Below are positions 1 to 64,000 of a DNA stretch of 64,000 nt, piece after piece. Below the pieces are notes generated by a model, which was not told the origin of the DNA, made no database searches, and was given only the letters and a program-made list of their open reading frames with translations. Made by a program: the position numbers and the translations under genes. Source of the stretch: Bacteroidota bacterium (GTDB lineage Bacteria > Bacteroidota > Bacteroidia > B-17B0 > Aurantibacillaceae); NCBI GenBank assembly GCA_030684395.1, contig JAUXTT010000003.1:62001-126000 (forward strand). The letters are read 5' to 3'. Each line of letters begins with the position of its first letter. Position 1 is the stretch's first letter.

Positions 1-2
1 TG

Positions 3-1625
3 CACGGAAAGCAAAAAGCAACCTGGGTGTATGGCGAAGGACAAACCACGCCAATGTCGGGGGTGCAGTATTTTTATAAAGATGATTATACTTCACCGCC
101 AAGCGGCATCCGGTCTAACGGACACAAATTGATGAACGATAACATCCCCGTGATTACTGCAGATGGTAAATTCTATAATCAAAACACCAACGTGGGTGTA
201 GATTATGATTTCGTAACCGATTTCAGGGAAGAAGAAACAGTTACCGAAACAGTAGGAGCACAATTAAATCTTTATGTGTTTTACATTGTAATTCCGTTGG
301 CTATACCGCCTATATGGCCCACACATACAAAGGAATCTGTTCGTTTGCGTACTGCCAGTATCACCAAAGTAATTAACCGTTATGGTATTTTGGATGAAGT
401 TGTTGCTCACGACCTCGGTGCCAAAGTATCTACCAAAAACCTGGCATGGGATGCTGAAACCGGTGAGGTATTGGTAACACAAACCATTAACGAGTTTAAA
501 GATCCTGTTTACAACTTTACTTACCCTGCACATTGGGCATATAAAGGAATGGGGCCTGCTTATCAAAATAGTTTAATAGAGGGTCCGGGATCAGGGACAG
601 GCAATATTTTATCTTATTTGACAACCGGTGATGAAGTAATCGCAAGTGCTCCGGGAATTACGGATGGCACACAAAAAGCATGGGTAGTGCAACTTGGTTC
701 GGTTAAATACCTATACCCAATGAACCCAACTACTGGAGTTCCATCTACCACGGGCATTGCCTGCAGTACGGCAACTTATATTAAAGTAATCCGCTCAGGC
801 CATCGCAATATGCAAACAACTCCTGTGGGTGGATTTACTTCGCTTGTTAACCCTCTTAGACAAAGTGTTTCGGGTACATGGAGTAATATACCAAACGGAG
901 GCGTAATACCTTTTGCACCGGTAGGGTCAACCGCTGGTTATAGTGGAATATATAATATCATTAATGCATCAGCCGTTCAATTTGACGATGTGGCCAAAGC
1001 TGAATGTAATTGCCTTTTTCCAACCGGTGTGCCAACTACTGCAGTACCCTATTATTACGGCTTTAAAGGAAACTGGCATCCTAAAACTTCCTATACCTTT
1101 TTAACGGCAAGGAATCAAACAACAGCTACCGACCCTAATAATACAGGTAACATGCGTACTGATGGAGCCTTTAGTGTTTTTAAACCATTCTGGTTAGGAA
1201 CATTAAGTACTACCAGTAAACTAACAGCTACTCCCGGCAATCCAAGCGTAACTAATCCTTACTGGACCTTTACCAATGGTTTAAGTATTTACTCTGTGTA
1301 CGGTAACGAACTGGAAAACCGCGATGCATTGAACCGATACTCATCAGCAACTTTTGGTTATAACAACAGCAAGCCTTTATCTATTGCCAGCAATGCGCAA
1401 TACAAAGAAATAGGTTTTGATGGTTTTGAAGATTACGATTTTGATGACTGCACTCAGAAACATCGCTTCCGGTTTAAACCAAGCGGTACGGGCACAGGTG
1501 TGGAAAACACTAATCAACGTTCGCATACCGGTACATTCAGTATTAAAGTTCCTGCAGCGCAAAAGGCATTTTTAAGCAAAGGGCAAAATAATTGTATTGT
1601 GGAACCTACAGAATCAGAAGAATAG
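3..1625 (+). CDS. Large secreted surface protein, C-terminal part (5' end outside window)
   Basis: The frame is already open at the left edge (it reads HGKQKATWVYGEG before the first possible GTG at 27), so the true start lies upstream and about 540 residues are visible. I do not recognise an enzymatic domain. The sequence is rich in Gly, Thr, Asn and Tyr, as in Bacteroidota exported beta-proteins, and holds the segment FTYPAHWAYKGMG at about residues 170-182. The C-terminal 90 residues (from DGFEDYDFDD) look like a jelly-roll/carbohydrate-binding type domain, ending in an acidic tail. It lies 21 bp before a secreted PKD protein and upstream of a giant Rhs gene on the same strand. I infer it belongs to the same surface/Rhs locus; similar large proteins precede Rhs genes in other Bacteroidota, as far as I recall. 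Function is unknown. Confidence 0.75.
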   Translation, partial: HGKQKATWVYGEGQTTPMSGVQYFYKDDYTSPPSGIRSNGHKLMNDNIPVITADGKFYNQNTNVGVDYDFVTDFREEETVTETVGAQLNLYVFYIVIPLAIPPIWPTHTKESVRLRTASITKVINRYGILDEVVAHDLGAKVSTKNLAWDAETGEVLVTQTINEFKDPVYNFTYPAHWAYKGMGPAYQNSLIEGPGSGTGNILSYLTTGDEVIASAPGITDGTQKAWVVQLGSVKYLYPMNPTTGVPSTTGIACSTATYIKVIRSGHRNMQTTPVGGFTSLVNPLRQSVSGTWSNIPNGGVIPFAPVGSTAGYSGIYNIINASAVQFDDVAKAECNCLFPTGVPTTAVPYYYGFKGNWHPKTSYTFLTARNQTTATDPNNTGNMRTDGAFSVFKPFWLGTLSTTSKLTATPGNPSVTNPYWTFTNGLSIYSVYGNELENRDALNRYSSATFGYNNSKPLSIASNAQYKEIGFDGFEDYDFDDCTQKHRFRFKPSGTGTGVENTNQRSHTGTFSIKVPAAQKAFLSKGQNNCIVEPTESEE

Positions 1626-1646
1626 AAATTAATAAAGAATTGTAAA

Positions 1647-4139
1647 ATGAAATTTATGATGAAGAAAATTTGTTTGTTGGCTTTGTTGTTGCTCGGATAT
1701 GCTAGTATAGCCCAAACATCTGTTGATTATCATGTTGATGTTAATACGGACATAACTGGTACAACTACAGATTTAGGATCTGGAAATACTACAACCCGTA
1801 TCGGAGACTTAAGATTTTGTTGCGTGCAGGCGTTGAGTTACCTTGGATCAAATTTTGAACACACAGTAAATATCTACTTTGAGGTTACTGGTGGGACTCC
1901 TTCTAATACAATAGTTTTAGAGGATCAGATCAATATTCTAAATCTTACCAGTGGGACAATAAATTTTATTGGTGTTGGTTCCGGGCAGGGGATAACATAT
2001 AATCGAACCGCTCACTTTAATGCCACCACCTTTAATTCTTTAATGAATTTTTCTGAAGCATCTAATTCTAATGGGACAATCAATGTAAATTTTGAGAATA
2101 TAACTATAAGCGAATTCTATGGCGATCCATCTCTGTTTGTGGCACCTTCTTTCAGTACCACAAACCACCGTTCATGTATTTATATGAAGTCGAATAAAAC
2201 CAGTGCAAGTTCAAGCAACTTATATGCAAAATTCAAGGAAGTAGCCTTTGTGAATACACTTTCTGATATTTATTGTTACAAACTCAAAAAGGTTACAACT
2301 GAAAATTGCACAATAACAAAAAGCAGTTACAGCGGTTTAACCAATCCGGTAGGTGTTGCAAGAAATTATGCTTTTTTGAGTAATAGAGATTGTGATAATT
2401 TAAACAATACGGGAAACGTATTTGATCATACCTTTTTTTACACAGATGTCACTTATACTAATGTTAAGGGCTTTGCATATCGAGATGAAAACACCATTAC
2501 CACTTCTTTATATCAAGATAATACGTTTAATAATTTTAGAGAATCACCATGTTTCATAGCAAATGTCAATGCTTTGGAATTTAGAGTTAATCACTTCATT
2601 GATTGTGCGTCGACTGGTATACTTTTTCAAAACCCCGTAACAACTTATACAGTTGATTTTAATACATTTGATCGTGTCGTTGCCCCCATACATATTGATT
2701 ACACTCAGCAAAAAAACAATTTGGGGATTGACTTTGTAGGTAGTAACCCTTTTGGGTATCAAATAAAAAACGACCATAATATTTATTCTTTAAATAGTTC
2801 AGATCCAAATTTTCCAGTTGGATCCTTTGTTACTATTGGCCCAAATTGTGTGGGAATAGATAAGGAAGGAAAAGTTGTTGGTTATGTAAATACATATAGG
2901 ATTGCGGATGGGAATATGCTTGGAAAAAAAGGTGCCATTGTGAGGGGTAATGATTTACTTCAAACTAATAATTCCCAGTTTTATACCGGAAGCTCAGGCT
3001 GTTCTTTACTCACATACAGTCTTAGCTGTTTGTCCTTTTTAAACAATAATGTTACAGCAACTATATCAACCAGTTCTTTCCCTTCTACAACCAATAAATA
3101 TGTTGCTGATTTTTATTTGGAACAGTCCTATACTACAAGCCCTGCAACTTCAATATACAGATATATTGGCTCATCTTCTGAATTTCTGGCTAATAACGCA
3201 ACAGGCTCCGTGAGTGCTTCTTTTACCTCATTATTACCTGTAGCGTATGGGAGTAAAATAGCTATGACTATTACTTCTCTTGGCGATGGTACTCAACCCG
3301 CAGAAGGCACCTTCAACCCTATTTATTATACAATTCAAACACCTACCTGCCCTACGGGAGTTACAATTACTTTACCTGATGACAAATGCATTGACCAACC
3401 CATTACATTGCAAGCACCTTTAACAACAACTGTAACATGTGCCAGTTCCGATTTTGACTACACATGGACTTTTAGTGATGATGAATCATCTTCAATTGAT
3501 CCTAATCCCACACATGTTTATAATACGGTTGGTACCTACACCGTAGATTTAAGTGTAATAGTTACAATTGACACATACACATGCACTGCTCTCACATCAA
3601 GCACTACAATAAACGTAACAAACGATTGCTGCCCATCTTGTCTTCCATCTTTTAAACCTATTGCCGGTAAAAAATATGTAGTGAGTGCCTGGGTAAGTGA
3701 ATATGAGACAAAAAAATCAACTTTTACCCTTCCGCAAATAAAAGTATTGTGCTCTGTGCCAAGCGGTACAGCAACGGTGACTTCCAGCTTTGGTCCTTAT
3801 TCTGCAAAGGGGCAGGTAATAGACGGTTGGCAGCGCATTGATGAAGTATTTACAGTACCCGCAAACGCTACTGATTTTGATGTGGAACTGATAAACAACG
3901 CCACATCAGGCGAGGATGTTTTTTTCGACGACATCCGTATTCACCCTTTCGATGCATCTTTTAAATCATTTGTGTACGATCCGGTAAGCATGCGTTTTGT
4001 TGCTGAGCTGGATAATAATAACTACGCTACCTTTTACGAATACGATGATGAAGGAAAATTAACGCGGGTAAAAAAGGAAACAGAAAAGAAGGTAATGACT
4101 GTGAAGGAAACACGTACTGCTTCACCTAAACAAAACTAG
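1647..4139 (+). CDS. Secreted beta-helix/PKD-domain protein with Rhs-like tail
   Basis: 830 residues, starting with a clear signal peptide (MKFMMKKICLLALLLLGYAS, cleavage after IAQ). Residues about 25-420 begin with a GDLRFCC motif and continue with Asn/Thr-rich short strands, which suggests a right-handed beta-helix of the type seen in bacterial surface proteins. A PKD domain lies at about 601-655 (YTWTFSDDES, HVYNTVGTYTV). Residues about 670-770 form a jelly-roll-like domain (YVVSAWVSEYE, VFFDDIRIHP). The last 55 residues (FVYDPVSMRFVAELDNNNY, FYEYDDEGKLTRVKKE) resemble a single YD/Rhs repeat. It is exported by Sec, and its final location is probably the outer surface. It sits between another large secreted protein and the Rhs gene and probably belongs to the same transcription unit. 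Domain calls come from motif reading only. Confidence 0.8.
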   Translation: MKFMMKKICLLALLLLGYASIAQTSVDYHVDVNTDITGTTTDLGSGNTTTRIGDLRFCCVQALSYLGSNFEHTVNIYFEVTGGTPSNTIVLEDQINILNLTSGTINFIGVGSGQGITYNRTAHFNATTFNSLMNFSEASNSNGTINVNFENITISEFYGDPSLFVAPSFSTTNHRSCIYMKSNKTSASSSNLYAKFKEVAFVNTLSDIYCYKLKKVTTENCTITKSSYSGLTNPVGVARNYAFLSNRDCDNLNNTGNVFDHTFFYTDVTYTNVKGFAYRDENTITTSLYQDNTFNNFRESPCFIANVNALEFRVNHFIDCASTGILFQNPVTTYTVDFNTFDRVVAPIHIDYTQQKNNLGIDFVGSNPFGYQIKNDHNIYSLNSSDPNFPVGSFVTIGPNCVGIDKEGKVVGYVNTYRIADGNMLGKKGAIVRGNDLLQTNNSQFYTGSSGCSLLTYSLSCLSFLNNNVTATISTSSFPSTTNKYVADFYLEQSYTTSPATSIYRYIGSSSEFLANNATGSVSASFTSLLPVAYGSKIAMTITSLGDGTQPAEGTFNPIYYTIQTPTCPTGVTITLPDDKCIDQPITLQAPLTTTVTCASSDFDYTWTFSDDESSSIDPNPTHVYNTVGTYTVDLSVIVTIDTYTCTALTSSTTINVTNDCCPSCLPSFKPIAGKKYVVSAWVSEYETKKSTFTLPQIKVLCSVPSGTATVTSSFGPYSAKGQVIDGWQRIDEVFTVPANATDFDVELINNATSGEDVFFDDIRIHPFDASFKSFVYDPVSMRFVAELDNNNYATFYEYDDEGKLTRVKKETEKKVMTVKETRTASPKQN

Positions 4140-4253
4140 TATTAAGTTAAAAGTACAAAGTCAAGAGTTAAAAGTGAAAACGGGTGAAATAACTTACATA
4201 CAAAGAAAAGGGGTGCGGCATTTTACTAGTAACATAGCACTAACATAAACAAA

Positions 4254-4991
4254 ATGACAAAAAATAAAAAGATATTTACCTCTTATACATCATTGCTTGT
4301 TATTGCAGTAATGCTGATGGCCTTTGTGCCCGCTTCTACAAGCAATCCTTTCGAAGAATTGAAGGTGCTTAACGATAAGTACCGCACCATGAAAGAATAC
4401 AGCATGAATATTTCCTATATGTTGTATGCCAACTACACCACCACAAAAACCGAATACACCAGCAGCAGCCATTATGTAAAAAAAGATAAAACCATTTTTG
4501 TGGAAGGCAACCAAATGCAAACCCTGCAAACAGCCAACTACCTGGTGGTGGTTTCGCTTGCTGAGAAAAAAATATTTGTATCCAAGCCTTCTAAAGATGT
4601 GGTACAGGACAATAAGCTGGATGTGATTCAAAAAGCACTCGAAAAATCTTCTACCCTTACAGTAGAAAAAAAGGAAGGAAAAAAAATATTTAATGTAAAT
4701 TTTAAAAACAATGCCACCCAATACGAAAAAATGCGCATTACAGAAAACACTAAAACTGCCTGCCTCGAAAAAATGGAACTGTTTATAGGAGAACCTATGA
4801 AAGTAAAGCCCGAAGATCCCAAGTGTAAAGAAGAAAAACCACGAATGGAAGTACTGTTCTCCGAACTGAAAACAACAGCAGGTATGGCAGATACAAAACT
4901 GAACGAATCATATTACATTATAAAAAAAGGAGATGGTTTTGAGCCCGCTCCCGCATTTAAAAATTTTAAGTTGATTAATAATTACCACTAA
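4254..4991 (+). CDS. Exported protein of unknown function (possible LolA-like fold)
   Basis: 245 residues with an N-terminal signal segment (SLLVIAVMLMAFVPAS). There is no lipobox and there are no further membrane segments. The body is charged and alternates short beta strands (FVEGNQMQTLQ, KKIFNVNFKNNATQYEKMRI, MEVLFSELKTT), a pattern compatible with a LolA/LolB-like half barrel, but I see no diagnostic motif, so that is only a suggestion. The gene ends 4 bp before the Rhs start and follows the PKD protein by 114 bp, so it is probably cotranscribed with the Rhs gene. A periplasmic helper for Rhs export or anchoring would fit the context but nothing in the sequence proves it. Confidence 0.7.
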   Translation: MTKNKKIFTSYTSLLVIAVMLMAFVPASTSNPFEELKVLNDKYRTMKEYSMNISYMLYANYTTTKTEYTSSSHYVKKDKTIFVEGNQMQTLQTANYLVVVSLAEKKIFVSKPSKDVVQDNKLDVIQKALEKSSTLTVEKKEGKKIFNVNFKNNATQYEKMRITENTKTACLEKMELFIGEPMKVKPEDPKCKEEKPRMEVLFSELKTTAGMADTKLNESYYIIKKGDGFEPAPAFKNFKLINNYH

Positions 4992-4995
4992 GATT

Positions 4996-7900
4996 ATGAG
5001 TAAAAAATATTTCAGGAATACCTGCTGCCTCTTGGCTTTTTTTACAGTGTTGTTTTCTGCACGTATGCTGGCTGTTGATGAAACAAGTAGTGTGTTTGCC
5101 CGTTTTCGCAATCTCAGTACCACTTCCAAACCCTCGGTAGAAGATAATAAATATGGTATGACCACCACTTTTACATCAGCCAATACCTATGTAAAAAGCT
5201 CAACCGGAAGGGTTACACTCAAAGCCTTTGATACAACAGCGTATGTTCCCGGATACACGCAGGATGTGTGGGTGATGATCTACGCTTATGATTTTGATGG
5301 TATTTTATCTTCCAACTCTCCCATGCTTAAAAAACTGACGGTTACTCATGATCCTGACCACGGCGATGTTTCGCAGGATATGAACACCATTATTATTGAA
5401 GGCGCACACAGACTGGAAGTGAAACTCATGGACCTCTCAAGCCCACATACAGGGACGATCACCTCGACCGATCTGACTACTATTAAGAACAGAGGAAACC
5501 TGGCCCTTGAACTCGAAATAGAAACAGAAAGATATTACAAGTTTACTCCCACCTCCACTATTAACTTTGGCTACGTTAAGATTTTTAATAACGACCCTGT
5601 AAGTTCGCAGGTAGAACAAATAGAAGCTTATTGGAGTTTTGTAGAAGGAGCCGAAGAATACGATTTGGAATGGACTTACGTAGATGATTATGGAACAAGC
5701 ACTGCTACCGATTGGCTTTCTGCATCCGCATTAAATGTGCATTTCCGCAACAACAGTACCCGTGTTACTGTTACGGGCAATAGTTACCGTATACCAATTG
5801 TATACGAGCATGGTTATCTTGTTTTTCGGGTAAGGGCAGTGGGTCGCGATATTACTAATACAACTTTGCCAACACTGGAAGGCAGTTGGTTTCCGAGTGC
5901 TGAATCGGGTGTATTAAGTACAGCTTATTCAGGAAGCACTCCGTCAGGAACTTCGCCTTATTACGATGCGCAATCCGTTTACCCAATAGGCTCCGCTTAT
6001 ATGAAAAACGGCACTAACGAAACACTAAACTGGCAATATACTGCTACTTTTGCTGAAGGGGGAAAACGTAAACAGGTTGCATCCTTTGCCGATGGTTCAT
6101 TACGTTCGCGCCAGATGATCACCGAAAACAATTCAGACCAAACTGTTATTGTTGCCGAATCCATTTACGATTTCCAGGGAAGAAAAGCAGTCGATATTTT
6201 GCCCGTACCGGAGCCCGATGGATTAAACACATTTACCTATCATCCACTGTTTAATAAAAGTACGCTTACAGGTAATCCGGGTTATAGTAAAGATGACTTT
6301 GATGTGGACAATGGTTCCAATTGTGTTTCTGTTCCTAAACCTTTGGCAACAAGTGCTGGAGCGGGAAAATATTATTCTGCAAACAATGATATAACAGGAG
6401 CTGAGAACTTTCAAAAATATACACCCAATGCATTTGGTTACCCATTTGTGCAAACCGAATACATGCCTGATAACACAGGACGTATAAGAGCGCAAAGCGG
6501 TGTGGGAGATAATCATTATTTAGGAACCGGACACGAAACGCAATACGATTACGGCACTCCCGATCAAAAAGAGTTAGATGCCATGTTTGGTACCGATGTT
6601 GGTTATTATGTGCACTACAAAAAAAACATGGTAAAAGATGCCAACGGACAAACCAGCATCAGTTATGTAGATATGCACGGGCGTACCATAGCAACGGCTT
6701 TATCGGGCGGCGCTCCGGGCTCCATGACTTCTGATGACATCTTAACTGCACCTACCCCTACCGTTACTGCTACTTATATCAATTCAAAAACCGATGACGA
6801 TTCCATCAACGGTAATAGCGTGGCAGATGATGCATTGGTATTTACAAAAGATGTATTAATTGACGCTACTACCGATTACACGATCTCTTACAATGTGGTT
6901 CCCGAAAATTATACCCTACCATGTCCAACTTATACAACTACTGTTTTTTGTTTCGATTGTATTTACGATTTACACATCAGCTTAAAAGATAAGTGCGGAA
7001 AAGAATGGCTTACAGAAACAATAACGGGTGTTGATGTAGATAAATCTCCTGCGGGATACACCAATCCCGTTGCAGATGGGTACAATGCATTGATAGGTAA
7101 AGTTAAGTTAAATGCAACTACAGGAGTTTATGAAGGATTTGATGATGTTCTTGATTCGGATTGCGGGGATACTGTCGCATTAAAACATGTGCTTAATACA
7201 GGAAGTGGTATTACCATTCCTGATCTTCCAGCCGGTTCGTATACACTTACCAAAACACTTACGGTTAACCAGCAGGCATTGGATTATTATACCAATAAGT
7301 ACTTAACATCCTCTTCTTGTATTACAACCTTATCAGAATTTGAAACTGAATCCGAAACATTATTAAATGCACAAAATGATTGCGGTGTTGAGTGTGCAGA
7401 ATGTGATCAGGCGGTTACTCTTTGTGAATCCGGGTACAAAGCCATGTTGGTAGATGTTTCCCCGGGCGGGCAGTATGCGGGCTTTGCCACTACAAATGGA
7501 GAAATTGACGCTTCTGCCTATTCATTATCAGTATTGAATGAAAATAATTCATTACCACATTTCCCTGCACATTATGATGATCATAACACAGGTGCCGACC
7601 ATTATTATACACCCGACTGGAAACATCCGATCTTTAACGGGGAAAAATCTTTTTACCGTTATAATAATGGGATGATAGCATACGTACCGATTGATATCAG
7701 CAACCCTGATTACCAGGCTATCGCGGTTAAGATTACCTTGGATAATAATGACGTTTTAAATTATAATAATCATTTTAACAGCTCTGGAGATGAAGGAACA
7801 GGTAAGTTTATCCCGGTTTCTACGTGCACAGTTAGTACATGTAGTACTGCCCCTTATGTGTATGGAGTAAGACCCGATCAGTTATTAACGGCAACCGAAT

Positions 7901-10900
7901 TCAAAAATGCATGGCGGGCAAGTTTTGCACGTGAGTTGGTAGAGTACCACCCTGAGTTTGCCTACTACCAGTTTTGTATTACACAAGCCGGTAATTCTTC
8001 TCATTATTACCCTGCCAAATATCTTGCTGCAACAAATGTCGCCATAACATATTCCGTTGTACCTTATTCAACTGCCAATACAAACACAACGGTTGCCATT
8101 CCTAATTCAAAATTGAGTTCGGCACAAACTGATTTTACAGGCGATTGGGTAAGTACTGCGTCAACCTTTCAGCTACATACATGGACAACCCCTTCCCCTT
8201 GCTCAAGCGGTTCAACAAGTGCTGTTAATTTAACCAGTGATGCATTTGATGATTTTTTGCGGAGTATAACTTCGAATTCTAAATGCGAGCTAAATTATTT
8301 TTTGGTAAATGCAAATCCATCTACCACTCCTTGTGATGCTATAACAATTGCCGGAACGGTACCCTCTTATTCAACCAGCACAACAACCGACCTTATTGAT
8401 TTAGATCCTTTGTTCCGTATAGAAGACGCAAATCCGGGTTATAATGCTTTTATCAAACACCAATTATTTGGGGCTAAATCAAAAGAAATGTTGTACCATT
8501 TCAGGCAAATGATGTTAGATCGGTTATATAATCTTGGAACTTCTCCTTTAGGTAGTCACCCGAATATTGGTATCAAGGAAGCATTAGCTTCACATAACAG
8601 CACCGACCCTCAGTTGGCTTGCCAAAATGTGTATTATTCTCCCAACACTTCTTCCATTTGCGTAAGCAGCGAAACTTATTTGAACGATAATCAAGTGGAT
8701 AAGTACATAACTTATTACTTAGGCATAAAACAGGAAATATTGAAAGCCATGGCCGATGAGTTTGCAAAAGTGCCTGAGTTTAATGCTACTGCAAATCAAA
8801 CACTTTATAATAAATCGAGCGACTATAATTATTTTACTCAGCTAACAATTCCTACCGGCTCTACATCCCTTAAATATGTTCCCGGTTATTCCACATCAAC
8901 TGACTCGCGTTTTTGGTATCGTAAAATAAAGGGCTACAATAAATGTATAGGTGAATCGGTTTGGACTGCTACTTCTGTTAATTTTGTTAGGGCATCTAAT
9001 TTTATACTCCCTGCTAATTATACTCCGGCTGGATCCTTGATTTACGATTTTTCCGGCACCAGCTCTTTTGCAAATCAGGTGTCCTATGCTTATAATGATC
9101 ATTACAACAGTAATAATATTTCTTACTATGCACCTGGTGAGGTTTTTGGTTTTTTTGATAAAGCGCAGGCTTGTAATTATGACCACTACAGTTTATATGT
9201 AACAAAAACAAAACGTTTTCAATCCGGTAACGATTACCAACAATCTATCACCGGTATTGCCTCTACAAATCCTATAGACTATATGGATCAACTTACCGCA
9301 ATTACCGATCAGCAATATTATGATCAAACACACCTTTGTCCAATAACAAATGATTTTAAAAACTTATTGAATGACATAGCAAAAGGCAATTTAGCTTCGT
9401 CAACCGACTTAGGTACAACAACCCAACTTCCTTTATGGGTATCCTCTTATTTTACCAACCGTTTGTACGATGAAATTGGAGGCAGCAATTCTAATTTTCA
9501 ATTTTTTATTTTAAACCCTGCTGTAACAAGTACCACATTTAGTGTAGCTTTAACTTATACTACAACCAACAGTGGTTACACCAGTTCTACTACAGGCACA
9601 AGTTATACGGTTGCAACAAACCTTGTAAGCCTTACTATCCCTCCGGCATGTACAACTGCTGTAACTTCTTTCTCCGACATAGATGAGGTAATTGCCATGA
9701 GCAATGTGACGTGGAACAGTGGCACATCCACTTCCTCTTTCAGCCTTACTGTTATGGCAGGAGGGTTAAGCTATATAATTCCCGGAACTTCTTATCTCAA
9801 TTTAACCGAATGCAGTAGCGCAACTGCCCCTGATATTTGTAAAACAACACCATTTGCCAACGATATACAAACATTAATGAACTCACTTATTACCGGTGGA
9901 TCTTCTTTGCTTGATCATATTAATGAGACATCCGGTTCAGGTGTTTCATTAAACGGCAGCGGTTCTGTGTATACCGGTGTACTTACTTCAACTATCCTTT
10001 CCCAATTGGGAGCCGGTTCTTCTGCCTGCACCTGGAACTGGCTAAAATCAACAACTGGAGATACATACACGATTAGTGCTTCTTCAGGTGGTTGCAGTAA
10101 GAGTATACAAATTTCACTCGGTTCTTCACTTCCAACTTCCGGCAGCGGATATGTAAGCATGTATTTTACAGGTATTCAGAAAAACGGCACTGCTTATGAA
10201 ATAGGATTTGAAAAAGTAACATCTTCCGGCGTTACTACTTATACCGTAATTCCTATTACAATTGAAACTATAGTTGGAACCACTACCACCTCCGTATCAC
10301 CTATGGATTGCGATCCTCCTGCCAATCCAAATTGTGTAGGAATTGAGTATGACAATTATACGGATGTGGATGCATTTCTTACACAACTTGGCGCCGACCA
10401 AATGTTTGCCAAAACAAGCCTTACACCTTTAACCAATTATTCGGCATTCAATGCCTCCCTCATGTCTCAGCTCCCGGGTGGCACAACTGCCTCCTATTAC
10501 CTGAGACCTGTTTATTATGAAGTAACACGCGGATTGGTGTTTGATATTGTTTACCCCGTTTCCTGCGATTTTCCAAATGCCGTTACTATCAGTAGTAATT
10601 GTTATTCAATTGCATGTAGTATTGTGTTTAAAGAATTGGGACCTACTACATATACATCTACGTCTGTTTCAAGCATTGACCTTAATACGACTAATTTACA
10701 GGCGGGCGCTTCTAACGAATGGAATGCCACGGCCACATTTTATAATATTGAATGGATGGATGTTCCGGTTACCATTCAGGTTTGTTTCGAATCAAAAATT
10801 TGCGAGGATTGCTATACCGGCGAAACTCCGGGCATTGTAAGAGGTGGTGGAACACTTGGTTGGAGCACTTTTTCAGGTCATAGTTTGTTTAATGCATCTG

Positions 10901-13900
10901 TTTATAACACCAGCACCAACACCGGAACCAGCACCAACGAATTTTACCTTCCTGACGAGGCCGCTTTTTTAAGCGCAGGTTTTAATAATTGCCTTGGGAA
11001 CTACCTGACAATGAACCAAGCCATTGCTGACCTTGCAGGTCATGTAAATACTGCCTTTGCCACCGCAGGCTTACCGCAATTGCCTGCAAACCCTATGGGA
11101 GACCCTTCATCTAATTATTTTGTACCGGCAAATCAATTCTGCTCACTTTATTCTGCATGCATTACTGATTACATAGCTTACCTCGACGGCCTCAATGCAA
11201 ATTATACCTGCCTCGCAGGAAGCAATCCTGCAGCTTGTAGTAATTACCCTATAAAAACCTATTATGAGTTTGAAACGGCTTATTGCCAGCTTTCCTGTGT
11301 TAATACACCGCATATAGAACCGCTCCCTGCCGAAACATTAAATGTGGAAGATTTTGAGAACGAGTGTATCGCCGCATTTACCGGTGTAGCACAAAGCAAC
11401 GCCTTAACCTTATACAATCAGTATATACTCGATCAAAGAGAACAATTCCGTAATGCGTATATCTCCAAATGTATGGCAGCACGCGAAAACTTTCACACTA
11501 CTTACGACAATCAAAAATACCATTACACACTTTATTATTACGATCAGGGTGGTAACCTCATTAAAACTGTTCCACCTAAGGGCGTGGTGCTGTTTACAGT
11601 ATCAACCGATCTTGCAACAGTAGTAGCACGCCGCAACAATAAGGGGGCAGCACACATTCCTGCACATGCCATGTCCACAGTGTACACCTACAATTCACTA
11701 AACCAACTGGTAAGCCAGATAACACCTGACCAGGATTATTTACAAAGCGATTTTTACTACGATAAACTGGGACGTATGGTTGCCTCACAAAACCCAAAAC
11801 AAAAAGCGGCCAGTCCTGATTTATTAAGCTATACCAAATACGATGGACTGGGAAGAATAACAGAAGTAGGAGAAATGGATCCCGTGGGAACTTATTCAAC
11901 TACAATTAATCCAACAAGCCATAGTGTATTTAATGATATTGGCTTTAACAGTTTGGTGGCTGCAGCAACAAAAAAACAAATTACCAAAACAACATATGAT
12001 TATGCCACACTTCCAATGAGCGATTTTCAGCAGGACCTTTTAAGAGGCCGTGTAACTTCTACCTCCATAGATGCGGATGGAAATGGGACAGCCGAAAACT
12101 CAAGTCATTACAGTTATGATGTGCATGGTAATGTAAAAAGCATGATTAATAGCGATAATTATAACTTAGCGGAGACAATAGGTAATAAACGTACCGATTA
12201 TGAATACGATCTCCTGAGCGGAAAAGTAAATGCCGTACATTATCAGGATGGCATTGCCGACCAATTTCATCATAAATATGAGTATGATGCTGATAACCGT
12301 TTAGTGGCAGCTTATACTTCAACCAACAAACAGGTTTGGGATCGCGATGCTAAATATTTTTATTACCTGCATGGTCCGTTGGCGCGTACGGAGTTAGGGC
12401 AACATAAGGTACAGGGAATGGATTATTATTACACCATACAAGGCTGGATAAAAGGAGTGAACAGCGATGTGCTGAACACTAAGAACGACCCGGGCAGGGA
12501 TGCATACAAAGAACCGGAAACAGGCAATGTACCTTACCAGACTAATGAGCCTGACATGCATACACAAACTGCGGTTGATGCTTATGGCTATACACTTGGA
12601 TATTTTGAGCAAACCAACCAAACAATAAACGGTGTCTCCACAGATTTACGAAAAGATTATGTACCTTTATTAAACGGTACAAGTACAGGTTATTTAACTG
12701 CCGATCCTTATGCCGGCCTTAGTTCAGTATTAACCAATACAACAGCCGTGGCAACCATGCCAAACCTATATAACGGAAATATAAAACACACCACTACTAC
12801 CATAGTTTATCCTACGCTTGCCGATTATTTTGAGCGGGGAATGCCATTGTTACAAGGATATAAATACGATCAGCTCAACCGGATCAGGAACTCATCAGCT
12901 TTTTATGGATATGACCATATAAGTTCAGGAAGTTTGTATGCAATGAATACTTCTGGTGCAGGTTTTAATGTATGGGATCCCGCTATTTCCAACAACTATG
13001 CCACTGATTTTAGTACTTATACCTATGATGCCAATGGAAATATTAAAACCCTTACCCGTAAACAGCAGGATTTCAGCGTACCTGCTTCCTATAGCATAAC
13101 AGCGGCACCCGTAGATAATTATACAGAATACAAATGTATTAACAATGCAACCGGAAGTATTCAGCAGCTTACAGGAGAAGATAACACCAATAGGCTCGAT
13201 CACGTTGCAGGATTTAACAGCCAGACAACAGCAAATTATGAGTACGATGAAATTGGTAACCTCACCAAAGATGTTGCGGAAGGAATTGATATTATAAGTT
13301 GGAATGTTTATGGTAAAATAGAGAAGATCACCAAAACTGGAGTAGCCAATGCTGATGATCTGGAGTTCAGGTACGACTCCAAGGGAAACCGGATCATGAA
13401 AATTAAAAAACCGCGCGATGGAAGTGGTGTTTTAAAATCGCAGAACGACTGGGTTTATACCATTTACCAACGCGATGCACAGGGTAATGTATTAAGCGTT
13501 TATGATATGGTTTATACAAATCCTTCAACCGGAGTATATACCAAAACTCTGAAGCTGAAAGAAAGTGATATTTACGGAAGCTCACGCATAGGTTTAATGG
13601 ACAGAGAAAACGACCAGATTATTTCCGGTGTTACTTTTGATGCAGATATTGACGGAAACGGAGCATTTACAAACATTGCAGTGCATATTGATTCGGAGAC
13701 GGAGCTGGAAAATATCGCTGCGCGTTACTTACCTGTTAGTACACTTACTCATTCTCTGGGTAATAAGCAGTATGAATTAACAAACCATTTAGGCAATGTA
13801 ATGACTGTTGTCTCTGATAAGAAAAAAGCAGTAGACCCCGACACCGATGGAGATGTTGATTATTACGTTGCTGACCTTGTAAGTGCTATGGACTACGGGG

Positions 13901-14880
13901 CGTTCGGAAATATTTTAAGTGGCAGAAACTTTAACTCAAGCTCTGCGAGGTATCAGTTTAATTCTAAAGAATTTGACCCAGAGACAGGCACTCAGGATTA
14001 TGGGGCTCGTATTTATAATCCGAATTTGGGTAGATTTTTAAGTGTTGATGCAATTGCAAATAAATTCCCTTGGTGGTCTCCATATGCCTTTGCTGGTAAT
14101 ACCCCAATTCAAGCACTTGATTTGGATGGTTATGAAATTTTGAATTATAAAACTCCTTTTAGAATAAGAGAAAATTCTGGAGGTGCACAGTTAACAAATA
14201 AATGGGAAATTGCTCGTTCATGGTCTGAGGATTTTTGGGAGTCGCAAGGCATGGTCGAAACTGGGGCGAAATTGTCAACTGGTTTAAAAGGGGCATCTAC
14301 AAATCCGCCATTACCAATGGTATATCCAATTTATCCTGGTACGGGTGATGACCAAGTATATTACACATTGTCGCAAGGCGAACAACAATCATTAGACTTT
14401 TTCGGTGTAGGCAGCCCTCCAGGTTCCATGTCAGACGCTTCCTCTAACCATACAGATGGTATGGCAGCAGACAAAAAGAAAGGAGAAATGTATACTACTA
14501 CAAATAGGAACAAGGCAGCACAAGATAAAACAAGTGGTGTAGCTGGGGCTATTGAATGGCTTTGTACCAAAGTCTTTATGAACTCAAATGTGAAAGGGTC
14601 GATTAATGCAAAATCAGATTTAAATAACATTATTAGAGCTTATGCAGACGCCACAACTTTAGTTGAAAACTTCTATGATTTTAGCACTATTGGAAAAGAC
14701 ATGGGATGGAATGAAAAACAAGTCAATCAATACAAGGCAGATATTATTAACTTTGTGGTTGATGGAAAGCTCCCAAATAACCAAACCAAAGAGTATAATG
14801 CTGCTATTGAAAATAGTGCGATACCAGTTATTACATCATCTAAAGAAGCAGATGCTCAAAAACCTTTAAATTCAAAATAG
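4996..14880 (+). CDS. Giant Rhs-repeat secreted protein with variable C-terminal tail
   Basis: 3294 residues. It has an N-terminal signal segment (CCLLAFFTVLFSARMLA), then a Bacteroidota-type N-terminal region. Residues about 650-2150 are Cys- and Thr-rich with no motif I know. YD/Rhs repeats run from about residue 2175 (YHYTLYYYDQGGNLIKTV, FYYDKLGRMVAS, YDGLGRITEVG) through about 2900. The Rhs-associated core lies at about 2926-3047 (NHLGNVMTVVSD, YQFNSKEFDPETGTQDYGAR, LGRFLSVD, ending DLDGYE). Rhs proteins form a shell that encloses the C-terminal polypeptide. Here about 247 residues follow the DGYE boundary, matching the position of the toxin in polymorphic toxins, but I recognise no catalytic motif in them. 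The codons become AT-richer towards the 3' end. The stop overlaps the next start by one base. Export route unknown; there is no CHU_C or Por sorting domain. Confidence 0.93.
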   Translation: MSKKYFRNTCCLLAFFTVLFSARMLAVDETSSVFARFRNLSTTSKPSVEDNKYGMTTTFTSANTYVKSSTGRVTLKAFDTTAYVPGYTQDVWVMIYAYDFDGILSSNSPMLKKLTVTHDPDHGDVSQDMNTIIIEGAHRLEVKLMDLSSPHTGTITSTDLTTIKNRGNLALELEIETERYYKFTPTSTINFGYVKIFNNDPVSSQVEQIEAYWSFVEGAEEYDLEWTYVDDYGTSTATDWLSASALNVHFRNNSTRVTVTGNSYRIPIVYEHGYLVFRVRAVGRDITNTTLPTLEGSWFPSAESGVLSTAYSGSTPSGTSPYYDAQSVYPIGSAYMKNGTNETLNWQYTATFAEGGKRKQVASFADGSLRSRQMITENNSDQTVIVAESIYDFQGRKAVDILPVPEPDGLNTFTYHPLFNKSTLTGNPGYSKDDFDVDNGSNCVSVPKPLATSAGAGKYYSANNDITGAENFQKYTPNAFGYPFVQTEYMPDNTGRIRAQSGVGDNHYLGTGHETQYDYGTPDQKELDAMFGTDVGYYVHYKKNMVKDANGQTSISYVDMHGRTIATALSGGAPGSMTSDDILTAPTPTVTATYINSKTDDDSINGNSVADDALVFTKDVLIDATTDYTISYNVVPENYTLPCPTYTTTVFCFDCIYDLHISLKDKCGKEWLTETITGVDVDKSPAGYTNPVADGYNALIGKVKLNATTGVYEGFDDVLDSDCGDTVALKHVLNTGSGITIPDLPAGSYTLTKTLTVNQQALDYYTNKYLTSSSCITTLSEFETESETLLNAQNDCGVECAECDQAVTLCESGYKAMLVDVSPGGQYAGFATTNGEIDASAYSLSVLNENNSLPHFPAHYDDHNTGADHYYTPDWKHPIFNGEKSFYRYNNGMIAYVPIDISNPDYQAIAVKITLDNNDVLNYNNHFNSSGDEGTGKFIPVSTCTVSTCSTAPYVYGVRPDQLLTATEFKNAWRASFARELVEYHPEFAYYQFCITQAGNSSHYYPAKYLAATNVAITYSVVPYSTANTNTTVAIPNSKLSSAQTDFTGDWVSTASTFQLHTWTTPSPCSSGSTSAVNLTSDAFDDFLRSITSNSKCELNYFLVNANPSTTPCDAITIAGTVPSYSTSTTTDLIDLDPLFRIEDANPGYNAFIKHQLFGAKSKEMLYHFRQMMLDRLYNLGTSPLGSHPNIGIKEALASHNSTDPQLACQNVYYSPNTSSICVSSETYLNDNQVDKYITYYLGIKQEILKAMADEFAKVPEFNATANQTLYNKSSDYNYFTQLTIPTGSTSLKYVPGYSTSTDSRFWYRKIKGYNKCIGESVWTATSVNFVRASNFILPANYTPAGSLIYDFSGTSSFANQVSYAYNDHYNSNNISYYAPGEVFGFFDKAQACNYDHYSLYVTKTKRFQSGNDYQQSITGIASTNPIDYMDQLTAITDQQYYDQTHLCPITNDFKNLLNDIAKGNLASSTDLGTTTQLPLWVSSYFTNRLYDEIGGSNSNFQFFILNPAVTSTTFSVALTYTTTNSGYTSSTTGTSYTVATNLVSLTIPPACTTAVTSFSDIDEVIAMSNVTWNSGTSTSSFSLTVMAGGLSYIIPGTSYLNLTECSSATAPDICKTTPFANDIQTLMNSLITGGSSLLDHINETSGSGVSLNGSGSVYTGVLTSTILSQLGAGSSACTWNWLKSTTGDTYTISASSGGCSKSIQISLGSSLPTSGSGYVSMYFTGIQKNGTAYEIGFEKVTSSGVTTYTVIPITIETIVGTTTTSVSPMDCDPPANPNCVGIEYDNYTDVDAFLTQLGADQMFAKTSLTPLTNYSAFNASLMSQLPGGTTASYYLRPVYYEVTRGLVFDIVYPVSCDFPNAVTISSNCYSIACSIVFKELGPTTYTSTSVSSIDLNTTNLQAGASNEWNATATFYNIEWMDVPVTIQVCFESKICEDCYTGETPGIVRGGGTLGWSTFSGHSLFNASVYNTSTNTGTSTNEFYLPDEAAFLSAGFNNCLGNYLTMNQAIADLAGHVNTAFATAGLPQLPANPMGDPSSNYFVPANQFCSLYSACITDYIAYLDGLNANYTCLAGSNPAACSNYPIKTYYEFETAYCQLSCVNTPHIEPLPAETLNVEDFENECIAAFTGVAQSNALTLYNQYILDQREQFRNAYISKCMAARENFHTTYDNQKYHYTLYYYDQGGNLIKTVPPKGVVLFTVSTDLATVVARRNNKGAAHIPAHAMSTVYTYNSLNQLVSQITPDQDYLQSDFYYDKLGRMVASQNPKQKAASPDLLSYTKYDGLGRITEVGEMDPVGTYSTTINPTSHSVFNDIGFNSLVAAATKKQITKTTYDYATLPMSDFQQDLLRGRVTSTSIDADGNGTAENSSHYSYDVHGNVKSMINSDNYNLAETIGNKRTDYEYDLLSGKVNAVHYQDGIADQFHHKYEYDADNRLVAAYTSTNKQVWDRDAKYFYYLHGPLARTELGQHKVQGMDYYYTIQGWIKGVNSDVLNTKNDPGRDAYKEPETGNVPYQTNEPDMHTQTAVDAYGYTLGYFEQTNQTINGVSTDLRKDYVPLLNGTSTGYLTADPYAGLSSVLTNTTAVATMPNLYNGNIKHTTTTIVYPTLADYFERGMPLLQGYKYDQLNRIRNSSAFYGYDHISSGSLYAMNTSGAGFNVWDPAISNNYATDFSTYTYDANGNIKTLTRKQQDFSVPASYSITAAPVDNYTEYKCINNATGSIQQLTGEDNTNRLDHVAGFNSQTTANYEYDEIGNLTKDVAEGIDIISWNVYGKIEKITKTGVANADDLEFRYDSKGNRIMKIKKPRDGSGVLKSQNDWVYTIYQRDAQGNVLSVYDMVYTNPSTGVYTKTLKLKESDIYGSSRIGLMDRENDQIISGVTFDADIDGNGAFTNIAVHIDSETELENIAARYLPVSTLTHSLGNKQYELTNHLGNVMTVVSDKKKAVDPDTDGDVDYYVADLVSAMDYGAFGNILSGRNFNSSSARYQFNSKEFDPETGTQDYGARIYNPNLGRFLSVDAIANKFPWWSPYAFAGNTPIQALDLDGYEILNYKTPFRIRENSGGAQLTNKWEIARSWSEDFWESQGMVETGAKLSTGLKGASTNPPLPMVYPIYPGTGDDQVYYTLSQGEQQSLDFFGVGSPPGSMSDASSNHTDGMAADKKKGEMYTTTNRNKAAQDKTSGVAGAIEWLCTKVFMNSNVKGSINAKSDLNNIIRAYADATTLVENFYDFSTIGKDMGWNEKQVNQYKADIINFVVDGKLPNNQTKEYNAAIENSAIPVITSSKEADAQKPLNSK

Positions 14881-15368
14881 TGAAAATAGTTAGAAATATA
14901 TTTAGTGCAACGATTTTATTTATATCCATTATGTTTATTCATTCATGTAAAACAACGTTCCCAAAAACGGAAACTGATTGTGTGAATGAAGCAAAGTACA
15001 TTTTGGACATAACAGCTAAACCAAATTATTCTGAAAAGCTCGAAGTCTTGAAAAAATATGAAGCTTTTAAGGATTATGGAACTAGCGATTATGAAAAAAC
15101 TTATATAAAACTAAATGAATATCTCGTTGTACATCAATGGCAGAACATGACTATTGAAATTAAAAAAGACACATCTAAGTTGAATTTTGAAGGGGCTTTT
15201 AATGCAATATCATATTTGGAAATTAGTTTTCTTGATGCAAAAAAAGAGGACGAATCGAAAAGCATTTGTGTATTTAGATATTCAATAGCAGATAATGAAG
15301 ACCATTATGTTTTATCTTACTTTAAACATAATTTAAATGCAAAAGTAAAACCAGTTTTACCAAAGTGA
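14880..15368 (+). CDS. Small lipoprotein, candidate immunity protein for the Rhs tail
   Basis: 162 residues from a GTG whose first base is the last base of the Rhs TAG stop, so translation is probably coupled. The N-terminus is a lipoprotein signal (IFSATILFISIMFIHSCKTT, Cys at about residue 23). The remainder is a soluble, Lys/Glu-rich domain with no family that I recognise. The DNA is strikingly AT-rich: a hand count over 14881-14940 gives 12 G/C of 60, against 23 of 60 at 11701-11760 inside the Rhs gene. Position directly after an Rhs C-terminal tail, small size and atypical composition are the usual marks of an immunity gene. Lipidation would place it in an envelope membrane, which would fit a toxin acting in the periplasm or envelope. 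This role is inferred, not shown. Confidence 0.75.
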   Translation: MKIVRNIFSATILFISIMFIHSCKTTFPKTETDCVNEAKYILDITAKPNYSEKLEVLKKYEAFKDYGTSDYEKTYIKLNEYLVVHQWQNMTIEIKKDTSKLNFEGAFNAISYLEISFLDAKKEDESKSICVFRYSIADNEDHYVLSYFKHNLNAKVKPVLPK

Positions 15369-15411
15369 GTATCACCCATCCCCGCATTTTCTAAGCAAAA
15401 ACTTTACAAAA

Positions 15412-15429
15412 AGTTCGAAATTTCGAACT
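15412..15429. repeat. 18-bp perfect palindrome downstream of the Rhs locus
   Basis: The sequence agttcgaaatttcgaact reads the same on both strands over 18 bases with no loop. It lies 44 bp after the candidate immunity gene and about 215 bp from the transposase stop, in a 276-bp spacer (15369-15644) in which I see no gene. It has no T-tract, so a terminator role is unlikely. A protein-binding site or recombination-associated palindrome is possible. Confidence 0.5.
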
Positions 15430-15451
15430 GAAGTTTCGGCTTATAAAAATT

Positions 15452-16998
15452 AGCTTAAAAGCGCAATTTTTTTAGTTCCAATCAAGTCCTATAATTTCAA
15501 AAAGAACGGTTTTTTATTTTTTTATTCGATTCGATTTTGGAGTTTCAAGGAAAAATTCATGTGTTTTTGAATCAGGCATACACACTTACCATTACACACT
15601 TTGTAAACTCCATTTTTTGTTTTCAGAACGATTCGTTTAAACTTTTAACCAAGCATCGGCACATCTTTTAGGATGTGTGGAATGCATGGTTTCAAACAGT
15701 TGTATTCCTTGTTTTTTTGTATTCGGAGTTTTGCACTCTCTTTATACAAAACTTTGTATTCATCCTCATTTGGTTCGTTTCCAAAATAAAAATCATTCGG
15801 AGTTCCACAATTTAAAAACCTGCGGTTACGGTTGTTGTATGTTGTTACACCTTCCTCAACAGCAGTAATTAAGTCTTCTAAAGTAACAAAAGATTTCCGT
15901 AAAAGAATATCATTTTTAAAATATTTTATTACCGATTCAATCATACTATTGCTGTAAGGAGCTTTGTCAGTTTGAGCAATCAGGTGCTTGATGTTCGGTT
16001 GTGTGGCAATGAACTCTTTAACAAGACCTTTATTTTCAGAACCATCATCGGTTAAATAATCAAAATACACATCCTCCAGATTATTGTCGGCAATAGCTTT
16101 TTTTAAGGTATGCAAGGACTCCTTGCTTTTACTGCTATAACTAACGTGGGCAGCTAAAATTCTTCTCGAATAATTATCGCAAATCAAATAAATCCAAACT
16201 TTCTTACCATTTAATTTATACATCGTTTTGTCGGCATGTATTAATTCATTGACTTGATGAGCTCTTCTACCCACCGGTTTTTCTTTTTTATATTCTCTTT
16301 TCCGTTTTTCATCTTCGCCCAAAGCAATAGCTATTTCACAAAACTTGGGGAAACTTACAAAAAGAATTCTATCGTTTTTTAACCTTGCAAACAAATCGCT
16401 TAGAGAAAAATCTTTATACTCAGGAATATTAAAGTAACGCCTTTGAAGATCTACAACAAAATCGTTGTCGAATTGATTTAAAGCGGAATTTAAACAGGTA
16501 TTGCCGGGAGAACGCCTGCAATTGATTTTATTTTTTAGTGTGCTGTATGATTGCCTGCTATACCCAACGGTAGCGAGCAATTCATCCATTGCCACCAATG
16601 GCTTTATTTTTTCAATCATGTTTACAAACTCAGTACGTTGTTTTTTGAACTGCTTTTCCAATGATTGGTTTTCACAAACGATGTTCAGAAAAAAATCCAG
16701 CGTATGTAAAACAGCATCTTTGCAGGAATTTTGCAATTGTTTATTAAAAAAGGCAATTTCTTTCAAACCATCTTTTTCAGCTAATTGCTCAATCGCTTCC
16801 CTTCCTCCGTTCATCCAACTGTGTGCTGTAGATTTAGGAGCTGTAGATTTTTCGGTTCCTTTAATGTGTTTGTACTTTTCAAGAACGGTGTACTTCCTGT
16901 ACTCTTTTTTGGCTTGTTTCATAGCAAAATAAAAAATCCACAAGGTTACGAAAGCAGAAAATATAACATTTCAATAATTAGCTCTACAGCTTAAAAGC
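15452..16998 (-). mobile_element. Insertion-sequence-like element (boundaries tentative)
   Basis: A single DDE transposase gene lies between an Rhs locus and the broken tail of another gene, which is what an IS insertion looks like. The 11-base word agcttaaaagc occurs in the same orientation at 15452-15462 and 16988-16998 and could mark the outer limits or a target duplication, giving an element of about 1.5 kb. I could not find convincing terminal inverted repeats, so the ends are provisional. Confidence 0.4.
15645..16922 (-). CDS. IS transposase with integrase (rve, DDE) core
   Basis: About 425 residues from the ATG at 16922 (MKQAKKEYRKY); an in-frame ATG seven codons upstream is possible but gives a poorer N-terminus. 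The C-terminal half is an rve/DDE domain: first Asp in LIHADKTMYKLNGKKVW, second in LTDDGSEN, and Glu in APYSNSMIESVIKYFKND, with about 35 residues between the second Asp and the Glu. The ending GVTTYNNRNRRF resembles the typical YN..RPH region of IS3/IS481-like enzymes. The N-terminal 130 residues are basic and helical, with a possible helix-turn-helix at GYSRQSYSTLKNK. It cuts and joins DNA during transposition. It looks intact. I cannot assign the IS family with certainty; IS3-like is the nearest guess. Confidence 0.88.
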   Translation of the reverse strand: MKQAKKEYRKYTVLEKYKHIKGTEKSTAPKSTAHSWMNGGREAIEQLAEKDGLKEIAFFNKQLQNSCKDAVLHTLDFFLNIVCENQSLEKQFKKQRTEFVNMIEKIKPLVAMDELLATVGYSRQSYSTLKNKINCRRSPGNTCLNSALNQFDNDFVVDLQRRYFNIPEYKDFSLSDLFARLKNDRILFVSFPKFCEIAIALGEDEKRKREYKKEKPVGRRAHQVNELIHADKTMYKLNGKKVWIYLICDNYSRRILAAHVSYSSKSKESLHTLKKAIADNNLEDVYFDYLTDDGSENKGLVKEFIATQPNIKHLIAQTDKAPYSNSMIESVIKYFKNDILLRKSFVTLEDLITAVEEGVTTYNNRNRRFLNCGTPNDFYFGNEPNEDEYKVLYKESAKLRIQKNKEYNCLKPCIPHILKDVPMLG

Positions 16999-17264
16999 TA
17001 CGACTAAACTATGTTCTTCTGCTTGCCTTGGGCAACGGAAGTGTGCAGATACGTGTACCACGCCATGCGGGCGAAGCGGCTTTTAGATTTGAATACAGCT
17101 TAACTAATAATGGAAACGATTGGCAATTGTTTACTTATAGTTCGCTAACCAAACAAGTTATAAAAAGCCAGGCACCTGCAAGTACAATATATGTTAGGTA
17201 CGCTGCTATCGACAAAACGGGCATAGGTACATTTAGTACGACTAAAAGTGCCATTGTGTTGTAG
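16995..17264 (+). pseudogene. 3' fragment of an FN3-like protein gene
   Basis: The frame opens after a stop at 16992-16994, without a plausible start, and encodes LALGNGSVQIRVPRHAGEAA followed by FRFEYSL, a WQLFTYSSLTK strand and IYVRYAAIDKTGIGTFS before the stop. This reads as one fibronectin type III-like beta sandwich, the usual C-terminus of small Bacteroidota proteins of this type; the N-terminal half is missing. G+C is higher than in the flanking IS. The nearby transposase probably caused or accompanied the truncation. A TTG at 17028 could in principle start a 78-residue product, but it begins in the middle of the domain. Confidence 0.6.
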
Positions 17265-17282
17265 GTTATTAATCTTCTTATT

Positions 17283-17322
17283 AAAAGGCTGTCTGATAAC
17301 AGATTTATCGGATGGTCTTTTT
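17283..17322 (+). terminator. Hairpin plus T-tract after the FN3 fragment
   Basis: AAAAGGCTGTCTGAT pairs with ATCGGATGGTCTTTT (17307-17321), with a 9-base loop. All departures from perfect pairing are G-U wobbles, and a run of T follows. It lies 19 bp after the fragment's stop and would isolate the secretin operon from upstream transcription. Confidence 0.6.
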
Positions 17323-17453
17323 AGTTGTTGATGAAAACACGCTATCTGCACAAAGCAGGATGGGAAGGATTAAACGATCTAATTCATCTTGACTTAGCAT
17401 AATCAGCCATTTATCTAAATGCAGGATTTATTGTTTAAAAACCTGTTAATATC

Positions 17454-17484
17454 TTTCGCTAATCGGGTAAAAATCCTATATTTG
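17454..17484 (+). promoter_or_regulatory. Promoter of the secretin operon
   Basis: The -7 box TATATTTG (17477-17484) matches the Bacteroidota consensus TAnnTTTG. Exactly 19 bases upstream is TTTC (17454-17457), one base from TTTG. Transcription should begin near 17490-17491, next to the TTG start codon at 17492, so the mRNA would be leaderless or nearly so. In-frame stops upstream exclude a longer ATG start. Confidence 0.6.
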
Positions 17485-17491
17485 TTGCCCC

Positions 17492-18928
17492 TTGGAAACC
17501 GCAGACCATATATTGTTAAGTCTCGAACAGCAGCAATTGCTCAATAGCGATCAGGCATGGCATTTTGGAATTGTGCCTAAAGCTGTGAGTGCGGCTAACA
17601 TGGAGTTTTATATCGATCCTGAAAAAATGCATCCACACCTGACCGATGAGCTGGAAGTATTGTTTGGGAAGCGCATTGTGCTGGAGAAGTCGGACACGGT
17701 GCTTATAAAAAAAACACTGGCAAAGTACTACCGCAAAAATGCCGATGCTGCCAAAGCATACCGAAAAAACATAAATGTAAAATCGGATGAATTCCTACAC
17801 TCATTGGTATCAGAGGCAAAAGAGCTGGGTAGTAGTGACATCCATATTGAAATTTATGACGACAAATGTCGGATCCGTTTCCGGATTGACGGGATGCTGA
17901 TTGAGAGACATGCACTTTCCAAATCGGAATACCCAACGGCAGTAAATAAGATCAAAATCTCTGCCAATTGCGAGATCTCCGAAAAACGTTTGCCACAGGA
18001 TGGACGTATTCAGTTGTTTTTGAATGGAGGCAAAATTGATATTCGTGTTTCTATTTTACCAACCCTGCACGGAGAAAAAATAGTACTTCGTTTATTGAGC
18101 AATGATACGGCAAACCTGGATATAGCAAAGCTTGGTTTTTCCGACATACAATTAAAAAATTATTTAGAAGGTGTAAAAAAACCGCATGGGATTATCCTCA
18201 TCAGCGGTCCTACAGGTTCAGGTAAAACCACCACCCTGTATGCAACGCTAAAGATGATCAATAAAACCACTAACAATATCCTTACCATTGAAGACCCGGT
18301 GGAGTATACATTGGAAGGAATTAATCAGGTGCAATTAAAGGAAGATATTGGCTTGAGTTTTGCCGCAGCCCTGCGTACTTTCTTAAGGCAGGATCCTGAT
18401 GTAATTATGTTGGGTGAGATCCGTGATGGTGAAACAGCACAAATGGCAATACGTGCATCGCTTACAGGGCATTTAGTGTTATCAACTATACACACCAATT
18501 CGGCCTGGGGAACAATAGCACGTTTGGCTGATATGGGTGTACCTCCATTTTTAATAGCAAGCACACTTAACCTTAGTGTTGCGCAACGATTGGTAAGATT
18601 ACTTTGCCCTGTATGCAGAGAGAAAAAGAAATTTGAATCTTATTATTTACCACCGGCTTATGTAGCTCCTAAAGAAATCAAGGAAGTAGCGCACGCAGTT
18701 GGTTGCGAGCACTGCCATTTTACAGGCTACAAAGGACGAAAAGCATTATACGAAGTAATCCCAATTGATATGCATTTAGCAGAATCAATTAAAAACAACA
18801 GCTTTACTGTTGGAGAATATTTACAATCAAAAAATATACGTTCCTTATCGGAGAATGCATTTGAGTTGCTATTAAGCGGAGTAACCTCTCCCGAAGAAGT
18901 GTACTCACTTTTAGTGAATGAATATTAA
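17492..18928 (+). CDS. gspE: GspE/PilB-type secretion ATPase
   Basis: 478 residues from a TTG start; the upstream frame closes at 17468-17470 and the N-terminal domain (QAWHFGIVPKAVSAANMEFY) is needed, so a later ATG at 17600 would truncate it. It is a hexameric ATPase that would power assembly of a type II secretion pseudopilus or type IV pilus from the cytoplasmic face. Walker A GPTGSGKTT lies at about 239-247, the Asp box at TIEDPVEY, Walker B in DPDVIMLGEIRD at about 301-312, and the His box at STIHTNSA. The zinc tetracysteine motif is intact: C372-x2-C375 and C405-x2-C408. It is first in a compact operon with a secretin. No PilT-like retraction ATPase, GspF platform protein or pilin is in the window. 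Confidence 0.95.
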   Translation: METADHILLSLEQQQLLNSDQAWHFGIVPKAVSAANMEFYIDPEKMHPHLTDELEVLFGKRIVLEKSDTVLIKKTLAKYYRKNADAAKAYRKNINVKSDEFLHSLVSEAKELGSSDIHIEIYDDKCRIRFRIDGMLIERHALSKSEYPTAVNKIKISANCEISEKRLPQDGRIQLFLNGGKIDIRVSILPTLHGEKIVLRLLSNDTANLDIAKLGFSDIQLKNYLEGVKKPHGIILISGPTGSGKTTTLYATLKMINKTTNNILTIEDPVEYTLEGINQVQLKEDIGLSFAAALRTFLRQDPDVIMLGEIRDGETAQMAIRASLTGHLVLSTIHTNSAWGTIARLADMGVPPFLIASTLNLSVAQRLVRLLCPVCREKKKFESYYLPPAYVAPKEIKEVAHAVGCEHCHFTGYKGRKALYEVIPIDMHLAESIKNNSFTVGEYLQSKNIRSLSENAFELLLSGVTSPEEVYSLLVNEY

Positions 18929-18939
18929 ATAAAACCTAT

Positions 18940-20838
18940 ATGAACAAATTAATTTTAGTAATCACACTTTTCTTTTCTGTTGCTGCAACGGCACAGGACA
19001 GGTTTACTGTTTTAGAAGAAAAACTAAATCAGGCCAAAAAGAATTCCGCGGGTTTGGAGGACAAAATTCAAATGTCGGTGAACGCAATGACCATGCAGGA
19101 TTTTTTGCAGGGTATAGCAATCAATCACAATCTGAATGTAACGGTTGATCCGGGTATTGATATAAAAGTAACCAACAACTTTAAGGATGTTACCGCTATC
19201 GATATTTTTATGTTTGTATGTAAGCGTTATGATATGGACATTACCTTCATAGGACCTATCATGAACTTCTCGAAGTATGTGCCTCCTCCGGTGGTGGTTA
19301 AAGAAGTAAAAAACAACACAAAAAAAATCAAAGTCTCTTTCGATTCCATTGCAGGCTTGTTGAGTTTTGAGCTAAACAACGATAGTTTGGTTTTGGTAAC
19401 AAGGGAAATTACACGGGTATCAGGTAAAAACATTGTGTATGCCCCTGATTTAGGAAACAAAATGTTAAATGGATTTGTACAGGCAGTTCCGTTTAATACC
19501 GCAATAGATAAGCTGGCCTTCGGGAATGATTTAAAAATTACACTAACTGCTGATAATTTTTATACCATCGAAAAAAACGTGAAAGAAGTTACGAAGAATG
19601 GGAGTAATGCAACGAATAGTAATTTTAGTAACAATGCCGCCAATAACAAAAACGGCCTTAACATCAAAGTAGAAAATGGTCTCATCAGCCTTGATGTGCA
19701 GAATACCCCAACTAATGAAGTACTGGCAGCGGTTTCTAATTTAATGGGGTACGATTATTTTTTGTTCAACGAATTAAAAGGAAATTCAACTATTAGCGTT
19801 AAGGAAGCCAATTACGAAGACTTCTTAAAATACCTTTTCAACGGTACGGATTATACATACAAAAAAGATAATGCTATGTATTTATTTGGCGACAGAAATT
19901 TGGAAGGCCTGCGTGCCAGCAAATTGATTACTTTAAAGAACCGTACTTCTGATAAGATCCTTGATTTTATACCCGCTGATCTGAAAAAAGGAGTTGACCT
20001 TAAAACCTTTGAAGATCTTAATGGTATTATTGTGAGCGGATCTCAGCCACGCATCAACGAGATTGAAGCCTTCCTTCGTCAATTAGACCTGGTTGTTCCA
20101 AATGTGTATATAGAAGTAATTATTGTAGATGTACGTAAAAGCAATACTTTCTCGGCAGGTATAACCGCGGGCTTGGGAACGGATCCTACTAAAACAGGTG
20201 GAACGGTTATTCCATTTGATTTCACATTGGGCTCACAAAGCATCAATAATATTATTACCGGTATCAACGGCATCAGTGGTGTAAACCTCGGGCAAGTGAC
20301 ACCAAATTTTTACGTAAAGCTAAAAGCACTGGAAGAGCAAGGTGTTTTAAAACTTCGTTCAACGCCACAATTGGCAACATTAAACGGGCACAAAGCAGAA
20401 TTGAGTATTGGCCAAACAGAATATTATTTAGAGATCCAAAATAACCTGGTGCAAAACCAAAATCAATCTAATATTTTGCAAAGCCAGCAATACAAAGCGG
20501 TAAATGCCGATTTATCAGTAAGTATACTGCCACAGATTTCTGCTGATGAACAAATTACAATGGATATACATGTGAAGCAATCGAGTTTCACCGAACGTAT
20601 CTCTAACACGGCACCTCCCGGAACCATCAATCGCGATTTCAAATCACTCATCCGTGTAAAAAATGGTGATATGATAATGCTTGGCGGGTTGGAAGAAAAC
20701 AGTAAGAATGAATCGGGAAGTGGTTTACCATGGGTATCAAGAGTTCCGGTGCTAAAATGGTTTTTCGGAAGCCGTACAAAAAAGAAATCGGAGAACAAGT
20801 TGACTATTTTTATTAAGCCCGTAATCATATACAGTTAA
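18940..20838 (+). CDS. gspD: Secretin (GspD/PilQ family)
   Basis: 632 residues with a signal peptide (MNKLILVITLFFSVAATAQ). The N-terminal part has N0/STN-like (MTMQDFLQGIAINHNLNVTV) and N1-type modules (LQVLV-like ILDFIPADLKKGVDLKTFED, GSQPRINEIEAFLRQLD). The secretin barrel domain begins near residue 385 (VYIEVIIVDVRKSNTFSAG), continues through LKLRSTPQLATLNGHKA at about 470 and closes with VKNGDMIMLGGL (about 572) and VPVLKWFFGSRTKKK (about 600). It would form the outer-membrane channel of the machine. An Asn-rich linker (residues about 220-245) separates the domains. It follows gspE by 11 bp and the next gene starts 1 bp after its stop. Confidence 0.94.
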   Translation: MNKLILVITLFFSVAATAQDRFTVLEEKLNQAKKNSAGLEDKIQMSVNAMTMQDFLQGIAINHNLNVTVDPGIDIKVTNNFKDVTAIDIFMFVCKRYDMDITFIGPIMNFSKYVPPPVVVKEVKNNTKKIKVSFDSIAGLLSFELNNDSLVLVTREITRVSGKNIVYAPDLGNKMLNGFVQAVPFNTAIDKLAFGNDLKITLTADNFYTIEKNVKEVTKNGSNATNSNFSNNAANNKNGLNIKVENGLISLDVQNTPTNEVLAAVSNLMGYDYFLFNELKGNSTISVKEANYEDFLKYLFNGTDYTYKKDNAMYLFGDRNLEGLRASKLITLKNRTSDKILDFIPADLKKGVDLKTFEDLNGIIVSGSQPRINEIEAFLRQLDLVVPNVYIEVIIVDVRKSNTFSAGITAGLGTDPTKTGGTVIPFDFTLGSQSINNIITGINGISGVNLGQVTPNFYVKLKALEEQGVLKLRSTPQLATLNGHKAELSIGQTEYYLEIQNNLVQNQNQSNILQSQQYKAVNADLSVSILPQISADEQITMDIHVKQSSFTERISNTAPPGTINRDFKSLIRVKNGDMIMLGGLEENSKNESGSGLPWVSRVPVLKWFFGSRTKKKSENKLTIFIKPVIIYS

Positions 20839-20839
20839 T

Positions 20840-22075
20840 ATGAGTAAGGTAGATTTTTTTAAGGATCTGGTTTTTAAAACAAATGTGGTGGCAGGGCTCG
20901 AAATTGTAGCACTGTCAGATTCCTCGTTTGTATACAATATTCAGGTGCTCGAAAAAAAAGGAAAAAACCTGGAGCCTAAAAACAGCTATACGCAAATCAA
21001 AGATAAATCTCAGGTTTTTAAAACGCTGAAAGAGCTGAAGTGCCCCGTAATCATTAATTACCAGGGTAAAGGCACTATACAAAGAGCATTTCAGGATTCG
21101 ATAAAAGAGAACTTTACGGATGCACTCAATCGTTTAATTCCTTCTGCAAATGAAAATGAATTCCACATTCAAATATATAATAGTAACACCGGTAATTCAT
21201 TTGCATGCATTTTACGTAAACAGCAATTAAATGAATTACAAAAAGAGTTTGAAGAAAAAAAGATCGACATAATTGGAGTACTGCTTGGTAATTATCATTT
21301 GGAATTGCTACTTCCAATTATGAATCAAGGTGGCTCAATGAACCGAATTGTAACTGCTGAGCATAGTTTATTGTTTGAAGACGGAGGTTTAAAGGAAATT
21401 ACAGCGCGTGCAGATGGGGCAATTGGAGATTCCATTGAATTGGGAAAAACTACAATTACCGCAGATCTATTGCCGGCACTGGCAGCAGCTATGTATTATT
21501 TTATTCCATTACCTAATATTTTAAACAATAATAAAGAAGTTGATTTTTTAAATAAAGAATATTCCAACAAAAAAGCATTTGTTACACTTTCGCGCATACT
21601 CATTGTTTTTTTACTCCTATTAACATTGGGGAATTTCTTTTGGTTCAATTCCTTTTTTAAACAACAGGCTGATACAGAAGCACAGTTATCCGTGTTTGAA
21701 AGTTCAATGAATGCCTACGAACAATTAAATCAACAACTAAAGAGCAAGGAAGATTTTATGCAGAAATCGGGATTGCAGAATGGTTCTAAAATCTCCTATT
21801 ACACGGATAGAGCTTTATATGATATGCCGGAAGAAATTCAACTGAATTATTTTTATGTTGCTCCTACCGAAAAGCGACCGGAAAAAGATTCGGTAATGCG
21901 CTTTGATTCGAAAAAATTACTAATAAAAGGTGTGTGTAGTAAAAGTATTATCCTGAATGAATGGTTGAAATTATTGAAAACAAAGGATTTTGTACAGGAT
22001 GTGATATTGGAAAATTACAATCAGGAAATGGATAACCGAAACGGTAAATTTGATGTATTGGTAAAATTAAAATAG
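20840..22075 (+). CDS. GspL-like (PilM/PilN-type) assembly protein
   Basis: 411 residues. The N-terminal 245 residues are cytoplasmic, look like a degenerate actin-like PilM/GspL domain (GLEIVALSDSSFVYNIQVLE at the start, EHSLLFEDGGLKEITARADG later), and have no membrane segment. One transmembrane helix follows at about 250-272 (ILIVFLLLLTLGNFFWF), then a coiled coil and a periplasmic ferredoxin-like domain (KLLIKGVCSKSIILNEWLKL, KDFVQDVILENY) as in PilN/GspL. The single-chain layout is like GspL, where PilM and PilN are fused. It would link the ATPase to the secretin. Identification rests on architecture and operon position rather than strong sequence identity. Confidence 0.78.
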   Translation: MSKVDFFKDLVFKTNVVAGLEIVALSDSSFVYNIQVLEKKGKNLEPKNSYTQIKDKSQVFKTLKELKCPVIINYQGKGTIQRAFQDSIKENFTDALNRLIPSANENEFHIQIYNSNTGNSFACILRKQQLNELQKEFEEKKIDIIGVLLGNYHLELLLPIMNQGGSMNRIVTAEHSLLFEDGGLKEITARADGAIGDSIELGKTTITADLLPALAAAMYYFIPLPNILNNNKEVDFLNKEYSNKKAFVTLSRILIVFLLLLTLGNFFWFNSFFKQQADTEAQLSVFESSMNAYEQLNQQLKSKEDFMQKSGLQNGSKISYYTDRALYDMPEEIQLNYFYVAPTEKRPEKDSVMRFDSKKLLIKGVCSKSIILNEWLKLLKTKDFVQDVILENYNQEMDNRNGKFDVLVKLK

Positions 22076-22609
22076 ATGTTTAAAGATCTTACATATCAGA
22101 AAAAGTTGAAACTATTGGCACCTTTGGCAATAGTGGCTTTGCTGTTGGTGTATTTTCTCGGTATCAAAAAAACAATAAGCCTCCGTTCAGAAATAAAAGA
22201 AAAACAGGAAAAGCTCATTCAGGCAAAAGATATTGATACGAAAGTAAGTTTGATCCGCAGTAAGCTCAAAAAAATAGATAACCTGATAGGCTCTGATATG
22301 GATAGCAGTAGCAAAGTTATAGATGTAATTCTTGAAGACATTACTACTTATTGCAGTGAACAAGGGTGCACACTCCGCGATATTCCTTTGATGCACGAAG
22401 CTTCCGACAACAACTTTGATATTGAAACATACTTTATCACAGTAGAAGGTTCGTACAAACAATTACTGAATTTGGTATATTTACTTGAGCAAAAGAAAAA
22501 AAGCGGTGGAAGACTTTCTTCCTGCCTGCTGTATAGTAAAAAGAACAATGCAACAAAAAAACTAAGCCTGGAAGCAACATTATACATACAACAATACAAC
22601 AAAAAATAA
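22076..22609 (+). CDS. GspM/PilO-like inner-membrane assembly protein
   Basis: 177 residues, starting immediately after the preceding TAG with no spacer. A single transmembrane helix at about 13-30 (LAPLAIVALLLVYFLGI) is followed by a coiled coil (LRSEIKEKQEKLIQAK) and a compact periplasmic domain (TYFITVEGSYKQLLNLVYLL, LSLEATLYI), the standard PilO/GspM plan. It would pair with the preceding GspL-like protein in the inner-membrane ring. Family assignment is from topology, size and order in the operon. Confidence 0.72.
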   Translation: MFKDLTYQKKLKLLAPLAIVALLLVYFLGIKKTISLRSEIKEKQEKLIQAKDIDTKVSLIRSKLKKIDNLIGSDMDSSSKVIDVILEDITTYCSEQGCTLRDIPLMHEASDNNFDIETYFITVEGSYKQLLNLVYLLEQKKKSGGRLSSCLLYSKKNNATKKLSLEATLYIQQYNKK

Positions 22610-22610
22610 A

Positions 22611-23558
22611 ATGAAACCACATAAATTCATACTTGTTCTTTTTATCATTATGATAGCATTTTCCGCGTGCCAGAAAGACATTATAGTTAAAGATATTGAG
22701 AACGAAACAGTAACAGCATTATCTCCACCTGATGGCTACAATACACCTAACAACAGCATTACCTTTTGGTGGGAAAAAGTTGACGGAGCTGAAAAATACA
22801 ACATTCAAATTGTATCACCTTCTTTCAGTAATATACAACAATTGATAACAGATAGCAGTGTTACAACTGATAAATTCACCAAAGTATTAACTCCAGGAAC
22901 TTATCAGTGGAGGGTAAGGGCAACCAACAATGGAGGTAATACAGCTTGGACGACAAGAACACTTACCATTGATACGAGCAGCAATTTAACTTATTCGGCA
23001 GTAATATTATTATCACCGGCTGATTCATTTTATACCAGTGCGACTTCCGCATATTTATCCTGGTCTCCGGTCAGCAATGCAACAGTTTATTCTTTAAGTA
23101 TTCCCGGAGTCATAAATAGCACCAGCTACAGTACAACAGCTGCAACTATAAGTTTCCCTACAGAAGGAACTTATACATGGTCGGTGCGTGCAGAAAATTC
23201 TTTTAGTTTTAGTCCCTATTCATCGCGCAAAATTTTTATCGACAGAACGGCACCAACATCGTCACCAACATTAAACTATCCGATTTCAACAACACCGACG
23301 GTACCGGCCGACACATTAATGAGTTGGACAACCATAAGCGAATCGTACAAGGATGTAGTTTTGATTTCAGATGTTTCCGATTTTTCCAATACTATAAAGA
23401 TGGATACTGTTAGCAGCGGATCCGGTAGCGTACGAACCTATTCAATTAGTAATATAAGCAACCCGAGTGGCAACACTTATCATTGGAAAGTAAAAAGTAT
23501 TGATAGAGCGGGCAATGTAGGTAATTACGGTACATCAAAAAGTTTCAGTGTCCAGTAG
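22611..23558 (+). CDS. Lipoprotein with fibronectin type III-like repeats
   Basis: 315 residues starting one base after the previous stop. The N-terminus is a lipoprotein signal (ILVLFIIMIAFSACQKD, Cys at about residue 20). Three FN3-like beta sandwiches follow: ITFWWEKVDGAEKYNIQIVS with TYQWRVRATNN at about 45-120, YLSWSPVSNATVYSLSI with YTWSVRAENS at about 135-215, and LMSWTTISESYKDVVLISD with TYHWKVKSIDRAGNVG at about 225-310. Such a protein is not a standard part of type II secretion or type IV pilus operons. It might act as a pilotin-like or surface accessory protein. Its 3' end overlaps the next gene by 11 bp, so it belongs to the operon. Confidence 0.82.
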   Translation: MKPHKFILVLFIIMIAFSACQKDIIVKDIENETVTALSPPDGYNTPNNSITFWWEKVDGAEKYNIQIVSPSFSNIQQLITDSSVTTDKFTKVLTPGTYQWRVRATNNGGNTAWTTRTLTIDTSSNLTYSAVILLSPADSFYTSATSAYLSWSPVSNATVYSLSIPGVINSTSYSTTAATISFPTEGTYTWSVRAENSFSFSPYSSRKIFIDRTAPTSSPTLNYPISTTPTVPADTLMSWTTISESYKDVVLISDVSDFSNTIKMDTVSSGSGSVRTYSISNISNPSGNTYHWKVKSIDRAGNVGNYGTSKSFSVQ

Positions 23559-24084
23559 CGTATTAAAAAATAAAAAATCAACTTACTTTCTGTTGCCTGT
23601 TACATTAGGCATCTGGGCATTTATTGGCTATAAAGTATATCAGTATATGAATGCTGAGGATGAAGAAATTGCACTCACGGAAAACATTGCACCTCTTAAC
23701 GCAGAAAAGTTAACATTGGATACATTTGCTATCTTCAATAATTACCGTGATCCATTTTTAGGGAACGACGGGAAAGAAATGGAAGGAGTAAAAAAAACTA
23801 CCGGTTCTTATCCATCCGGTACAAATGGGAATGCTAATAAAAACCCAAAGAAAAACACTACCCCTGTACCACCAATAAATGCCAATGCGGGTTGGCCAAA
23901 AATCAGTTACAATGGGATGATGGTGAATGAGTCGAATAAACAGGCTATGGGCTTTCTTTCAGTTGACGGTGTATCACAGCGTGTAAAGGTCGGGGATAAG
24001 ATCAACGACCTGAAGATTGTTTCTTTTGACCAGAATGGAATAACCATTCAGAGAGGGAAAGAGAAAAAGGTTATTGCGAAGTGA
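23548..24084 (+). CDS. GspC/PilP-like periplasmic coupling protein
   Basis: 178 residues from a GTG lying inside the preceding gene; no ATG is available before the membrane segment. One transmembrane helix at about 13-31 (YFLLPVTLGIWAFIGYKVY), then a DPFLG motif (YRDPFLGNDG), an Asn/Pro/Lys-rich linker, and a C-terminal HR-like beta domain at about 117-178 (WPKISYNGMMVNESNKQAMG, VKVGDKINDLKIVSFDQNGI). This is the architecture of GspC and PilP, which connect the inner-membrane platform to the secretin N-domains. It is the last gene of the operon. Confidence 0.75.
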   Translation: MSSSVLKNKKSTYFLLPVTLGIWAFIGYKVYQYMNAEDEEIALTENIAPLNAEKLTLDTFAIFNNYRDPFLGNDGKEMEGVKKTTGSYPSGTNGNANKNPKKNTTPVPPINANAGWPKISYNGMMVNESNKQAMGFLSVDGVSQRVKVGDKINDLKIVSFDQNGITIQRGKEKKVIAK

Positions 24085-24126
24085 TTTTGATTAGAATCGA
24101 TTCAATTCCTACAAAATTAGTTGAAA

Positions 24127-25119
24127 ATGCAAAACACTAAAGCTGTGAGAAAAATTCTCATTATCCGTTTGCAGGCAACGGGCGATGTAGTGATCATGCT
24201 CCCATATATTCAAAGCCTAAGATCTCAATTACCTTCGGATGTTACCATTGATCTACTGGTAAGAGAAGAGTGTAAAGAGATTCCACAACAACTTAGCATT
24301 TTTGATAGAGTATATGTATTAAAAGGCGGAAGAAATACAAAATTGCAATTGGTTCATTTTTTAGGGCTTTTACCTAAACTCCGGCTGCAGGGTTATGATG
24401 TATTATTGGACCTGCAAAATCATCGTTTATCCAAAGTAATGAGGAAACTATTGGGAATAAAAACATTCTCGGTGTTTGATCGTACTTCTTCCAACTATGC
24501 AGGCGATAGATATAAGAACACAATTAATGTTGTTGGTTTGCCACCCGTTTCTTTTCAGAAGTTGAAGAGTTTTAAAACAGGAGACGAAGAGCGTCTTCTG
24601 AAAAAATTTGGTCTTAAAAAAGATGCCTCTTATGTAGTAATCAACCCGGGAGGAGCATTTAAAAACCGGAATTGGGAATTAAAAAATTATGTTGAGTTCT
24701 GTAAATTATGGTTGAAGGAGCCGGATCCCCAAACAAAATTTTTGGTTTTGGGGATTTCAAAAATCCGTAAACAAACCGACTACTTCAAAAGTGAGTTAGG
24801 AGAATCAATAATTGATCTGGTAGGAAAAACCTCCCAAGCCGAGGCAATATTGTTGTTAAAACAGGCAAAGCTTGTTATATCAGAAGATTCAGGCCTGCTG
24901 CACATGAGTTATGTTACCGGAACCCCAACAATTGGCCTTTTAGGGTCAACCCGTAATGATTGGACCAACCCTAATTTACCACATACGTACTTTTTTAACT
25001 CGTCAAATCTGCCCTGTGGAAACTGTATGCTGGAAACATGCATACATAATGAAATCCTTTGTATGACAAGCATTAAGCCAAAGGATGTAATCGATTCGGC
25101 TATTAAATTGTTAAATTAA
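24127..25119 (+). CDS. Glycosyltransferase family 9 (heptosyltransferase-like)
   Basis: About 330 residues from ATG 24127; an in-frame TTG at 24121 would add two residues. The N-terminal domain opens with ILIIRLQATGDVVIMLPYIQ, the GT9 signature near the acceptor site. The C-terminal domain holds VVINPGGAFKNRNWELKNYV, an ISEDSGLLHMSYVTGTPTIG nucleotide-sugar-binding motif and GLLGSTRNDWTNP. GT9 enzymes transfer heptose or related sugars to lipopolysaccharide core on the cytoplasmic face. A Cys-rich end (LPCGNCMLETCIHNEILC) is common in this family. It follows the secretin operon by 42 bp but probably serves cell-surface glycan synthesis. Confidence 0.9.
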   Translation: MQNTKAVRKILIIRLQATGDVVIMLPYIQSLRSQLPSDVTIDLLVREECKEIPQQLSIFDRVYVLKGGRNTKLQLVHFLGLLPKLRLQGYDVLLDLQNHRLSKVMRKLLGIKTFSVFDRTSSNYAGDRYKNTINVVGLPPVSFQKLKSFKTGDEERLLKKFGLKKDASYVVINPGGAFKNRNWELKNYVEFCKLWLKEPDPQTKFLVLGISKIRKQTDYFKSELGESIIDLVGKTSQAEAILLLKQAKLVISEDSGLLHMSYVTGTPTIGLLGSTRNDWTNPNLPHTYFFNSSNLPCGNCMLETCIHNEILCMTSIKPKDVIDSAIKLLN

Positions 25120-25162
25120 GGGGAAAACGAATGTTTTTTGTCGGTATTCATTTTTCTAAACC

Positions 25163-25193
25163 CTTGTGCAGGTGTTAAAATTTTCTAAATTTG
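25163..25193 (+). promoter_or_regulatory. Promoter of the first adhesin gene
   Basis: CTTG (25163-25166) and TAAATTTG (25186-25193) are separated by exactly 19 bases, matching the Bacteroidota TTTG-N19-TAnnTTTG consensus at all but one position. The -7 box ends 24 bp before the ATG at 25218. Confidence 0.72.
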
Positions 25194-25217
25194 TGTGCTT
25201 TAAACCGTTGTAGTTCT

Positions 25218-28200
25218 ATGCGCAAATTAATACTTACAGCAGCCATATCTGTTTTATCTACTGTTTTTGCGTTCTCGCAAGTAGATACACTATTTTGGTT
25301 TGCTGCTCCCGATATTTCGTCAGCCGCCAGTCAGGGTGATTTTCCGGTGTTTTTGAGATTTGTTACTTATTCAAATCCCACGGTAGTTACGGTTTCGCAA
25401 CCTGCCAATGGTTCTTTTACTCCTATAGTATTATCTATTCCTGCTAATTCGGTTGATAGTATAAACATGACTTTTTATCTTGCTTCTATTGAAAATACAA
25501 CCGCTAACATTGCCGCTGATAAAGGCTTGAAGATTGTTTCTAATGAACCCATCGGGGCAATGTATGAGTTAAGATCCAACAATAACAGAGAATACGTTTC
25601 TTTAAAGGGAAACAAGGCTTTAGGAACTGATTTTTATACTCCTTTCCAAACCTTTTGGGCAAATGGCTCTTCCTCTCCGCAATCTTTTTCTTCCATAGAA
25701 ATTGTAGCTACCGAAAATGGAACTACTTTGTTAATTACACCGCGTACAACAGTAATTGGAGGCTATGCAGCAAATTTATCTTATACAGTTGCCTTAAATG
25801 AAGGGCAAACTTATTGTGTAAGAGATACTAACAGAACGGCAGCTACAACTCTTGCCGGATCTATTGTTTCCTCAAATAAACCTGTAGCACTTACACTTTT
25901 TTCAGGAGCATTAAACCAATCGGGAACATTAAGCTGTTTGATGGATCAAATCACAAACTCATCTTACGCGGGAACCGACTTTGTTATTAGAAGAGGAAGA
26001 GGAAATAATGAGCGTGTTTATGTTTTAGCTACTCAAAACAATACCAATGTAGATTTTTACGGAGCGGCAACTGCCAACACAGTTAGTAACTGGAGCGAAA
26101 CCAAAGAATATATAATCACTGATTCTGTAACTTATATTAAAACAAATAAGCCTGTTTATGTATGGCATGTGTCGGGCTTCGGAAATAAAATGAGTGCAGC
26201 CCAGGTTCCTAATTTGTATTGTGCAGGAACTTACAGCACTGCAGTTACCAGAACAACTACCGATTCATTTGCTTTAATACTTTATATCAGGGATGGTTTT
26301 CAAAATCAATTTACACTTAATGGAAATGCTTCATTGATACCCGCCTCTGCATTTGCGCCTGTGCCCGGAACATCGGGAGAATTTGTTTGTGCACGAATTT
26401 TTTATTCCAATACAGATGTGCCTGTAAATTCACGGTTACTTGTTTCTAATCCGGGAGATATTTTTGGATTGGGGATATTGAGTGGAAATCAGGCTTTAGG
26501 AAGTGCTTATGCCTATTTCTCTGAATTTAATTCGTACCCTTTTGTGAATGCCGGTTCTGACGCAGTTGTGTGTGCGAATAAAACAATTTCCCTGAATGGA
26601 TTAGTTGGAGGAGGGTCTGTAACAGGAATATGGAGCGGTACAGGATTTGGAACTTTCCAAAATGGGAATACCAGTTTACTGAATACCTACATACCAAGTG
26701 ATCTTGACACCGCTATTAGCCCGGTCCAAATTATACTTACTTCTACAGGGCCTTGTCCCGTGAGAAAAGATACATTAATGCTGGATGTTTCTCCTCGTCC
26801 TATAGTAAGCGCATCTGCCGATCAATTGGTATGCGCCAACAATGGAATAGTAAATTTAAACGGATCTGTTCAGGGAAGCTCATCAACAGGAATTTGGTCT
26901 GCTAATGGAACTGGAAATTTTACCCCTTCCAATACTCAGTTAAATGGAGTTTATAATTTAAGTGCAAACGATACAGCAGTGGGAAGTGTGCAATTTGTTT
27001 TAACTGCCACCAACATAGGAACATGCAATGCGGAAAGTGACACCATGTTTATATCCATTTCGGACGCGCCACAGGTTGATGCCGGTCCTGCGAGTGTAAG
27101 TGTTTGTTCTAATAATCCAAACATTGCCCTCAACGGAACAGTTGTTGGAACTACCAACACAGGAAAATGGACTACAGGTGGAACCGGAATTTTTACTCCG
27201 AACAATGTTTTATTAAGTACTACTTTTCAACCCAGTCAGGCAGATGTTATTGCCACACAAACAATGGTGTATCTTACTTCAACAAACAATGGAGCCTGTT
27301 TGCCTGTAAAGGATAGTATTCAGGTTTTGTTTACGCCATCACCTAACGTTAATGCAGGTAATAATGGGTTTACCTGTTTTAATAATCCTAACATAAATTT
27401 AGCAGGAGTTATTTCAGGTGCAACTACTTCAGGTGTTTGGTCGGGTGGCGCAGGAACATATTTCCCTGATAGCACAAATCTTTTAGCAACATATTTTCCA
27501 ACGGCAAGTGAAATTAGTGCCGGTTCTATAACCCTTACACTAACATCCACAAGCAACGGTATGTGTAATGCAGATAGCGACCTGGTAAAAATTGATTTTG
27601 TTTCACCTCCATTTGCTAATTTTTCTGCAAACAATGTATGTTTAGGTGCCCCAACTAATTTCATTGATTTTTCTTTACAGGGATTTGGCGCTGTTACTGA
27701 CTGGTTTTATGATTTAGGTGATGGAACTTCGGACACTTTGGGATCTTTTTCTCATACTTATACTAACGCCGGAACTTATACTGTTAATCTGATAGCTACT
27801 TCTTCTGTTGGCTGTTCGGATACGATGCAGCGTGTTATAAAAGTGGGCGCTATACCTCAAACCGCTTTTTCAGATAGTTTATATTGTTCAGGTTTGTTTA
27901 TTTTTGATCAGTTCACAGATCTTACCACTATTGCTTTACCGGATACTATAGCGCAATGGTATTGGGATTTTGGCGGACAAGGCGCAAGCACTTTGCAAAA
28001 CCCGTCTAATGTTTATCAAAATGCAGCAAACTATCAGGTTACGCTGGTAACAACATCAGGAAGCGGCTGCACAGGCAGCACCGTTACTTTGGTTACTATT
28101 CCCGAAAGACCTCACGCATCGTTCTATTATAATACAACTCCCGGTTTTAATGTTGGGGCTACCGTTAACTTTTTAGATTCATCTTCTAATGCAATTTATT

Positions 28201-28637
28201 ATTCGTGGGTTTTTGGAGATGGAAACATAAGCACTGATATAAACCCAACCAATGTTTATTTTTCTAACGGCACTTTTAATGTAACGCATGTAGTAAGCGA
28301 TGATATTGGTTGTTCGGATACAGCAACAGCTACGGTTATTATTACCAGCGTTTCAAATGAAATTACTCAGTTAATCCCAAATGCCATTTCTCCAAACGGA
28401 GACGGGAAAAACGACGAGTGGAAACTTCCGTTTGTTGATCTCTTGTATCCAAAAGCTGCTGTAGAGATCTATAATGTGTGGGGACAAAAAGTATTTGAAT
28501 CGGAAGGATATAAATCGCCATGGAATGGAACCTTTAAAGGTGAGCTTTTACCAATGGGCAATTATTATTATATTTTAAATCTTAACGATCCAAAACAACC
28601 GGAAATTTTTAAAGGCGCTATTTTATTGGTAAGATAA
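25218..28637 (+). CDS. T9SS-secreted adhesin: IgGFc-like N-domain, PKD repeats, CHU_C
   Basis: 1139 residues from ATG 25218 ([20 protein letters not shown]); a longer frame from 25191 would precede the signal peptide and overlap the promoter. The mature N-terminus [15 protein letters not shown] begins an IgGFc-binding-like domain to about residue 440 ([52 protein letters not shown]). Four Ig-like modules of about 85-90 residues follow ([20 protein letters not shown] and relatives), then three PKD domains from about 800 ([37 protein letters not shown]). A C-terminal CHU_C/T9SS type B sorting domain ([28 protein letters not shown]) covers about 1060-1139. It should be exported by T9SS and attached at the surface with help from the adjacent PorP/SprF protein. 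Confidence 0.93.
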
Positions 28638-28739
28638 ACTGGATTAAGCAGGTATGAAATAGCTATCATGCCTAAAGAATAAACAAAAATGAAGATGATG
28701 CATATTACATATGACAGTCAAAATAAATAAAATCTACAT

Positions 28740-29756
28740 ATGAAAAGAATTTTATATATAAGTATTTGTTCGCTGATCATAATATGTTCAGGTAACAAAT
28801 CCTGGGCGCAGCAATTAGGCATCTTCACTAATTACATGCTCAACGATTATTATTACAATCCCGCTGTTGTGGGATCAAAGGATATAACAATAGCTAACGT
28901 TAGCTATCGCGATCAGTGGGCGGGCTTTAAAGAAGCGCCTACTTCGTACATGGGAAGTGTTTACGGATCTTATCAGAGCAAACGTAAAATTGGTTTGGGT
29001 GCAACAGTGATCGGAGGAAAGTCGGGACTAATGCAACGTACGGGAGGTTATCTTACCTATGCCCATCATTTTGATCTTACCAAAGATAAAAAACTACGAT
29101 TGGGTTTAGGTTTATCAGCAGGATATATCCAATACCGGTTAAAGTTGTATGATGCACGCGTAATTGATAACGGAGACGATATGCTTACCGGAAATGTTTT
29201 AACTACAAGTGCATTTGATGCAAACAGCGGAGTGTATTTGTACCATGAGAAATTCTTTATCGGACTTTCGGGCAGTCAGTTATTAAATTACAAACTCCCT
29301 TTTGATAACTCAAACAGCAGATTAAAACCACATGTATATGCAATGGCAGGTTACAATTTTAAATTCGGAGGAGAGAAGGAAAAAAAGAATGAACTGCAAC
29401 CTTCTTTGTTGTTAAGATCATCCAATAAAAAAGCAACACTACAAACAGATCTTAGCTTAAAATATACTTACAATAAAATGTTTTGGGTTGGTGCAACATA
29501 CAGAACTGAATCAGCGGTTTGTGCTTTGATTGGATTTAATTACAAAGATCGTTTTAATGTGGCTTATGCCTATGATTACGCACTTAACAAAATAAATCAA
29601 TATTCTACCGGCTCTCATGAGTTTTGGTTGAGCTATACTTTGTCTAAGAAAAAAAGAGATCTTGAAAAAGAAGAAGAAGAATTGGACAATGGTGTTCAGC
29701 AATTGTACAGGCAACAGCAACAACAACAAAAGAAAGAAGAAGATGAGAAAAAATAA
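28740..29756 (+). CDS. PorP/SprF-family outer-membrane protein
   Basis: 338 residues with a signal peptide ending in SWAQ. The mature start QLGIFTNYMLNDYYYNPAVV is the family hallmark (Y-x-N..NPA), followed by alternating amphipathic strands of a 14-stranded-type barrel (YRDQWAGFKEAPTSYMGSVY, LRLGLGLSAGYIQYRL, FWVGATYRTESAVCALIGF) and the closing motif QYSTGSHEFWLSY. PorP/SprF proteins bind CHU_C-bearing T9SS cargo and help retain it on the surface. The C-terminus is unusual: about 30 Glu/Lys/Gln-rich residues coded by repeated gaa/caa triplets. It lies between two adhesin genes and overlaps the start of the second by 14 bp. Confidence 0.92.
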   Translation: MKRILYISICSLIIICSGNKSWAQQLGIFTNYMLNDYYYNPAVVGSKDITIANVSYRDQWAGFKEAPTSYMGSVYGSYQSKRKIGLGATVIGGKSGLMQRTGGYLTYAHHFDLTKDKKLRLGLGLSAGYIQYRLKLYDARVIDNGDDMLTGNVLTTSAFDANSGVYLYHEKFFIGLSGSQLLNYKLPFDNSNSRLKPHVYAMAGYNFKFGGEKEKKNELQPSLLLRSSNKKATLQTDLSLKYTYNKMFWVGATYRTESAVCALIGFNYKDRFNVAYAYDYALNKINQYSTGSHEFWLSYTLSKKKRDLEKEEEELDNGVQQLYRQQQQQQKKEEDEKK

Positions 29757-32700
29757 AAATATATTCATTCCGTTTTTGTTTCTATTAATGGCTTTGGCTC
29801 CTTCGCTAAAAGCACAGATAGATACTGTTTTTTGGTTTGCAGCACCCTGGGTAACTCCTGATCATGCCGATAATAAACCAATGGCATTTCGTATTTCTTC
29901 CTTCGGACAAACTACTACCGTGCGTATTCAGCAACCGGCTTCTACCTATGACACAACCTTTACTATTGCGGCAAATTCTTTGTTTTCAAAACTTGTAACA
30001 CATTTACACACTTTAGGCCAGGTAGAAACAAAACCTGCCAACACAGTAACAAATACAGGATTTAAGATTACTTCCGATTTTCCCATCACGGTAGTGTATG
30101 ATTTTTTATCTACCGGAAACAACCCTGAAACGTATTGTTTAACCGGATCGAATGGAATGGGAACTGAATTCGTAACGCCGTTTCAAACCATGTGGGATAA
30201 CAGAACAATTGGTGATGGTAATGGTGACGGAACAATAGAACAACCGTATCAGGCATTTTCTATTGTGGCTACTCAAAACAATACTACTATTTGGATCACA
30301 CCTCGTTGTGATGTGAAAGGATCGCACCCTGCCAATATCACCTATTCCGTTACATTAAATGAAGGGCAAAGTTATACAGTTGAAAATATGGTTCAGAACA
30401 CAAGCATTGCCGGAAATAATTTAAGCGGATCCATTGTGGTTTCTGATAAAGCTATTTCTGTTACTGTAAGTGATGACTCGGTGAATCCATCTCCTGCAGG
30501 TTGTTATGACTTAATGGGTGAGCAAATTGTACCAACGGATGTGATCGGAAAAGAGTATATTATCAACAAAGGGTTTATTTTCAGAGCTACACCTCACCCA
30601 AATGTTAAGGATTATGTGTTTTTGGTTGCAACACAAAATTTTACTACCATTACAATTGAAGACAGGTATACAACTATTACTAAAATGTTAAATCAGGGTG
30701 AAACCTTTAAAGATAGTATAGTTGACTCACTAACACATATTGTTGCCGATAAAAATATTTATGTTATCCATGCAAGTGGTTATGGTTGCGAATTGGGTGA
30801 AGCATTGATTCCGCCACTTAACTGTTCCGGTTCCGGACAAGTTAATTTTACCCGTACTGCCACTGCTGCCACTGCAGAATTTTTTCTAAACGTATTATGT
30901 AAAACCGGAGACGAAGGAGCTTTCACCTTAAACGGAAGTACTACGTTATTGCCCGCAAGTTCTTTCACTGTGGTACCCGGAACGGGAGGCGCATGGATGG
31001 GTGCGCAAAAACAATTTAGTACTACCGAAGTGCCTTTATTTGCATCCAGCTCAATTAGTAATGCAAACGGTTTTTTCTCTTTGGGAATTATTGATGGTGG
31101 ACCAACCGGTGGTTGCCTTTATCACTATATGTCTTCGTTCCTTAGAAGAGTTACCACCTTTGCCGGAGCCGACAATGTATATTGTTCAGGACTCGATCCT
31201 GTTAACCTTACAGGAAGTGTTTCGGGTGGTGCAACCACAGGTATATGGACTGTATTAAACGGAACAGGTACACTTAACACTCCAACAAATTTATCTACCA
31301 GCTATATTCCAAGTAGCAGCGATACTGCTCAGGGCGAAGTGATATTTGTACTTGCTTCAACAGGAAATTGTGTTCCAGTTACCGATACGGTAAAGATCTC
31401 ATTTAAACCCAATCCACGTGTAAGTGCTGGGATTGATGTAATTCGTTGTGAAAATAATTTAGGTACAATTAATATAACGGGTTCGTTTGCAAATGCTGCA
31501 GGTGTAAACTGGACGGGTAATGGAACAGGCTCAATTACTAATCCGGGTTCTACTAATACAACTTATAATCCTTCACCGGGAGATCTTGTGGCTGATTCAG
31601 TTACTATGGTGCTTACTACAGCCGGAGCATTTTTTGGCTGCCCTAATGTTACAGATACATTGAAATTATATTTCGTGAATGCACCAACAATTAATGCAGG
31701 TTCTAATACAACTGTTTGTGCTAATAATGCAGTTATTAATTTAAATGGTTTGGTAAGTGGAGCCACCACAGGCGGTTTATGGACTACTAATGGTTCAGGA
31801 GTGTTTACACCTAACGATACAACTTTAACAGGCTCAACATATAGTCCGAGTAGCACTGATACTGCACAAGGAGTTGTTATTATTAAATTAACTTCTGTAA
31901 ACAACGGGCTTTGTAATGCTGTTTCAGACAGTATTACTATTACAATTATTGACGCTCCTACTGTTGATATAACAACCAATGATACACTTTGTGGAAATGT
32001 CCCAACTATCAATTTGGTTTCCAATGTAACTTCAGGCTTCCCGGTTGATTGGAATACCAGTGGATCAGGAAGTTTTGCAAACCAGGCTGCAGCCAATACA
32101 ACTTATAATATTAGCCCCTTAGATACAGCGGCGGGACAAGTAGACCTTATTCTTACAACAGTTCCCGGATTATGTAATTCAGTTACCGATACTTTACATT
32201 TAGTGCTTGCAGAACCTCCTTACGCTTTTGCCGGATTAGATCAGGCTTTCTGTAGCAATGAGGTAATAAATTTGAGTGGAGTGGTAAGTGGTGTTACCAA
32301 TGTTGGTGCTTGGACATCAACCGGTACCGGAACTTTTATTCCAAATCCTTTTCAGCTACAAGCAACTTACATCCCGTCTTTATTAGATGTAGGTTCCACC
32401 ATAGATTTGATCTTAACTTCAACAAACAATCAGGGATGTAACCCTGCTCAGGATATTTTGCAGGCTACATTTAAACCGGTACCTGCAACTGATTTTAATG
32501 CAACAGAAATTTGTTTGGGCCAGGCAACCACTTTTACCGATGCTTCTACGCCTTCTTCAGGAACCACCATGGCGTCCTGGAACTGGAGCTTTGGTGATCT
32601 TACAACATCAATAGCACAGAACCCAATTCATACATATGCAGGCGCAGGTACATTTACTGTTACCATGATCGGGCAAGCATCAAACGGATGTAATGATACC

Positions 32701-33489
32701 GTTACAAAAACAGTTAATGTAAATGTATTGCCAATTGCGGCATTCACAAATGATATTGTTTGTCAGGGGAATATCACTCAATTTCACAATGAGTCAATTA
32801 TTACTCAGGGAAACATTACAAACTGGCAATATGATTTTGGTGACTTAACTGCACCGTCTAATTTGCAGGATCCAACTCACGTGTTTATTGGAACAGGTTT
32901 TTATCCGGTTACTTTAGTGGTTACTTCCGATAAGGGTTGTACGAGCTCAATTGTTCAAAATATAAATGTTTTAATAAAGCCGGATGCGTTTTTTAGTTTT
33001 AGTGCTAATCCCGGATTGGCAGGTGAAAATATAACCTTTAATGATGTTTCAACAGGAGGTCCTGTTTCGTGGTACTGGGATTTTGGTGATTCAACAGCGG
33101 CAAATACACAAAACCCAGGACATATTTATGCGGGTGGAGGCTATTATGATGTAACCTTAACTGTTGCTGATGCCAATGGCTGTACAGATAGTACCACAAG
33201 AGAATTGTTGATCGCTTTATTGCCGGTATTACCAACTGCATTTACTCCAAACGGAGATAATGAAAATGATATATTCTATGTAAGAGGAGGTCCTTTTAAA
33301 AATATTTTGTTTAAGGTGTACAATAACTGGGGAGAACTATTATTTACTACTACTGACCAAACCCAGGGTTGGGACGGTAAGTTTAAAGATATAGAACAAC
33401 CAATGAGCGTGTATGTGTGGTATGTTGAGGTGGAAGTAGCAGACGGAAGAATTTTTAAAAAATCAGGAGACGTTACGTTAATAAGATAA
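29743..33489 (+). CDS. T9SS-secreted adhesin, paralogue: IgGFc-like N-domain, PKD repeats, CHU_C
   Basis: 1248 residues from ATG 29743 (MRKNKNIFIPFLFLLMALAP); the in-frame start at 29662 would put 27 basic residues before the signal peptide. The N-terminus IDTVFWFAAPWVTPD matches the first adhesin, and the IgGFc-binding-like domain runs to about 470 (GTEFVTPFQTMWDN, VATQNNTTIWITPR, NEGQSYTVENM, GCYDLMGEQIVPTDVIG). Five Ig-like modules follow at about 472-905 (GADNVYCSGLDPVNLTGSVS and relatives), then three PKD domains (SWNWSFGDLTTS, WQYDFGDLTA, WYWDFGDST) and the CHU_C domain (TAFTPNGDNENDIFYVRGG, FKVYNNWGELLF). Surface adhesion via T9SS is inferred. Its start overlaps the previous porP-like gene, so expression is probably coupled. 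Confidence 0.93.
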   Translation: MRKNKNIFIPFLFLLMALAPSLKAQIDTVFWFAAPWVTPDHADNKPMAFRISSFGQTTTVRIQQPASTYDTTFTIAANSLFSKLVTHLHTLGQVETKPANTVTNTGFKITSDFPITVVYDFLSTGNNPETYCLTGSNGMGTEFVTPFQTMWDNRTIGDGNGDGTIEQPYQAFSIVATQNNTTIWITPRCDVKGSHPANITYSVTLNEGQSYTVENMVQNTSIAGNNLSGSIVVSDKAISVTVSDDSVNPSPAGCYDLMGEQIVPTDVIGKEYIINKGFIFRATPHPNVKDYVFLVATQNFTTITIEDRYTTITKMLNQGETFKDSIVDSLTHIVADKNIYVIHASGYGCELGEALIPPLNCSGSGQVNFTRTATAATAEFFLNVLCKTGDEGAFTLNGSTTLLPASSFTVVPGTGGAWMGAQKQFSTTEVPLFASSSISNANGFFSLGIIDGGPTGGCLYHYMSSFLRRVTTFAGADNVYCSGLDPVNLTGSVSGGATTGIWTVLNGTGTLNTPTNLSTSYIPSSSDTAQGEVIFVLASTGNCVPVTDTVKISFKPNPRVSAGIDVIRCENNLGTINITGSFANAAGVNWTGNGTGSITNPGSTNTTYNPSPGDLVADSVTMVLTTAGAFFGCPNVTDTLKLYFVNAPTINAGSNTTVCANNAVINLNGLVSGATTGGLWTTNGSGVFTPNDTTLTGSTYSPSSTDTAQGVVIIKLTSVNNGLCNAVSDSITITIIDAPTVDITTNDTLCGNVPTINLVSNVTSGFPVDWNTSGSGSFANQAAANTTYNISPLDTAAGQVDLILTTVPGLCNSVTDTLHLVLAEPPYAFAGLDQAFCSNEVINLSGVVSGVTNVGAWTSTGTGTFIPNPFQLQATYIPSLLDVGSTIDLILTSTNNQGCNPAQDILQATFKPVPATDFNATEICLGQATTFTDASTPSSGTTMASWNWSFGDLTTSIAQNPIHTYAGAGTFTVTMIGQASNGCNDTVTKTVNVNVLPIAAFTNDIVCQGNITQFHNESIITQGNITNWQYDFGDLTAPSNLQDPTHVFIGTGFYPVTLVVTSDKGCTSSIVQNINVLIKPDAFFSFSANPGLAGENITFNDVSTGGPVSWYWDFGDSTAANTQNPGHIYAGGGYYDVTLTVADANGCTDSTTRELLIALLPVLPTAFTPNGDNENDIFYVRGGPFKNILFKVYNNWGELLFTTTDQTQGWDGKFKDIEQPMSVYVWYVEVEVADGRIFKKSGDVTLIR

Positions 33490-33500
33490 AATTGATAGTG

Positions 33501-34502
33501 ATGAAGAAAATAAAATTACTAGGAATACTCATGCTGTTTGTGATCTTTGGACACAAATCAATAGCACAGGATTTCCACTTGTCGATGTATGACGCGGGTC
33601 CGTTGTTTTTAAACCCCGCGCTTACCGGTGTGGTAGATGCCAAATGGCGTTTGCATGCACAATACAGAAATCAATGGAAATCGGTGGCTTTTAAGCCGTA
33701 TAATACCGCATTAATAAGCTTCGATGCTCCTGTAAAAAACTGGGGCTTTGGAGCGCAGATAATAAATATGCGTGCCGGTGTTGGAAACTACAATGTGTTG
33801 CAAGCTATGGGCTCACTGGCTTACACCGTTTCCATAGATAAAAAGAAATTTCATAATTTAAGTTTGGGTGCACAGGGAGGAATTACTCAAAAAAGTGTAG
33901 AATATAAATTACATACTTTCGATAATCAATACTCACCTGCTAACGGAGGAAGTTTTACTCAGGATATCCCATCAGGAGAATCTTTCGCGAATCAGTCACA
34001 AATGTTGCCGCAGCTAAATGCAGGAGCCTTATATTATTATTCTAAAATTCAGTCACGTATAAATCCATTTCTCGGATTCTCTGCTTTTAATATACTTGAA
34101 CCAAAAGAAACATTTTTTGATTCCAATAATAAACTTCCTATGCGTTTCTACGCACACGCAGGATTAAGAATAAACATAACCGAGCAATTATATCTTACCC
34201 CCAAGATACTTGTGATGCGTCAAAATAATGCTAATGAACAAACAGTTGCTTTGGATGCAGGTTACTATTTTAGTTCACAGGATATGTACCTTTTGGGCGG
34301 TGTAGTGTTTAGAAATAAAGATGCAGCAGCGTTTTCTTTAGGAGCAAGGTTTGATAATATTATTGGAAAGGTAAGTTATGATGTAAATATATCTTCATTA
34401 TCTAAAGCGTCGAACGGGCGTGGTGCATTTGAAGTGTCGTTTACATACATGGCAAGTAAAAAAAATAAGGCAAAAGCAGTAAAAGCTTGCCCAAGAATTT
34501 AG
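33501..34502 (+). CDS. PorP/SprF-family outer-membrane protein
   Basis: About 333 residues from ATG 33501 (MKKIKLLGILMLFVIFGHKS, cleavage after IAQ); the open frame starts three codons earlier at a TTG. It contains the family start FHLSMYDAGPLFLNPALTGV, then YRNQWKSVAFKPYNTALISF and barrel strands such as LSLGAQGGITQKSVEYKL and FYAHAGLRINITEQLYLTPK. It ends in KACPRI, the short Cys-Pro terminus found in PorP homologues. It sits 11 bp after the second adhesin and 15 bp before a PorE-like gene. The adhesin-PorP-PorE order suggests a dedicated surface-retention set. Confidence 0.93.
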   Translation: MKKIKLLGILMLFVIFGHKSIAQDFHLSMYDAGPLFLNPALTGVVDAKWRLHAQYRNQWKSVAFKPYNTALISFDAPVKNWGFGAQIINMRAGVGNYNVLQAMGSLAYTVSIDKKKFHNLSLGAQGGITQKSVEYKLHTFDNQYSPANGGSFTQDIPSGESFANQSQMLPQLNAGALYYYSKIQSRINPFLGFSAFNILEPKETFFDSNNKLPMRFYAHAGLRINITEQLYLTPKILVMRQNNANEQTVALDAGYYFSSQDMYLLGGVVFRNKDAAAFSLGARFDNIIGKVSYDVNISSLSKASNGRGAFEVSFTYMASKKNKAKAVKACPRI

Positions 34503-34517
34503 ATTGAATAAGTAATT

Positions 34518-36617
34518 ATGAGGAAAATACTAGTTATATTTTTTTGTTTAACTCCGTTTTTGTTTGTTGCTCAATCAAAAAAATTGTGGTTAAAACAAGC
34601 CGATGATTTTTTTGCAAAAAAGGATTATGCTTCGGCTTTGCAGTACTACAAAAAAGTACTGAACGATTCTGTTGTTTTTCAGGAAAGCGTTAAACCGTAC
34701 GAAATACAACTAACAAATCTCAAAACAAAGGAGTATAAAGATACCGCTGCGGTAAAACAGGCTGCTGCCAACAAAGAGATCAATAAACATCATTACGTTA
34801 TTCACCAAATGGCAGTGTGTTATTTTAAAATACACGACTACGAAAACGAGATTGTTCAGTTGAAAAAATCTGTAAATCTGGGATCTTATCCGGATGACAG
34901 GTATTATTATGCTAAATCTTTAATGAACACCAAACGGTATACCGAAGCAATAAATGTGTACGAAGATTTTATGAAGGATAACCCCGGAAAAGATTCGTTG
35001 CTTAATAGAGCCCAACACGAAATTTCAGGATGTTACTATGCCCTGGATTCTGCAAACAACATTCACAAAACAGTTGTTGTTCGTAAAATGGATACTACGG
35101 TTTTTAATAAAGGTACATCCAGTTTTGCAGCAGTATATTGGGGTTCTAATCAAAAATTAATTTTTACCAGTGCCCGCCATGGAGGTGTATTAACTAACCG
35201 TGAAAAACAAGCGCCGGAAGAAAGTGATTATTTATGCGACCTGTATTGGACCGAGCAAAAAGATGACCAATGGACAAAACCGCATAATTTTGGTCGCCCT
35301 TTAAATTCAGGATTTCATGATGGTGCAGGAGCAATGGACGCTGATGAGATCATGTATTTCACCCGATGGAATGATATGAACAGAAAGGAATCTGCAATCC
35401 ATATGGCAAGAGGTAAAGACGGACACTTTTTTGAGGCTATTAAATTAGATCAAACAATTAATTTGCCGGGTTATAAAAGTGCCCACCCATTTGTAACTTT
35501 TGACGGAAGCACCATGTTTTTCTCTTCTAACATACCGGGCGGAATGGGAGGAATGGATATTTGGTATACCCGGTTAGATGAAGATGGTTTGCCCGGTCCT
35601 GTGAAAAATTTGGGAGCTCCTGTTAATACTGCTGGTGATGAGGTTACTCCTTATTTTCACATGATAACAGGAACCTTATTTTTTAGCTCCGACGGGCATA
35701 GCGGATTAGGTGGACTGGACGTTTTTAAAAGTCACCTTAATCCTGACGACTCATTGTATGCAATTCCGGTTAATGTAGGTCGACCGGTTAACTCCGAACG
35801 CGATGATGCTTATTACATATTGGACAGGATTCAGAAAAAAGGATATTTTTCAAGTGACAGAGAGCCATGTGTGGGTGGACATTGTTATGATATTTATGAA
35901 TTTGACAACGAGGAAATAAGCATTGATATTTCGGGTTATGTATACGATTTTGAAACCGGAGATCCAATTCCAAACGCTTTAGTTCAGATGAAAGATGTTC
36001 ATGGAGAAGATGAGCCACTTTATCTTCAAACCGATGATAAAGGATTTTACTCAACTCCATTACCTATAGGGAAGGAATATTTTATGAAAGCGCAAAAGCT
36101 TCGGTACCTTGCAGCTATGGCTAATCAAACTACTGTAGGTATTACTGAAACTACTCATTTAGTGCAGGATTTTAATCTTAATAAAATGCCTGAAGGCGAG
36201 GTTGTTATTGAAGGAGTGGAATATGATCTGAATAAGTTTACTTTGAGGCCAAAATCAAAAGAAGTTCTTAATCAGGTGTATGAGCTAATGGTAAAGAACG
36301 AAAATATAATTATTGAACTAAATGCACATACAGATACAAGAGGAAGCGATGCCAGTAACATGAAATTGTCGCAAGGGCGTGCCCAGTCGTGTATGGACTA
36401 TCTTTTAAGCAAAGGAATTACGAAAGAGCGTTTGGAAGCTAAAGGTTATGGTGAAACTAAACCTTTGGTTAGCGATGAAGAAATTGCTAAACTAAAAACC
36501 AAACCAGAGCAGGAAGCTGCTCATCAAAAAAACAGAAGAACTGCGTTTACAATTGTTGGAGAAACACCAATAAAGATAATTGTAAAAGAAGTTGATCATT
36601 CAAAAGATCCTAAATAA
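34518..36617 (+). CDS. PorE-like protein: TPR, beta-propeller, CRD, OmpA domain
   Basis: 699 residues with a signal peptide (MRKILVIFFCLTPFLFVAQ). TPR repeats cover about 25-190 (ADDFFAKKDYASALQYYKKV, YAKSLMNTKRYTEAINVYED). A PD40/WD40-like propeller runs about 200-460 (MYFTRWNDM, TMFFSSNIPGGMGGMDIWYT, LFFSSDGHSGLGGLDVFKS, KKGYFSSDREPCVGGHCYDI). A carboxypeptidase-regulatory-like domain lies at about 470-560 (ISGYVYDFETGDPIPNALVQ), and an OmpA peptidoglycan-binding domain at about 564-690 (NAHTDTRGSD, LSQGRAQSCMDYLLSKGI, KNRRTAFTIVG). This order equals that of Porphyromonas gingivalis PorE, which anchors T9SS components to peptidoglycan. Several paralogues usually exist per genome, so orthology to PorE is not claimed. 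Confidence 0.93.
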   Translation: MRKILVIFFCLTPFLFVAQSKKLWLKQADDFFAKKDYASALQYYKKVLNDSVVFQESVKPYEIQLTNLKTKEYKDTAAVKQAAANKEINKHHYVIHQMAVCYFKIHDYENEIVQLKKSVNLGSYPDDRYYYAKSLMNTKRYTEAINVYEDFMKDNPGKDSLLNRAQHEISGCYYALDSANNIHKTVVVRKMDTTVFNKGTSSFAAVYWGSNQKLIFTSARHGGVLTNREKQAPEESDYLCDLYWTEQKDDQWTKPHNFGRPLNSGFHDGAGAMDADEIMYFTRWNDMNRKESAIHMARGKDGHFFEAIKLDQTINLPGYKSAHPFVTFDGSTMFFSSNIPGGMGGMDIWYTRLDEDGLPGPVKNLGAPVNTAGDEVTPYFHMITGTLFFSSDGHSGLGGLDVFKSHLNPDDSLYAIPVNVGRPVNSERDDAYYILDRIQKKGYFSSDREPCVGGHCYDIYEFDNEEISIDISGYVYDFETGDPIPNALVQMKDVHGEDEPLYLQTDDKGFYSTPLPIGKEYFMKAQKLRYLAAMANQTTVGITETTHLVQDFNLNKMPEGEVVIEGVEYDLNKFTLRPKSKEVLNQVYELMVKNENIIIELNAHTDTRGSDASNMKLSQGRAQSCMDYLLSKGITKERLEAKGYGETKPLVSDEEIAKLKTKPEQEAAHQKNRRTAFTIVGETPIKIIVKEVDHSKDPK

Positions 36618-36634
36618 TTTACAGCATATTTTTT

Positions 36635-37801
36635 ATGGAACCAGAATTGAGTTTTTCGAAAGAAAGTGAAATTGGTATAATTGGCTCCGGCGCCATGGGA
36701 AGCGGAATTGCCCAGGTTGCAGCAACAGCAGGCCACAGGGTTTTTGTGTTTGATACAAAACCGGAAGTGCTTGATAAAGCAAGGGCTAACTTAATAGCTA
36801 CTCTCGCTAAACTGGTTGACAAACAAAAAATAACGCAACAACAAAGCGATGCAATTTCAGGTAACATACAATTTGTTTCAGATAAAACAGCATTCAAAAA
36901 TTGCAGTTTAATAATTGAAGCAATTGTAGAAAACCTGGAAATAAAAAAAGCTGTTTTTGCAGAACTGGAAACAATTGTTTCCGGAAATTGTGTTTTGGCA
37001 AGTAACACTTCATCTTTATCCATCACATCTATTGCATCAGCATGCAAATTGCCGCAACGTGTAATAGGAATTCACTTTTTTAACCCGGCACCGCTAATGC
37101 CACTGGTGGAGATCATTCCGGGGATAGCTACAAATGTTATGCTTGCAGAACAATGTAAGCAACTCATAACATCATGGAAAAAAAATCCTGTTGTTTGTAA
37201 AGATACTCCGGGTTTTATTGTGAATAGAATTGCCCGCCCGTATTACGGTGAAGCAATGAGAATGTATGAAGAAGGAATTGCTGATATCGCCACCATCGAT
37301 TGGGCAATGAAAACTATTGGTGGTTTTAAAATGGGACCTTTCGAATTAACAGATATGATAGGCCATGATGTTAATTATACGGTAACAGAAACAGTATGGA
37401 AAGAATTTTATTTCGACCCGCGTTTTAAACCCTCCATTTCTCAGAAACGATTGGTGGAAGCAGGTTTCTACGGAAAAAAAACAGGCAGGGGTTTTTACAA
37501 TTATGCTGAAGGATCAGTGCAACCAATAGCAACAGAAGACCAGGAAAAAGGAAAATATATTTTTAACCGCATAGTTTGTATGCTTATTAACGAAGCCTAC
37601 GATGCATTAAATTTGCAGGTTGCTTCCAAAGAAGATATAGACCTTGCAATGACCAAAGGAGTTAATTACCCAAAAGGATTACTTGCCTGGGCAGAAGAGA
37701 TCGGTTTGAAAAATGTGCTCTCTACACTTCAAAATTTGTATGAAGAATATAATGAAGACCGGTATCGGCCAAATGTGTTGTTGAAGAGAACTGCGTTGTA
37801 A
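36635..37801 (+). CDS. 3-Hydroxyacyl-CoA dehydrogenase
   Basis: 388 residues from ATG 36635. It oxidises 3-hydroxyacyl-CoA to 3-oxoacyl-CoA with NAD+ in beta-oxidation or butanoate/phenylacetate-type routes, in the cytosol. The Rossmann motif IGIIGSGAMGSGIAQVAATA lies near residues 11-31, with the catalytic-region motif VIGIHFFNPAPLMPLVEII at about 140-158. The first 3HCDH C-terminal domain reads GFIVNRIARPYYGEAM through KKTGRGFYNY, and a second related domain covers about 310-388 (FNRIVCMLINEAYDAL, GVNYPKGLLAWAEEIG). Length is greater than the single-domain enzyme of about 280 residues because of this second domain. It follows the PorE-like gene by 17 bp. A thiolase that could act in the next step lies at 52.4-53.6 kb. 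Confidence 0.93.
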   Translation: MEPELSFSKESEIGIIGSGAMGSGIAQVAATAGHRVFVFDTKPEVLDKARANLIATLAKLVDKQKITQQQSDAISGNIQFVSDKTAFKNCSLIIEAIVENLEIKKAVFAELETIVSGNCVLASNTSSLSITSIASACKLPQRVIGIHFFNPAPLMPLVEIIPGIATNVMLAEQCKQLITSWKKNPVVCKDTPGFIVNRIARPYYGEAMRMYEEGIADIATIDWAMKTIGGFKMGPFELTDMIGHDVNYTVTETVWKEFYFDPRFKPSISQKRLVEAGFYGKKTGRGFYNYAEGSVQPIATEDQEKGKYIFNRIVCMLINEAYDALNLQVASKEDIDLAMTKGVNYPKGLLAWAEEIGLKNVLSTLQNLYEEYNEDRYRPNVLLKRTAL

Positions 37802-37809
37802 AATCTATA

Positions 37810-38376
37810 TTATAAATTTTTATTGTTTAGTTCAAGCATAACCCTGTATATTGTGGCAACACTAATTCCATCTGTAATCTCACCTCTCCTGCACATTTCA
37901 TAAGCTTCTGTAATATGAACTTTTTTTACCTGAAGTACTTCGCTTTCTTCGGGCTCGGCTTCTTCAAAATGTAAACCTTTTGCTACATACACAATTGCCA
38001 ATTCATCGGTAGCAGAGTTACTTAAATGTAAACGCAATAATTCTTCATATGTATCCGCTACAATTCCCGCTTCTTCTTTTAATTCCCGTTTTGCCGATTC
38101 AACCGGGTCAATAAGCGGATCTCCACCGCCTTCAATTATTTCCCAACTGTAACTATTGGTAGGATACCTAAACTGCCCAACCAACCAGGTAAAATTGTTT
38201 TCATCCAATGGAATGATTCCGATGGCAAGATTTTTAAACTCTACATAACTGTATAGTGCAGGATTACCAGCCGGGTTCAAAACTTCGTTTTTATGCACCT
38301 TTATCCACGCCGATTCATAAACAAGTTCACTTGTTTTTGTTATCCATGGGTTATTCGTATTCACTTTGTCGCTCAT
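37810..38376 (-). CDS. Nudix hydrolase (ADP-sugar pyrophosphatase-like)
   Basis: 188 residues. The Nudix box is GGGDPLIDPVESAKRELKEE followed by AGI: the RE-x2-EE-x-G core that binds metal is present, but the upstream Glu of the formal consensus (G-x5-E-x7-RE) is Ile here. The flanking WEIIEGGG and the AIGIIPLDENNFTWLVGQFR strand resemble ADP-ribose/ADP-sugar pyrophosphatases (NudF type). It probably cleaves a nucleoside diphosphate derivative in the cytosol. It is convergent with the dehydrogenase (8 bp between stops) and divergent from the giant adhesin gene. Substrate cannot be read from sequence. Confidence 0.9.
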   Translation of the reverse strand: MSDKVNTNNPWITKTSELVYESAWIKVHKNEVLNPAGNPALYSYVEFKNLAIGIIPLDENNFTWLVGQFRYPTNSYSWEIIEGGGDPLIDPVESAKRELKEEAGIVADTYEELLRLHLSNSATDELAIVYVAKGLHFEEAEPEESEVLQVKKVHITEAYEMCRRGEITDGISVATIYRVMLELNNKNL

Positions 38377-38492
38377 TTTGCAAAGGTTTTAACAATTTAC
38401 GGTGAATAAAAGCTCTGAAATGTTAAAATAGTAACTAAAATTTAACTATATTCGTAAGACGTAAAGTGCCATTTTTTATGATTATAAGCGGG

Positions 38493-41400
38493 ATGTTAAG
38501 AAAACTATTACTACTCTTTTTACTAATAACCGCCTCAGCCTCCATAAAGGCTGAAAAGTTGTATTGGGTGGGAGGCTCCGGAAGTTTTAATGACCCTTCA
38601 CATTGGTCGCTGCAAAGCGGGGGAAACCCGGGAGCAAAAATACCTACACTTTACGATGATGTTTTTTTTGATAAAGCGTCTTTTAAAACTTTTGGATCAG
38701 CCATTACCATTGTAGGGAACGCATTTTGTAAAAAATTTATTGTTGAAGACAATGCATTTCCATTTTCCATAGAGGGATCTATCATTGAGCGAATTAAAGT
38801 TCAGGGAGATTTTAAGTTAAACAAAACAACAAAATGGAACCTCGATGGCAGCCTTGAATTTACCGGAGAGAATGTGGTTACAATTGATTTCGGTTTGTTG
38901 CCGGTAAACGGTACAGTAGTTTTAAATTCATCCGCTGGTAATTTTAAATTAAACAGTTCTCTTGATCTTGGGAGTAATGGTTCACTAATTCTTGAGAATG
39001 GAAGCTTGTCCGCAAAAGACATCTCAATAACCGGAAAGAATTTTATTAAAAAAAGCAATGCCCCTTTTGATTTAAATATTGATAACGTTTTAATTGAGTT
39101 TAAAAATGACATTACGGTAACAAAAGGATTAAGGATTAACTCTGTAAACTCACAATTAATATATAATCAGGACAATACTTTATCTGTACCCGACTCTAAT
39201 GTTTTCTCAAACATGAAAATAATTGAACACCATTCTGTTCTTGCAATCACGGATGTTCAAATAGTTGATTCAGTGAGTTGCCCGGGAGCATGCGATGGCT
39301 CATTTCTGGTTTCGTTTACATTAACCGCAGGGCAAGCCCAACCTCCTTATACCTTGGTTTTTACTCCTGGACCCAGTACTTTGGGGCCTTTTAATAGTAG
39401 CCCTTTTTTAGCTACGGGTTTATGCGGGGCAAATTATACTATCCGATTGTTTAATAATCTGGGTAACCAGGTGGGCTCATCTGCTAATAATGTAATGTAC
39501 GAGCCTTCTCCAATTGCCGTTAATTTTAATTTAACTACCGACCCTTTGTGTAATACAGATTGTACAGGGGAAATACAGTATGATATAATTGGAGGGAACC
39601 CTACATATAATCTTACCTGGAATCCTGGAGGGATTATTCAGAATGGGTTGGACGAAGGGGACGCTGATAGCATTGAAAATCTCTGTGCCAATACTTATAT
39701 TGTGGACATAATTGACAGAAAAGGATGCACTGCAACTGATCAATATATAATAGTGGAGCCTAATCCAATTTTACCAAATAGCGGGGTTCAAGATCAATTG
39801 TGTTTTAGTTATTGCGATGGGATGGTTTTTGTTGCACCTTCAGGAGGTACTCCATTTGGCGTACCTCAGGCAAATGGAACTTTTTATACCATTGTTTGGA
39901 ATGGAAATGCAGCTTTAACAAATGATACTCTTTACAATCTTTGTCCGGGTACTTATAATTATGTAATAACGGATGCAAATGGTTGCACAATGCCTGGCAG
40001 TGTTATTATTGATCCTATTAGCCAGTTAATTTTTACTCCTTCTGTTCCTGTTCCTGTAACGTGTGCAGATGTATGTGACGGAACTGCAAATGTTTCAAAC
40101 ATATCAGGAGGAACAGGCCCTGGAACTTATACTTATTCATGGGCAGGTCCTACTGTTCCGGCAGAAGTTAATACAGCTAACTCTACAACAGCAAGTGGCA
40201 TGTGTCCCGGAGTATATACATGTACCATTACCGATGCAAATGGTTGTGATACCATTGTTTCATTTACTATTACCGGTCCTGCGCTTTTGGTAGGAACCGT
40301 TACTCCCAATGATGTATCTTGTTTTGGTCTAACCGATGGATCTGCAACCGGATCAGAGCTTGGAGGAAATGGCCCACCATTTACTTATAATTGGTTCAGT
40401 ACTGCCAGCCCTACAGGCGGACCTCCTTTTTCGAACGCTAACCCTACTGTTAGTGGCTTGGCTGCAGGGAACTATACATTAGTTATTGTTGATATAAATG
40501 GTTGTAACGATACTGTGCCCTTTGTTATTAATGAGCCCTTGCCATTGCAGGTTACACTTACCCCAACAAATCCAACATGTTTTGGTTTTACCGATGGGCA
40601 AATTTGTGTATCCACATCGGGAGGAACAGGTGTTGCCACGTTTACACTGTCTCCTGTTGCGGGAGTGCTGGTCGCTAATTGTTATACCGGCCTAAGTGCT
40701 GGTCCATATACAGTAAATGCTACAGATGCGAATTCTTGTCCTGCCTCTGCTTCAACTACTTTAATTTCCCTCCCGCAAATTTTCCCTAATCTAACTCATA
40801 CCGATCCTACTTGTAATCTTGCTTGCAATGGTACGGCAACTTCTGCCCCTACAGGCGGAAGCGGGGCAGGTTATACTTTTGTCTGGTCCTGTAATGCCGG
40901 TACTACTTCTTCCATTAATGGCGAGTGTGCAGGAGTTTGTAATTTAACAGTAACAGATGGAAACGGTTGTCCGCAGAATGCTTCTGTAACATTTGTTGAT
41001 CCAAATCCATTAGCGCTTGTTTTAAATAATACAAACCTTAGTTGTTCAGGAGCAAGTACAGCGCAAATAACAAGCGTAGTAAATGGCGGAACCGCACCTT
41101 ATACCTATGCATGGACTGGCTTACCTGATGTTACACCTGGTTTGGCGAATGTTGGAGCAGGTTCCTATACTTTAACAGTAACTGATTTTAATGGTTGTAC
41201 TATTATAGATTCTGTTACCGTTACGGCACCTTTGCCAATTTCCATAACCACAACTCCAACAAACCCAACTTGTTTTGGTTCTTGTAATGGAAGCATTACT
41301 ACGGTTCTTGGGGGCGGCACCGCACCTTATACTCAACTGTGGTTGCCAACAAACTCCGCAAGCCTTAATCAGATAAATTTGTGCGCGGGTACTTATGATA

Positions 41401-44400
41401 TTACGGTAACAGATGCAAACAATTGTACACAAACTCAAAGCGTTATTCTAACGGCACCACAACCAATAGTTGTTACTACCGATACAACTGTTACTTCCTG
41501 TATAAATGTTTGCGATGGAACTGCCACAGCAAATGCTGTTGGTGGTAACCCAGGTGGATATACCTATTCATGGACCGGAGGAGGAGGGGCTGCGCAAACA
41601 ACAGGCCCCTTATGTGACGGAACTTATAATGTAACGGTAACTGACCCACTAGGTTGTACGGGTATTGGCTCGGCAACTATTACCGAACCAACCGTTGTTA
41701 CTACTGCAATTATTTCAATTACACCAAGCTGTTCTAATATCTGTAACGGAACTGCAACTATTAATCCGGGAGGCGGAACTCCGGGATATACTCACACAAT
41801 TGATGCAGCTCCTATTGGGGCTTCAACAGCTCTTAGTGGTTTGTGTGCGGGGCCGCATACTGTTGTAACTACCGATAATAATGGATGTACAGCTTCAACA
41901 AATTTTATTGTCCCTTTGCAGGTAACTTTATCGGTTACAGCTTCACCAAGTGTTTTAACTTGTTTTGGTGACTGTAATGGTACAGCAACTGCAAACGTTG
42001 TTGGTGGAGCACCTGTTGTAACATTCGACTGGCAGCCAACAGGGCAAACTACTCAAACAGCAGTTGGTTTATGTTCCGGTGTTCACACTATTAGTGTAAC
42101 GGATGGTATTGGTTGTATTGTTTCTACTACAGTAACATTTACCGATCCTCCAGCGCTTACTCTTCCTATAGTAGTTACTCCGGTAGATTGTAATGGGAAT
42201 TGTACGGGAACAGCGACTGCTAATCCCGGTGGTGGTGTAGCTCCGTATTCGGTTACATGGTCAAACGGAGGTGTTGGAAATTCTATTAGCAATCTTTGTG
42301 TTGGATCATACGATGCAACTGTTATTGATGGAAACGGATGTTCACTTACTCAAACCGGAACAGTTATCCAACCTTCGGCATTTACAATTACACTTACCCC
42401 AGCTTCTCCAACAACTTGTGGAGGAACAGATGGAAGTATTGCAGCTGTAGTTGCAGGTGGAACAGGTGCTTATGATTATAGCTGGGCTCCGAGCGGGCAA
42501 ATTACAGCTACGGTTACAAATGTTGGAGCAGGGGTACACACTCTTACTATTACAGATCAAAATACGGGTTGTGATTCAGTTATCTCTTTTGGTTTAAGCG
42601 ATCCAAACGCTCCCGGTACCACAAGTGTTTTCTCTAATGCTACCTGTCCTAATCAATGCAATGGAACTGCTACAGTGGATGTAACCAGCGGAACTGCTCC
42701 ATTTACAGTTACTTTCCCGGGAGGCGTTCCTACAGGCGCGCCACCACTTACTTCAAATACATTATGTAATGGAGCTTTTGCGGTTCAGGTTACAGATGCA
42801 ACTGCTTGTGTTGCTTTTGAAAATATTGTTATTACGGAGCCGGCTAATTTTGTTGATAATGAAGTTTTAAGCGATCTTACCTGTAACGGAAATAATAGCG
42901 GAAGCATAGTACTGGCACCAACTGGTGGTACCAGACCATTTACCTATGTATTGGATGGCTTACCTGAAGCTGATTCTTCTATGACCGGATTAAGTGCGGG
43001 CCCACATGTGGTTGTTGTAACAGATGCAAATGGATGTACTTATTCTTTTAATTACAATCTTTCCGAGCCAAACGTTTTAACCGGTTCAGAGGTACATACG
43101 AATGTGAATTGTACTACAGGATTTGGAACAGCAACTGTTTCAGGAAACGGCGGAACTCTGCCTTATACATTCCTTTGGTCAGGTGGATTAGGTGTAACAG
43201 CCTCAGTTGCCAATGTTCCGCAAGGGAACTACACTTGCGATATTACCGATGCAAATGGATGTACGGTTCAGGTTGCGGTTGTGATTGGACAAAATCCTGC
43301 TTTGGTTAGTGGTTTTACGTTTGCAGATAACTTATGTAGTAGTGGTTGTACAGGCACAGCTTCATTTAATGCTTCCGGAGGCTCAGGTGTTTATACATAT
43401 TCATGGAGTGGATCAGGATCAGTTGCATCTTCCATTAATGGAATCTGCCCCGGGGCTTATATTGGTACTGTTTCGGATGATAATGGATGTTCGGTTACTG
43501 AGAATTTCACTATTAGTGCACCAATAGTACTGGATGTAACTTCTGTAGCAACCGATCCGTTATGTAATAATAGTTGCAATGGAACCATTACGGCTAACCC
43601 GACCGGAGGAACCGGTGCCTATACTTATGTTTGGTCACCTAATGTGAACCCAAATCCTACGTCGGTGAACTTATGCGCAGGCACTTACACCGTTGATGTT
43701 ACCGACGCAAACGGATGTACTGCGCAGGATGTTATTGTACTTACTGATCCTCCCGCTTTATTTGCCAATGTTACTCCAACTCAACCAATTTGTTTTGGTG
43801 ATTGTAATGGTATTTTAACTTCTACTCCATCAGGAGGAACTGCACCTTACGCTTATGCATGGGGAGCTCCAATTATTGATATTGATAGTATTGCAGGAGG
43901 TTTATGCATAGGCAATTACTCTGTAACGGTAACCGATGCAAATGGGTGTACTGATGTTGCAAATATTGGTCTTACACAACCACCTCAGGTTGGCTTGGCA
44001 GCATCAAGCAGCCCGGCAACATGCGGTCTTTTTCCATGTAATGGTTCTGTAACTATTAATAGTATTGTTGGTACTACTGTGAATTGGTTAACCCCTGTTG
44101 GATTACCTTGCCCATCCTGTTTGGCACAAAATAGTTTATGTGCGGGAATATATGATATTGAAGTAAGCGATGCCGTTGGTTGTAAAGATACTGTTCAGGT
44201 TACTGTGAGTAATTCGAGCGGGCCATTGGTTGATGTGGATTCAACGAATGTGAGTTGCAGGGGAGGCGCTGATGGTGAAGCTACTGTTGTTTCGGTTGTT
44301 GGAACAGGACCTTATACTTATGCATGGGGGGCACCAATTCCTGATTTGGATAGTATAGCAAGTGGTTTAGTTGCTGGAACCTATACTTCACAGGTAACCG

Positions 44401-47400
44401 ACGGAATTGGTTGTATGACGTTTACAGAGATTACAGTTAATGAGCCGGGGATTTTCGACGATCAGGAATCTATTACTGATGCATCTTGTAATGGTGTAAA
44501 CGACGGAAGTATTGTATTGAACCCTTCGGGCGGAACAGCTCCGTATAGTTATGCTTGGAGCAATGGCGCTCCTGATTCTCCTTCTAATTTGAATATTGCA
44601 CCGGGCAACTATGATGTTACTATTACCGATGCGAACTTGTGTACTTATCAGTTTTCATACACTGTTGGTACTAATGCACAAATCTTATATGACTTAACGG
44701 TAACAAATGCAAGCTGTTTTGCCCAATGCAATGGAACAGCTATATTAAATAATATTAACGGAGGAACAGCGCCTTATACTTTTGTATGGAGTGATGGACA
44801 ATCAGGAACTACTGCAAATGGATTATGTGCAGGAAATTATACGGTTACTATTTCTGATTTAAATGGTTGTTCTACCACAGTTGATACAACAATTTCTGAA
44901 CCTGTACAGTTGAATGTAAACCCAACTGTTACAAATACAGCATGTAGTGTATGTGCAGGTTCAATTGCGCTGGCACCTGTTGGCGGAACGGGAGGCTATA
45001 CTTATTTATGGAGCAACGGGCAGTCTGCCGCAACTGCTACAAATTTATGTGCAGGTGTTTATATGGTGGATGTTACGGATGCTGCCGGTTGTGTTAATCA
45101 GCAAAATATTGCAGTAAATAATACAAGTGGCCCTACAATAAATACTGTAACTACGGATGTTACTTGTTCAGGTTCTTGTAACGGTTCTGCAACAGCAACG
45201 CCGGTTGGAGGAACACTTCCATACCAATACAATTGGCTGGCAGGCGGACAAACAACTTCAGCAGTTGCTAATTTGTGTGCAGGCACTTATTTTGTGCAGG
45301 TAAAAGACGGAGCAAATTGTGTGATCAATGATACAGTAGTTATTAACGAAACATCTATATTAGCCGCTAATCTTAGTCATACTCCAACAACATGTGGAGC
45401 GAGTGTAGGTCAGGCAATAGCAGCTCCAAGCGGTGGCACAGGGCCTTATACTTTTGTTTGGTCAACAGGTTCAAACAATGATACTATCAGTAATTTGGCA
45501 GCAGGAACTTATTCATTGGAAATTACGGATGCAAATGGTTGTAAAGACACTTCGTTTGCAACCATTAATAGTAATAATGGTCCGGTGGTTACAGTTGCTA
45601 CCGATTCAACTTTATGTAACGCTTCTGCTGATGGTTCTGCAACGCTTACCATTGTGGGCGGAGTTGCTCCTTATACTATTGTATGGAGCACCGGTTTAAA
45701 TGCAAATTCTCAAACGCATACTAACTTAGCCGACGGAGTTTATTCTGTAGTTGTTACCGATAACGGGGGCTGTGCTTCCGTAAAGAATTTCTCTATAGAA
45801 GAACCAGATCAATTAGCATTATCTCTTAATAACACCCAACTCCCTTCTTGCCAGGTAGCTTGCAATGGTGTACTTACTGCAATACCAAGCGGTGGTAGCT
45901 TGGCTTACACTTACGTGTGGTCTAATGGAGGAAATACCGCTTCAATTAATAACTTGTGCTCAGGACTTTATTCGTTAACGGTTACAGATGCTAATGGATG
46001 TACTGCTACACAAGCAACACAATTAGATAATGATCCAAACCCATTTGGAATAACCGACAATAATGTAAATGCAAGCTGCGGTCAATGTGATGGAACATCC
46101 GCTCTTACTTTAGCAGGCGGCACTGCTCCGTTTACTTTCAATTGGAGTAATGGTGATAATACATCAACAGCTACTAACTTATGTGCCGGTATTTATATGG
46201 TGGATGTAACAGATAATTTGGGTTGTTTCCAACAGCACAGTGTGTCTATTAATAATGCAAACGGACCAACAGTAAGTGTTGTTTCAACCGATGTTAATTG
46301 TGAAGGACAATGTACCGGAACAGCTACAGCAACTGGGGCAGGCGGAACAGCACCTTATCAATATAATTGGATTGGATTAGGGCAAGTTACTCCTTCTGTT
46401 TCCAACTTGTGTGCAGACACCTATTTTGTACAGGTAAAAGATGCCAATAATTGTGTTACAAACGATACTGTAATTATTAATGAAACCACCATATTGGTTG
46501 CAACGCCTGCTGTTACAAATGCGACATGTGGTGTTTGTGATGGATCAGTTATTTTGAACCCTACGGGTGGAAGCGGAAACTACACTTATGTATGGTCGAA
46601 TGGTTTGCCTGCTACAATTTCACAAAGTAATTTATGTGCTCAAACTTATTCGGTAGAAATTACAGATGTAATAAATGGTTGTAAGGATACTTCTTTTGTA
46701 ACCATTAGTAGTGATAATGCACCAACACTTGTTATCAATACTGATTCTACTTCGTGTAATGGAACTGCTGACGGACAAGCAGTGTTAACCATTAACGGTG
46801 GAACAGGACCTTATTCAATTGTTTGGAGCACCGGATTAAATGTAGATGCAACTACACATACTTCTTTAAGTGCAGGTAATTATGCAGTAACCGTTACGGA
46901 TTTTGCAGGTTGTGTGAATGCTCAGGTGTTTGATATAGAAGAAGCAGCTTCAATTGCTTTATCACTTAATAATTCTCAGTTGCCATCTTGTGATGCAGCT
47001 TGTAACGGTAGTTTGATTGCCATCCCTAGTGGAGGTACTTTAAATTATACCTATGCATGGTCAAACGGCGGCGTTTTGGATTCAATAGGATCTTTGTGTG
47101 CAGGACCTTACTCAGTAACTGTTACCGATGCTAATGGTTGTACAGCAACTCAGTTTACTCAGTTAAATAATAATCCAACACCGTTTACTATAACTGATGT
47201 TAGTGTAAATGCAACTTGTGGTATAAATGATGGTAGCTCTGTTTTAACTGTAACAGGGGCGCAAACTCCAATAACATATAATTGGAGCAATGGTTCAATA
47301 ACTTCTTCCGCTTCTAACTTATTTGCCGGTATTCATACAGTTGATGTTACAGATAATGTTGGTTGTACTCAACAATACAATGTATCAATAAATAACTTAA

Positions 47401-50400
47401 ATGGCCCAACAATTAACGTAGTTACTACCGATGTTGCCTGCGCAGGTCAATGCACGGGAACAGCAGTGGTAACTCCGGCCGGCGGAACAACACCTTATCA
47501 GTTTAATTGGTTGCCTGGTGGGGAAACTACTTCTTCTTTAGCAAATATGTGCGCAACAATAAATTATTTTGTTCAGGTAAAAGATGCAAACAATTGTGTT
47601 ACCAATCAAGCGGTAAACATCATTGAGCAAAATATTTTAGCTGCAAACCCAAGTGTTACAAATGCAACTTGCGGTTTGGTGCCATGCAATGGTGCTGTTA
47701 CTTTAAACACAGGGGGAGGTAGTGGGAACTATACTTATGCATGGTCTAATGGATTGCCTGCTACATCTACTCAAAGCAATATGTGCGCAGGAACTTATTC
47801 AGTTGAAATAACAGATGGAACTAATGGTTGTAAAGACACTTCTTTTGTAACTATTAGTAACACCAATGCTCCAACCGTTTCTATCAATACAGATTCGGTT
47901 TCATGTAATGGTGGGTCAAATGGACAAGCTGTATTAACTATTAACGGTGGAACGGGACCTTATTCAATTGATTGGAGTACAGGGTTAAATGTAGATGCCA
48001 CAACTCACCTTTCATTAAGTGCAGGAAATTATGCTGTTACTGTTACGGATTTTGTTGGTTGTATTATGGGACAGGCATTTGATATTGGAGAAGGAACACA
48101 ATTGGCATTGTCATTAAACAATACACAATTACCTAACTGTGCGGCTGTTTGTAATGGTGCTTTAGCAGCTATACCAAGTGGAGGAACTTTAAACTATACT
48201 TATTTATGGTCGCCGAGCGGAGAAACTACAGACATTGTTGACTCTATGTGTTCAGGAACATATATAGTTACTGTAACAGATGCTAAAGGATGTACAAAAA
48301 CGCAAACAACTATCTTAAACGATAACCCTACACCATTTACAGTTACAACAGCGGTTATTGAGCCGGGCTGTAATTTGTGCGACGGGTTAATTGATATGAC
48401 CATAACCGGTGGTAATCCACCATTCACTTATGTATGGAGTAATGGAGATTTGGTAGAAGATATTGATACTGTGTGCGCAGGGGTGTATGATGTAATGATC
48501 ACAGATGGTTCAGGTTGTTCTCAAACTGAAACATTCCCTATAAATAACGTTGCCGGAATTAGTGGAGAAACAATAGTATCTTCCAATGAAACTTGTTCCG
48601 GATTGTGCGATGGAACTGCAACAGTAACTCCTATAGGAGGAACACCTGGTTATACTTACCAGTGGTTACACAATGGTGATACAACTAATTCACAAACCGG
48701 ATTATGCGCATCAGGATCCCCATATTTCCTTCAAATAAGCGATACGAATAACTGTATTCGCACCAGCGAGGTTGATATTCTTTCTCCTAACCAAATGACA
48801 GCAGTACCGTTTGTGGTGGCACCAACCTGTAGTTTAAGTGATGGAACTATCACATTAAATGTAAGCGGCGGAACAGGAATTTTATCTTATGTATGGAATC
48901 CGGCAGTTGCGGGTAACACCAATACAGCAACAGGCTTAAGCGCTGGTGTTTATACAATAGACGTTACTGATGCTACATCTTCCTGCACCCAATCATTTAC
49001 TGTTACTTTGAGTGATGCAAACGGACCATTGGTTTCTGTACTTGATTCAAGCGTATCTTGTAACGGAGTTTGCGATGGAAATATTACCTTAACTATTACA
49101 AGTGCAAACCCTACTACTGTGCTTTGGAGCACAGGAGCCGGAGGAACTTTGCTTTCAGGTTTGTGCCCGGGCAATTACACTGCGGTTGTAACCGACAATG
49201 TTGTTGGTTGTGCAACTGCTGTTAGTACTATTATTATAGAACCTGATACTATTAATTTTAGTGTTCCAACAACGGTTGATCCTTTATGTTTTGGTGTTTG
49301 TTCAGGTTCAGTTAATGCAGTGCCGAGTGGTGGTATTCTACCTTATACATATAGCTGGTCGCCGGTTGCCGGAAATAACCCTTCCATTACAAATGTTTGT
49401 GCAAATACATATACTGTAACTGTTACCGATGCTAATGGATGTATCAGCACTCAATCAACAACTTTAACAGAACCACCTGTAATAACAATAAGTGGGGCGG
49501 TTACCAATACCTCTTGTACTTCCGTTGCAGCCGGTGCTATTGATATTACGGTTGGTGGTGGAGCTCCCGGTTATACTTATCAGTGGAGCGGAGGAAGTGT
49601 TGCAAACACTGAAGACCTGAACGCCATATTATTCGGAGAGTATATTGTAACAGTAACCGATACCAATCTTTGTTCTATGGTCGATACATTTAATGTAGCA
49701 GCTACTGATACAGCTATTGCAAATGCAGGCATTGATCAGGTGTTTTGTATAAATGGAAATGTAACCCTTGATGGTACTTTATCCAATGTGAATAATGGAA
49801 CAATTACTTATTCATGGGAACAAATACCTTCGACAGGTGTTTTAGGAACAGTAGATACATTGGTAGTAAGTCCTACTGTAGGAGCAACTTCATATCAGTT
49901 GGTAATAACCAACTCTTTAGGCTGCTCTGACACAGATACAGTTGCTCTTACGGCAAATCTACTTCCATTAGCAAATGCAGGTACCGATCAGGAAATGTTT
50001 ATGGGTCAAACTATAACAATAGGAGGTAACCCAACAGGCCCTGCTGGAACCATATTTACCTGGTTACCGAATTTAAATTTAAATAGTACTACAATTGCAA
50101 ACCCGGTTGCTTCAGCTACTTTAGCTGCCACCTATAACTATACTGTTGTGGTTACAGATACTGTTACAGGTTGTGTAGCAAGAGACTCCATGGTACTTAC
50201 TGTACTGCCACGAATTATTATACCTAATGGTATTTCTCCTAACGGTGATGGTAAGAATGATGTTTGGATTATTGATGCTATTTATAAGTTCCCGAATAAC
50301 GAAGTAGAAATTTATAACCGTTGGGGTGAATTATTATACGCCAAAACTGCTTATGATAATACATGGGATGGATCTTACAAAGGCAAACCATTGCCAATTG

Positions 50401-50480
50401 GAACGTATTATTATGTAGTTAAACTGAATGATCCAGATTATCCAGAACCGTATACAGGACCTATAACCATATTTAAATAA
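38493..50480 (+). CDS. Giant SprB-type T9SS adhesin (about 45 SprB repeats, CHU_C)
   Basis: 3995 residues from ATG 38493 (MLRKLLLLFLLITASASIKA, a good signal peptide); in-frame starts at 38466 (GTG) and 38478 (ATG) would only lengthen the leader. The mature N-terminus EKLYWVGGSGSFNDPSHWSL is typical of gliding-associated adhesins. From about residue 246 to 3735 I count about 45 SprB repeats of about 70-80 residues, each with a C-x-G-x-C-x-G-like start, GGT-x-PYTY-x-W, and LCAGTYTVTVTDANGC end. Two Ig-like modules follow (ANAGIDQVFCINGNVTL, ANAGTDQEMFMGQTITIGG). The CHU_C domain is at about 3907-3995 ([28 protein letters not shown]). SprB is the mobile adhesin of gliding. The next gene, 5 bp downstream, is a SprF homologue. 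Confidence 0.95.
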   Translation: MLRKLLLLFLLITASASIKAEKLYWVGGSGSFNDPSHWSLQSGGNPGAKIPTLYDDVFFDKASFKTFGSAITIVGNAFCKKFIVEDNAFPFSIEGSIIERIKVQGDFKLNKTTKWNLDGSLEFTGENVVTIDFGLLPVNGTVVLNSSAGNFKLNSSLDLGSNGSLILENGSLSAKDISITGKNFIKKSNAPFDLNIDNVLIEFKNDITVTKGLRINSVNSQLIYNQDNTLSVPDSNVFSNMKIIEHHSVLAITDVQIVDSVSCPGACDGSFLVSFTLTAGQAQPPYTLVFTPGPSTLGPFNSSPFLATGLCGANYTIRLFNNLGNQVGSSANNVMYEPSPIAVNFNLTTDPLCNTDCTGEIQYDIIGGNPTYNLTWNPGGIIQNGLDEGDADSIENLCANTYIVDIIDRKGCTATDQYIIVEPNPILPNSGVQDQLCFSYCDGMVFVAPSGGTPFGVPQANGTFYTIVWNGNAALTNDTLYNLCPGTYNYVITDANGCTMPGSVIIDPISQLIFTPSVPVPVTCADVCDGTANVSNISGGTGPGTYTYSWAGPTVPAEVNTANSTTASGMCPGVYTCTITDANGCDTIVSFTITGPALLVGTVTPNDVSCFGLTDGSATGSELGGNGPPFTYNWFSTASPTGGPPFSNANPTVSGLAAGNYTLVIVDINGCNDTVPFVINEPLPLQVTLTPTNPTCFGFTDGQICVSTSGGTGVATFTLSPVAGVLVANCYTGLSAGPYTVNATDANSCPASASTTLISLPQIFPNLTHTDPTCNLACNGTATSAPTGGSGAGYTFVWSCNAGTTSSINGECAGVCNLTVTDGNGCPQNASVTFVDPNPLALVLNNTNLSCSGASTAQITSVVNGGTAPYTYAWTGLPDVTPGLANVGAGSYTLTVTDFNGCTIIDSVTVTAPLPISITTTPTNPTCFGSCNGSITTVLGGGTAPYTQLWLPTNSASLNQINLCAGTYDITVTDANNCTQTQSVILTAPQPIVVTTDTTVTSCINVCDGTATANAVGGNPGGYTYSWTGGGGAAQTTGPLCDGTYNVTVTDPLGCTGIGSATITEPTVVTTAIISITPSCSNICNGTATINPGGGTPGYTHTIDAAPIGASTALSGLCAGPHTVVTTDNNGCTASTNFIVPLQVTLSVTASPSVLTCFGDCNGTATANVVGGAPVVTFDWQPTGQTTQTAVGLCSGVHTISVTDGIGCIVSTTVTFTDPPALTLPIVVTPVDCNGNCTGTATANPGGGVAPYSVTWSNGGVGNSISNLCVGSYDATVIDGNGCSLTQTGTVIQPSAFTITLTPASPTTCGGTDGSIAAVVAGGTGAYDYSWAPSGQITATVTNVGAGVHTLTITDQNTGCDSVISFGLSDPNAPGTTSVFSNATCPNQCNGTATVDVTSGTAPFTVTFPGGVPTGAPPLTSNTLCNGAFAVQVTDATACVAFENIVITEPANFVDNEVLSDLTCNGNNSGSIVLAPTGGTRPFTYVLDGLPEADSSMTGLSAGPHVVVVTDANGCTYSFNYNLSEPNVLTGSEVHTNVNCTTGFGTATVSGNGGTLPYTFLWSGGLGVTASVANVPQGNYTCDITDANGCTVQVAVVIGQNPALVSGFTFADNLCSSGCTGTASFNASGGSGVYTYSWSGSGSVASSINGICPGAYIGTVSDDNGCSVTENFTISAPIVLDVTSVATDPLCNNSCNGTITANPTGGTGAYTYVWSPNVNPNPTSVNLCAGTYTVDVTDANGCTAQDVIVLTDPPALFANVTPTQPICFGDCNGILTSTPSGGTAPYAYAWGAPIIDIDSIAGGLCIGNYSVTVTDANGCTDVANIGLTQPPQVGLAASSSPATCGLFPCNGSVTINSIVGTTVNWLTPVGLPCPSCLAQNSLCAGIYDIEVSDAVGCKDTVQVTVSNSSGPLVDVDSTNVSCRGGADGEATVVSVVGTGPYTYAWGAPIPDLDSIASGLVAGTYTSQVTDGIGCMTFTEITVNEPGIFDDQESITDASCNGVNDGSIVLNPSGGTAPYSYAWSNGAPDSPSNLNIAPGNYDVTITDANLCTYQFSYTVGTNAQILYDLTVTNASCFAQCNGTAILNNINGGTAPYTFVWSDGQSGTTANGLCAGNYTVTISDLNGCSTTVDTTISEPVQLNVNPTVTNTACSVCAGSIALAPVGGTGGYTYLWSNGQSAATATNLCAGVYMVDVTDAAGCVNQQNIAVNNTSGPTINTVTTDVTCSGSCNGSATATPVGGTLPYQYNWLAGGQTTSAVANLCAGTYFVQVKDGANCVINDTVVINETSILAANLSHTPTTCGASVGQAIAAPSGGTGPYTFVWSTGSNNDTISNLAAGTYSLEITDANGCKDTSFATINSNNGPVVTVATDSTLCNASADGSATLTIVGGVAPYTIVWSTGLNANSQTHTNLADGVYSVVVTDNGGCASVKNFSIEEPDQLALSLNNTQLPSCQVACNGVLTAIPSGGSLAYTYVWSNGGNTASINNLCSGLYSLTVTDANGCTATQATQLDNDPNPFGITDNNVNASCGQCDGTSALTLAGGTAPFTFNWSNGDNTSTATNLCAGIYMVDVTDNLGCFQQHSVSINNANGPTVSVVSTDVNCEGQCTGTATATGAGGTAPYQYNWIGLGQVTPSVSNLCADTYFVQVKDANNCVTNDTVIINETTILVATPAVTNATCGVCDGSVILNPTGGSGNYTYVWSNGLPATISQSNLCAQTYSVEITDVINGCKDTSFVTISSDNAPTLVINTDSTSCNGTADGQAVLTINGGTGPYSIVWSTGLNVDATTHTSLSAGNYAVTVTDFAGCVNAQVFDIEEAASIALSLNNSQLPSCDAACNGSLIAIPSGGTLNYTYAWSNGGVLDSIGSLCAGPYSVTVTDANGCTATQFTQLNNNPTPFTITDVSVNATCGINDGSSVLTVTGAQTPITYNWSNGSITSSASNLFAGIHTVDVTDNVGCTQQYNVSINNLNGPTINVVTTDVACAGQCTGTAVVTPAGGTTPYQFNWLPGGETTSSLANMCATINYFVQVKDANNCVTNQAVNIIEQNILAANPSVTNATCGLVPCNGAVTLNTGGGSGNYTYAWSNGLPATSTQSNMCAGTYSVEITDGTNGCKDTSFVTISNTNAPTVSINTDSVSCNGGSNGQAVLTINGGTGPYSIDWSTGLNVDATTHLSLSAGNYAVTVTDFVGCIMGQAFDIGEGTQLALSLNNTQLPNCAAVCNGALAAIPSGGTLNYTYLWSPSGETTDIVDSMCSGTYIVTVTDAKGCTKTQTTILNDNPTPFTVTTAVIEPGCNLCDGLIDMTITGGNPPFTYVWSNGDLVEDIDTVCAGVYDVMITDGSGCSQTETFPINNVAGISGETIVSSNETCSGLCDGTATVTPIGGTPGYTYQWLHNGDTTNSQTGLCASGSPYFLQISDTNNCIRTSEVDILSPNQMTAVPFVVAPTCSLSDGTITLNVSGGTGILSYVWNPAVAGNTNTATGLSAGVYTIDVTDATSSCTQSFTVTLSDANGPLVSVLDSSVSCNGVCDGNITLTITSANPTTVLWSTGAGGTLLSGLCPGNYTAVVTDNVVGCATAVSTIIIEPDTINFSVPTTVDPLCFGVCSGSVNAVPSGGILPYTYSWSPVAGNNPSITNVCANTYTVTVTDANGCISTQSTTLTEPPVITISGAVTNTSCTSVAAGAIDITVGGGAPGYTYQWSGGSVANTEDLNAILFGEYIVTVTDTNLCSMVDTFNVAATDTAIANAGIDQVFCINGNVTLDGTLSNVNNGTITYSWEQIPSTGVLGTVDTLVVSPTVGATSYQLVITNSLGCSDTDTVALTANLLPLANAGTDQEMFMGQTITIGGNPTGPAGTIFTWLPNLNLNSTTIANPVASATLAATYNYTVVVTDTVTGCVARDSMVLTVLPRIIIPNGISPNGDGKNDVWIIDAIYKFPNNEVEIYNRWGELLYAKTAYDNTWDGSYKGKPLPIGTYYYVVKLNDPDYPEPYTGPITIFK
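44890..49100 (+). repeat. Higher-order tandem repeat of about 1.14 kb inside the SprB-type gene
   Basis: Five consecutive SprB modules recur as a block. Matching points are the segments coding SILAANLSHTPTTCG (about 45352), TILVATPAVTNATCG (about 46486), NILAANPSVTNATCG (about 47626) and NQMTAVPFVVAPTCS (about 48780), spaced 1134, 1140 and 1154 bp. Within each block, the module order is the same: ALSLNNTQLP, FTITD, a DVTDN..GC..Q module, then YQYNW with YFVQVKDANNCV. The first three copies are close, the fourth is diverged, and the last two modules of an earlier copy precede 45.3 kb. Confidence 0.8.
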
Positions 50481-50485
50481 AACAC

Positions 50486-51424
50486 ATGAACAAAGTGAAG
50501 AACATATTCAGATCCCTTTTGTTGCTGAGTGTTTTAATTGGCACGGAAGAAACATTTGCACAGCAGCTTCAGCAATATACACAGTATATGCTGAATGATT
50601 TTGTGCTGAACCCTGCCATAGCCGGAAAAGGAAAAGACTATTGGGATTGCAGAACAAACAGTAGGTATCAGTGGCAGGGAATAACCGATGCCCCAAGAAC
50701 TTATATCATGTCGTTACAAGGTCCGTTTAAAAACCGTAAGATGGGATTGGGAAGCACTTTGTTTACAGATATTACCGGTCCTACCCGCAGGGTTGGAGTG
50801 AACATGGCTTATTCATATCATTTAAAATTGAACAATGAGTATAATTTAAATTTAGGTTTGAGTGCAGGAATCCTACAATATTCAGTTGACGGGCACAAAC
50901 TCACGTTGCATGATAACGACGATTTAATTATGGTTACGCAATACCGCTCGGCAATTGTTCCGGATTTCGGTGCAGGCGCATATTTGTATAGCAAAAAATT
51001 ATTTGTTAGCCTTTCTGTCCCTCAGTTTTATGAAGCTCAGGTTAAGTTGGAAGGATTAACAACCAGTGAATTAAGCAGGATCAAGCCACATTTTTACGCC
51101 TTGGCAGGATATCAGTTTGATGTTGGAGAGGATTTTCAGGTAGAACCGTCTTTCCTGATAAAGTATGTGAAACCCGCTCCGGTTAAAATTGATGTGGGCG
51201 TAAGAGGGATTTATCAAAAGAAGATTTGGTTGGGAGTAACATACAGAACAAATGATGCTATCTCAGCAATGTTGGGTTATATGCACAACAACTGGTTGAT
51301 GATAGGTTACTCGTACGATTATACTACCACCAGACTTCGCCAATATACTACAGGAACCCATGAGATTATGCTGGGTTTGAGATTTAGACAGCAAGAGAAT
51401 TCAGCTGTTAAGAAGGAGGATTAG
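50486..51424 (+). CDS. SprF/PorP-family outer-membrane protein
   Basis: 312 residues with a signal peptide ending in TFAQ. The mature start QLQQYTQYMLNDFVLNPAIA is the family hallmark, followed by barrel strands (YQWQGITDAPRTYIMSLQGP, YNLNLGLSAGILQYSVDG, IWLGVTYRTNDAISAMLGYM) and the closing RLRQYTTGTHEIMLGLRF. In Flavobacterium johnsoniae, SprF is required for SprB to reach and stay at the cell surface and is encoded just downstream of sprB; the same arrangement is seen here, with 5 bp between genes. I infer it is the partner of the giant adhesin. Confidence 0.93.
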   Translation: MNKVKNIFRSLLLLSVLIGTEETFAQQLQQYTQYMLNDFVLNPAIAGKGKDYWDCRTNSRYQWQGITDAPRTYIMSLQGPFKNRKMGLGSTLFTDITGPTRRVGVNMAYSYHLKLNNEYNLNLGLSAGILQYSVDGHKLTLHDNDDLIMVTQYRSAIVPDFGAGAYLYSKKLFVSLSVPQFYEAQVKLEGLTTSELSRIKPHFYALAGYQFDVGEDFQVEPSFLIKYVKPAPVKIDVGVRGIYQKKIWLGVTYRTNDAISAMLGYMHNNWLMIGYSYDYTTTRLRQYTTGTHEIMLGLRFRQQENSAVKKED

Positions 51425-51459
51425 AGCTGCAGGTTGTATTCTCAACTGTTTATTCCGGG

Positions 51460-52236
51460 TTAAAGTATCCTTTTTATTACTCTTAATAAATGAGAGTATT
51501 TTTTTCTTTCGGAATGAAAGATGCCATAATGATCGAATTTATCAATCCGTACTCTTCCCGATGCATGAATGATTTGATTATTCTCTAAAATGATTCCCAC
51601 ATGTGTAATCTTTCCTTCTTCGTTATCAAAAAAAGCAAGATCACCCGGTTCAGCTTCTTCAACAAAACTCAGAGCCGATCCTATTTCAGCTTGCTGATAT
51701 GCATCACGCGGTAATTGAAAACCATTCACCGAATAAACCAATTGAGTATATCCGGAGCAGTCAATTCCCCAACAGGTTCTGCCTCCCCACAAATAGGGAG
51801 TGTTTAAGAATTGAGAAGCAGTTTCTAAAATGTCTTTTTGGTTTGGAGTTTTGTTTTCAGATGTAGTCCCTTCAAACTGATAGGAACTATTTTCTTCTAA
51901 TTTAAACAAACCTTTATCGAATCCTGGAAGCTTGCTTCCCATAACTATTGGAAGTGTGGTGTTATTTTCTTTATCAACGATCAGGGAAAAGAGTTCGTTG
52001 GTTTGAATTGCAGGTTTGCTTTGTAGTTGAGTAAATGTTTTTTCTTTTATTGGAGAATATTGTTTGTGATTAATCCAGCATTCGTAATTATCAATTGCCG
52101 TTTTAATTTTTATCCACTCTTCTTTTTCTTCAAGTATAACGAAATGTTCGCCCAACAGGAGTTGAGTAACCATCTCGCTTTTTCCGGATGGTTCGGCTCT
52201 GCAGGGCACTATGCTTAAGTTGCAAATTCCGTACAT
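51460..52236 (-). CDS. NlpC/P60 (C40) cell-wall hydrolase with SH3-like domain
   Basis: 258 residues. The N-terminus (YGICNLSIVPCRAEPSGKSE, LLGEHFVILEEKEEWIKIKT) is a bacterial SH3-like domain. The C-terminal half is NlpC/P60: TPYLWGGRTCWGIDCSGYTQ with catalytic Cys at residue 160, then GDLAFFDNEEGKITHVGIIL with the catalytic His and IIHASGRVRID. Such enzymes (YkfC/Spr-like) cut gamma-D-Glu-diamino acid bonds in peptidoglycan peptides. No signal peptide is evident, which favours a cytoplasmic role in muropeptide recycling, as in YkfC-type proteins. It converges on the SprF gene with 35 bp between stops. Confidence 0.9.
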   Translation of the reverse strand: MYGICNLSIVPCRAEPSGKSEMVTQLLLGEHFVILEEKEEWIKIKTAIDNYECWINHKQYSPIKEKTFTQLQSKPAIQTNELFSLIVDKENNTTLPIVMGSKLPGFDKGLFKLEENSSYQFEGTTSENKTPNQKDILETASQFLNTPYLWGGRTCWGIDCSGYTQLVYSVNGFQLPRDAYQQAEIGSALSFVEEAEPGDLAFFDNEEGKITHVGIILENNQIIHASGRVRIDKFDHYGIFHSERKKYSHLLRVIKRIL

Positions 52237-52268
52237 TTCGTAGTGTTTAAGAAAAAATTAACCGCAAA

Positions 52269-52286
52269 TCCCGATAGTTATCGGGA
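52269..52286. repeat. Short palindromic intergenic repeat
   Basis: tcccgatagttatcggga is an 8-bp inverted repeat with a 2-base centre. I recall this word as a frequent intergenic palindrome in Bacteroidota genomes. It lies in the 139-bp spacer upstream of the NlpC/P60 gene. No T-tract follows, so a mobile or structural repeat is more likely than a terminator. Confidence 0.5.
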
Positions 52287-52303
52287 CACAAAGTTTTTCC
52301 GCA

Positions 52304-52340
52304 AAAGAACTCAAAGTAAAAATATCACTTTGAGTTCTTT
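52304..52340 (-). terminator. Strong hairpin after the thiolase gene
   Basis: A perfect 14-bp inverted repeat (core agaactcaaagt / actttgagttct) with a 9-base loop lies 36-72 bp beyond the thiolase stop. On the minus strand it ends in tctttt, a weak T-tract. The adjoining tract at 52341-52370 (ttctttgtggtta-like words) belongs to a repetitive sequence type common between Bacteroidota genes, so the hairpin may be part of such a repeat. Confidence 0.5.
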
Positions 52341-52375
52341 GTGTGTTCTTCGCGTTCTTTGTGGTTAAAATTAAT

Positions 52376-53557
52376 TTATTTAATATTTTCAATTACAACT
52401 GCACTTGCTCCACCACCACCATTACAAATAGAGGCAGCTCCGTAGCGTGCATTGTTTTGTTTTAATACATTTATCAATGTTACAATAATACGAGCGCCAC
52501 TGCAACCCAGAGGATGTCCTAAAGAAACTGCTCCTCCATTCACGTTCACTTTTGTAGGGTCTAATTTCATTAACTGGTTATTTGCAATAGAAACAACTGA
52601 GAATGCCTCATTAATTTCGAAGAACTCAATGTCAGTCATTTTTAATCCTGCTTTATCAACCGCAGCTGGCAATGCTTTTGAAGGACTGGTAGTAAACCAT
52701 TCAGGAGCTTGTTCTGCATCTGCATAAGATATAATTTTCGCTAAAGGTTTTAAACCTAAAGCTTCCATTTTTTCTTTGCTCATTAAAATCAAAGCTGCAG
52801 CCCCGTCATTTAAAGTAGAAGCGTTTGCCGCAGTTACTGTTCCATCTTTTTGAAATACCGGTCTTAGTTCCCGGATCTTTTCAAACTTCACCTGTTTGTA
52901 TTCTTCATCCTCTTTAATAACAAGCGCGTCACCTTTCTTTTGAGGGACTTCAACACCAACAATTTCTTCGTTGAATTTAGAAGCTGCCCAAGAAGCTTGT
53001 GAACGTTTGTAAGATTCTATTGCAAATGTATCTTGTTGTTCACGTGTGATGTTATATTCTTTTGCGCAAAGTTCAGCGCTATTTCCCATGTGGTTTTGGT
53101 GATAAACATCCGTTAAGCCATCTTTCACTAAGCCATCAACTACAACATTATTTCCCAAACGGAAACCATTACGTCCATCAGGCAAATAATATGGAACCAT
53201 GCTCATGTTTTCCATTCCACCGGCAACAACAACTGAAGTATCTCCTAATTTGATACTTTGCGTAGCTTGCATTACTGCTTTCATACCCGAAGCACATACT
53301 TTGTTTACTGTTGTGCAATGCACAGTGTCTAACAAACCTGCAAATTTAGCAGCCTGGCGGGCAGGAGCCTGACCAACATTAGCTTGTAGCACGCAGCCCA
53401 TCAACACTTCGTCGATCTCTTTTACGTCCAGCTTAATTTTATCCACTGCACCTTTAATAGCAGTAGCACCTAACTTTCCTACAGGAACAGATGATAATAC
53501 ACCATTAAAACTTCCAATTGGAGTTCTTACAGCGGAAACAATATATACTTCTTTCAT
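52376..53557 (-). CDS. Acetyl-CoA C-acetyltransferase (thiolase)
   Basis: 393 residues, the normal length for the family. It condenses two acetyl-CoA or cleaves 3-oxoacyl-CoA in the cytosol. The nucleophilic Cys is C88 in CTTVNKVCASGMKAV. The C-terminal catalytic residues are in NVNGGAVSLGHPLGCSGARI (His) and GAASICNGGGGASAVVIE (second Cys). The N-terminal VSAVRTPIGSFNG motif is typical of degradative/biosynthetic thiolases. It is transcribed alone, divergent from the 7TM-HD gene, with a -7-like box 23 bp upstream of its ATG. It could act with the 3-hydroxyacyl-CoA dehydrogenase at 36.6 kb. Confidence 0.95.
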   Translation of the reverse strand: MKEVYIVSAVRTPIGSFNGVLSSVPVGKLGATAIKGAVDKIKLDVKEIDEVLMGCVLQANVGQAPARQAAKFAGLLDTVHCTTVNKVCASGMKAVMQATQSIKLGDTSVVVAGGMENMSMVPYYLPDGRNGFRLGNNVVVDGLVKDGLTDVYHQNHMGNSAELCAKEYNITREQQDTFAIESYKRSQASWAASKFNEEIVGVEVPQKKGDALVIKEDEEYKQVKFEKIRELRPVFQKDGTVTAANASTLNDGAAALILMSKEKMEALGLKPLAKIISYADAEQAPEWFTTSPSKALPAAVDKAGLKMTDIEFFEINEAFSVVSIANNQLMKLDPTKVNVNGGAVSLGHPLGCSGARIIVTLINVLKQNNARYGAASICNGGGGASAVVIENIK

Positions 53558-53579
53558 TTTTTTTAATTTTTAAACAGTC

Positions 53580-53587
53580 CAAATGTA
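53580..53587 (-). promoter_or_regulatory. -7 box for the thiolase gene
   Basis: On the minus strand TACATTTG matches TAnnTTTG and ends 22 bp before the thiolase ATG. I do not see a good TTTG at 19-base spacing, so the call rests on the -7 box. The rest of the 247-bp divergent spacer (53558-53804) shows no gene to me. Confidence 0.4.
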
Positions 53588-53804
53588 AGTATTTACACGG
53601 ACGAAGGAATTTTTTTAGCTGAATTTGATTAACACTTGTATTAATCGATGGGAAGCAAAGATTAGTCTATAAGTTTTTATAAATCAGTGAAATAAGATGT
53701 AATTTTGTAAGGTTTAAAGGTAATAAGACTTTTTCTGTTGAAAAGTACAAGCGGAAGTACTCATTTGATTGCCTGATAATTCTAACATTTGATAAAAATT
53801 AACT

Positions 53805-55841
53805 GTGGCAGGCTTATTTGGATTTTTACGTGATAAACATGCGCTTTGGTACAAGGCATTTTTATTTTTTGCTTCTGTTGCATTGATTGTTGGAATGCTT
53901 CCAAAGCGTGGTCAGTTTAAATACGAATTTGAACAATTAAATGGTAAGCCCTGGAATTATGATAACCTGATAGCGCCTTTTGATTTTCCTATTTACAAAA
54001 GTGTTGAAGAATTTGAAAGTGAGAAAAGTGCCGCTTTAAAAAATGCGCGTTCCTATTTTACTTATAATGATGAATTATTAAAGAAAAAAATAAGATTGTT
54101 TGATACTCTTGATCAAAAAGAAAGCAAGCAATTGTACGATGCCGGGAAATCAATTCTGGATTCTATTTCTAAACGGGGAATTATAGAAAACCATGATGTA
54201 ATTCAGGATAAAGAAGAAGATTTTTCTATTTATGTGGTGAGAGAGGGTGTGGCTGAAGAGCAGGAGTTAAGCCATTTTTTTACACTCAGTACTGCGGATA
54301 AATTTATTGTAGAATCGGTGGAAAGGTGCGGGATAAAAAACAAACCGGCATTAGTTGAGCTTTTGGAAAGTAATCTGGTACAAACAATTTTTTATGATGA
54401 TACACTTACCAAAAAATCGTTGACGCAGGAACTTGGGAATATATTACCCGCCAAAGATAAGATCGTTAAAGGCCAAATCATTATCAGCAAGGGTGAGTTG
54501 GTGAGCAAAGAAAAATTTGAGATCCTGAATTCATTCAGGAAAGAAGTAGACAAAACCATCGTATCAACTTCCGATTACGCTTTTTTATTAATTGGTCAGT
54601 TCATAGCAGCCCTTCTGTGTATGAGTATGATCTTTTTGTTTCTGGCTTTTTTCCGAAAAAATATTTTTGCTCAAAATGCTCACGTAACTTTTATAGTATT
54701 GGTTACTTTACTTTTTGTGTTTATTGCTCAGCGTGTTTCTGTTTCGGAAAAACTGCATCTGTTTATTATTCCATTCACTATTGCACCAATTATGATCAGG
54801 GCCTTTTTTGACACACGTACTGCTTTGTTCACGCATTTGAATATTGTATTATTAGCTTCCTTTTTTGCTGCCGAACGTTTTGAGTTTTTCTTTATAGAAA
54901 CATTAGCGGGTATCGGTGCTATTTTCAGTATAGCAAACATGACGCGTCGTTCGCAGCTGATCGTCTCTGCATTGATAGTGATGATCATTTATATGTTATC
55001 ACATACTGCCTTAACTTTTATTCTTGAGTCGAAAAGTAATGATATTGCTTTGAATGATTATGCCGTTTATGGAGCGTCCGCATTAATGATATTGATAGCG
55101 TATCCGATGATCTTTGTTTTCGAAAAAATGTTTGGTTTCGTTTCAGATTTTACCTTGCTCGAACTTTCCGATTCAAACTCACTATTGCTTAGAGAACTTG
55201 CTACCAAAGCTCCCGGAACGTTTCAGCATACATTGCAGGTAGCAAGTTTAGCGGAAGAAGCAATTCAGAAAGTAGGAGGGAACCCACTGCTAATTCGTAC
55301 CGGAGCAATGTATCATGATATTGGTAAAATGGAGAATCCGCGTTACTTTACCGAAAATCAGGTTGGCGGTTCTAACCCGCATGAAGAGTTGGGCTACGAA
55401 GAAAGTGCATCTCTTATTATTGGACATGTAATTAAAGGAGTGGAGATGGCTCGTAAGAACCGTATTCCAGAACAGGTGATTGATTTTATTCGTACACATC
55501 ATGGAACAAGCTTAACACGTTATTTTTATAAAATGTCAATTAACGATTTTGGAAATTCTCAGACCGATGAATCCAAATTCCGTTATTCTGGCCCTGTCCC
55601 TTTCAGTAAAGAAACTGCTGTATTAATGATGGCGGATAGTATTGAAGCCTCTTCCCGAAGTTTAAAAAATTATGATGCAGTAAGTATAGATGAATTAGTT
55701 GAACGTATCATCAATTCTCAAATTGAAGAAAATCAATTCGTGAATTCAGATATTACTTTCCGTGATATAACTACGATCAAAAAGATCTTCAAGAAACGTT
55801 TGATGAATATTTATCATGTGAGGATTGAGTATCCAAGATAG
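53805..55841 (+). CDS. PgpH-type 7TM-HD phosphodiesterase
   Basis: 678 residues from GTG 53805, giving MAGLFGFLRDKHALWYKAFL with a first membrane segment; no better start lies near. Residues about 40-255 form the extracytoplasmic 7TMR-HDED-like domain (FPIYKSVEEFESEKSAALKN, IVKGQIIISKGELVSKEKFE). Seven membrane helices follow at about 260-455. The cytoplasmic HD domain has HTLQVASLAEEAI at about 474 and GAMYHDIGKMENPRYFTENQ at about 500, then IRTHHGTSLTRYFY. PgpH proteins of this layout hydrolyse cyclic di-AMP, which makes this a likely second-messenger phosphodiesterase and part of osmotic or cell-wall homeostasis. Metal-binding HD residues are intact. Confidence 0.93.
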   Translation: MAGLFGFLRDKHALWYKAFLFFASVALIVGMLPKRGQFKYEFEQLNGKPWNYDNLIAPFDFPIYKSVEEFESEKSAALKNARSYFTYNDELLKKKIRLFDTLDQKESKQLYDAGKSILDSISKRGIIENHDVIQDKEEDFSIYVVREGVAEEQELSHFFTLSTADKFIVESVERCGIKNKPALVELLESNLVQTIFYDDTLTKKSLTQELGNILPAKDKIVKGQIIISKGELVSKEKFEILNSFRKEVDKTIVSTSDYAFLLIGQFIAALLCMSMIFLFLAFFRKNIFAQNAHVTFIVLVTLLFVFIAQRVSVSEKLHLFIIPFTIAPIMIRAFFDTRTALFTHLNIVLLASFFAAERFEFFFIETLAGIGAIFSIANMTRRSQLIVSALIVMIIYMLSHTALTFILESKSNDIALNDYAVYGASALMILIAYPMIFVFEKMFGFVSDFTLLELSDSNSLLLRELATKAPGTFQHTLQVASLAEEAIQKVGGNPLLIRTGAMYHDIGKMENPRYFTENQVGGSNPHEELGYEESASLIIGHVIKGVEMARKNRIPEQVIDFIRTHHGTSLTRYFYKMSINDFGNSQTDESKFRYSGPVPFSKETAVLMMADSIEASSRSLKNYDAVSIDELVERIINSQIEENQFVNSDITFRDITTIKKIFKKRLMNIYHVRIEYPR

Positions 55842-55845
55842 TATA

Positions 55846-56520
55846 TTACAAACTAAGTTTACTTAGGTCAAAACCTTTATTTACTAAAACTGCTTTGCAC
55901 TTACTACAAAATCCTTTTTCATTATCTGTTTTATTCTTTCCTTCAGCATCGGTCATGATACACTGTGTGTTTGGACAATGGGGCAAACCTTGAGTATGGC
56001 CTAATTCATGAATAGCAACTTTAAAAAACTGTTCTTTTGTGTTTGTTTTTGAAAGTCGGAAAGTGGAAGCAACACAAGCCTTTCCGGGCTGAAATCCAAG
56101 TCCCATAACTCCCCAATCAAAATGTTTTCCACTGGAAGTGCTGATATCTTTATTGGTGAGTCCGATAGTAACATGACCGTTTGGGGTTTTATTACGCAGC
56201 ATATCAATCAAGGTATCTGCTCTATATCTGCCACGAGGTTTATAAAAAGCACGTTGTGGAAGAGCGATGGTACTCAATAGACTTACATTGGGATGAATTT
56301 TTTTTAACTCGCTAAAAATGTGTTCTGTAATTTCTTTAGGTAATCCTTCGTAAGGTTGAATATCTATGATGACAGAATTCTTTTTTATCTCGCTTGCCTT
56401 ATTAGTTGCCTCTTTTTCCTCATCCACTTCTGTTTGTTTGCTTTCCTGCGAACCACAACTGGAGAGTATAAGTACTAAACAAAGTAAAAGATAAGTGATG
56501 GAAAATTTCTTTATTGGCAT
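55846..56520 (-). CDS. Archaemetzincin-type zinc metalloprotease, lipoprotein
   Basis: 224 residues. The N-terminus is a lipoprotein signal (ITYLLLCLVLILSSCGSQES), followed by a charged linker. The catalytic motif HELGHTQGLPHCPNTQCIM begins at H171: zinc-binding H171, H175 and H181, Glu172 as base, then C182, C187 and Met189. A CSKC pair at C205/C208 completes the archaemetzincin pattern HExxHxxGxxHCx4CxM...CxxC; the M-to-CxxC spacing is 15, against 17 in the pattern as I remember it. The family hydrolyses small peptides and binds a second structural zinc. Lipidation would put it in the envelope. It converges on the 7TM-HD gene, 4 bp apart, and seems monocistronic. Confidence 0.88.
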   Translation of the reverse strand: MPIKKFSITYLLLCLVLILSSCGSQESKQTEVDEEKEATNKASEIKKNSVIIDIQPYEGLPKEITEHIFSELKKIHPNVSLLSTIALPQRAFYKPRGRYRADTLIDMLRNKTPNGHVTIGLTNKDISTSSGKHFDWGVMGLGFQPGKACVASTFRLSKTNTKEQFFKVAIHELGHTQGLPHCPNTQCIMTDAEGKNKTDNEKGFCSKCKAVLVNKGFDLSKLSL

Positions 56521-56542
56521 ATTTGGAAAGGATGAAGAATGT

Positions 56543-56550
56543 CAAATGTA
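56543..56550 (-). promoter_or_regulatory. -7 box for the archaemetzincin gene
   Basis: Minus-strand TACATTTG matches TAnnTTTG and lies 22 bp before the ATG at 56520, the same box and distance as for the thiolase. No clear -33 element is visible at 19 bases. Confidence 0.4.
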
Positions 56551-56656
56551 CGAAAGCTGAAAGTAGAATTTATATCCTTCTCAAATAACTCTGATAAACT
56601 TTCTTAAAAAATCTCAGTGAACCTCTGTGTCTCAATGGTAAAAAGCTGTGATCTAT

Positions 56657-56676
56657 TTCATAAAAGTTCTCAACCA
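56657..56676. repeat. Left copy of a 20-bp direct repeat flanking the toxin-antitoxin pair
   Basis: ttcataaaagttctcaacca matches 57556-57575 at 19 of 20 bases in the same orientation. On the minus strand this copy reads as codons for WLRTFMK and a stop, the exact C-terminal ending of the gene at 57552-58001, yet no gene is attached to it. It begins 9 bp after the acetyltransferase stop. Confidence 0.7.
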
Positions 56677-56685
56677 ATTTTATTG

Positions 56686-57186
56686 TTACCCAAATAATCC
56701 TTCAACTGCTTTCATTGGCATAAACATTTTTCCGCTATCGGGCAATTGAATGAAGCCATATTTTTTATAAAAAGCTACTGCCTCGTTATCAATGGGGTCA
56801 ACAATTATCGCCATAGATGCAATGCTGTTTTTAGATACATCTAAACTTCTTTTTAAAGCATCGAGTAACAGGGTTTCTCCAATTTTTTGACCTTTGTGTT
56901 TTTCATCAACAGCTAATCGTCCCAATAAAGTGGTGGGTATGTTGGTATAAGATTTTGGTAATTTTTTTCTTATTTCTTCGGGTACCTGTTCCTGAGGAAT
57001 ACTATGGTTAGATAAGGTGTAATAACCTTTTATGGTTTTACTTTCTGCAATAACAAAACAAACAGCCAATTTTCTTTTTATATCCTGACTTACTTGTTTA
57101 TGCAGATAATCATCTAAAGAAACTTTTCCGCAGCTAAATTCATTTTTTTTAAAGCTAGCATCCAATGGAATAGTTAAGTAGCTCAT
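56686..57186 (-). CDS. GNAT-family acetyltransferase toxin (TacT-like)
   Basis: 166 residues, a GNAT fold of the type-II toxin class: acetyl-CoA-binding motif LAVDEKHKGQKIGETLLLDA at about 89-110, and the C-terminal AVAFYKKYGFIQLPDSGKMF with the Tyr used in catalysis by TacT/AtaT enzymes. TacT-type toxins acetylate the amino group of aminoacyl-tRNA and stop translation. Its ATG overlaps the stop of the upstream DUF1778 gene by 4 bases (ATGA), the normal antitoxin-toxin order. Residues seem intact, so the toxin is probably active. The tRNA target cannot be predicted from sequence. Confidence 0.9.
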   Translation of the reverse strand: MSYLTIPLDASFKKNEFSCGKVSLDDYLHKQVSQDIKRKLAVCFVIAESKTIKGYYTLSNHSIPQEQVPEEIRKKLPKSYTNIPTTLLGRLAVDEKHKGQKIGETLLLDALKRSLDVSKNSIASMAIIVDPIDNEAVAFYKKYGFIQLPDSGKMFMPMKAVEGLFG

Positions 57187-57476
57187 TTTTTCGCTAAACT
57201 CTTTTTGTATCTAACTGCGGCTTCCATCAATTTTTTGTTGGGTGCAGCGGGTTTAAGCAAAGCATTAAAGAAAATTTCTTTATCTTTTTTAGAAGCAAGT
57301 ATAGCGGCATGTTGGTTAATAATAGCTTTTGCTTTTTCCTGCACTGAGTTGATCACAAAATCAGTAAGTGTTCTGAAACCGCCTAATTGTGCAGCGTACT
57401 CAAACAATTCTTTTTGTTCTTTTGATAAGCGTGTATCAAAACGTGCTTGTTCGGTATTTGTATTTCTGTGTAACAT
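57183..57476 (-). CDS. DUF1778-family antitoxin (TacA-like)
   Basis: 97 residues. The N-terminus (ARFDTRLSKEQKELFEYAAQ LGGFRTLTDFVINSV) is a ribbon-helix-helix DNA-binding domain of the DUF1778 family; the C-terminal half (FFNALLKPAAPNKKLMEAAV) is the toxin-binding tail. It would neutralise the downstream acetyltransferase and repress the operon. An inverted repeat and a -7 box lie just upstream of the start. The cotranscribed toxin starts inside its stop codon. Confidence 0.88.
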   Translation of the reverse strand: MLHRNTNTEQARFDTRLSKEQKELFEYAAQLGGFRTLTDFVINSVQEKAKAIINQHAAILASKKDKEIFFNALLKPAAPNKKLMEAAVRYKKSLAKK

Positions 57477-57493
57477 GATTTCTTTTTGTATAG

Positions 57494-57516
57494 CAAATAT
57501 ACGGATAATTTCCGTA
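57494..57516 (-). promoter_or_regulatory. Promoter -7 box and overlapping operator of the toxin-antitoxin operon
   Basis: On the minus strand TATATTTG (57494-57501) fits TAnnTTTG and ends 17 bp before the antitoxin ATG. It touches an inverted repeat, tacgga-5-tccgta (57500-57516), placed between the -7 and -33 positions, where an RHH antitoxin dimer could block polymerase. The -33 position reads TTCA, a poor match. Autoregulation is inferred. Confidence 0.55.
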
Positions 57517-57551
57517 CAGATGAAATGGAATTTAGAAAAGGATTCGGAGTG

Positions 57552-58001
57552 TCACTTCATAAAAGTCCTCAACCACACTTCGGCACTTGGAATAGTTTGA
57601 AAGAATGAAGTTGGTTTCTGAGGCTTTTCAAATTTAATATAGAAGTTGGCGATCATTTTGTGTGCCAATGATTTTATAATAAATGCTTCTGCAATAGAAA
57701 AGCGGGCACCATCACCTTTCGAAACATGATCACGGCAACCTTTATCAACCGTGGTGTATTTGCCAGGTACTTTTAATATTACATGCGGAACTCCTTTAGT
57801 GATCTCGCCTATTGCATTAACAGATTCTATAGACTCGGTAACTGTAAAGGTTGCGTAATCAGGATAGTTGATTTGAAGTATGCCATCACTTCTCAAACGA
57901 AGATGAGTGTGTGGTAATATTAATTCATCAATAATAGTGAATGTAGCATTTTCCAGGTTAGGAGCTTCAACACCGAGAGTATTTATTTCATCTTTAAACA
58001 T
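57552..58001 (-). CDS. Small STAS/SpoIIAA-like (DUF7793-type) protein
   Basis: 149 residues from ATG 58001 (MFKDEINTLGVEAPN); the frame extends to a TTG at 58037, adding 12 residues, and either start is possible. It resembles small Bacteroidota proteins with an N-terminal beta hairpin (ATFTIIDELILPHTHLRLRS), a beta-alpha middle and the ending FIIKSLAHKMIANFYIKFEK followed by P.KPTSFFQTIPSAEVWLRTF, a pattern I associate with STAS-like/DUF7793 proteins of unknown role. It is cytoplasmic, with no signal or membrane segment. The 3' end has a 20-bp partial copy at 56657-56676 on the other side of the toxin-antitoxin pair, suggesting the pair was inserted at this gene's 3' end. Confidence 0.75.
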   Translation of the reverse strand: MFKDEINTLGVEAPNLENATFTIIDELILPHTHLRLRSDGILQINYPDYATFTVTESIESVNAIGEITKGVPHVILKVPGKYTTVDKGCRDHVSKGDGARFSIAEAFIIKSLAHKMIANFYIKFEKPQKPTSFFQTIPSAEVWLRTFMK

Positions 58002-58087
58002 TAACAGTGAAATTACATACTCATGTATTGATTTCAAAATTTACAAGCCTAATAAATTTAGTATTTACTGTACGTATATTTATATGT

Positions 58088-58138
58088 AAAAATCCCCAAC
58101 TCGTCACCCTGATTGAATTCAAAGCACGGGTTGGGGAT
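58088..58138 (-). terminator. groEL terminator
   Basis: On the minus strand atccccaacccgt (58138-58126) pairs with acgagttggggat (58104-58092) with one G-T wobble, followed by ttttta. It begins 24 bp after the groEL stop and fits a Rho-independent terminator. Confidence 0.8.
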
Positions 58139-58161
58139 CTTAAATATTAGAAAAACGATTA

Positions 58162-59799
<1,638 letters not shown>

Positions 59800-59812
59800 T
59801 TATTGTTTATTT

Positions 59813-59889
59813 CAAGTTTCTGATTTCTGGTTCGACGTTTTCATAAATTCTGTACAAGAAGGGAATTCGAACCTGAAACCCGAAACTTG
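59813..59889. repeat. Long imperfect hairpin between groES and groEL
   Basis: The arm 59813-59835 (caagtttctgatttctggttcga) pairs with 59867-59889 at 20 of 23 positions, with a 31-base loop. It fills most of the groES-groEL spacer. Its words (gaaacttg, cctgaaac) recur weakly at 60360-60400, as in dispersed Bacteroidota intergenic repeats. It may affect mRNA processing between the two genes, or be only a repeat insertion. Confidence 0.6.
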
Positions 59890-59901
59890 TAACCGGAAAT
59901 A

Positions 59902-60186
59902 TTAGACGATAGCTAAAATGTCGCTTTCACGCATCATCAGGTATTCTTTACCATCCACTTGCAATTCAGTGCCTGAGTATTTACCATAAAGAACAGTATC
60001 GCCAACTTTTACAGTTAGAGGTTCGTCTTTTTTTCCGTTACCAACAGCAATCACTTTTCCTTTTTGTGGTTTTTCTTTTGCTGAATCAGGGATGATCAAT
60101 CCACCTGCAGTTTTCGTTTCAGCAGGAGCGGCTTCTACCAGCACTCTGTCTGCCAACGGTTTGATGTTTACACTTGTTTTTGCCAT
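59902..60186 (-). CDS. groS: Co-chaperonin GroES
   Basis: 94 residues, the full family length. It caps the GroEL ring during folding. The family pattern is clear: [20 protein letters not shown] at the start with the mobile loop [20 protein letters not shown], then [16 protein letters not shown] and the C-terminal [13 protein letters not shown]. It is the first gene of groES-groEL. A TAnnTTTG box lies 85 bp upstream. I see no CIRCE-type inverted repeat in the 217-bp spacer to ung. Confidence 0.97.
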
Positions 60187-60270
60187 TATAATTAATTTTA
60201 AAGGTTATACTTTTTACGTTTGCCAAAGGTCACAAATTGTGCCATTAGACTTGTTTATGCTTTTGCGCGA

Positions 60271-60278
60271 CAAATTTA
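60271..60278 (-). promoter_or_regulatory. Candidate -7 box for groES-groEL
   Basis: Minus-strand TAAATTTG matches TAnnTTTG, 84 bp before the groES ATG. The base spacing to a TTTG-like -33 element is not satisfied, so confidence is modest. It would leave a 5' leader of about 80 bases. Confidence 0.4.
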
Positions 60279-60403
60279 CAACCTTATTCGGACTTTGTAG
60301 GAAAATTGACAGTTTTTGACGTGCCAGAATGACAATTCATGTAATATTTCGGGTTAATTATTTCTTGTTTCAAGTTAAAATGCACGGTATGAAACCTGAA
60401 ATA

Positions 60404-61084
60404 TTAAACTGTCTTCCAATCGATAGGAGTTTTTCCTTGCTTTTCAAGAAATTCATTGGTTTTTGAAAAATGTTTGCAACCGAAAAACCCTCCACGGGCA
60501 AGCGGTGATGGATGAGGAGCACTAAGTACTATATGTTTGGTAGTATCAATTAAGGCTTCTTTAGCTTTGGCAAAATTTCCCCACAATAAAAAGATAACAC
60601 CTTCTTTTTTATCTGAAATTGTTTTGATAACGGTGTCAGTAAATTGCTCCCACCCTTTATTTTGATGTGAACCTGCCTGGGCTTCTCTTACCGTTAATGT
60701 TGCATTAAGAAGCAGTACGCCTTGTTTTGCCCAGTTTTCAAGATTCCCGGATTCCGGAACAGAAATACCGAGATCATCCTGAATTTCTTTAAAAATATTC
60801 ACCAAAGAAGGTGGTTTACGAACTCCGTCGGCTACCGAAAAACAAAGCCCGTTGGCCTGCCCCAAGCCATGATAAGGATCTTGCCCAATTATTACAACCT
60901 TCAAATCATTGAAAGGTGTGTAGTTGAAAGCCGCAAAAATTTGATTGCCGGGAGGAAATATCCGGGCTGCTTGCTTTTCCTGCACCAAAAACGATTTAAG
61001 TTGTTTAAAATAGGGCTTTTCGAATTCTTCCTTTAAAACAGAAAGCCAGGATTCATCTATTTGTATATTATTTTGTTGCATCAT
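60404..61084 (-). CDS. ung: Uracil-DNA glycosylase, family 1
   Basis: About 226 residues from the ATG at 61084 (MMQQNNIQIDESWLSVLK); the ATG at 61081 is equally possible and a TTG at 61105 is less likely. It removes uracil from DNA in base-excision repair. Catalytic water-activating motif VVIIGQDPYHGLGQANGLCF is intact, as are LLLNATLTVREAQAGSH (uracil pocket and minor-groove region), VIFLLWGNFAKAKEAL, and the HPSPLARGGFFGCKHF intercalation loop. It is monocistronic, downstream of a 130-bp divergent spacer shared with the small lipoprotein genes. Confidence 0.97.
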   Translation of the reverse strand: MMQQNNIQIDESWLSVLKEEFEKPYFKQLKSFLVQEKQAARIFPPGNQIFAAFNYTPFNDLKVVIIGQDPYHGLGQANGLCFSVADGVRKPPSLVNIFKEIQDDLGISVPESGNLENWAKQGVLLLNATLTVREAQAGSHQNKGWEQFTDTVIKTISDKKEGVIFLLWGNFAKAKEALIDTTKHIVLSAPHPSPLARGGFFGCKHFSKTNEFLEKQGKTPIDWKTV

Positions 61085-61134
61085 TGATTTATTAACAGAG
61101 GACAAAAAAAGTTAAAAAAAATCAGGTAGAAAAA

Positions 61135-61165
61135 TTTGTGTAAACAATTAATTAGCCTAAATTTG
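61135..61165 (+). promoter_or_regulatory. Promoter of the micro-lipoprotein pair
   Basis: TTTG (61135-61138) and TAAATTTG (61158-61165) are separated by exactly 19 bases: a perfect match to the Bacteroidota housekeeping promoter. The -7 box ends 31 bp before the ATG at 61197. It is the best promoter seen in the window. Confidence 0.8.
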
Positions 61166-61196
61166 CTATATATCTGTCAATAAAAACAAAGGCGTT

Positions 61197-61331
61197 ATGC
61201 GTAAAATTTCACTTTATAGTTTGGTACTGATTTTAGCTGTTGTAATTTGCACATCGTGCAGAGGCAGAAAAGAGACATGTCCTGCATATGGAAAAGTAAG
61301 TTCAGTAAAAGTTAATCATAAATCAGTATAA
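61197..61331 (+). CDS. 44-residue lipoprotein, CPAYGK family, copy 1
   Basis: ATG 61197 to TAA 61331. The peptide starts MRKISLYSLVLILAVVICTS and continues with the lipobox Cys at residue 21, then RGRKETCPAYGKVSSVKVNH and a short tail. The mature product would be about 24 residues: a lipidated Cys, a second Cys in CPAYGK, and a basic tail. The gene lies behind a perfect promoter and 2 bp before a paralogue. I know no function; such micro-lipoproteins are easily missed because of size. Two paralogues with the same spacing between the lipobox and CPAYGK (6 residues) support that both are real. Confidence 0.75.
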   Translation: MRKISLYSLVLILAVVICTSCRGRKETCPAYGKVSSVKVNHKSV

Positions 61332-61333
61332 TC

Positions 61334-61459
61334 ATGAAAAAAGTAGTCGTTTTAGCTATTGCAGCGATTTTGTGTTTAGGAACCTTCTCTTGTAAAACAG
61401 GTGAAAGATGTCCTGCTTACGGTAAGGCAGATGTAAAGAGTACTTCAAAAAGAGTATAA
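61334..61459 (+). CDS. 41-residue lipoprotein, CPAYGK family, copy 2
   Basis: ATG 61334 to TAA 61459, 2 bp after copy 1. It starts MKKVVVLAIAAILCLGTFSC, with lipobox Cys at residue 20, then KTGERCPAYGKADVKSTSKR and a final Val. It aligns with copy 1 over the signal, the SC-[RK]-x-G-[RE] start and CPAYGK[VA], but the DNA differs widely, so the duplication is not recent or is under selection at protein level. The mature part is about 22 residues. A terminator follows 22 bp later. Function unknown; an envelope-bound Cys-containing peptide. Confidence 0.78.
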   Translation: MKKVVVLAIAAILCLGTFSCKTGERCPAYGKADVKSTSKRV

Positions 61460-61480
61460 TTTTACCTAACAATATTAAGG

Positions 61481-61512
61481 AAACCCCTTCGTGAAAACGG
61501 AGGGGATTTTTT
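61481..61512 (+). terminator. Terminator of the micro-lipoprotein pair
   Basis: ccccttcg (61484-61491) pairs with cggagggg (61498-61505) with one wobble, loop tgaaaa, followed by a run of T at 61507-61512; AAA before the stem extends the pairing. A typical Rho-independent terminator between the pair and the convergent PorP/SprF gene. Confidence 0.85.
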
Positions 61513-61538
61513 GTTTAGCTACTTTTTGAAATAAGAGA

Positions 61539-62540
61539 TTAGAATTTTGGGCAAGATATTAAGACCTTTCTTGTTTTTTTCTTACGACTTGCAATTTCAT
61601 AGATAACAGAAATCTCATGTGATCCGGTTGAACTACCAATTAATCGTTGTAAGGTAAGATCATAGCTGTAAGCAAAACGCATATCGTAATTTTTAAGGTC
61701 GGCTCCTACTAAAAAGGTTATTGCATCTCTGTTTGGGTAACTGGGTTTGTAGTGTTTAAGTGGGAGACCACGATACCAAATTCCAAGGTTTAGAGGGAAA
61801 TGAACATAATAGACTCCAATATCCAATTGGTCATATTTCTGTTGGTGCCTATAATTTAGAGCCGGAGCAACATATTTTAATAATTTCCCGCCTTTCTTTT
61901 CTTTTACAAAACGGTAACCACCATGAACAGATATTTTCATTGGTAGTCGTACGGATCCTTCTGTTAAACTTGTATTTGGCGCGTTTAAATTATGCCCGGC
62001 AATTCCAACCCAATACTCAGTGGAGTTGAGGAGTATGCCGGAATTTATATTAACGAACCCAATTCTTGGGTTGATATTGGTTACATCACTCGATACAGCT
62101 CCTCCACCGGGAGCTAGCTGGTCATTGAATACCAATTTTGATTGATCAATTGTTTTGGTTACATAATTAAACTGAATTCCGCCTCTCAATTCCTGAAACT
62201 TGGTTAGTTTAATGTGGTAAGAATAAGATGCTCCTATATTCGTTGTAGTTAGTTTGGAGCTACCTGCCACATCGCGCCATAATTGAAACCCTATTCCACT
62301 ATTCATATCCGCTAAATTGTAATCATAAGAAGCGCTATAAGTTTGATATGCTTTTGCTATACCCAGCCACTGATTTCTGTAGTTGCCAATAAAACGGTGT
62401 TCGTACGTAACTCCGGTGTAGGCAGGGTTAAGGTAAATTGGGTTCGCGTAAAATTGAGTAAATTGAGGATCTTGTGCGTTACTTTTAAAAGCAAGCATTA
62501 ACATACATGTGAGTAGTATTTGTAACTTAAATTTTATCAC
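61539..62540 (-). CDS. PorP/SprF-family outer-membrane protein
   Basis: 333 residues with a signal peptide (ILLTCMLMLAFKSNA). Family signature QDPQFTQFYANPIYLNPAYT is followed by RFIGNYRNQWLGIAKAYQTY and barrel strands (SYSYHIKLTKFQELRGGIQF, IWYRGLPLKHYKPSYPN, MRFAYSYDLTLQRL). The closing STGSHEISVIYEI and CPKF ending are those of PorP proper. It could be a core T9SS subunit or another cargo-retention homologue. It overlaps the PorE-like gene upstream by 4 bases, so the two are translationally coupled, repeating the PorP/PorE association at 33.5-36.6 kb in the reverse order. Confidence 0.93.
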   Translation of the reverse strand: MIKFKLQILLTCMLMLAFKSNAQDPQFTQFYANPIYLNPAYTGVTYEHRFIGNYRNQWLGIAKAYQTYSASYDYNLADMNSGIGFQLWRDVAGSSKLTTTNIGASYSYHIKLTKFQELRGGIQFNYVTKTIDQSKLVFNDQLAPGGGAVSSDVTNINPRIGFVNINSGILLNSTEYWVGIAGHNLNAPNTSLTEGSVRLPMKISVHGGYRFVKEKKGGKLLKYVAPALNYRHQQKYDQLDIGVYYVHFPLNLGIWYRGLPLKHYKPSYPNRDAITFLVGADLKNYDMRFAYSYDLTLQRLIGSSTGSHEISVIYEIASRKKKTRKVLISCPKF

Positions 62541-64000
62541 TTTTTTGTCAAACTTATTTTCAATTCACTTATATCCTCTACATCTTCATTGTTTTCCACA
62601 AGTGGGTGCAATTCAATAATACGCGTTTCATAATCTTTTGCATCAACAATAAGTTTGTAATAATAATATGGGTTTACTACAAAAATAAATTTACCTGAAC
62701 CGGCGGCTGAAGAATATACTCCTTCAATTTTATTTGTTTCAGAATTGATCAATGTAATTTTAGTACTTAAAGGATGGTTGTTACTTGCATCAATACTCAG
62801 GCCTTTTCTTACTTTTATATCACCCTCGCTGTAACGCATGTCTATCTGGTAAATGTCTTCACTTTCAAAACCGGTTTCACTTTCAACTTCATTTAGTGAT
62901 GAATAGTAGCCGTGCCTTCCATCTGCACCCAAAACAAAAAAGATGTCATCACCAACCGTATTAATAGGGAAACCTAAATTTTCAGCTTTTGAAAATTGAT
63001 TATCTTCATTGATAGTTGTTTTAAATACATCATATTCACCCATTGTTTCATGGCCTTTCGAACTAAAATACAGTGTTGTGCCATCGATTTGCAGAAAAGG
63101 AGCATCCTCATCAAATTGAGTATTTACGTTGGGGCCTAAGTTCCAGGGTATACTCCATTTTCCGTTCGGTAATTTTACCACTCTGTAAATGTCTTTACCG
63201 CCCAGTCCTCCGGGGCGATCGCTTGAAAAATAAATGATATTATTTTCAATGTTAAAAGTGGCACTGTATTCCCTGAATTCAGAATTGATTTCGACCCCGA
63301 ATTTTGTTGGTTCTGACCAACCGGTAGCAGAAACTTCCGAGTGATAAAGATCACCACTTAACCCGTCGGGGCTGGTGCGGTATATAATCATTTGTTGCAA
63401 ATCTAAGGAAACTGCAACACAGGCATCATGAGTTTCTGTGTTAATGGGAGTTCCAAGGTTTTTTGGTGTTTCCCAATGTTCATTTTTAAACTCACTTATA
63501 TACACGTCTTCATAATATTTTCCGTAAGCATCTGTTTTATTTCCAACACCATTAGGTCTGCGAGAAGTAAAGAAGAGCGTTTTTTCATCGGAAGATATAA
63601 GGGGAACATATTCATCATATTGAGTGTTGATGTTGCCTCCCAGGTTTTTTATTGCGGCTTTATGTGGATGCGACATCATTTCTGCTGCGCGTTTGGAAAT
63701 GTTTATTAATCTGTCGATCTCCATATCATTCACTTCGCGCCTGGCTTCCGGGTTTTTTTTATACAGTAAATAATGTTCTATAGCTTCATCAAAACGATGT
63801 GTTAAGTGGTACAATTTGCCTTCATAATACTGAACTTCTATACGTGAACTTTTATCTGCACGCTGAAGGTATTTTAAAACAGTTTGAGGCATTTGCTTTA
63901 ATTTGAATTTGCAAACGGCAAGATGGAAATTGATCTTATCATCTAATGAATCTTCTTTCCAAATTGACATGTATTTTGCTTCCGCATTTTTAAAATCATC
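62537..64000 (-). CDS. PorE-like TPR/beta-propeller/CRD protein lacking OmpA domain (5' end outside window)
   Basis: About 487 residues are visible and the frame stays open to the right edge (DDFKNAEAKYMSIWKEDSLD), so the start is outside. TPR repeats come first (YYEGKLYHLTHRFDEAIEHY), then a PD40 propeller (TLFFTSRRPNGVGNKTDAYG, IIYFSSDRPGGLGGKDIYRV, TTLYFSSKGHETMGEYDVFK, GYYSSLNEVES) and a carboxypeptidase-regulatory-like domain (LSIDASNNHPLSTKITLINS). It then stops in ISELKISLTKK: the OmpA peptidoglycan-binding domain seen in the protein at 34.5-36.6 kb is absent. It would be exported to the periplasmic side of the outer membrane and work with the coupled PorP protein, but could not bind peptidoglycan by itself. 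Confidence 0.88.
   Translation of the reverse strand, partial: DDFKNAEAKYMSIWKEDSLDDKINFHLAVCKFKLKQMPQTVLKYLQRADKSSRIEVQYYEGKLYHLTHRFDEAIEHYLLYKKNPEARREVNDMEIDRLINISKRAAEMMSHPHKAAIKNLGGNINTQYDEYVPLISSDEKTLFFTSRRPNGVGNKTDAYGKYYEDVYISEFKNEHWETPKNLGTPINTETHDACVAVSLDLQQMIIYRTSPDGLSGDLYHSEVSATGWSEPTKFGVEINSEFREYSATFNIENNIIYFSSDRPGGLGGKDIYRVVKLPNGKWSIPWNLGPNVNTQFDEDAPFLQIDGTTLYFSSKGHETMGEYDVFKTTINEDNQFSKAENLGFPINTVGDDIFFVLGADGRHGYYSSLNEVESETGFESEDIYQIDMRYSEGDIKVRKGLSIDASNNHPLSTKITLINSETNKIEGVYSSAAGSGKFIFVVNPYYYYKLIVDAKDYETRIIELHPLVENNEDVEDISELKISLTKK

What the first reader, a model, noticed from the sequence alone, without database searches (positions are those of the whole stretch)
17492..24084. 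Six-gene secretin operon with ATPase and alignment complex but no pilin, peptidase or GspF
The order is GspE, secretin, GspL-like, GspM-like, FN3 lipoprotein, GspC-like, closed by unrelated genes on both sides. Type II secretion and type IV pilus systems need a platform protein (GspF/PilC), pseudopilins and a prepilin peptidase, and none is here. Either the rest is elsewhere, or this is a reduced, Bacteroidota-specific secretin machine. The FN3 lipoprotein in the middle is not a standard component and could replace a pilotin or form a surface part.
Basis: partly seen in the sequence, partly recalled or inferred. Interest (0 to 1): 0.7.

Follow-up and report, generated by a model that had tools for sequence, protein, structure and literature searches.

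The report
Split Bacteroidota type II-like secretion system
The six genes are one half of a complete, already described kind of protein-export machine whose other half lies about 28 kilobases away, and the odd lipoprotein in the middle turns out to be a constant part of that machine that an earlier gene list left out.

Summary
The operon is real (17492-24084: E, D, L, M, X, C), but the machine is not reduced. The platform protein, pseudopilins and a prepilin peptidase lie 28-33 kb upstream on the same contig (C13:46357-51336). The set is the Bacteroidetes "T2SS" of Cytophaga hutchinsonii (Wang 2017), which Denise 2019 places apart from other T2SS. Elsewhere O and E are neighbours (80 of 84 loci); here a cassette of giant genes and an integrase gene lie between them.

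New here: the FN3 lipoprotein X sat in 29 of 29 relatives' loci. Among 395 class genomes the secretin was in 63, X in 59, both in 57. X precedes C in 86 of 87 loci. The published component table skips the gene at its position. Its acidic post-cysteine motif resembles a surface-export signal. A 417-aa protein (K) in the tip-pseudopilin place resembles ComZ in predicted fold, and a MORN-repeat protein (Y) usually precedes K.

A giant protein family co-occurs with the secretin (55 of 63 versus 52 of 332 genomes) and lies near it (12 copies within 20 kb, 0.73 expected): candidate cargo, noticed after the fact, untested.

Verdict: new member of a known system; moderate interest.

The parts
17492..18928 (+). 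E: assembly ATPase (GspE/PilB family), the only T2SSE-family gene found in the genome
   Evidence: Pfam T2SSE 7.5e-130; single genome hit; Walker A and two CxxC motifs; NCBIfam GspE 482.9 bits against cut-off 630
18940..20838 (+). D: secretin, the only one found in the genome; ends right after the secretin domain, no C-terminal S-domain
   Evidence: Pfam Secretin 4.2e-37, residues 463-630 of 632; single genome hit; 8-9 residues from the start of the FIKP-type motif to the end in all 91 family members that scored over 700 bits and carry the motif, duplicates included
20840..22075 (+). L: GspL/PilN-like inner-membrane alignment protein
   Evidence: PilN in 14 of 27 family members at E up to 1, best 5.2e-5; the window copy itself has no significant match
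22076..22609 (+). M: GspM/PilO-like inner-membrane alignment protein
   Evidence: profile matches PilO 3jc8, E 4.4e-4; Pfam PilO E 0.013, below cut-off
22611..23558 (+). X: FN3 lipoprotein, near-constant component of this system missing from the published table; Cys20 then QKDIIVKDI
   Evidence: present in 29 of 29 relatives' loci; in 57 of 63 secretin genomes; next to C in 86 of 87 loci; FN3 model, mean pLDDT 91.5
23548..24084 (+). C: GspC-like protein, N-terminal membrane anchor and C-terminal homology-region-like domain
   Evidence: T2SSC in 15 of 27 members at E up to 1, best 1.9e-7; GspC 2lnv E 0.0095
15645..16943 (-). integrase-type (probable IS) gene between the giant-gene cassette and E; part of what separates the halves
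   Evidence: Pfam rve, E 5.7e-7, 30.2 of 32.6 bits
1..1625 (+). C-terminal part of a 1942-aa giant protein that starts at C13:57797 (family called RHS-N here; no RHS domain was found in it); candidate cargo
   Evidence: extent; no T9SS sorting domain found; linkage to the secretin
1647..4139 (+). 830-aa protein with PKD domain, same cassette
   Evidence: homologue in the same cassette of G001
4996..14880 (+). 3294-aa RHS-repeat protein with RHS core near its C-terminus, same cassette; candidate cargo
   Evidence: Rhs_assc_core 9e-15, RHS_repeat

Best explanation
The operon encodes the envelope-spanning half of a complete Bacteroidota-type type II-like secretion system, a type IV filament machine of the Cytophaga kind. 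It supplies ATPase E, secretin D, alignment proteins L, M and C, and the lipoprotein X. The other half (platform F, pseudopilins G, I, J, tip-type protein K, peptidase O, MORN protein Y) lies at C13:46357-51336. The two halves are parts of one ancestral arrangement, G-O-E-D-L-M-X-C plus Y-K-I-J-F, separated in this genome between O and E. Shown here: presence, single copy of E, D and F, order and conservation. Inferred from known relatives: O cuts the prepilins; E and F build a short G pseudopilus with an I-J-K tip; the tip pushes periplasmic cargo through D; L, M and C couple the platform to D. Inferred with less certainty: X is an outer-membrane lipoprotein working with C and D and probably displayed on the outside at the secretin mouth (about 0.45), rather than a periplasmic pilotin (about 0.3). 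The cargo is unknown; the giant RHS-N proteins are the best candidates by linkage (about 0.3).
For: F, G, I, J, K, O, Y found on the same contig. One E, D and F gene found in the genome. O and its homologues keep D20, G88 and D91 in 18 of 18; Peptidase_A24 matches 16 of 18 at E up to 1, best 4.4e-8. The same gene set and order across 99 non-redundant loci: O-E adjacent in 80 of 84, E-D 96 of 97, D-L 97 of 98, X-C 86 of 87. X and D co-occur: 57 both, 2 X only, 6 D only, 330 neither of 395. Ten loci without X in view had it elsewhere in the same genome, next to C, in 10 of 10. D lacks an S-domain. X has 2 or more acidic residues at +2..+6 in 76% of 75 versus 5% of 97 other predicted lipoproteins of the loci (same pattern for both). 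K's model matches the tip pilin ComZ, Foldseek E 1.5e-4. The system is known from C. hutchinsonii (PMC5553014).
Against: None of E, D, F, G reaches its NCBIfam T2SS equivalog cut-off, and Denise 2019 places the group with T4aP and away from T2SS, so 'type II' may be a wrong name. A defined cargo is not reported in what I read: in Wang 2017 the extracellular protein profile hardly changed in mutants. The genome search with Peptidase_A24 found nothing at E 1e-3; O is below the family cut-off. The window's own L and C copies match nothing significant. K has no Pfam prepilin match and I is below that cut-off. No X was found near D in two genomes with the system (G155, G273). X's membrane side is untested, and 0 of 75 X has the exact C. 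canimorsus signal C-x-K-(D/E)2. Of 107 genomes with RHS-N, 52 lack the secretin.
Confidence: 0.88

Rival explanations
1. A reduced, pilin-less, Bacteroidota-specific secretin machine made only of the six genes.
For: The window holds only these six genes; Pfam Peptidase_A24 finds no hit in the genome at E 1e-3.
Against: F, G, I, J, K and O lie on the same contig; elsewhere O and E are adjacent in 80 of 84 loci.
Confidence: 0.02
2. A canonical T2SS, a direct orthologue of the proteobacterial Gsp system.
For: Same component types including a GspC-like protein and a single PilN-matching GspL-like protein; GspE is the best-scoring ATPase model, just ahead of PilB; no second T2SSE-family ATPase found and hence no PilT; mutant phenotype in cellulose use.
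Against: E 482.9 of 630, D 143 of 351, F 236 of 424, G 28.9 of 89 bits: no NCBIfam T2SS equivalog cut-off met. G scores best with the Myxococcus PilA model, itself far below cut-off. Published trees place it outside T2SS.
Confidence: 0.1
3. A type IV pilus or DNA-uptake machine rather than a protein exporter, with K as a tip DNA receptor like ComZ.
For: K's best Foldseek hit is ComZ (E 1.5e-4); in VIA it is the only one of 50 listed entries that reaches into the helix (Z 11.9, rmsd 13.9). ComZ is proposed as a tip-associated DNA receptor (PMC6561018, passages). The group clusters with T4aP.
Against: No retraction ATPase found. Mutants change surface proteins, beta-glucosidase activity and cellulose adhesion. 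F. johnsoniae, which has the cluster (PMC5553014 Table 2), was not naturally competent in one study (start of the abstract of PMC7965970 in a listing). The solenoid also resembles ice-binding proteins, so the fold gives no function.
Confidence: 0.15
4. X is a periplasm-facing pilotin or assembly lipoprotein for the secretin, not a surface part.
For: Conserved lipoprotein in the secretin operon; the post-Cys segment and first FN3 domain are the best conserved parts, and two genomes keep only that part; in one genome X directly follows D.
Against: D has no C-terminal S-domain, the usual pilotin site (recalled); the fold hits listed are FN3 and Ig-like chains, not a pilotin; acidic post-Cys motif; X is tied to C rather than to D (86 of 87 versus 1 of 88 adjacent).
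Confidence: 0.3
5. The linkage of giant RHS-N genes to the system reflects a shared genomic hot spot, genome size or how the family was picked, not cargo.
For: 52 of 107 RHS-N genomes lack the secretin; only 12 of 99 loci show RHS-N within the stretch held; relatedness was not corrected; the family was noticed in these very loci and its query and profile were built from copies beside the system.
Against: 12 copies within 20 kb against 0.73 expected; a Skp-like gene and the small lipoprotein gene precede RHS-N in 6 of those 12 loci; no T9SS tag on the cassette proteins tested.
Confidence: 0.6

Closest known systems
Putative T2SS of Cytophaga hutchinsonii (CHU_3191-3202) and the clusters listed with it in F. 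johnsoniae, P. heparinus and O. splanchnicus (Wang 2017, PMC5553014; abstract, passages and sections 19 and 24 seen)
   Same: Same components; by published gene numbers the same order G, O, E, D, two genes, a skipped gene, then a further gene in C. hutchinsonii; divergent A24 peptidase; C/L/M found only by remote homology. The named Sporocytophaga locus L117 shows G-O-E-D-L-M-X-C-K-I-J-F.
   Different: Here the two halves are 28 kb apart. The component table skips the gene at the X position (CHU_3192, Fjoh_0621, Phep_1106, Odosp_1523 by number). It lists the first gene after D as T2S-C and the last as T2S-M, whereas the family profiles here read L, M, X, C. The sequences of those four organisms were not examined here.
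Canonical T2SS (Gsp/Pul/Xcp)
   Same: Component types E, D, F, G, minor pseudopilins, O, C, L, M; no PilT found.
   Different: Curated equivalog cut-offs not met; secretin without S-domain; beta-solenoid K; added FN3 lipoprotein X and MORN protein Y; published trees separate them.
Type IVa pilus (PilB/C/D/M/N/O/P/Q)
   Same: PilN- and PilO-like proteins; G scores best with a PilA model, far below its cut-off.
   Different: GspC-like protein instead of the lipoprotein PilP (recalled), no retraction ATPase found.
Thermus ComZ tip pilin (6qvi; PMC6561018, passages)
   Same: Long N-terminal helix plus beta-solenoid predicted in K; ComZ's solenoid is closest to FfIBP, which is also among K's top matches.
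   Different: Only about 10% identity, TM-score 0.23; DNA binding not implied.
Secretin-like complexes at F. johnsoniae outer-membrane tube tips (PMC8455137, passages)
   Same: Same phylum; the authors suggest a GspD-like secretin; an extracellular density is seen that the Legionella T2SS lacks.
   Different: The identity of the extracellular density is unknown; a link to X is my inference.

Membership tests
Cytophaga-type Bacteroidetes T2SS | E, D, F, G, O and C/L/M-like genes in one genome | tested here: met
Cytophaga-type Bacteroidetes T2SS | gene order G-O and E-D-L-M-X-C shared with named relatives | tested here: met
   in this genome O and E are separated
Cytophaga-type Bacteroidetes T2SS | affects surface proteins or polymer use | not testable with these tools
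   reported for C. hutchinsonii
Canonical T2SS | E, D, F, G meet NCBIfam T2SS equivalog cut-offs | tested here: not met
   E 482.9/630, D 143/351, F 236/424, G 28.9/89 bits
Canonical T2SS | GspC-like protein with homology-region domain | tested here: met
   family level: 15 of 27 members at E up to 1, best 1.9e-7, 2lnv E 0.0095; window copy alone not matched
Canonical T2SS | groups with T2SS in trees | not tested
   Denise 2019 reports the opposite
Canonical T2SS | exports folded periplasmic proteins | not testable with these tools
   needs mutants and proteomics
Type IVa pilus | separate retraction ATPase PilT | tested here: not met
   one T2SSE-family gene found in a 98.93% complete genome
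A24 prepilin peptidase (O) | two catalytic-type aspartates, second in a GxGD-like motif | tested here: met
   D20, G88, D91 invariant in 18 of 18
A24 prepilin peptidase (O) | Pfam Peptidase_A24 gathering cut-off | tested here: not met
   this genome's copy 20.2 of 26.5 bits; 16 of 18 family members match at E up to 1, best 4.4e-8
Secretin pilotin (for X) | partner secretin carries a C-terminal S-domain | tested here: not met
   all 91 D proteins over 700 bits with the FIKP-type motif end 8-9 residues from its start
Surface-exposed lipoprotein (for X) | exact C. canimorsus signal C-x-K-(D/E)2 | tested here: not met
   0 of 75 whose lipobox the pattern found; 30 of 105 not scored
Surface-exposed lipoprotein (for X) | acidic residues just after the cysteine, as in F. 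johnsoniae SDDFE | tested here: inconclusive
   76% of 75 X versus 5% of 97 others have 2 or more at +2..+6; localisation untested
ComZ-like tip pilin (for K) | pilin helix with large beta-solenoid domain | tested here: met
   model pLDDT 88.8, ComZ chains are Foldseek ranks 1-3, Z 11.9 but rmsd 13.9 over 275 residues; prepilin leader of K judged by eye only

The most novel reading that the evidence does not exclude
This is not a T2SS but a separate secretion machine that arose from type IV pili in Bacteroidota. It has a surface-displayed FN3 lipoprotein (X) docked to the secretin-GspC axis as an exit port, a ComZ-like beta-solenoid tip on the pseudopilus (K), and the giant RHS-N proteins, with a Skp-like chaperone of their own, as cargo.
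Probability: 0.15. Interest if true: 0.85.

Novelty: new member of a known kind. Interest (0 to 1): 0.5.

Why it matters
For the Bacteroidota "T2SS" my searches found one mutant study (Wang 2017), no defined cargo and an uncertain place in the type IV filament family. A near-constant lipoprotein missing from that paper's component table, a ComZ-like tip protein, a MORN partner and a linked giant-protein family give named genes to delete and named cargo to look for. That makes two open questions testable in ordinary lab strains: how this secretin reaches or opens the outer membrane without a classical pilotin site, and what the machine exports.

Tried and rejected
Reduced-machine reading: rejected after genome searches. 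The peptidase looked absent by Pfam genome search. It was found by reading the gene next to the G gene and testing its motifs.

Sequence search of PDB with the L family gave nothing useful, with O nothing, with K nothing significant. The X fold search listed FN3 and Ig-like chains only, so it says nothing about a partner. VIA rows for K are mostly ice-binding and other beta-helices, a shared fold only.

X threshold: one search found 232 of 395 genomes at E 1e-3, many by generic FN3 repeats. I set E 1e-20 after seeing the list (59 genomes kept, 173 dropped). D-only genomes: G159, G173, G425 end at a contig edge inside the operon; G317 has a lone divergent secretin; G155 and G273 show no X near D. 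X-only genomes: G227 has a shortened L and no D on its contig; in G184 the X, C, a Y-like (by eye) and K genes sit near a contig edge.

One search kept the best 80 of at least 530 loci, so the named set is a capped one; one search dropped 10 of these 80 as duplicates of relatives. Lipoprotein test: one search used one pattern for X and background. One search repeated it with a stricter background (31, 3% with two acids), but its X side used a fallback pattern that itself asks for an acid, so its X figures (73% of 93) are biased and not relied on.

RHS-N: noticed after the fact in these loci. Query and profile come from copies beside the system, this genome's own copy is counted in the 50-kb figure, in two genomes only 14 candidates were scored, and relatedness and genome size are not corrected. 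Positions were partly listed, so linkage was computed on the 120-genome set. The label RHS-N is mine: the 1942-aa protein has no RHS match. Labels I, J, K, Y and signal peptides are also by eye or recall. No phylogenetic tree was built.

Literature: searches for CHU_3192 (none), T2SS with FN3 lipoprotein (none), Bacteroidota T2SS with secretin, F. johnsoniae T2SS, RHS with T2SS and Bacteroidetes type IV filament. The titles and abstract starts listed name neither X nor RHS cargo of this system; I did not open most of these papers, and subscription papers are not held.
Full report
CHECK. E is a GspE/PilB ATPase and D a secretin. E carries a Walker A motif and two CxxC pairs. The third, fourth and sixth proteins have no significant match on their own. 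As families of 27 homologues each they do: at E up to 1, PilN matches 14 of 27 L (best 5.2e-5) and T2SSC 15 of 27 C (best 1.9e-7). The M profile matches solved PilO (3jc8, E 4.4e-4) and the C profile solved GspC (2lnv, E 0.0095). The fifth, X, is a lipoprotein by its lipobox, with Cys20 invariant in 27 of 27, and FN3-like domains modelled at mean pLDDT 91.5.

THE REST OF THE MACHINE. The window is C13:62001-126000 of a 44-contig genome, 98.93% complete. GspF lies at C13:46357-47502. Upstream of it on the same strand are two small prepilin-like genes, one clear (N_methyl 4.2e-7) and one below the cut-off, and a 417-aa protein, K, whose prepilin-like N-terminus is seen by eye only. Divergently at C13:50415-51336 lie a G-type pseudopilin and a 158-aa membrane protein, O. 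O scores below the Peptidase_A24 cut-off (20.2 of 26.5 bits), and the genome search for that family found nothing at E 1e-3. Across 18 aligned proteins D20, G88 and D91 are invariant, and 16 of 18 match Peptidase_A24 at E up to 1, best 4.4e-8. I take O as the prepilin peptidase. One gene each was found for E, D and F, and no second T2SSE-family gene, so no PilT.

GENE ORDER ELSEWHERE. I compared 29 loci from relatives and 70 named loci (the best 80 of at least 530 found, minus 10 duplicates). The same genes recur as (Y)-K-I-J-F and G-O-E-D-L-M-X-C. Neighbour counts over the 99 loci: G-O 81 of 83, O-E 80 of 84, E-D 96 of 97, D-L 97 of 98, L-M 95 of 97, M-X 80 of 88, X-C 86 of 87, K-I 54 of 55, I-J 55 of 55. 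O and E are thus normally adjacent. Here 28 kb lie between them: a response regulator, a cassette of giant genes and an integrase-type gene. Of two further genomes of the genus, G001 has the secretin and G002 (66% complete) does not. In G001 a matching cassette and response regulator also lie upstream of E, and none of F, G, I, J, K, O was found in C10:1-80000; I did not look further.

X IS A COMPONENT. X was found in 29 of 29 relatives' loci. Of 70 named loci 60 have it in view; the other 10 have it elsewhere in the genome, 10 of 10, beside C. In 395 genomes drawn from the class, D (E 1e-10) was found in 63 and X (E 1e-20, cut chosen afterwards) in 59; 57 have both, 2 only X, 6 only D, 330 neither. 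Three of the six D-only genomes end at a contig edge and one has a lone divergent secretin; two (G155, G273) show no X near D. X is close to 315 aa in most; two genomes keep only the post-cysteine segment and the first FN3 domain, which are also the best conserved parts. Wang 2017 lists components by gene number and skips the gene at this position in C. hutchinsonii, F. johnsoniae, P. heparinus and O. splanchnicus (sections read). That these skipped genes are X is inferred from order in named relatives such as Sporocytophaga L117 and Pedobacter L131. I did not examine those four genomes. By the same reasoning that paper's table labels C, L, M should read L, M, C.

WHAT X MAY DO. D ends 8-9 residues from the start of its FIKP-type motif in all 91 proteins scoring over 700 bits that carry the motif, so there is no S-domain for a classical pilotin. 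X has two or more acidic residues at +2..+6 in 76% of 75 proteins, against 5% of 97 other predicted lipoproteins of the same loci, with one pattern used for both. The X proteins are related, and 30 of 105 were not scored. Surface lipoproteins of Bacteroidetes carry such signals (QKDDE, SDDDD, SDDFE; PMC5080379, passages), though none of 75 X proteins has the exact C-x-K-(D/E)2 form. Secretin-like particles in F. johnsoniae show an extracellular density that the Legionella T2SS lacks (PMC8455137, passages). I therefore lean to a surface part at the secretin mouth (0.45) over a periplasmic pilotin (0.3). This is inference.

K AND Y. K is predicted as a long N-terminal helix carrying a beta-solenoid (pLDDT 88.8). 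Its top three Foldseek hits are the three chains of Thermus ComZ (E 1.5e-4 for the best, TM-score 0.23). VIA-align gives Z 11.9 over 275 residues for ComZ, but with rmsd 13.9, and slightly higher Z for some ice-binding proteins including FfIBP, the closest relative of ComZ's own solenoid. ComZ's pilin domain resembles GspK (both from PMC6561018, passages). K thus sits beside I and J like GspK, with a ComZ-like head. Y lies immediately upstream of K on the same strand in 48 of 54 loci having both. It has a MORN repeat match in a relative's copy (1.3e-8) and only a weak one in part of this genome's copy.

POSSIBLE CARGO. Between the halves lie giant proteins, an OmpH/Skp-like protein (2.2e-13) and small lipoproteins. 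Only the 3294-aa protein has RHS matches. The N-terminal 450 residues of the 1942-aa protein define a family that I call RHS-N. It is in 28 of 30 secretin genomes against 10 of 90 others among 120 relatives, and in 55 of 63 against 52 of 332 in the class. In 28 genomes with both, 12 of 83 copies lie within 20 kb of D, 0.73 expected; 17 within 50 kb, 1.82 expected. In 12 of 99 loci RHS-N is in view, and in 6 of these the Skp-like and lipoprotein genes stand before it. T9SS sorting domains were found in three other proteins of this contig, but in none of the cassette proteins tested. Against: the link was noticed in these loci before it was tested, query and profile were taken from copies beside the system, nearly half of the RHS-N genomes lack the secretin, and relatedness and genome size are uncorrected.

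KNOWN OR NEW. The system is known: Wang 2017 showed that D, F and G mutants of C. hutchinsonii are impaired in cellulose use, while extracellular proteins hardly changed. Denise 2019 found that the "so-called T2SS of Bacteroidetes" groups with T4aP and may be a separate secretion system (passages and first part of the discussion). My NCBIfam scores agree: no T2SS equivalog cut-off is met by E, D, F or G. So I do not file it as a canonical T2SS; it works like one and belongs to the Cytophaga-type group. New here, as far as my searches show, are the X, K and Y descriptions, the L/M/C order, the split and the RHS-N linkage.

Noticed in passing
C13:52280-63625 and window 1-15368: Cassette of giant proteins (1177, 1942, 830 and 3294 aa, the last with an RHS core) with a Skp-like protein and small lipoproteins; homologues of much of it in the same order next to the same secretion genes in G001.
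   Followed up: partly
C13:49594-50421 (minus), beside K: MORN-type protein Y with signal peptide (by eye) and a lysine-rich tail; its family lies immediately upstream of K in 48 of 54 loci that have both.
   Followed up: partly
C13:51333-52001 (minus); G001 C10:28427-29083: LuxR-type response regulator next to the secretion genes in both genomes of this genus in which the secretin was found; possible regulator.
   Followed up: no
window 25191-28637: 1148-aa protein with T9SS type B sorting domain, so the genome encodes T9SS-type cargo as well.
   Followed up: no
L003:8886-10469 (+) and L003:13814-16192 (-): Two proteins with T9SS type A sorting domains close to the F-J-I-K genes, the second with a weak metalloproteinase match.
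   Followed up: no
L172 (G317 C8:220000-238000): A lone divergent secretin with none of the other system genes found in 18 kb.
   Followed up: no
G061 C1:229-2118 and C1:5624293-5626182: A second secretin match in pieces near the start of this contig, besides the whole one near its end; possibly overlapping ends of a circular chromosome rather than a real second copy.
   Followed up: no
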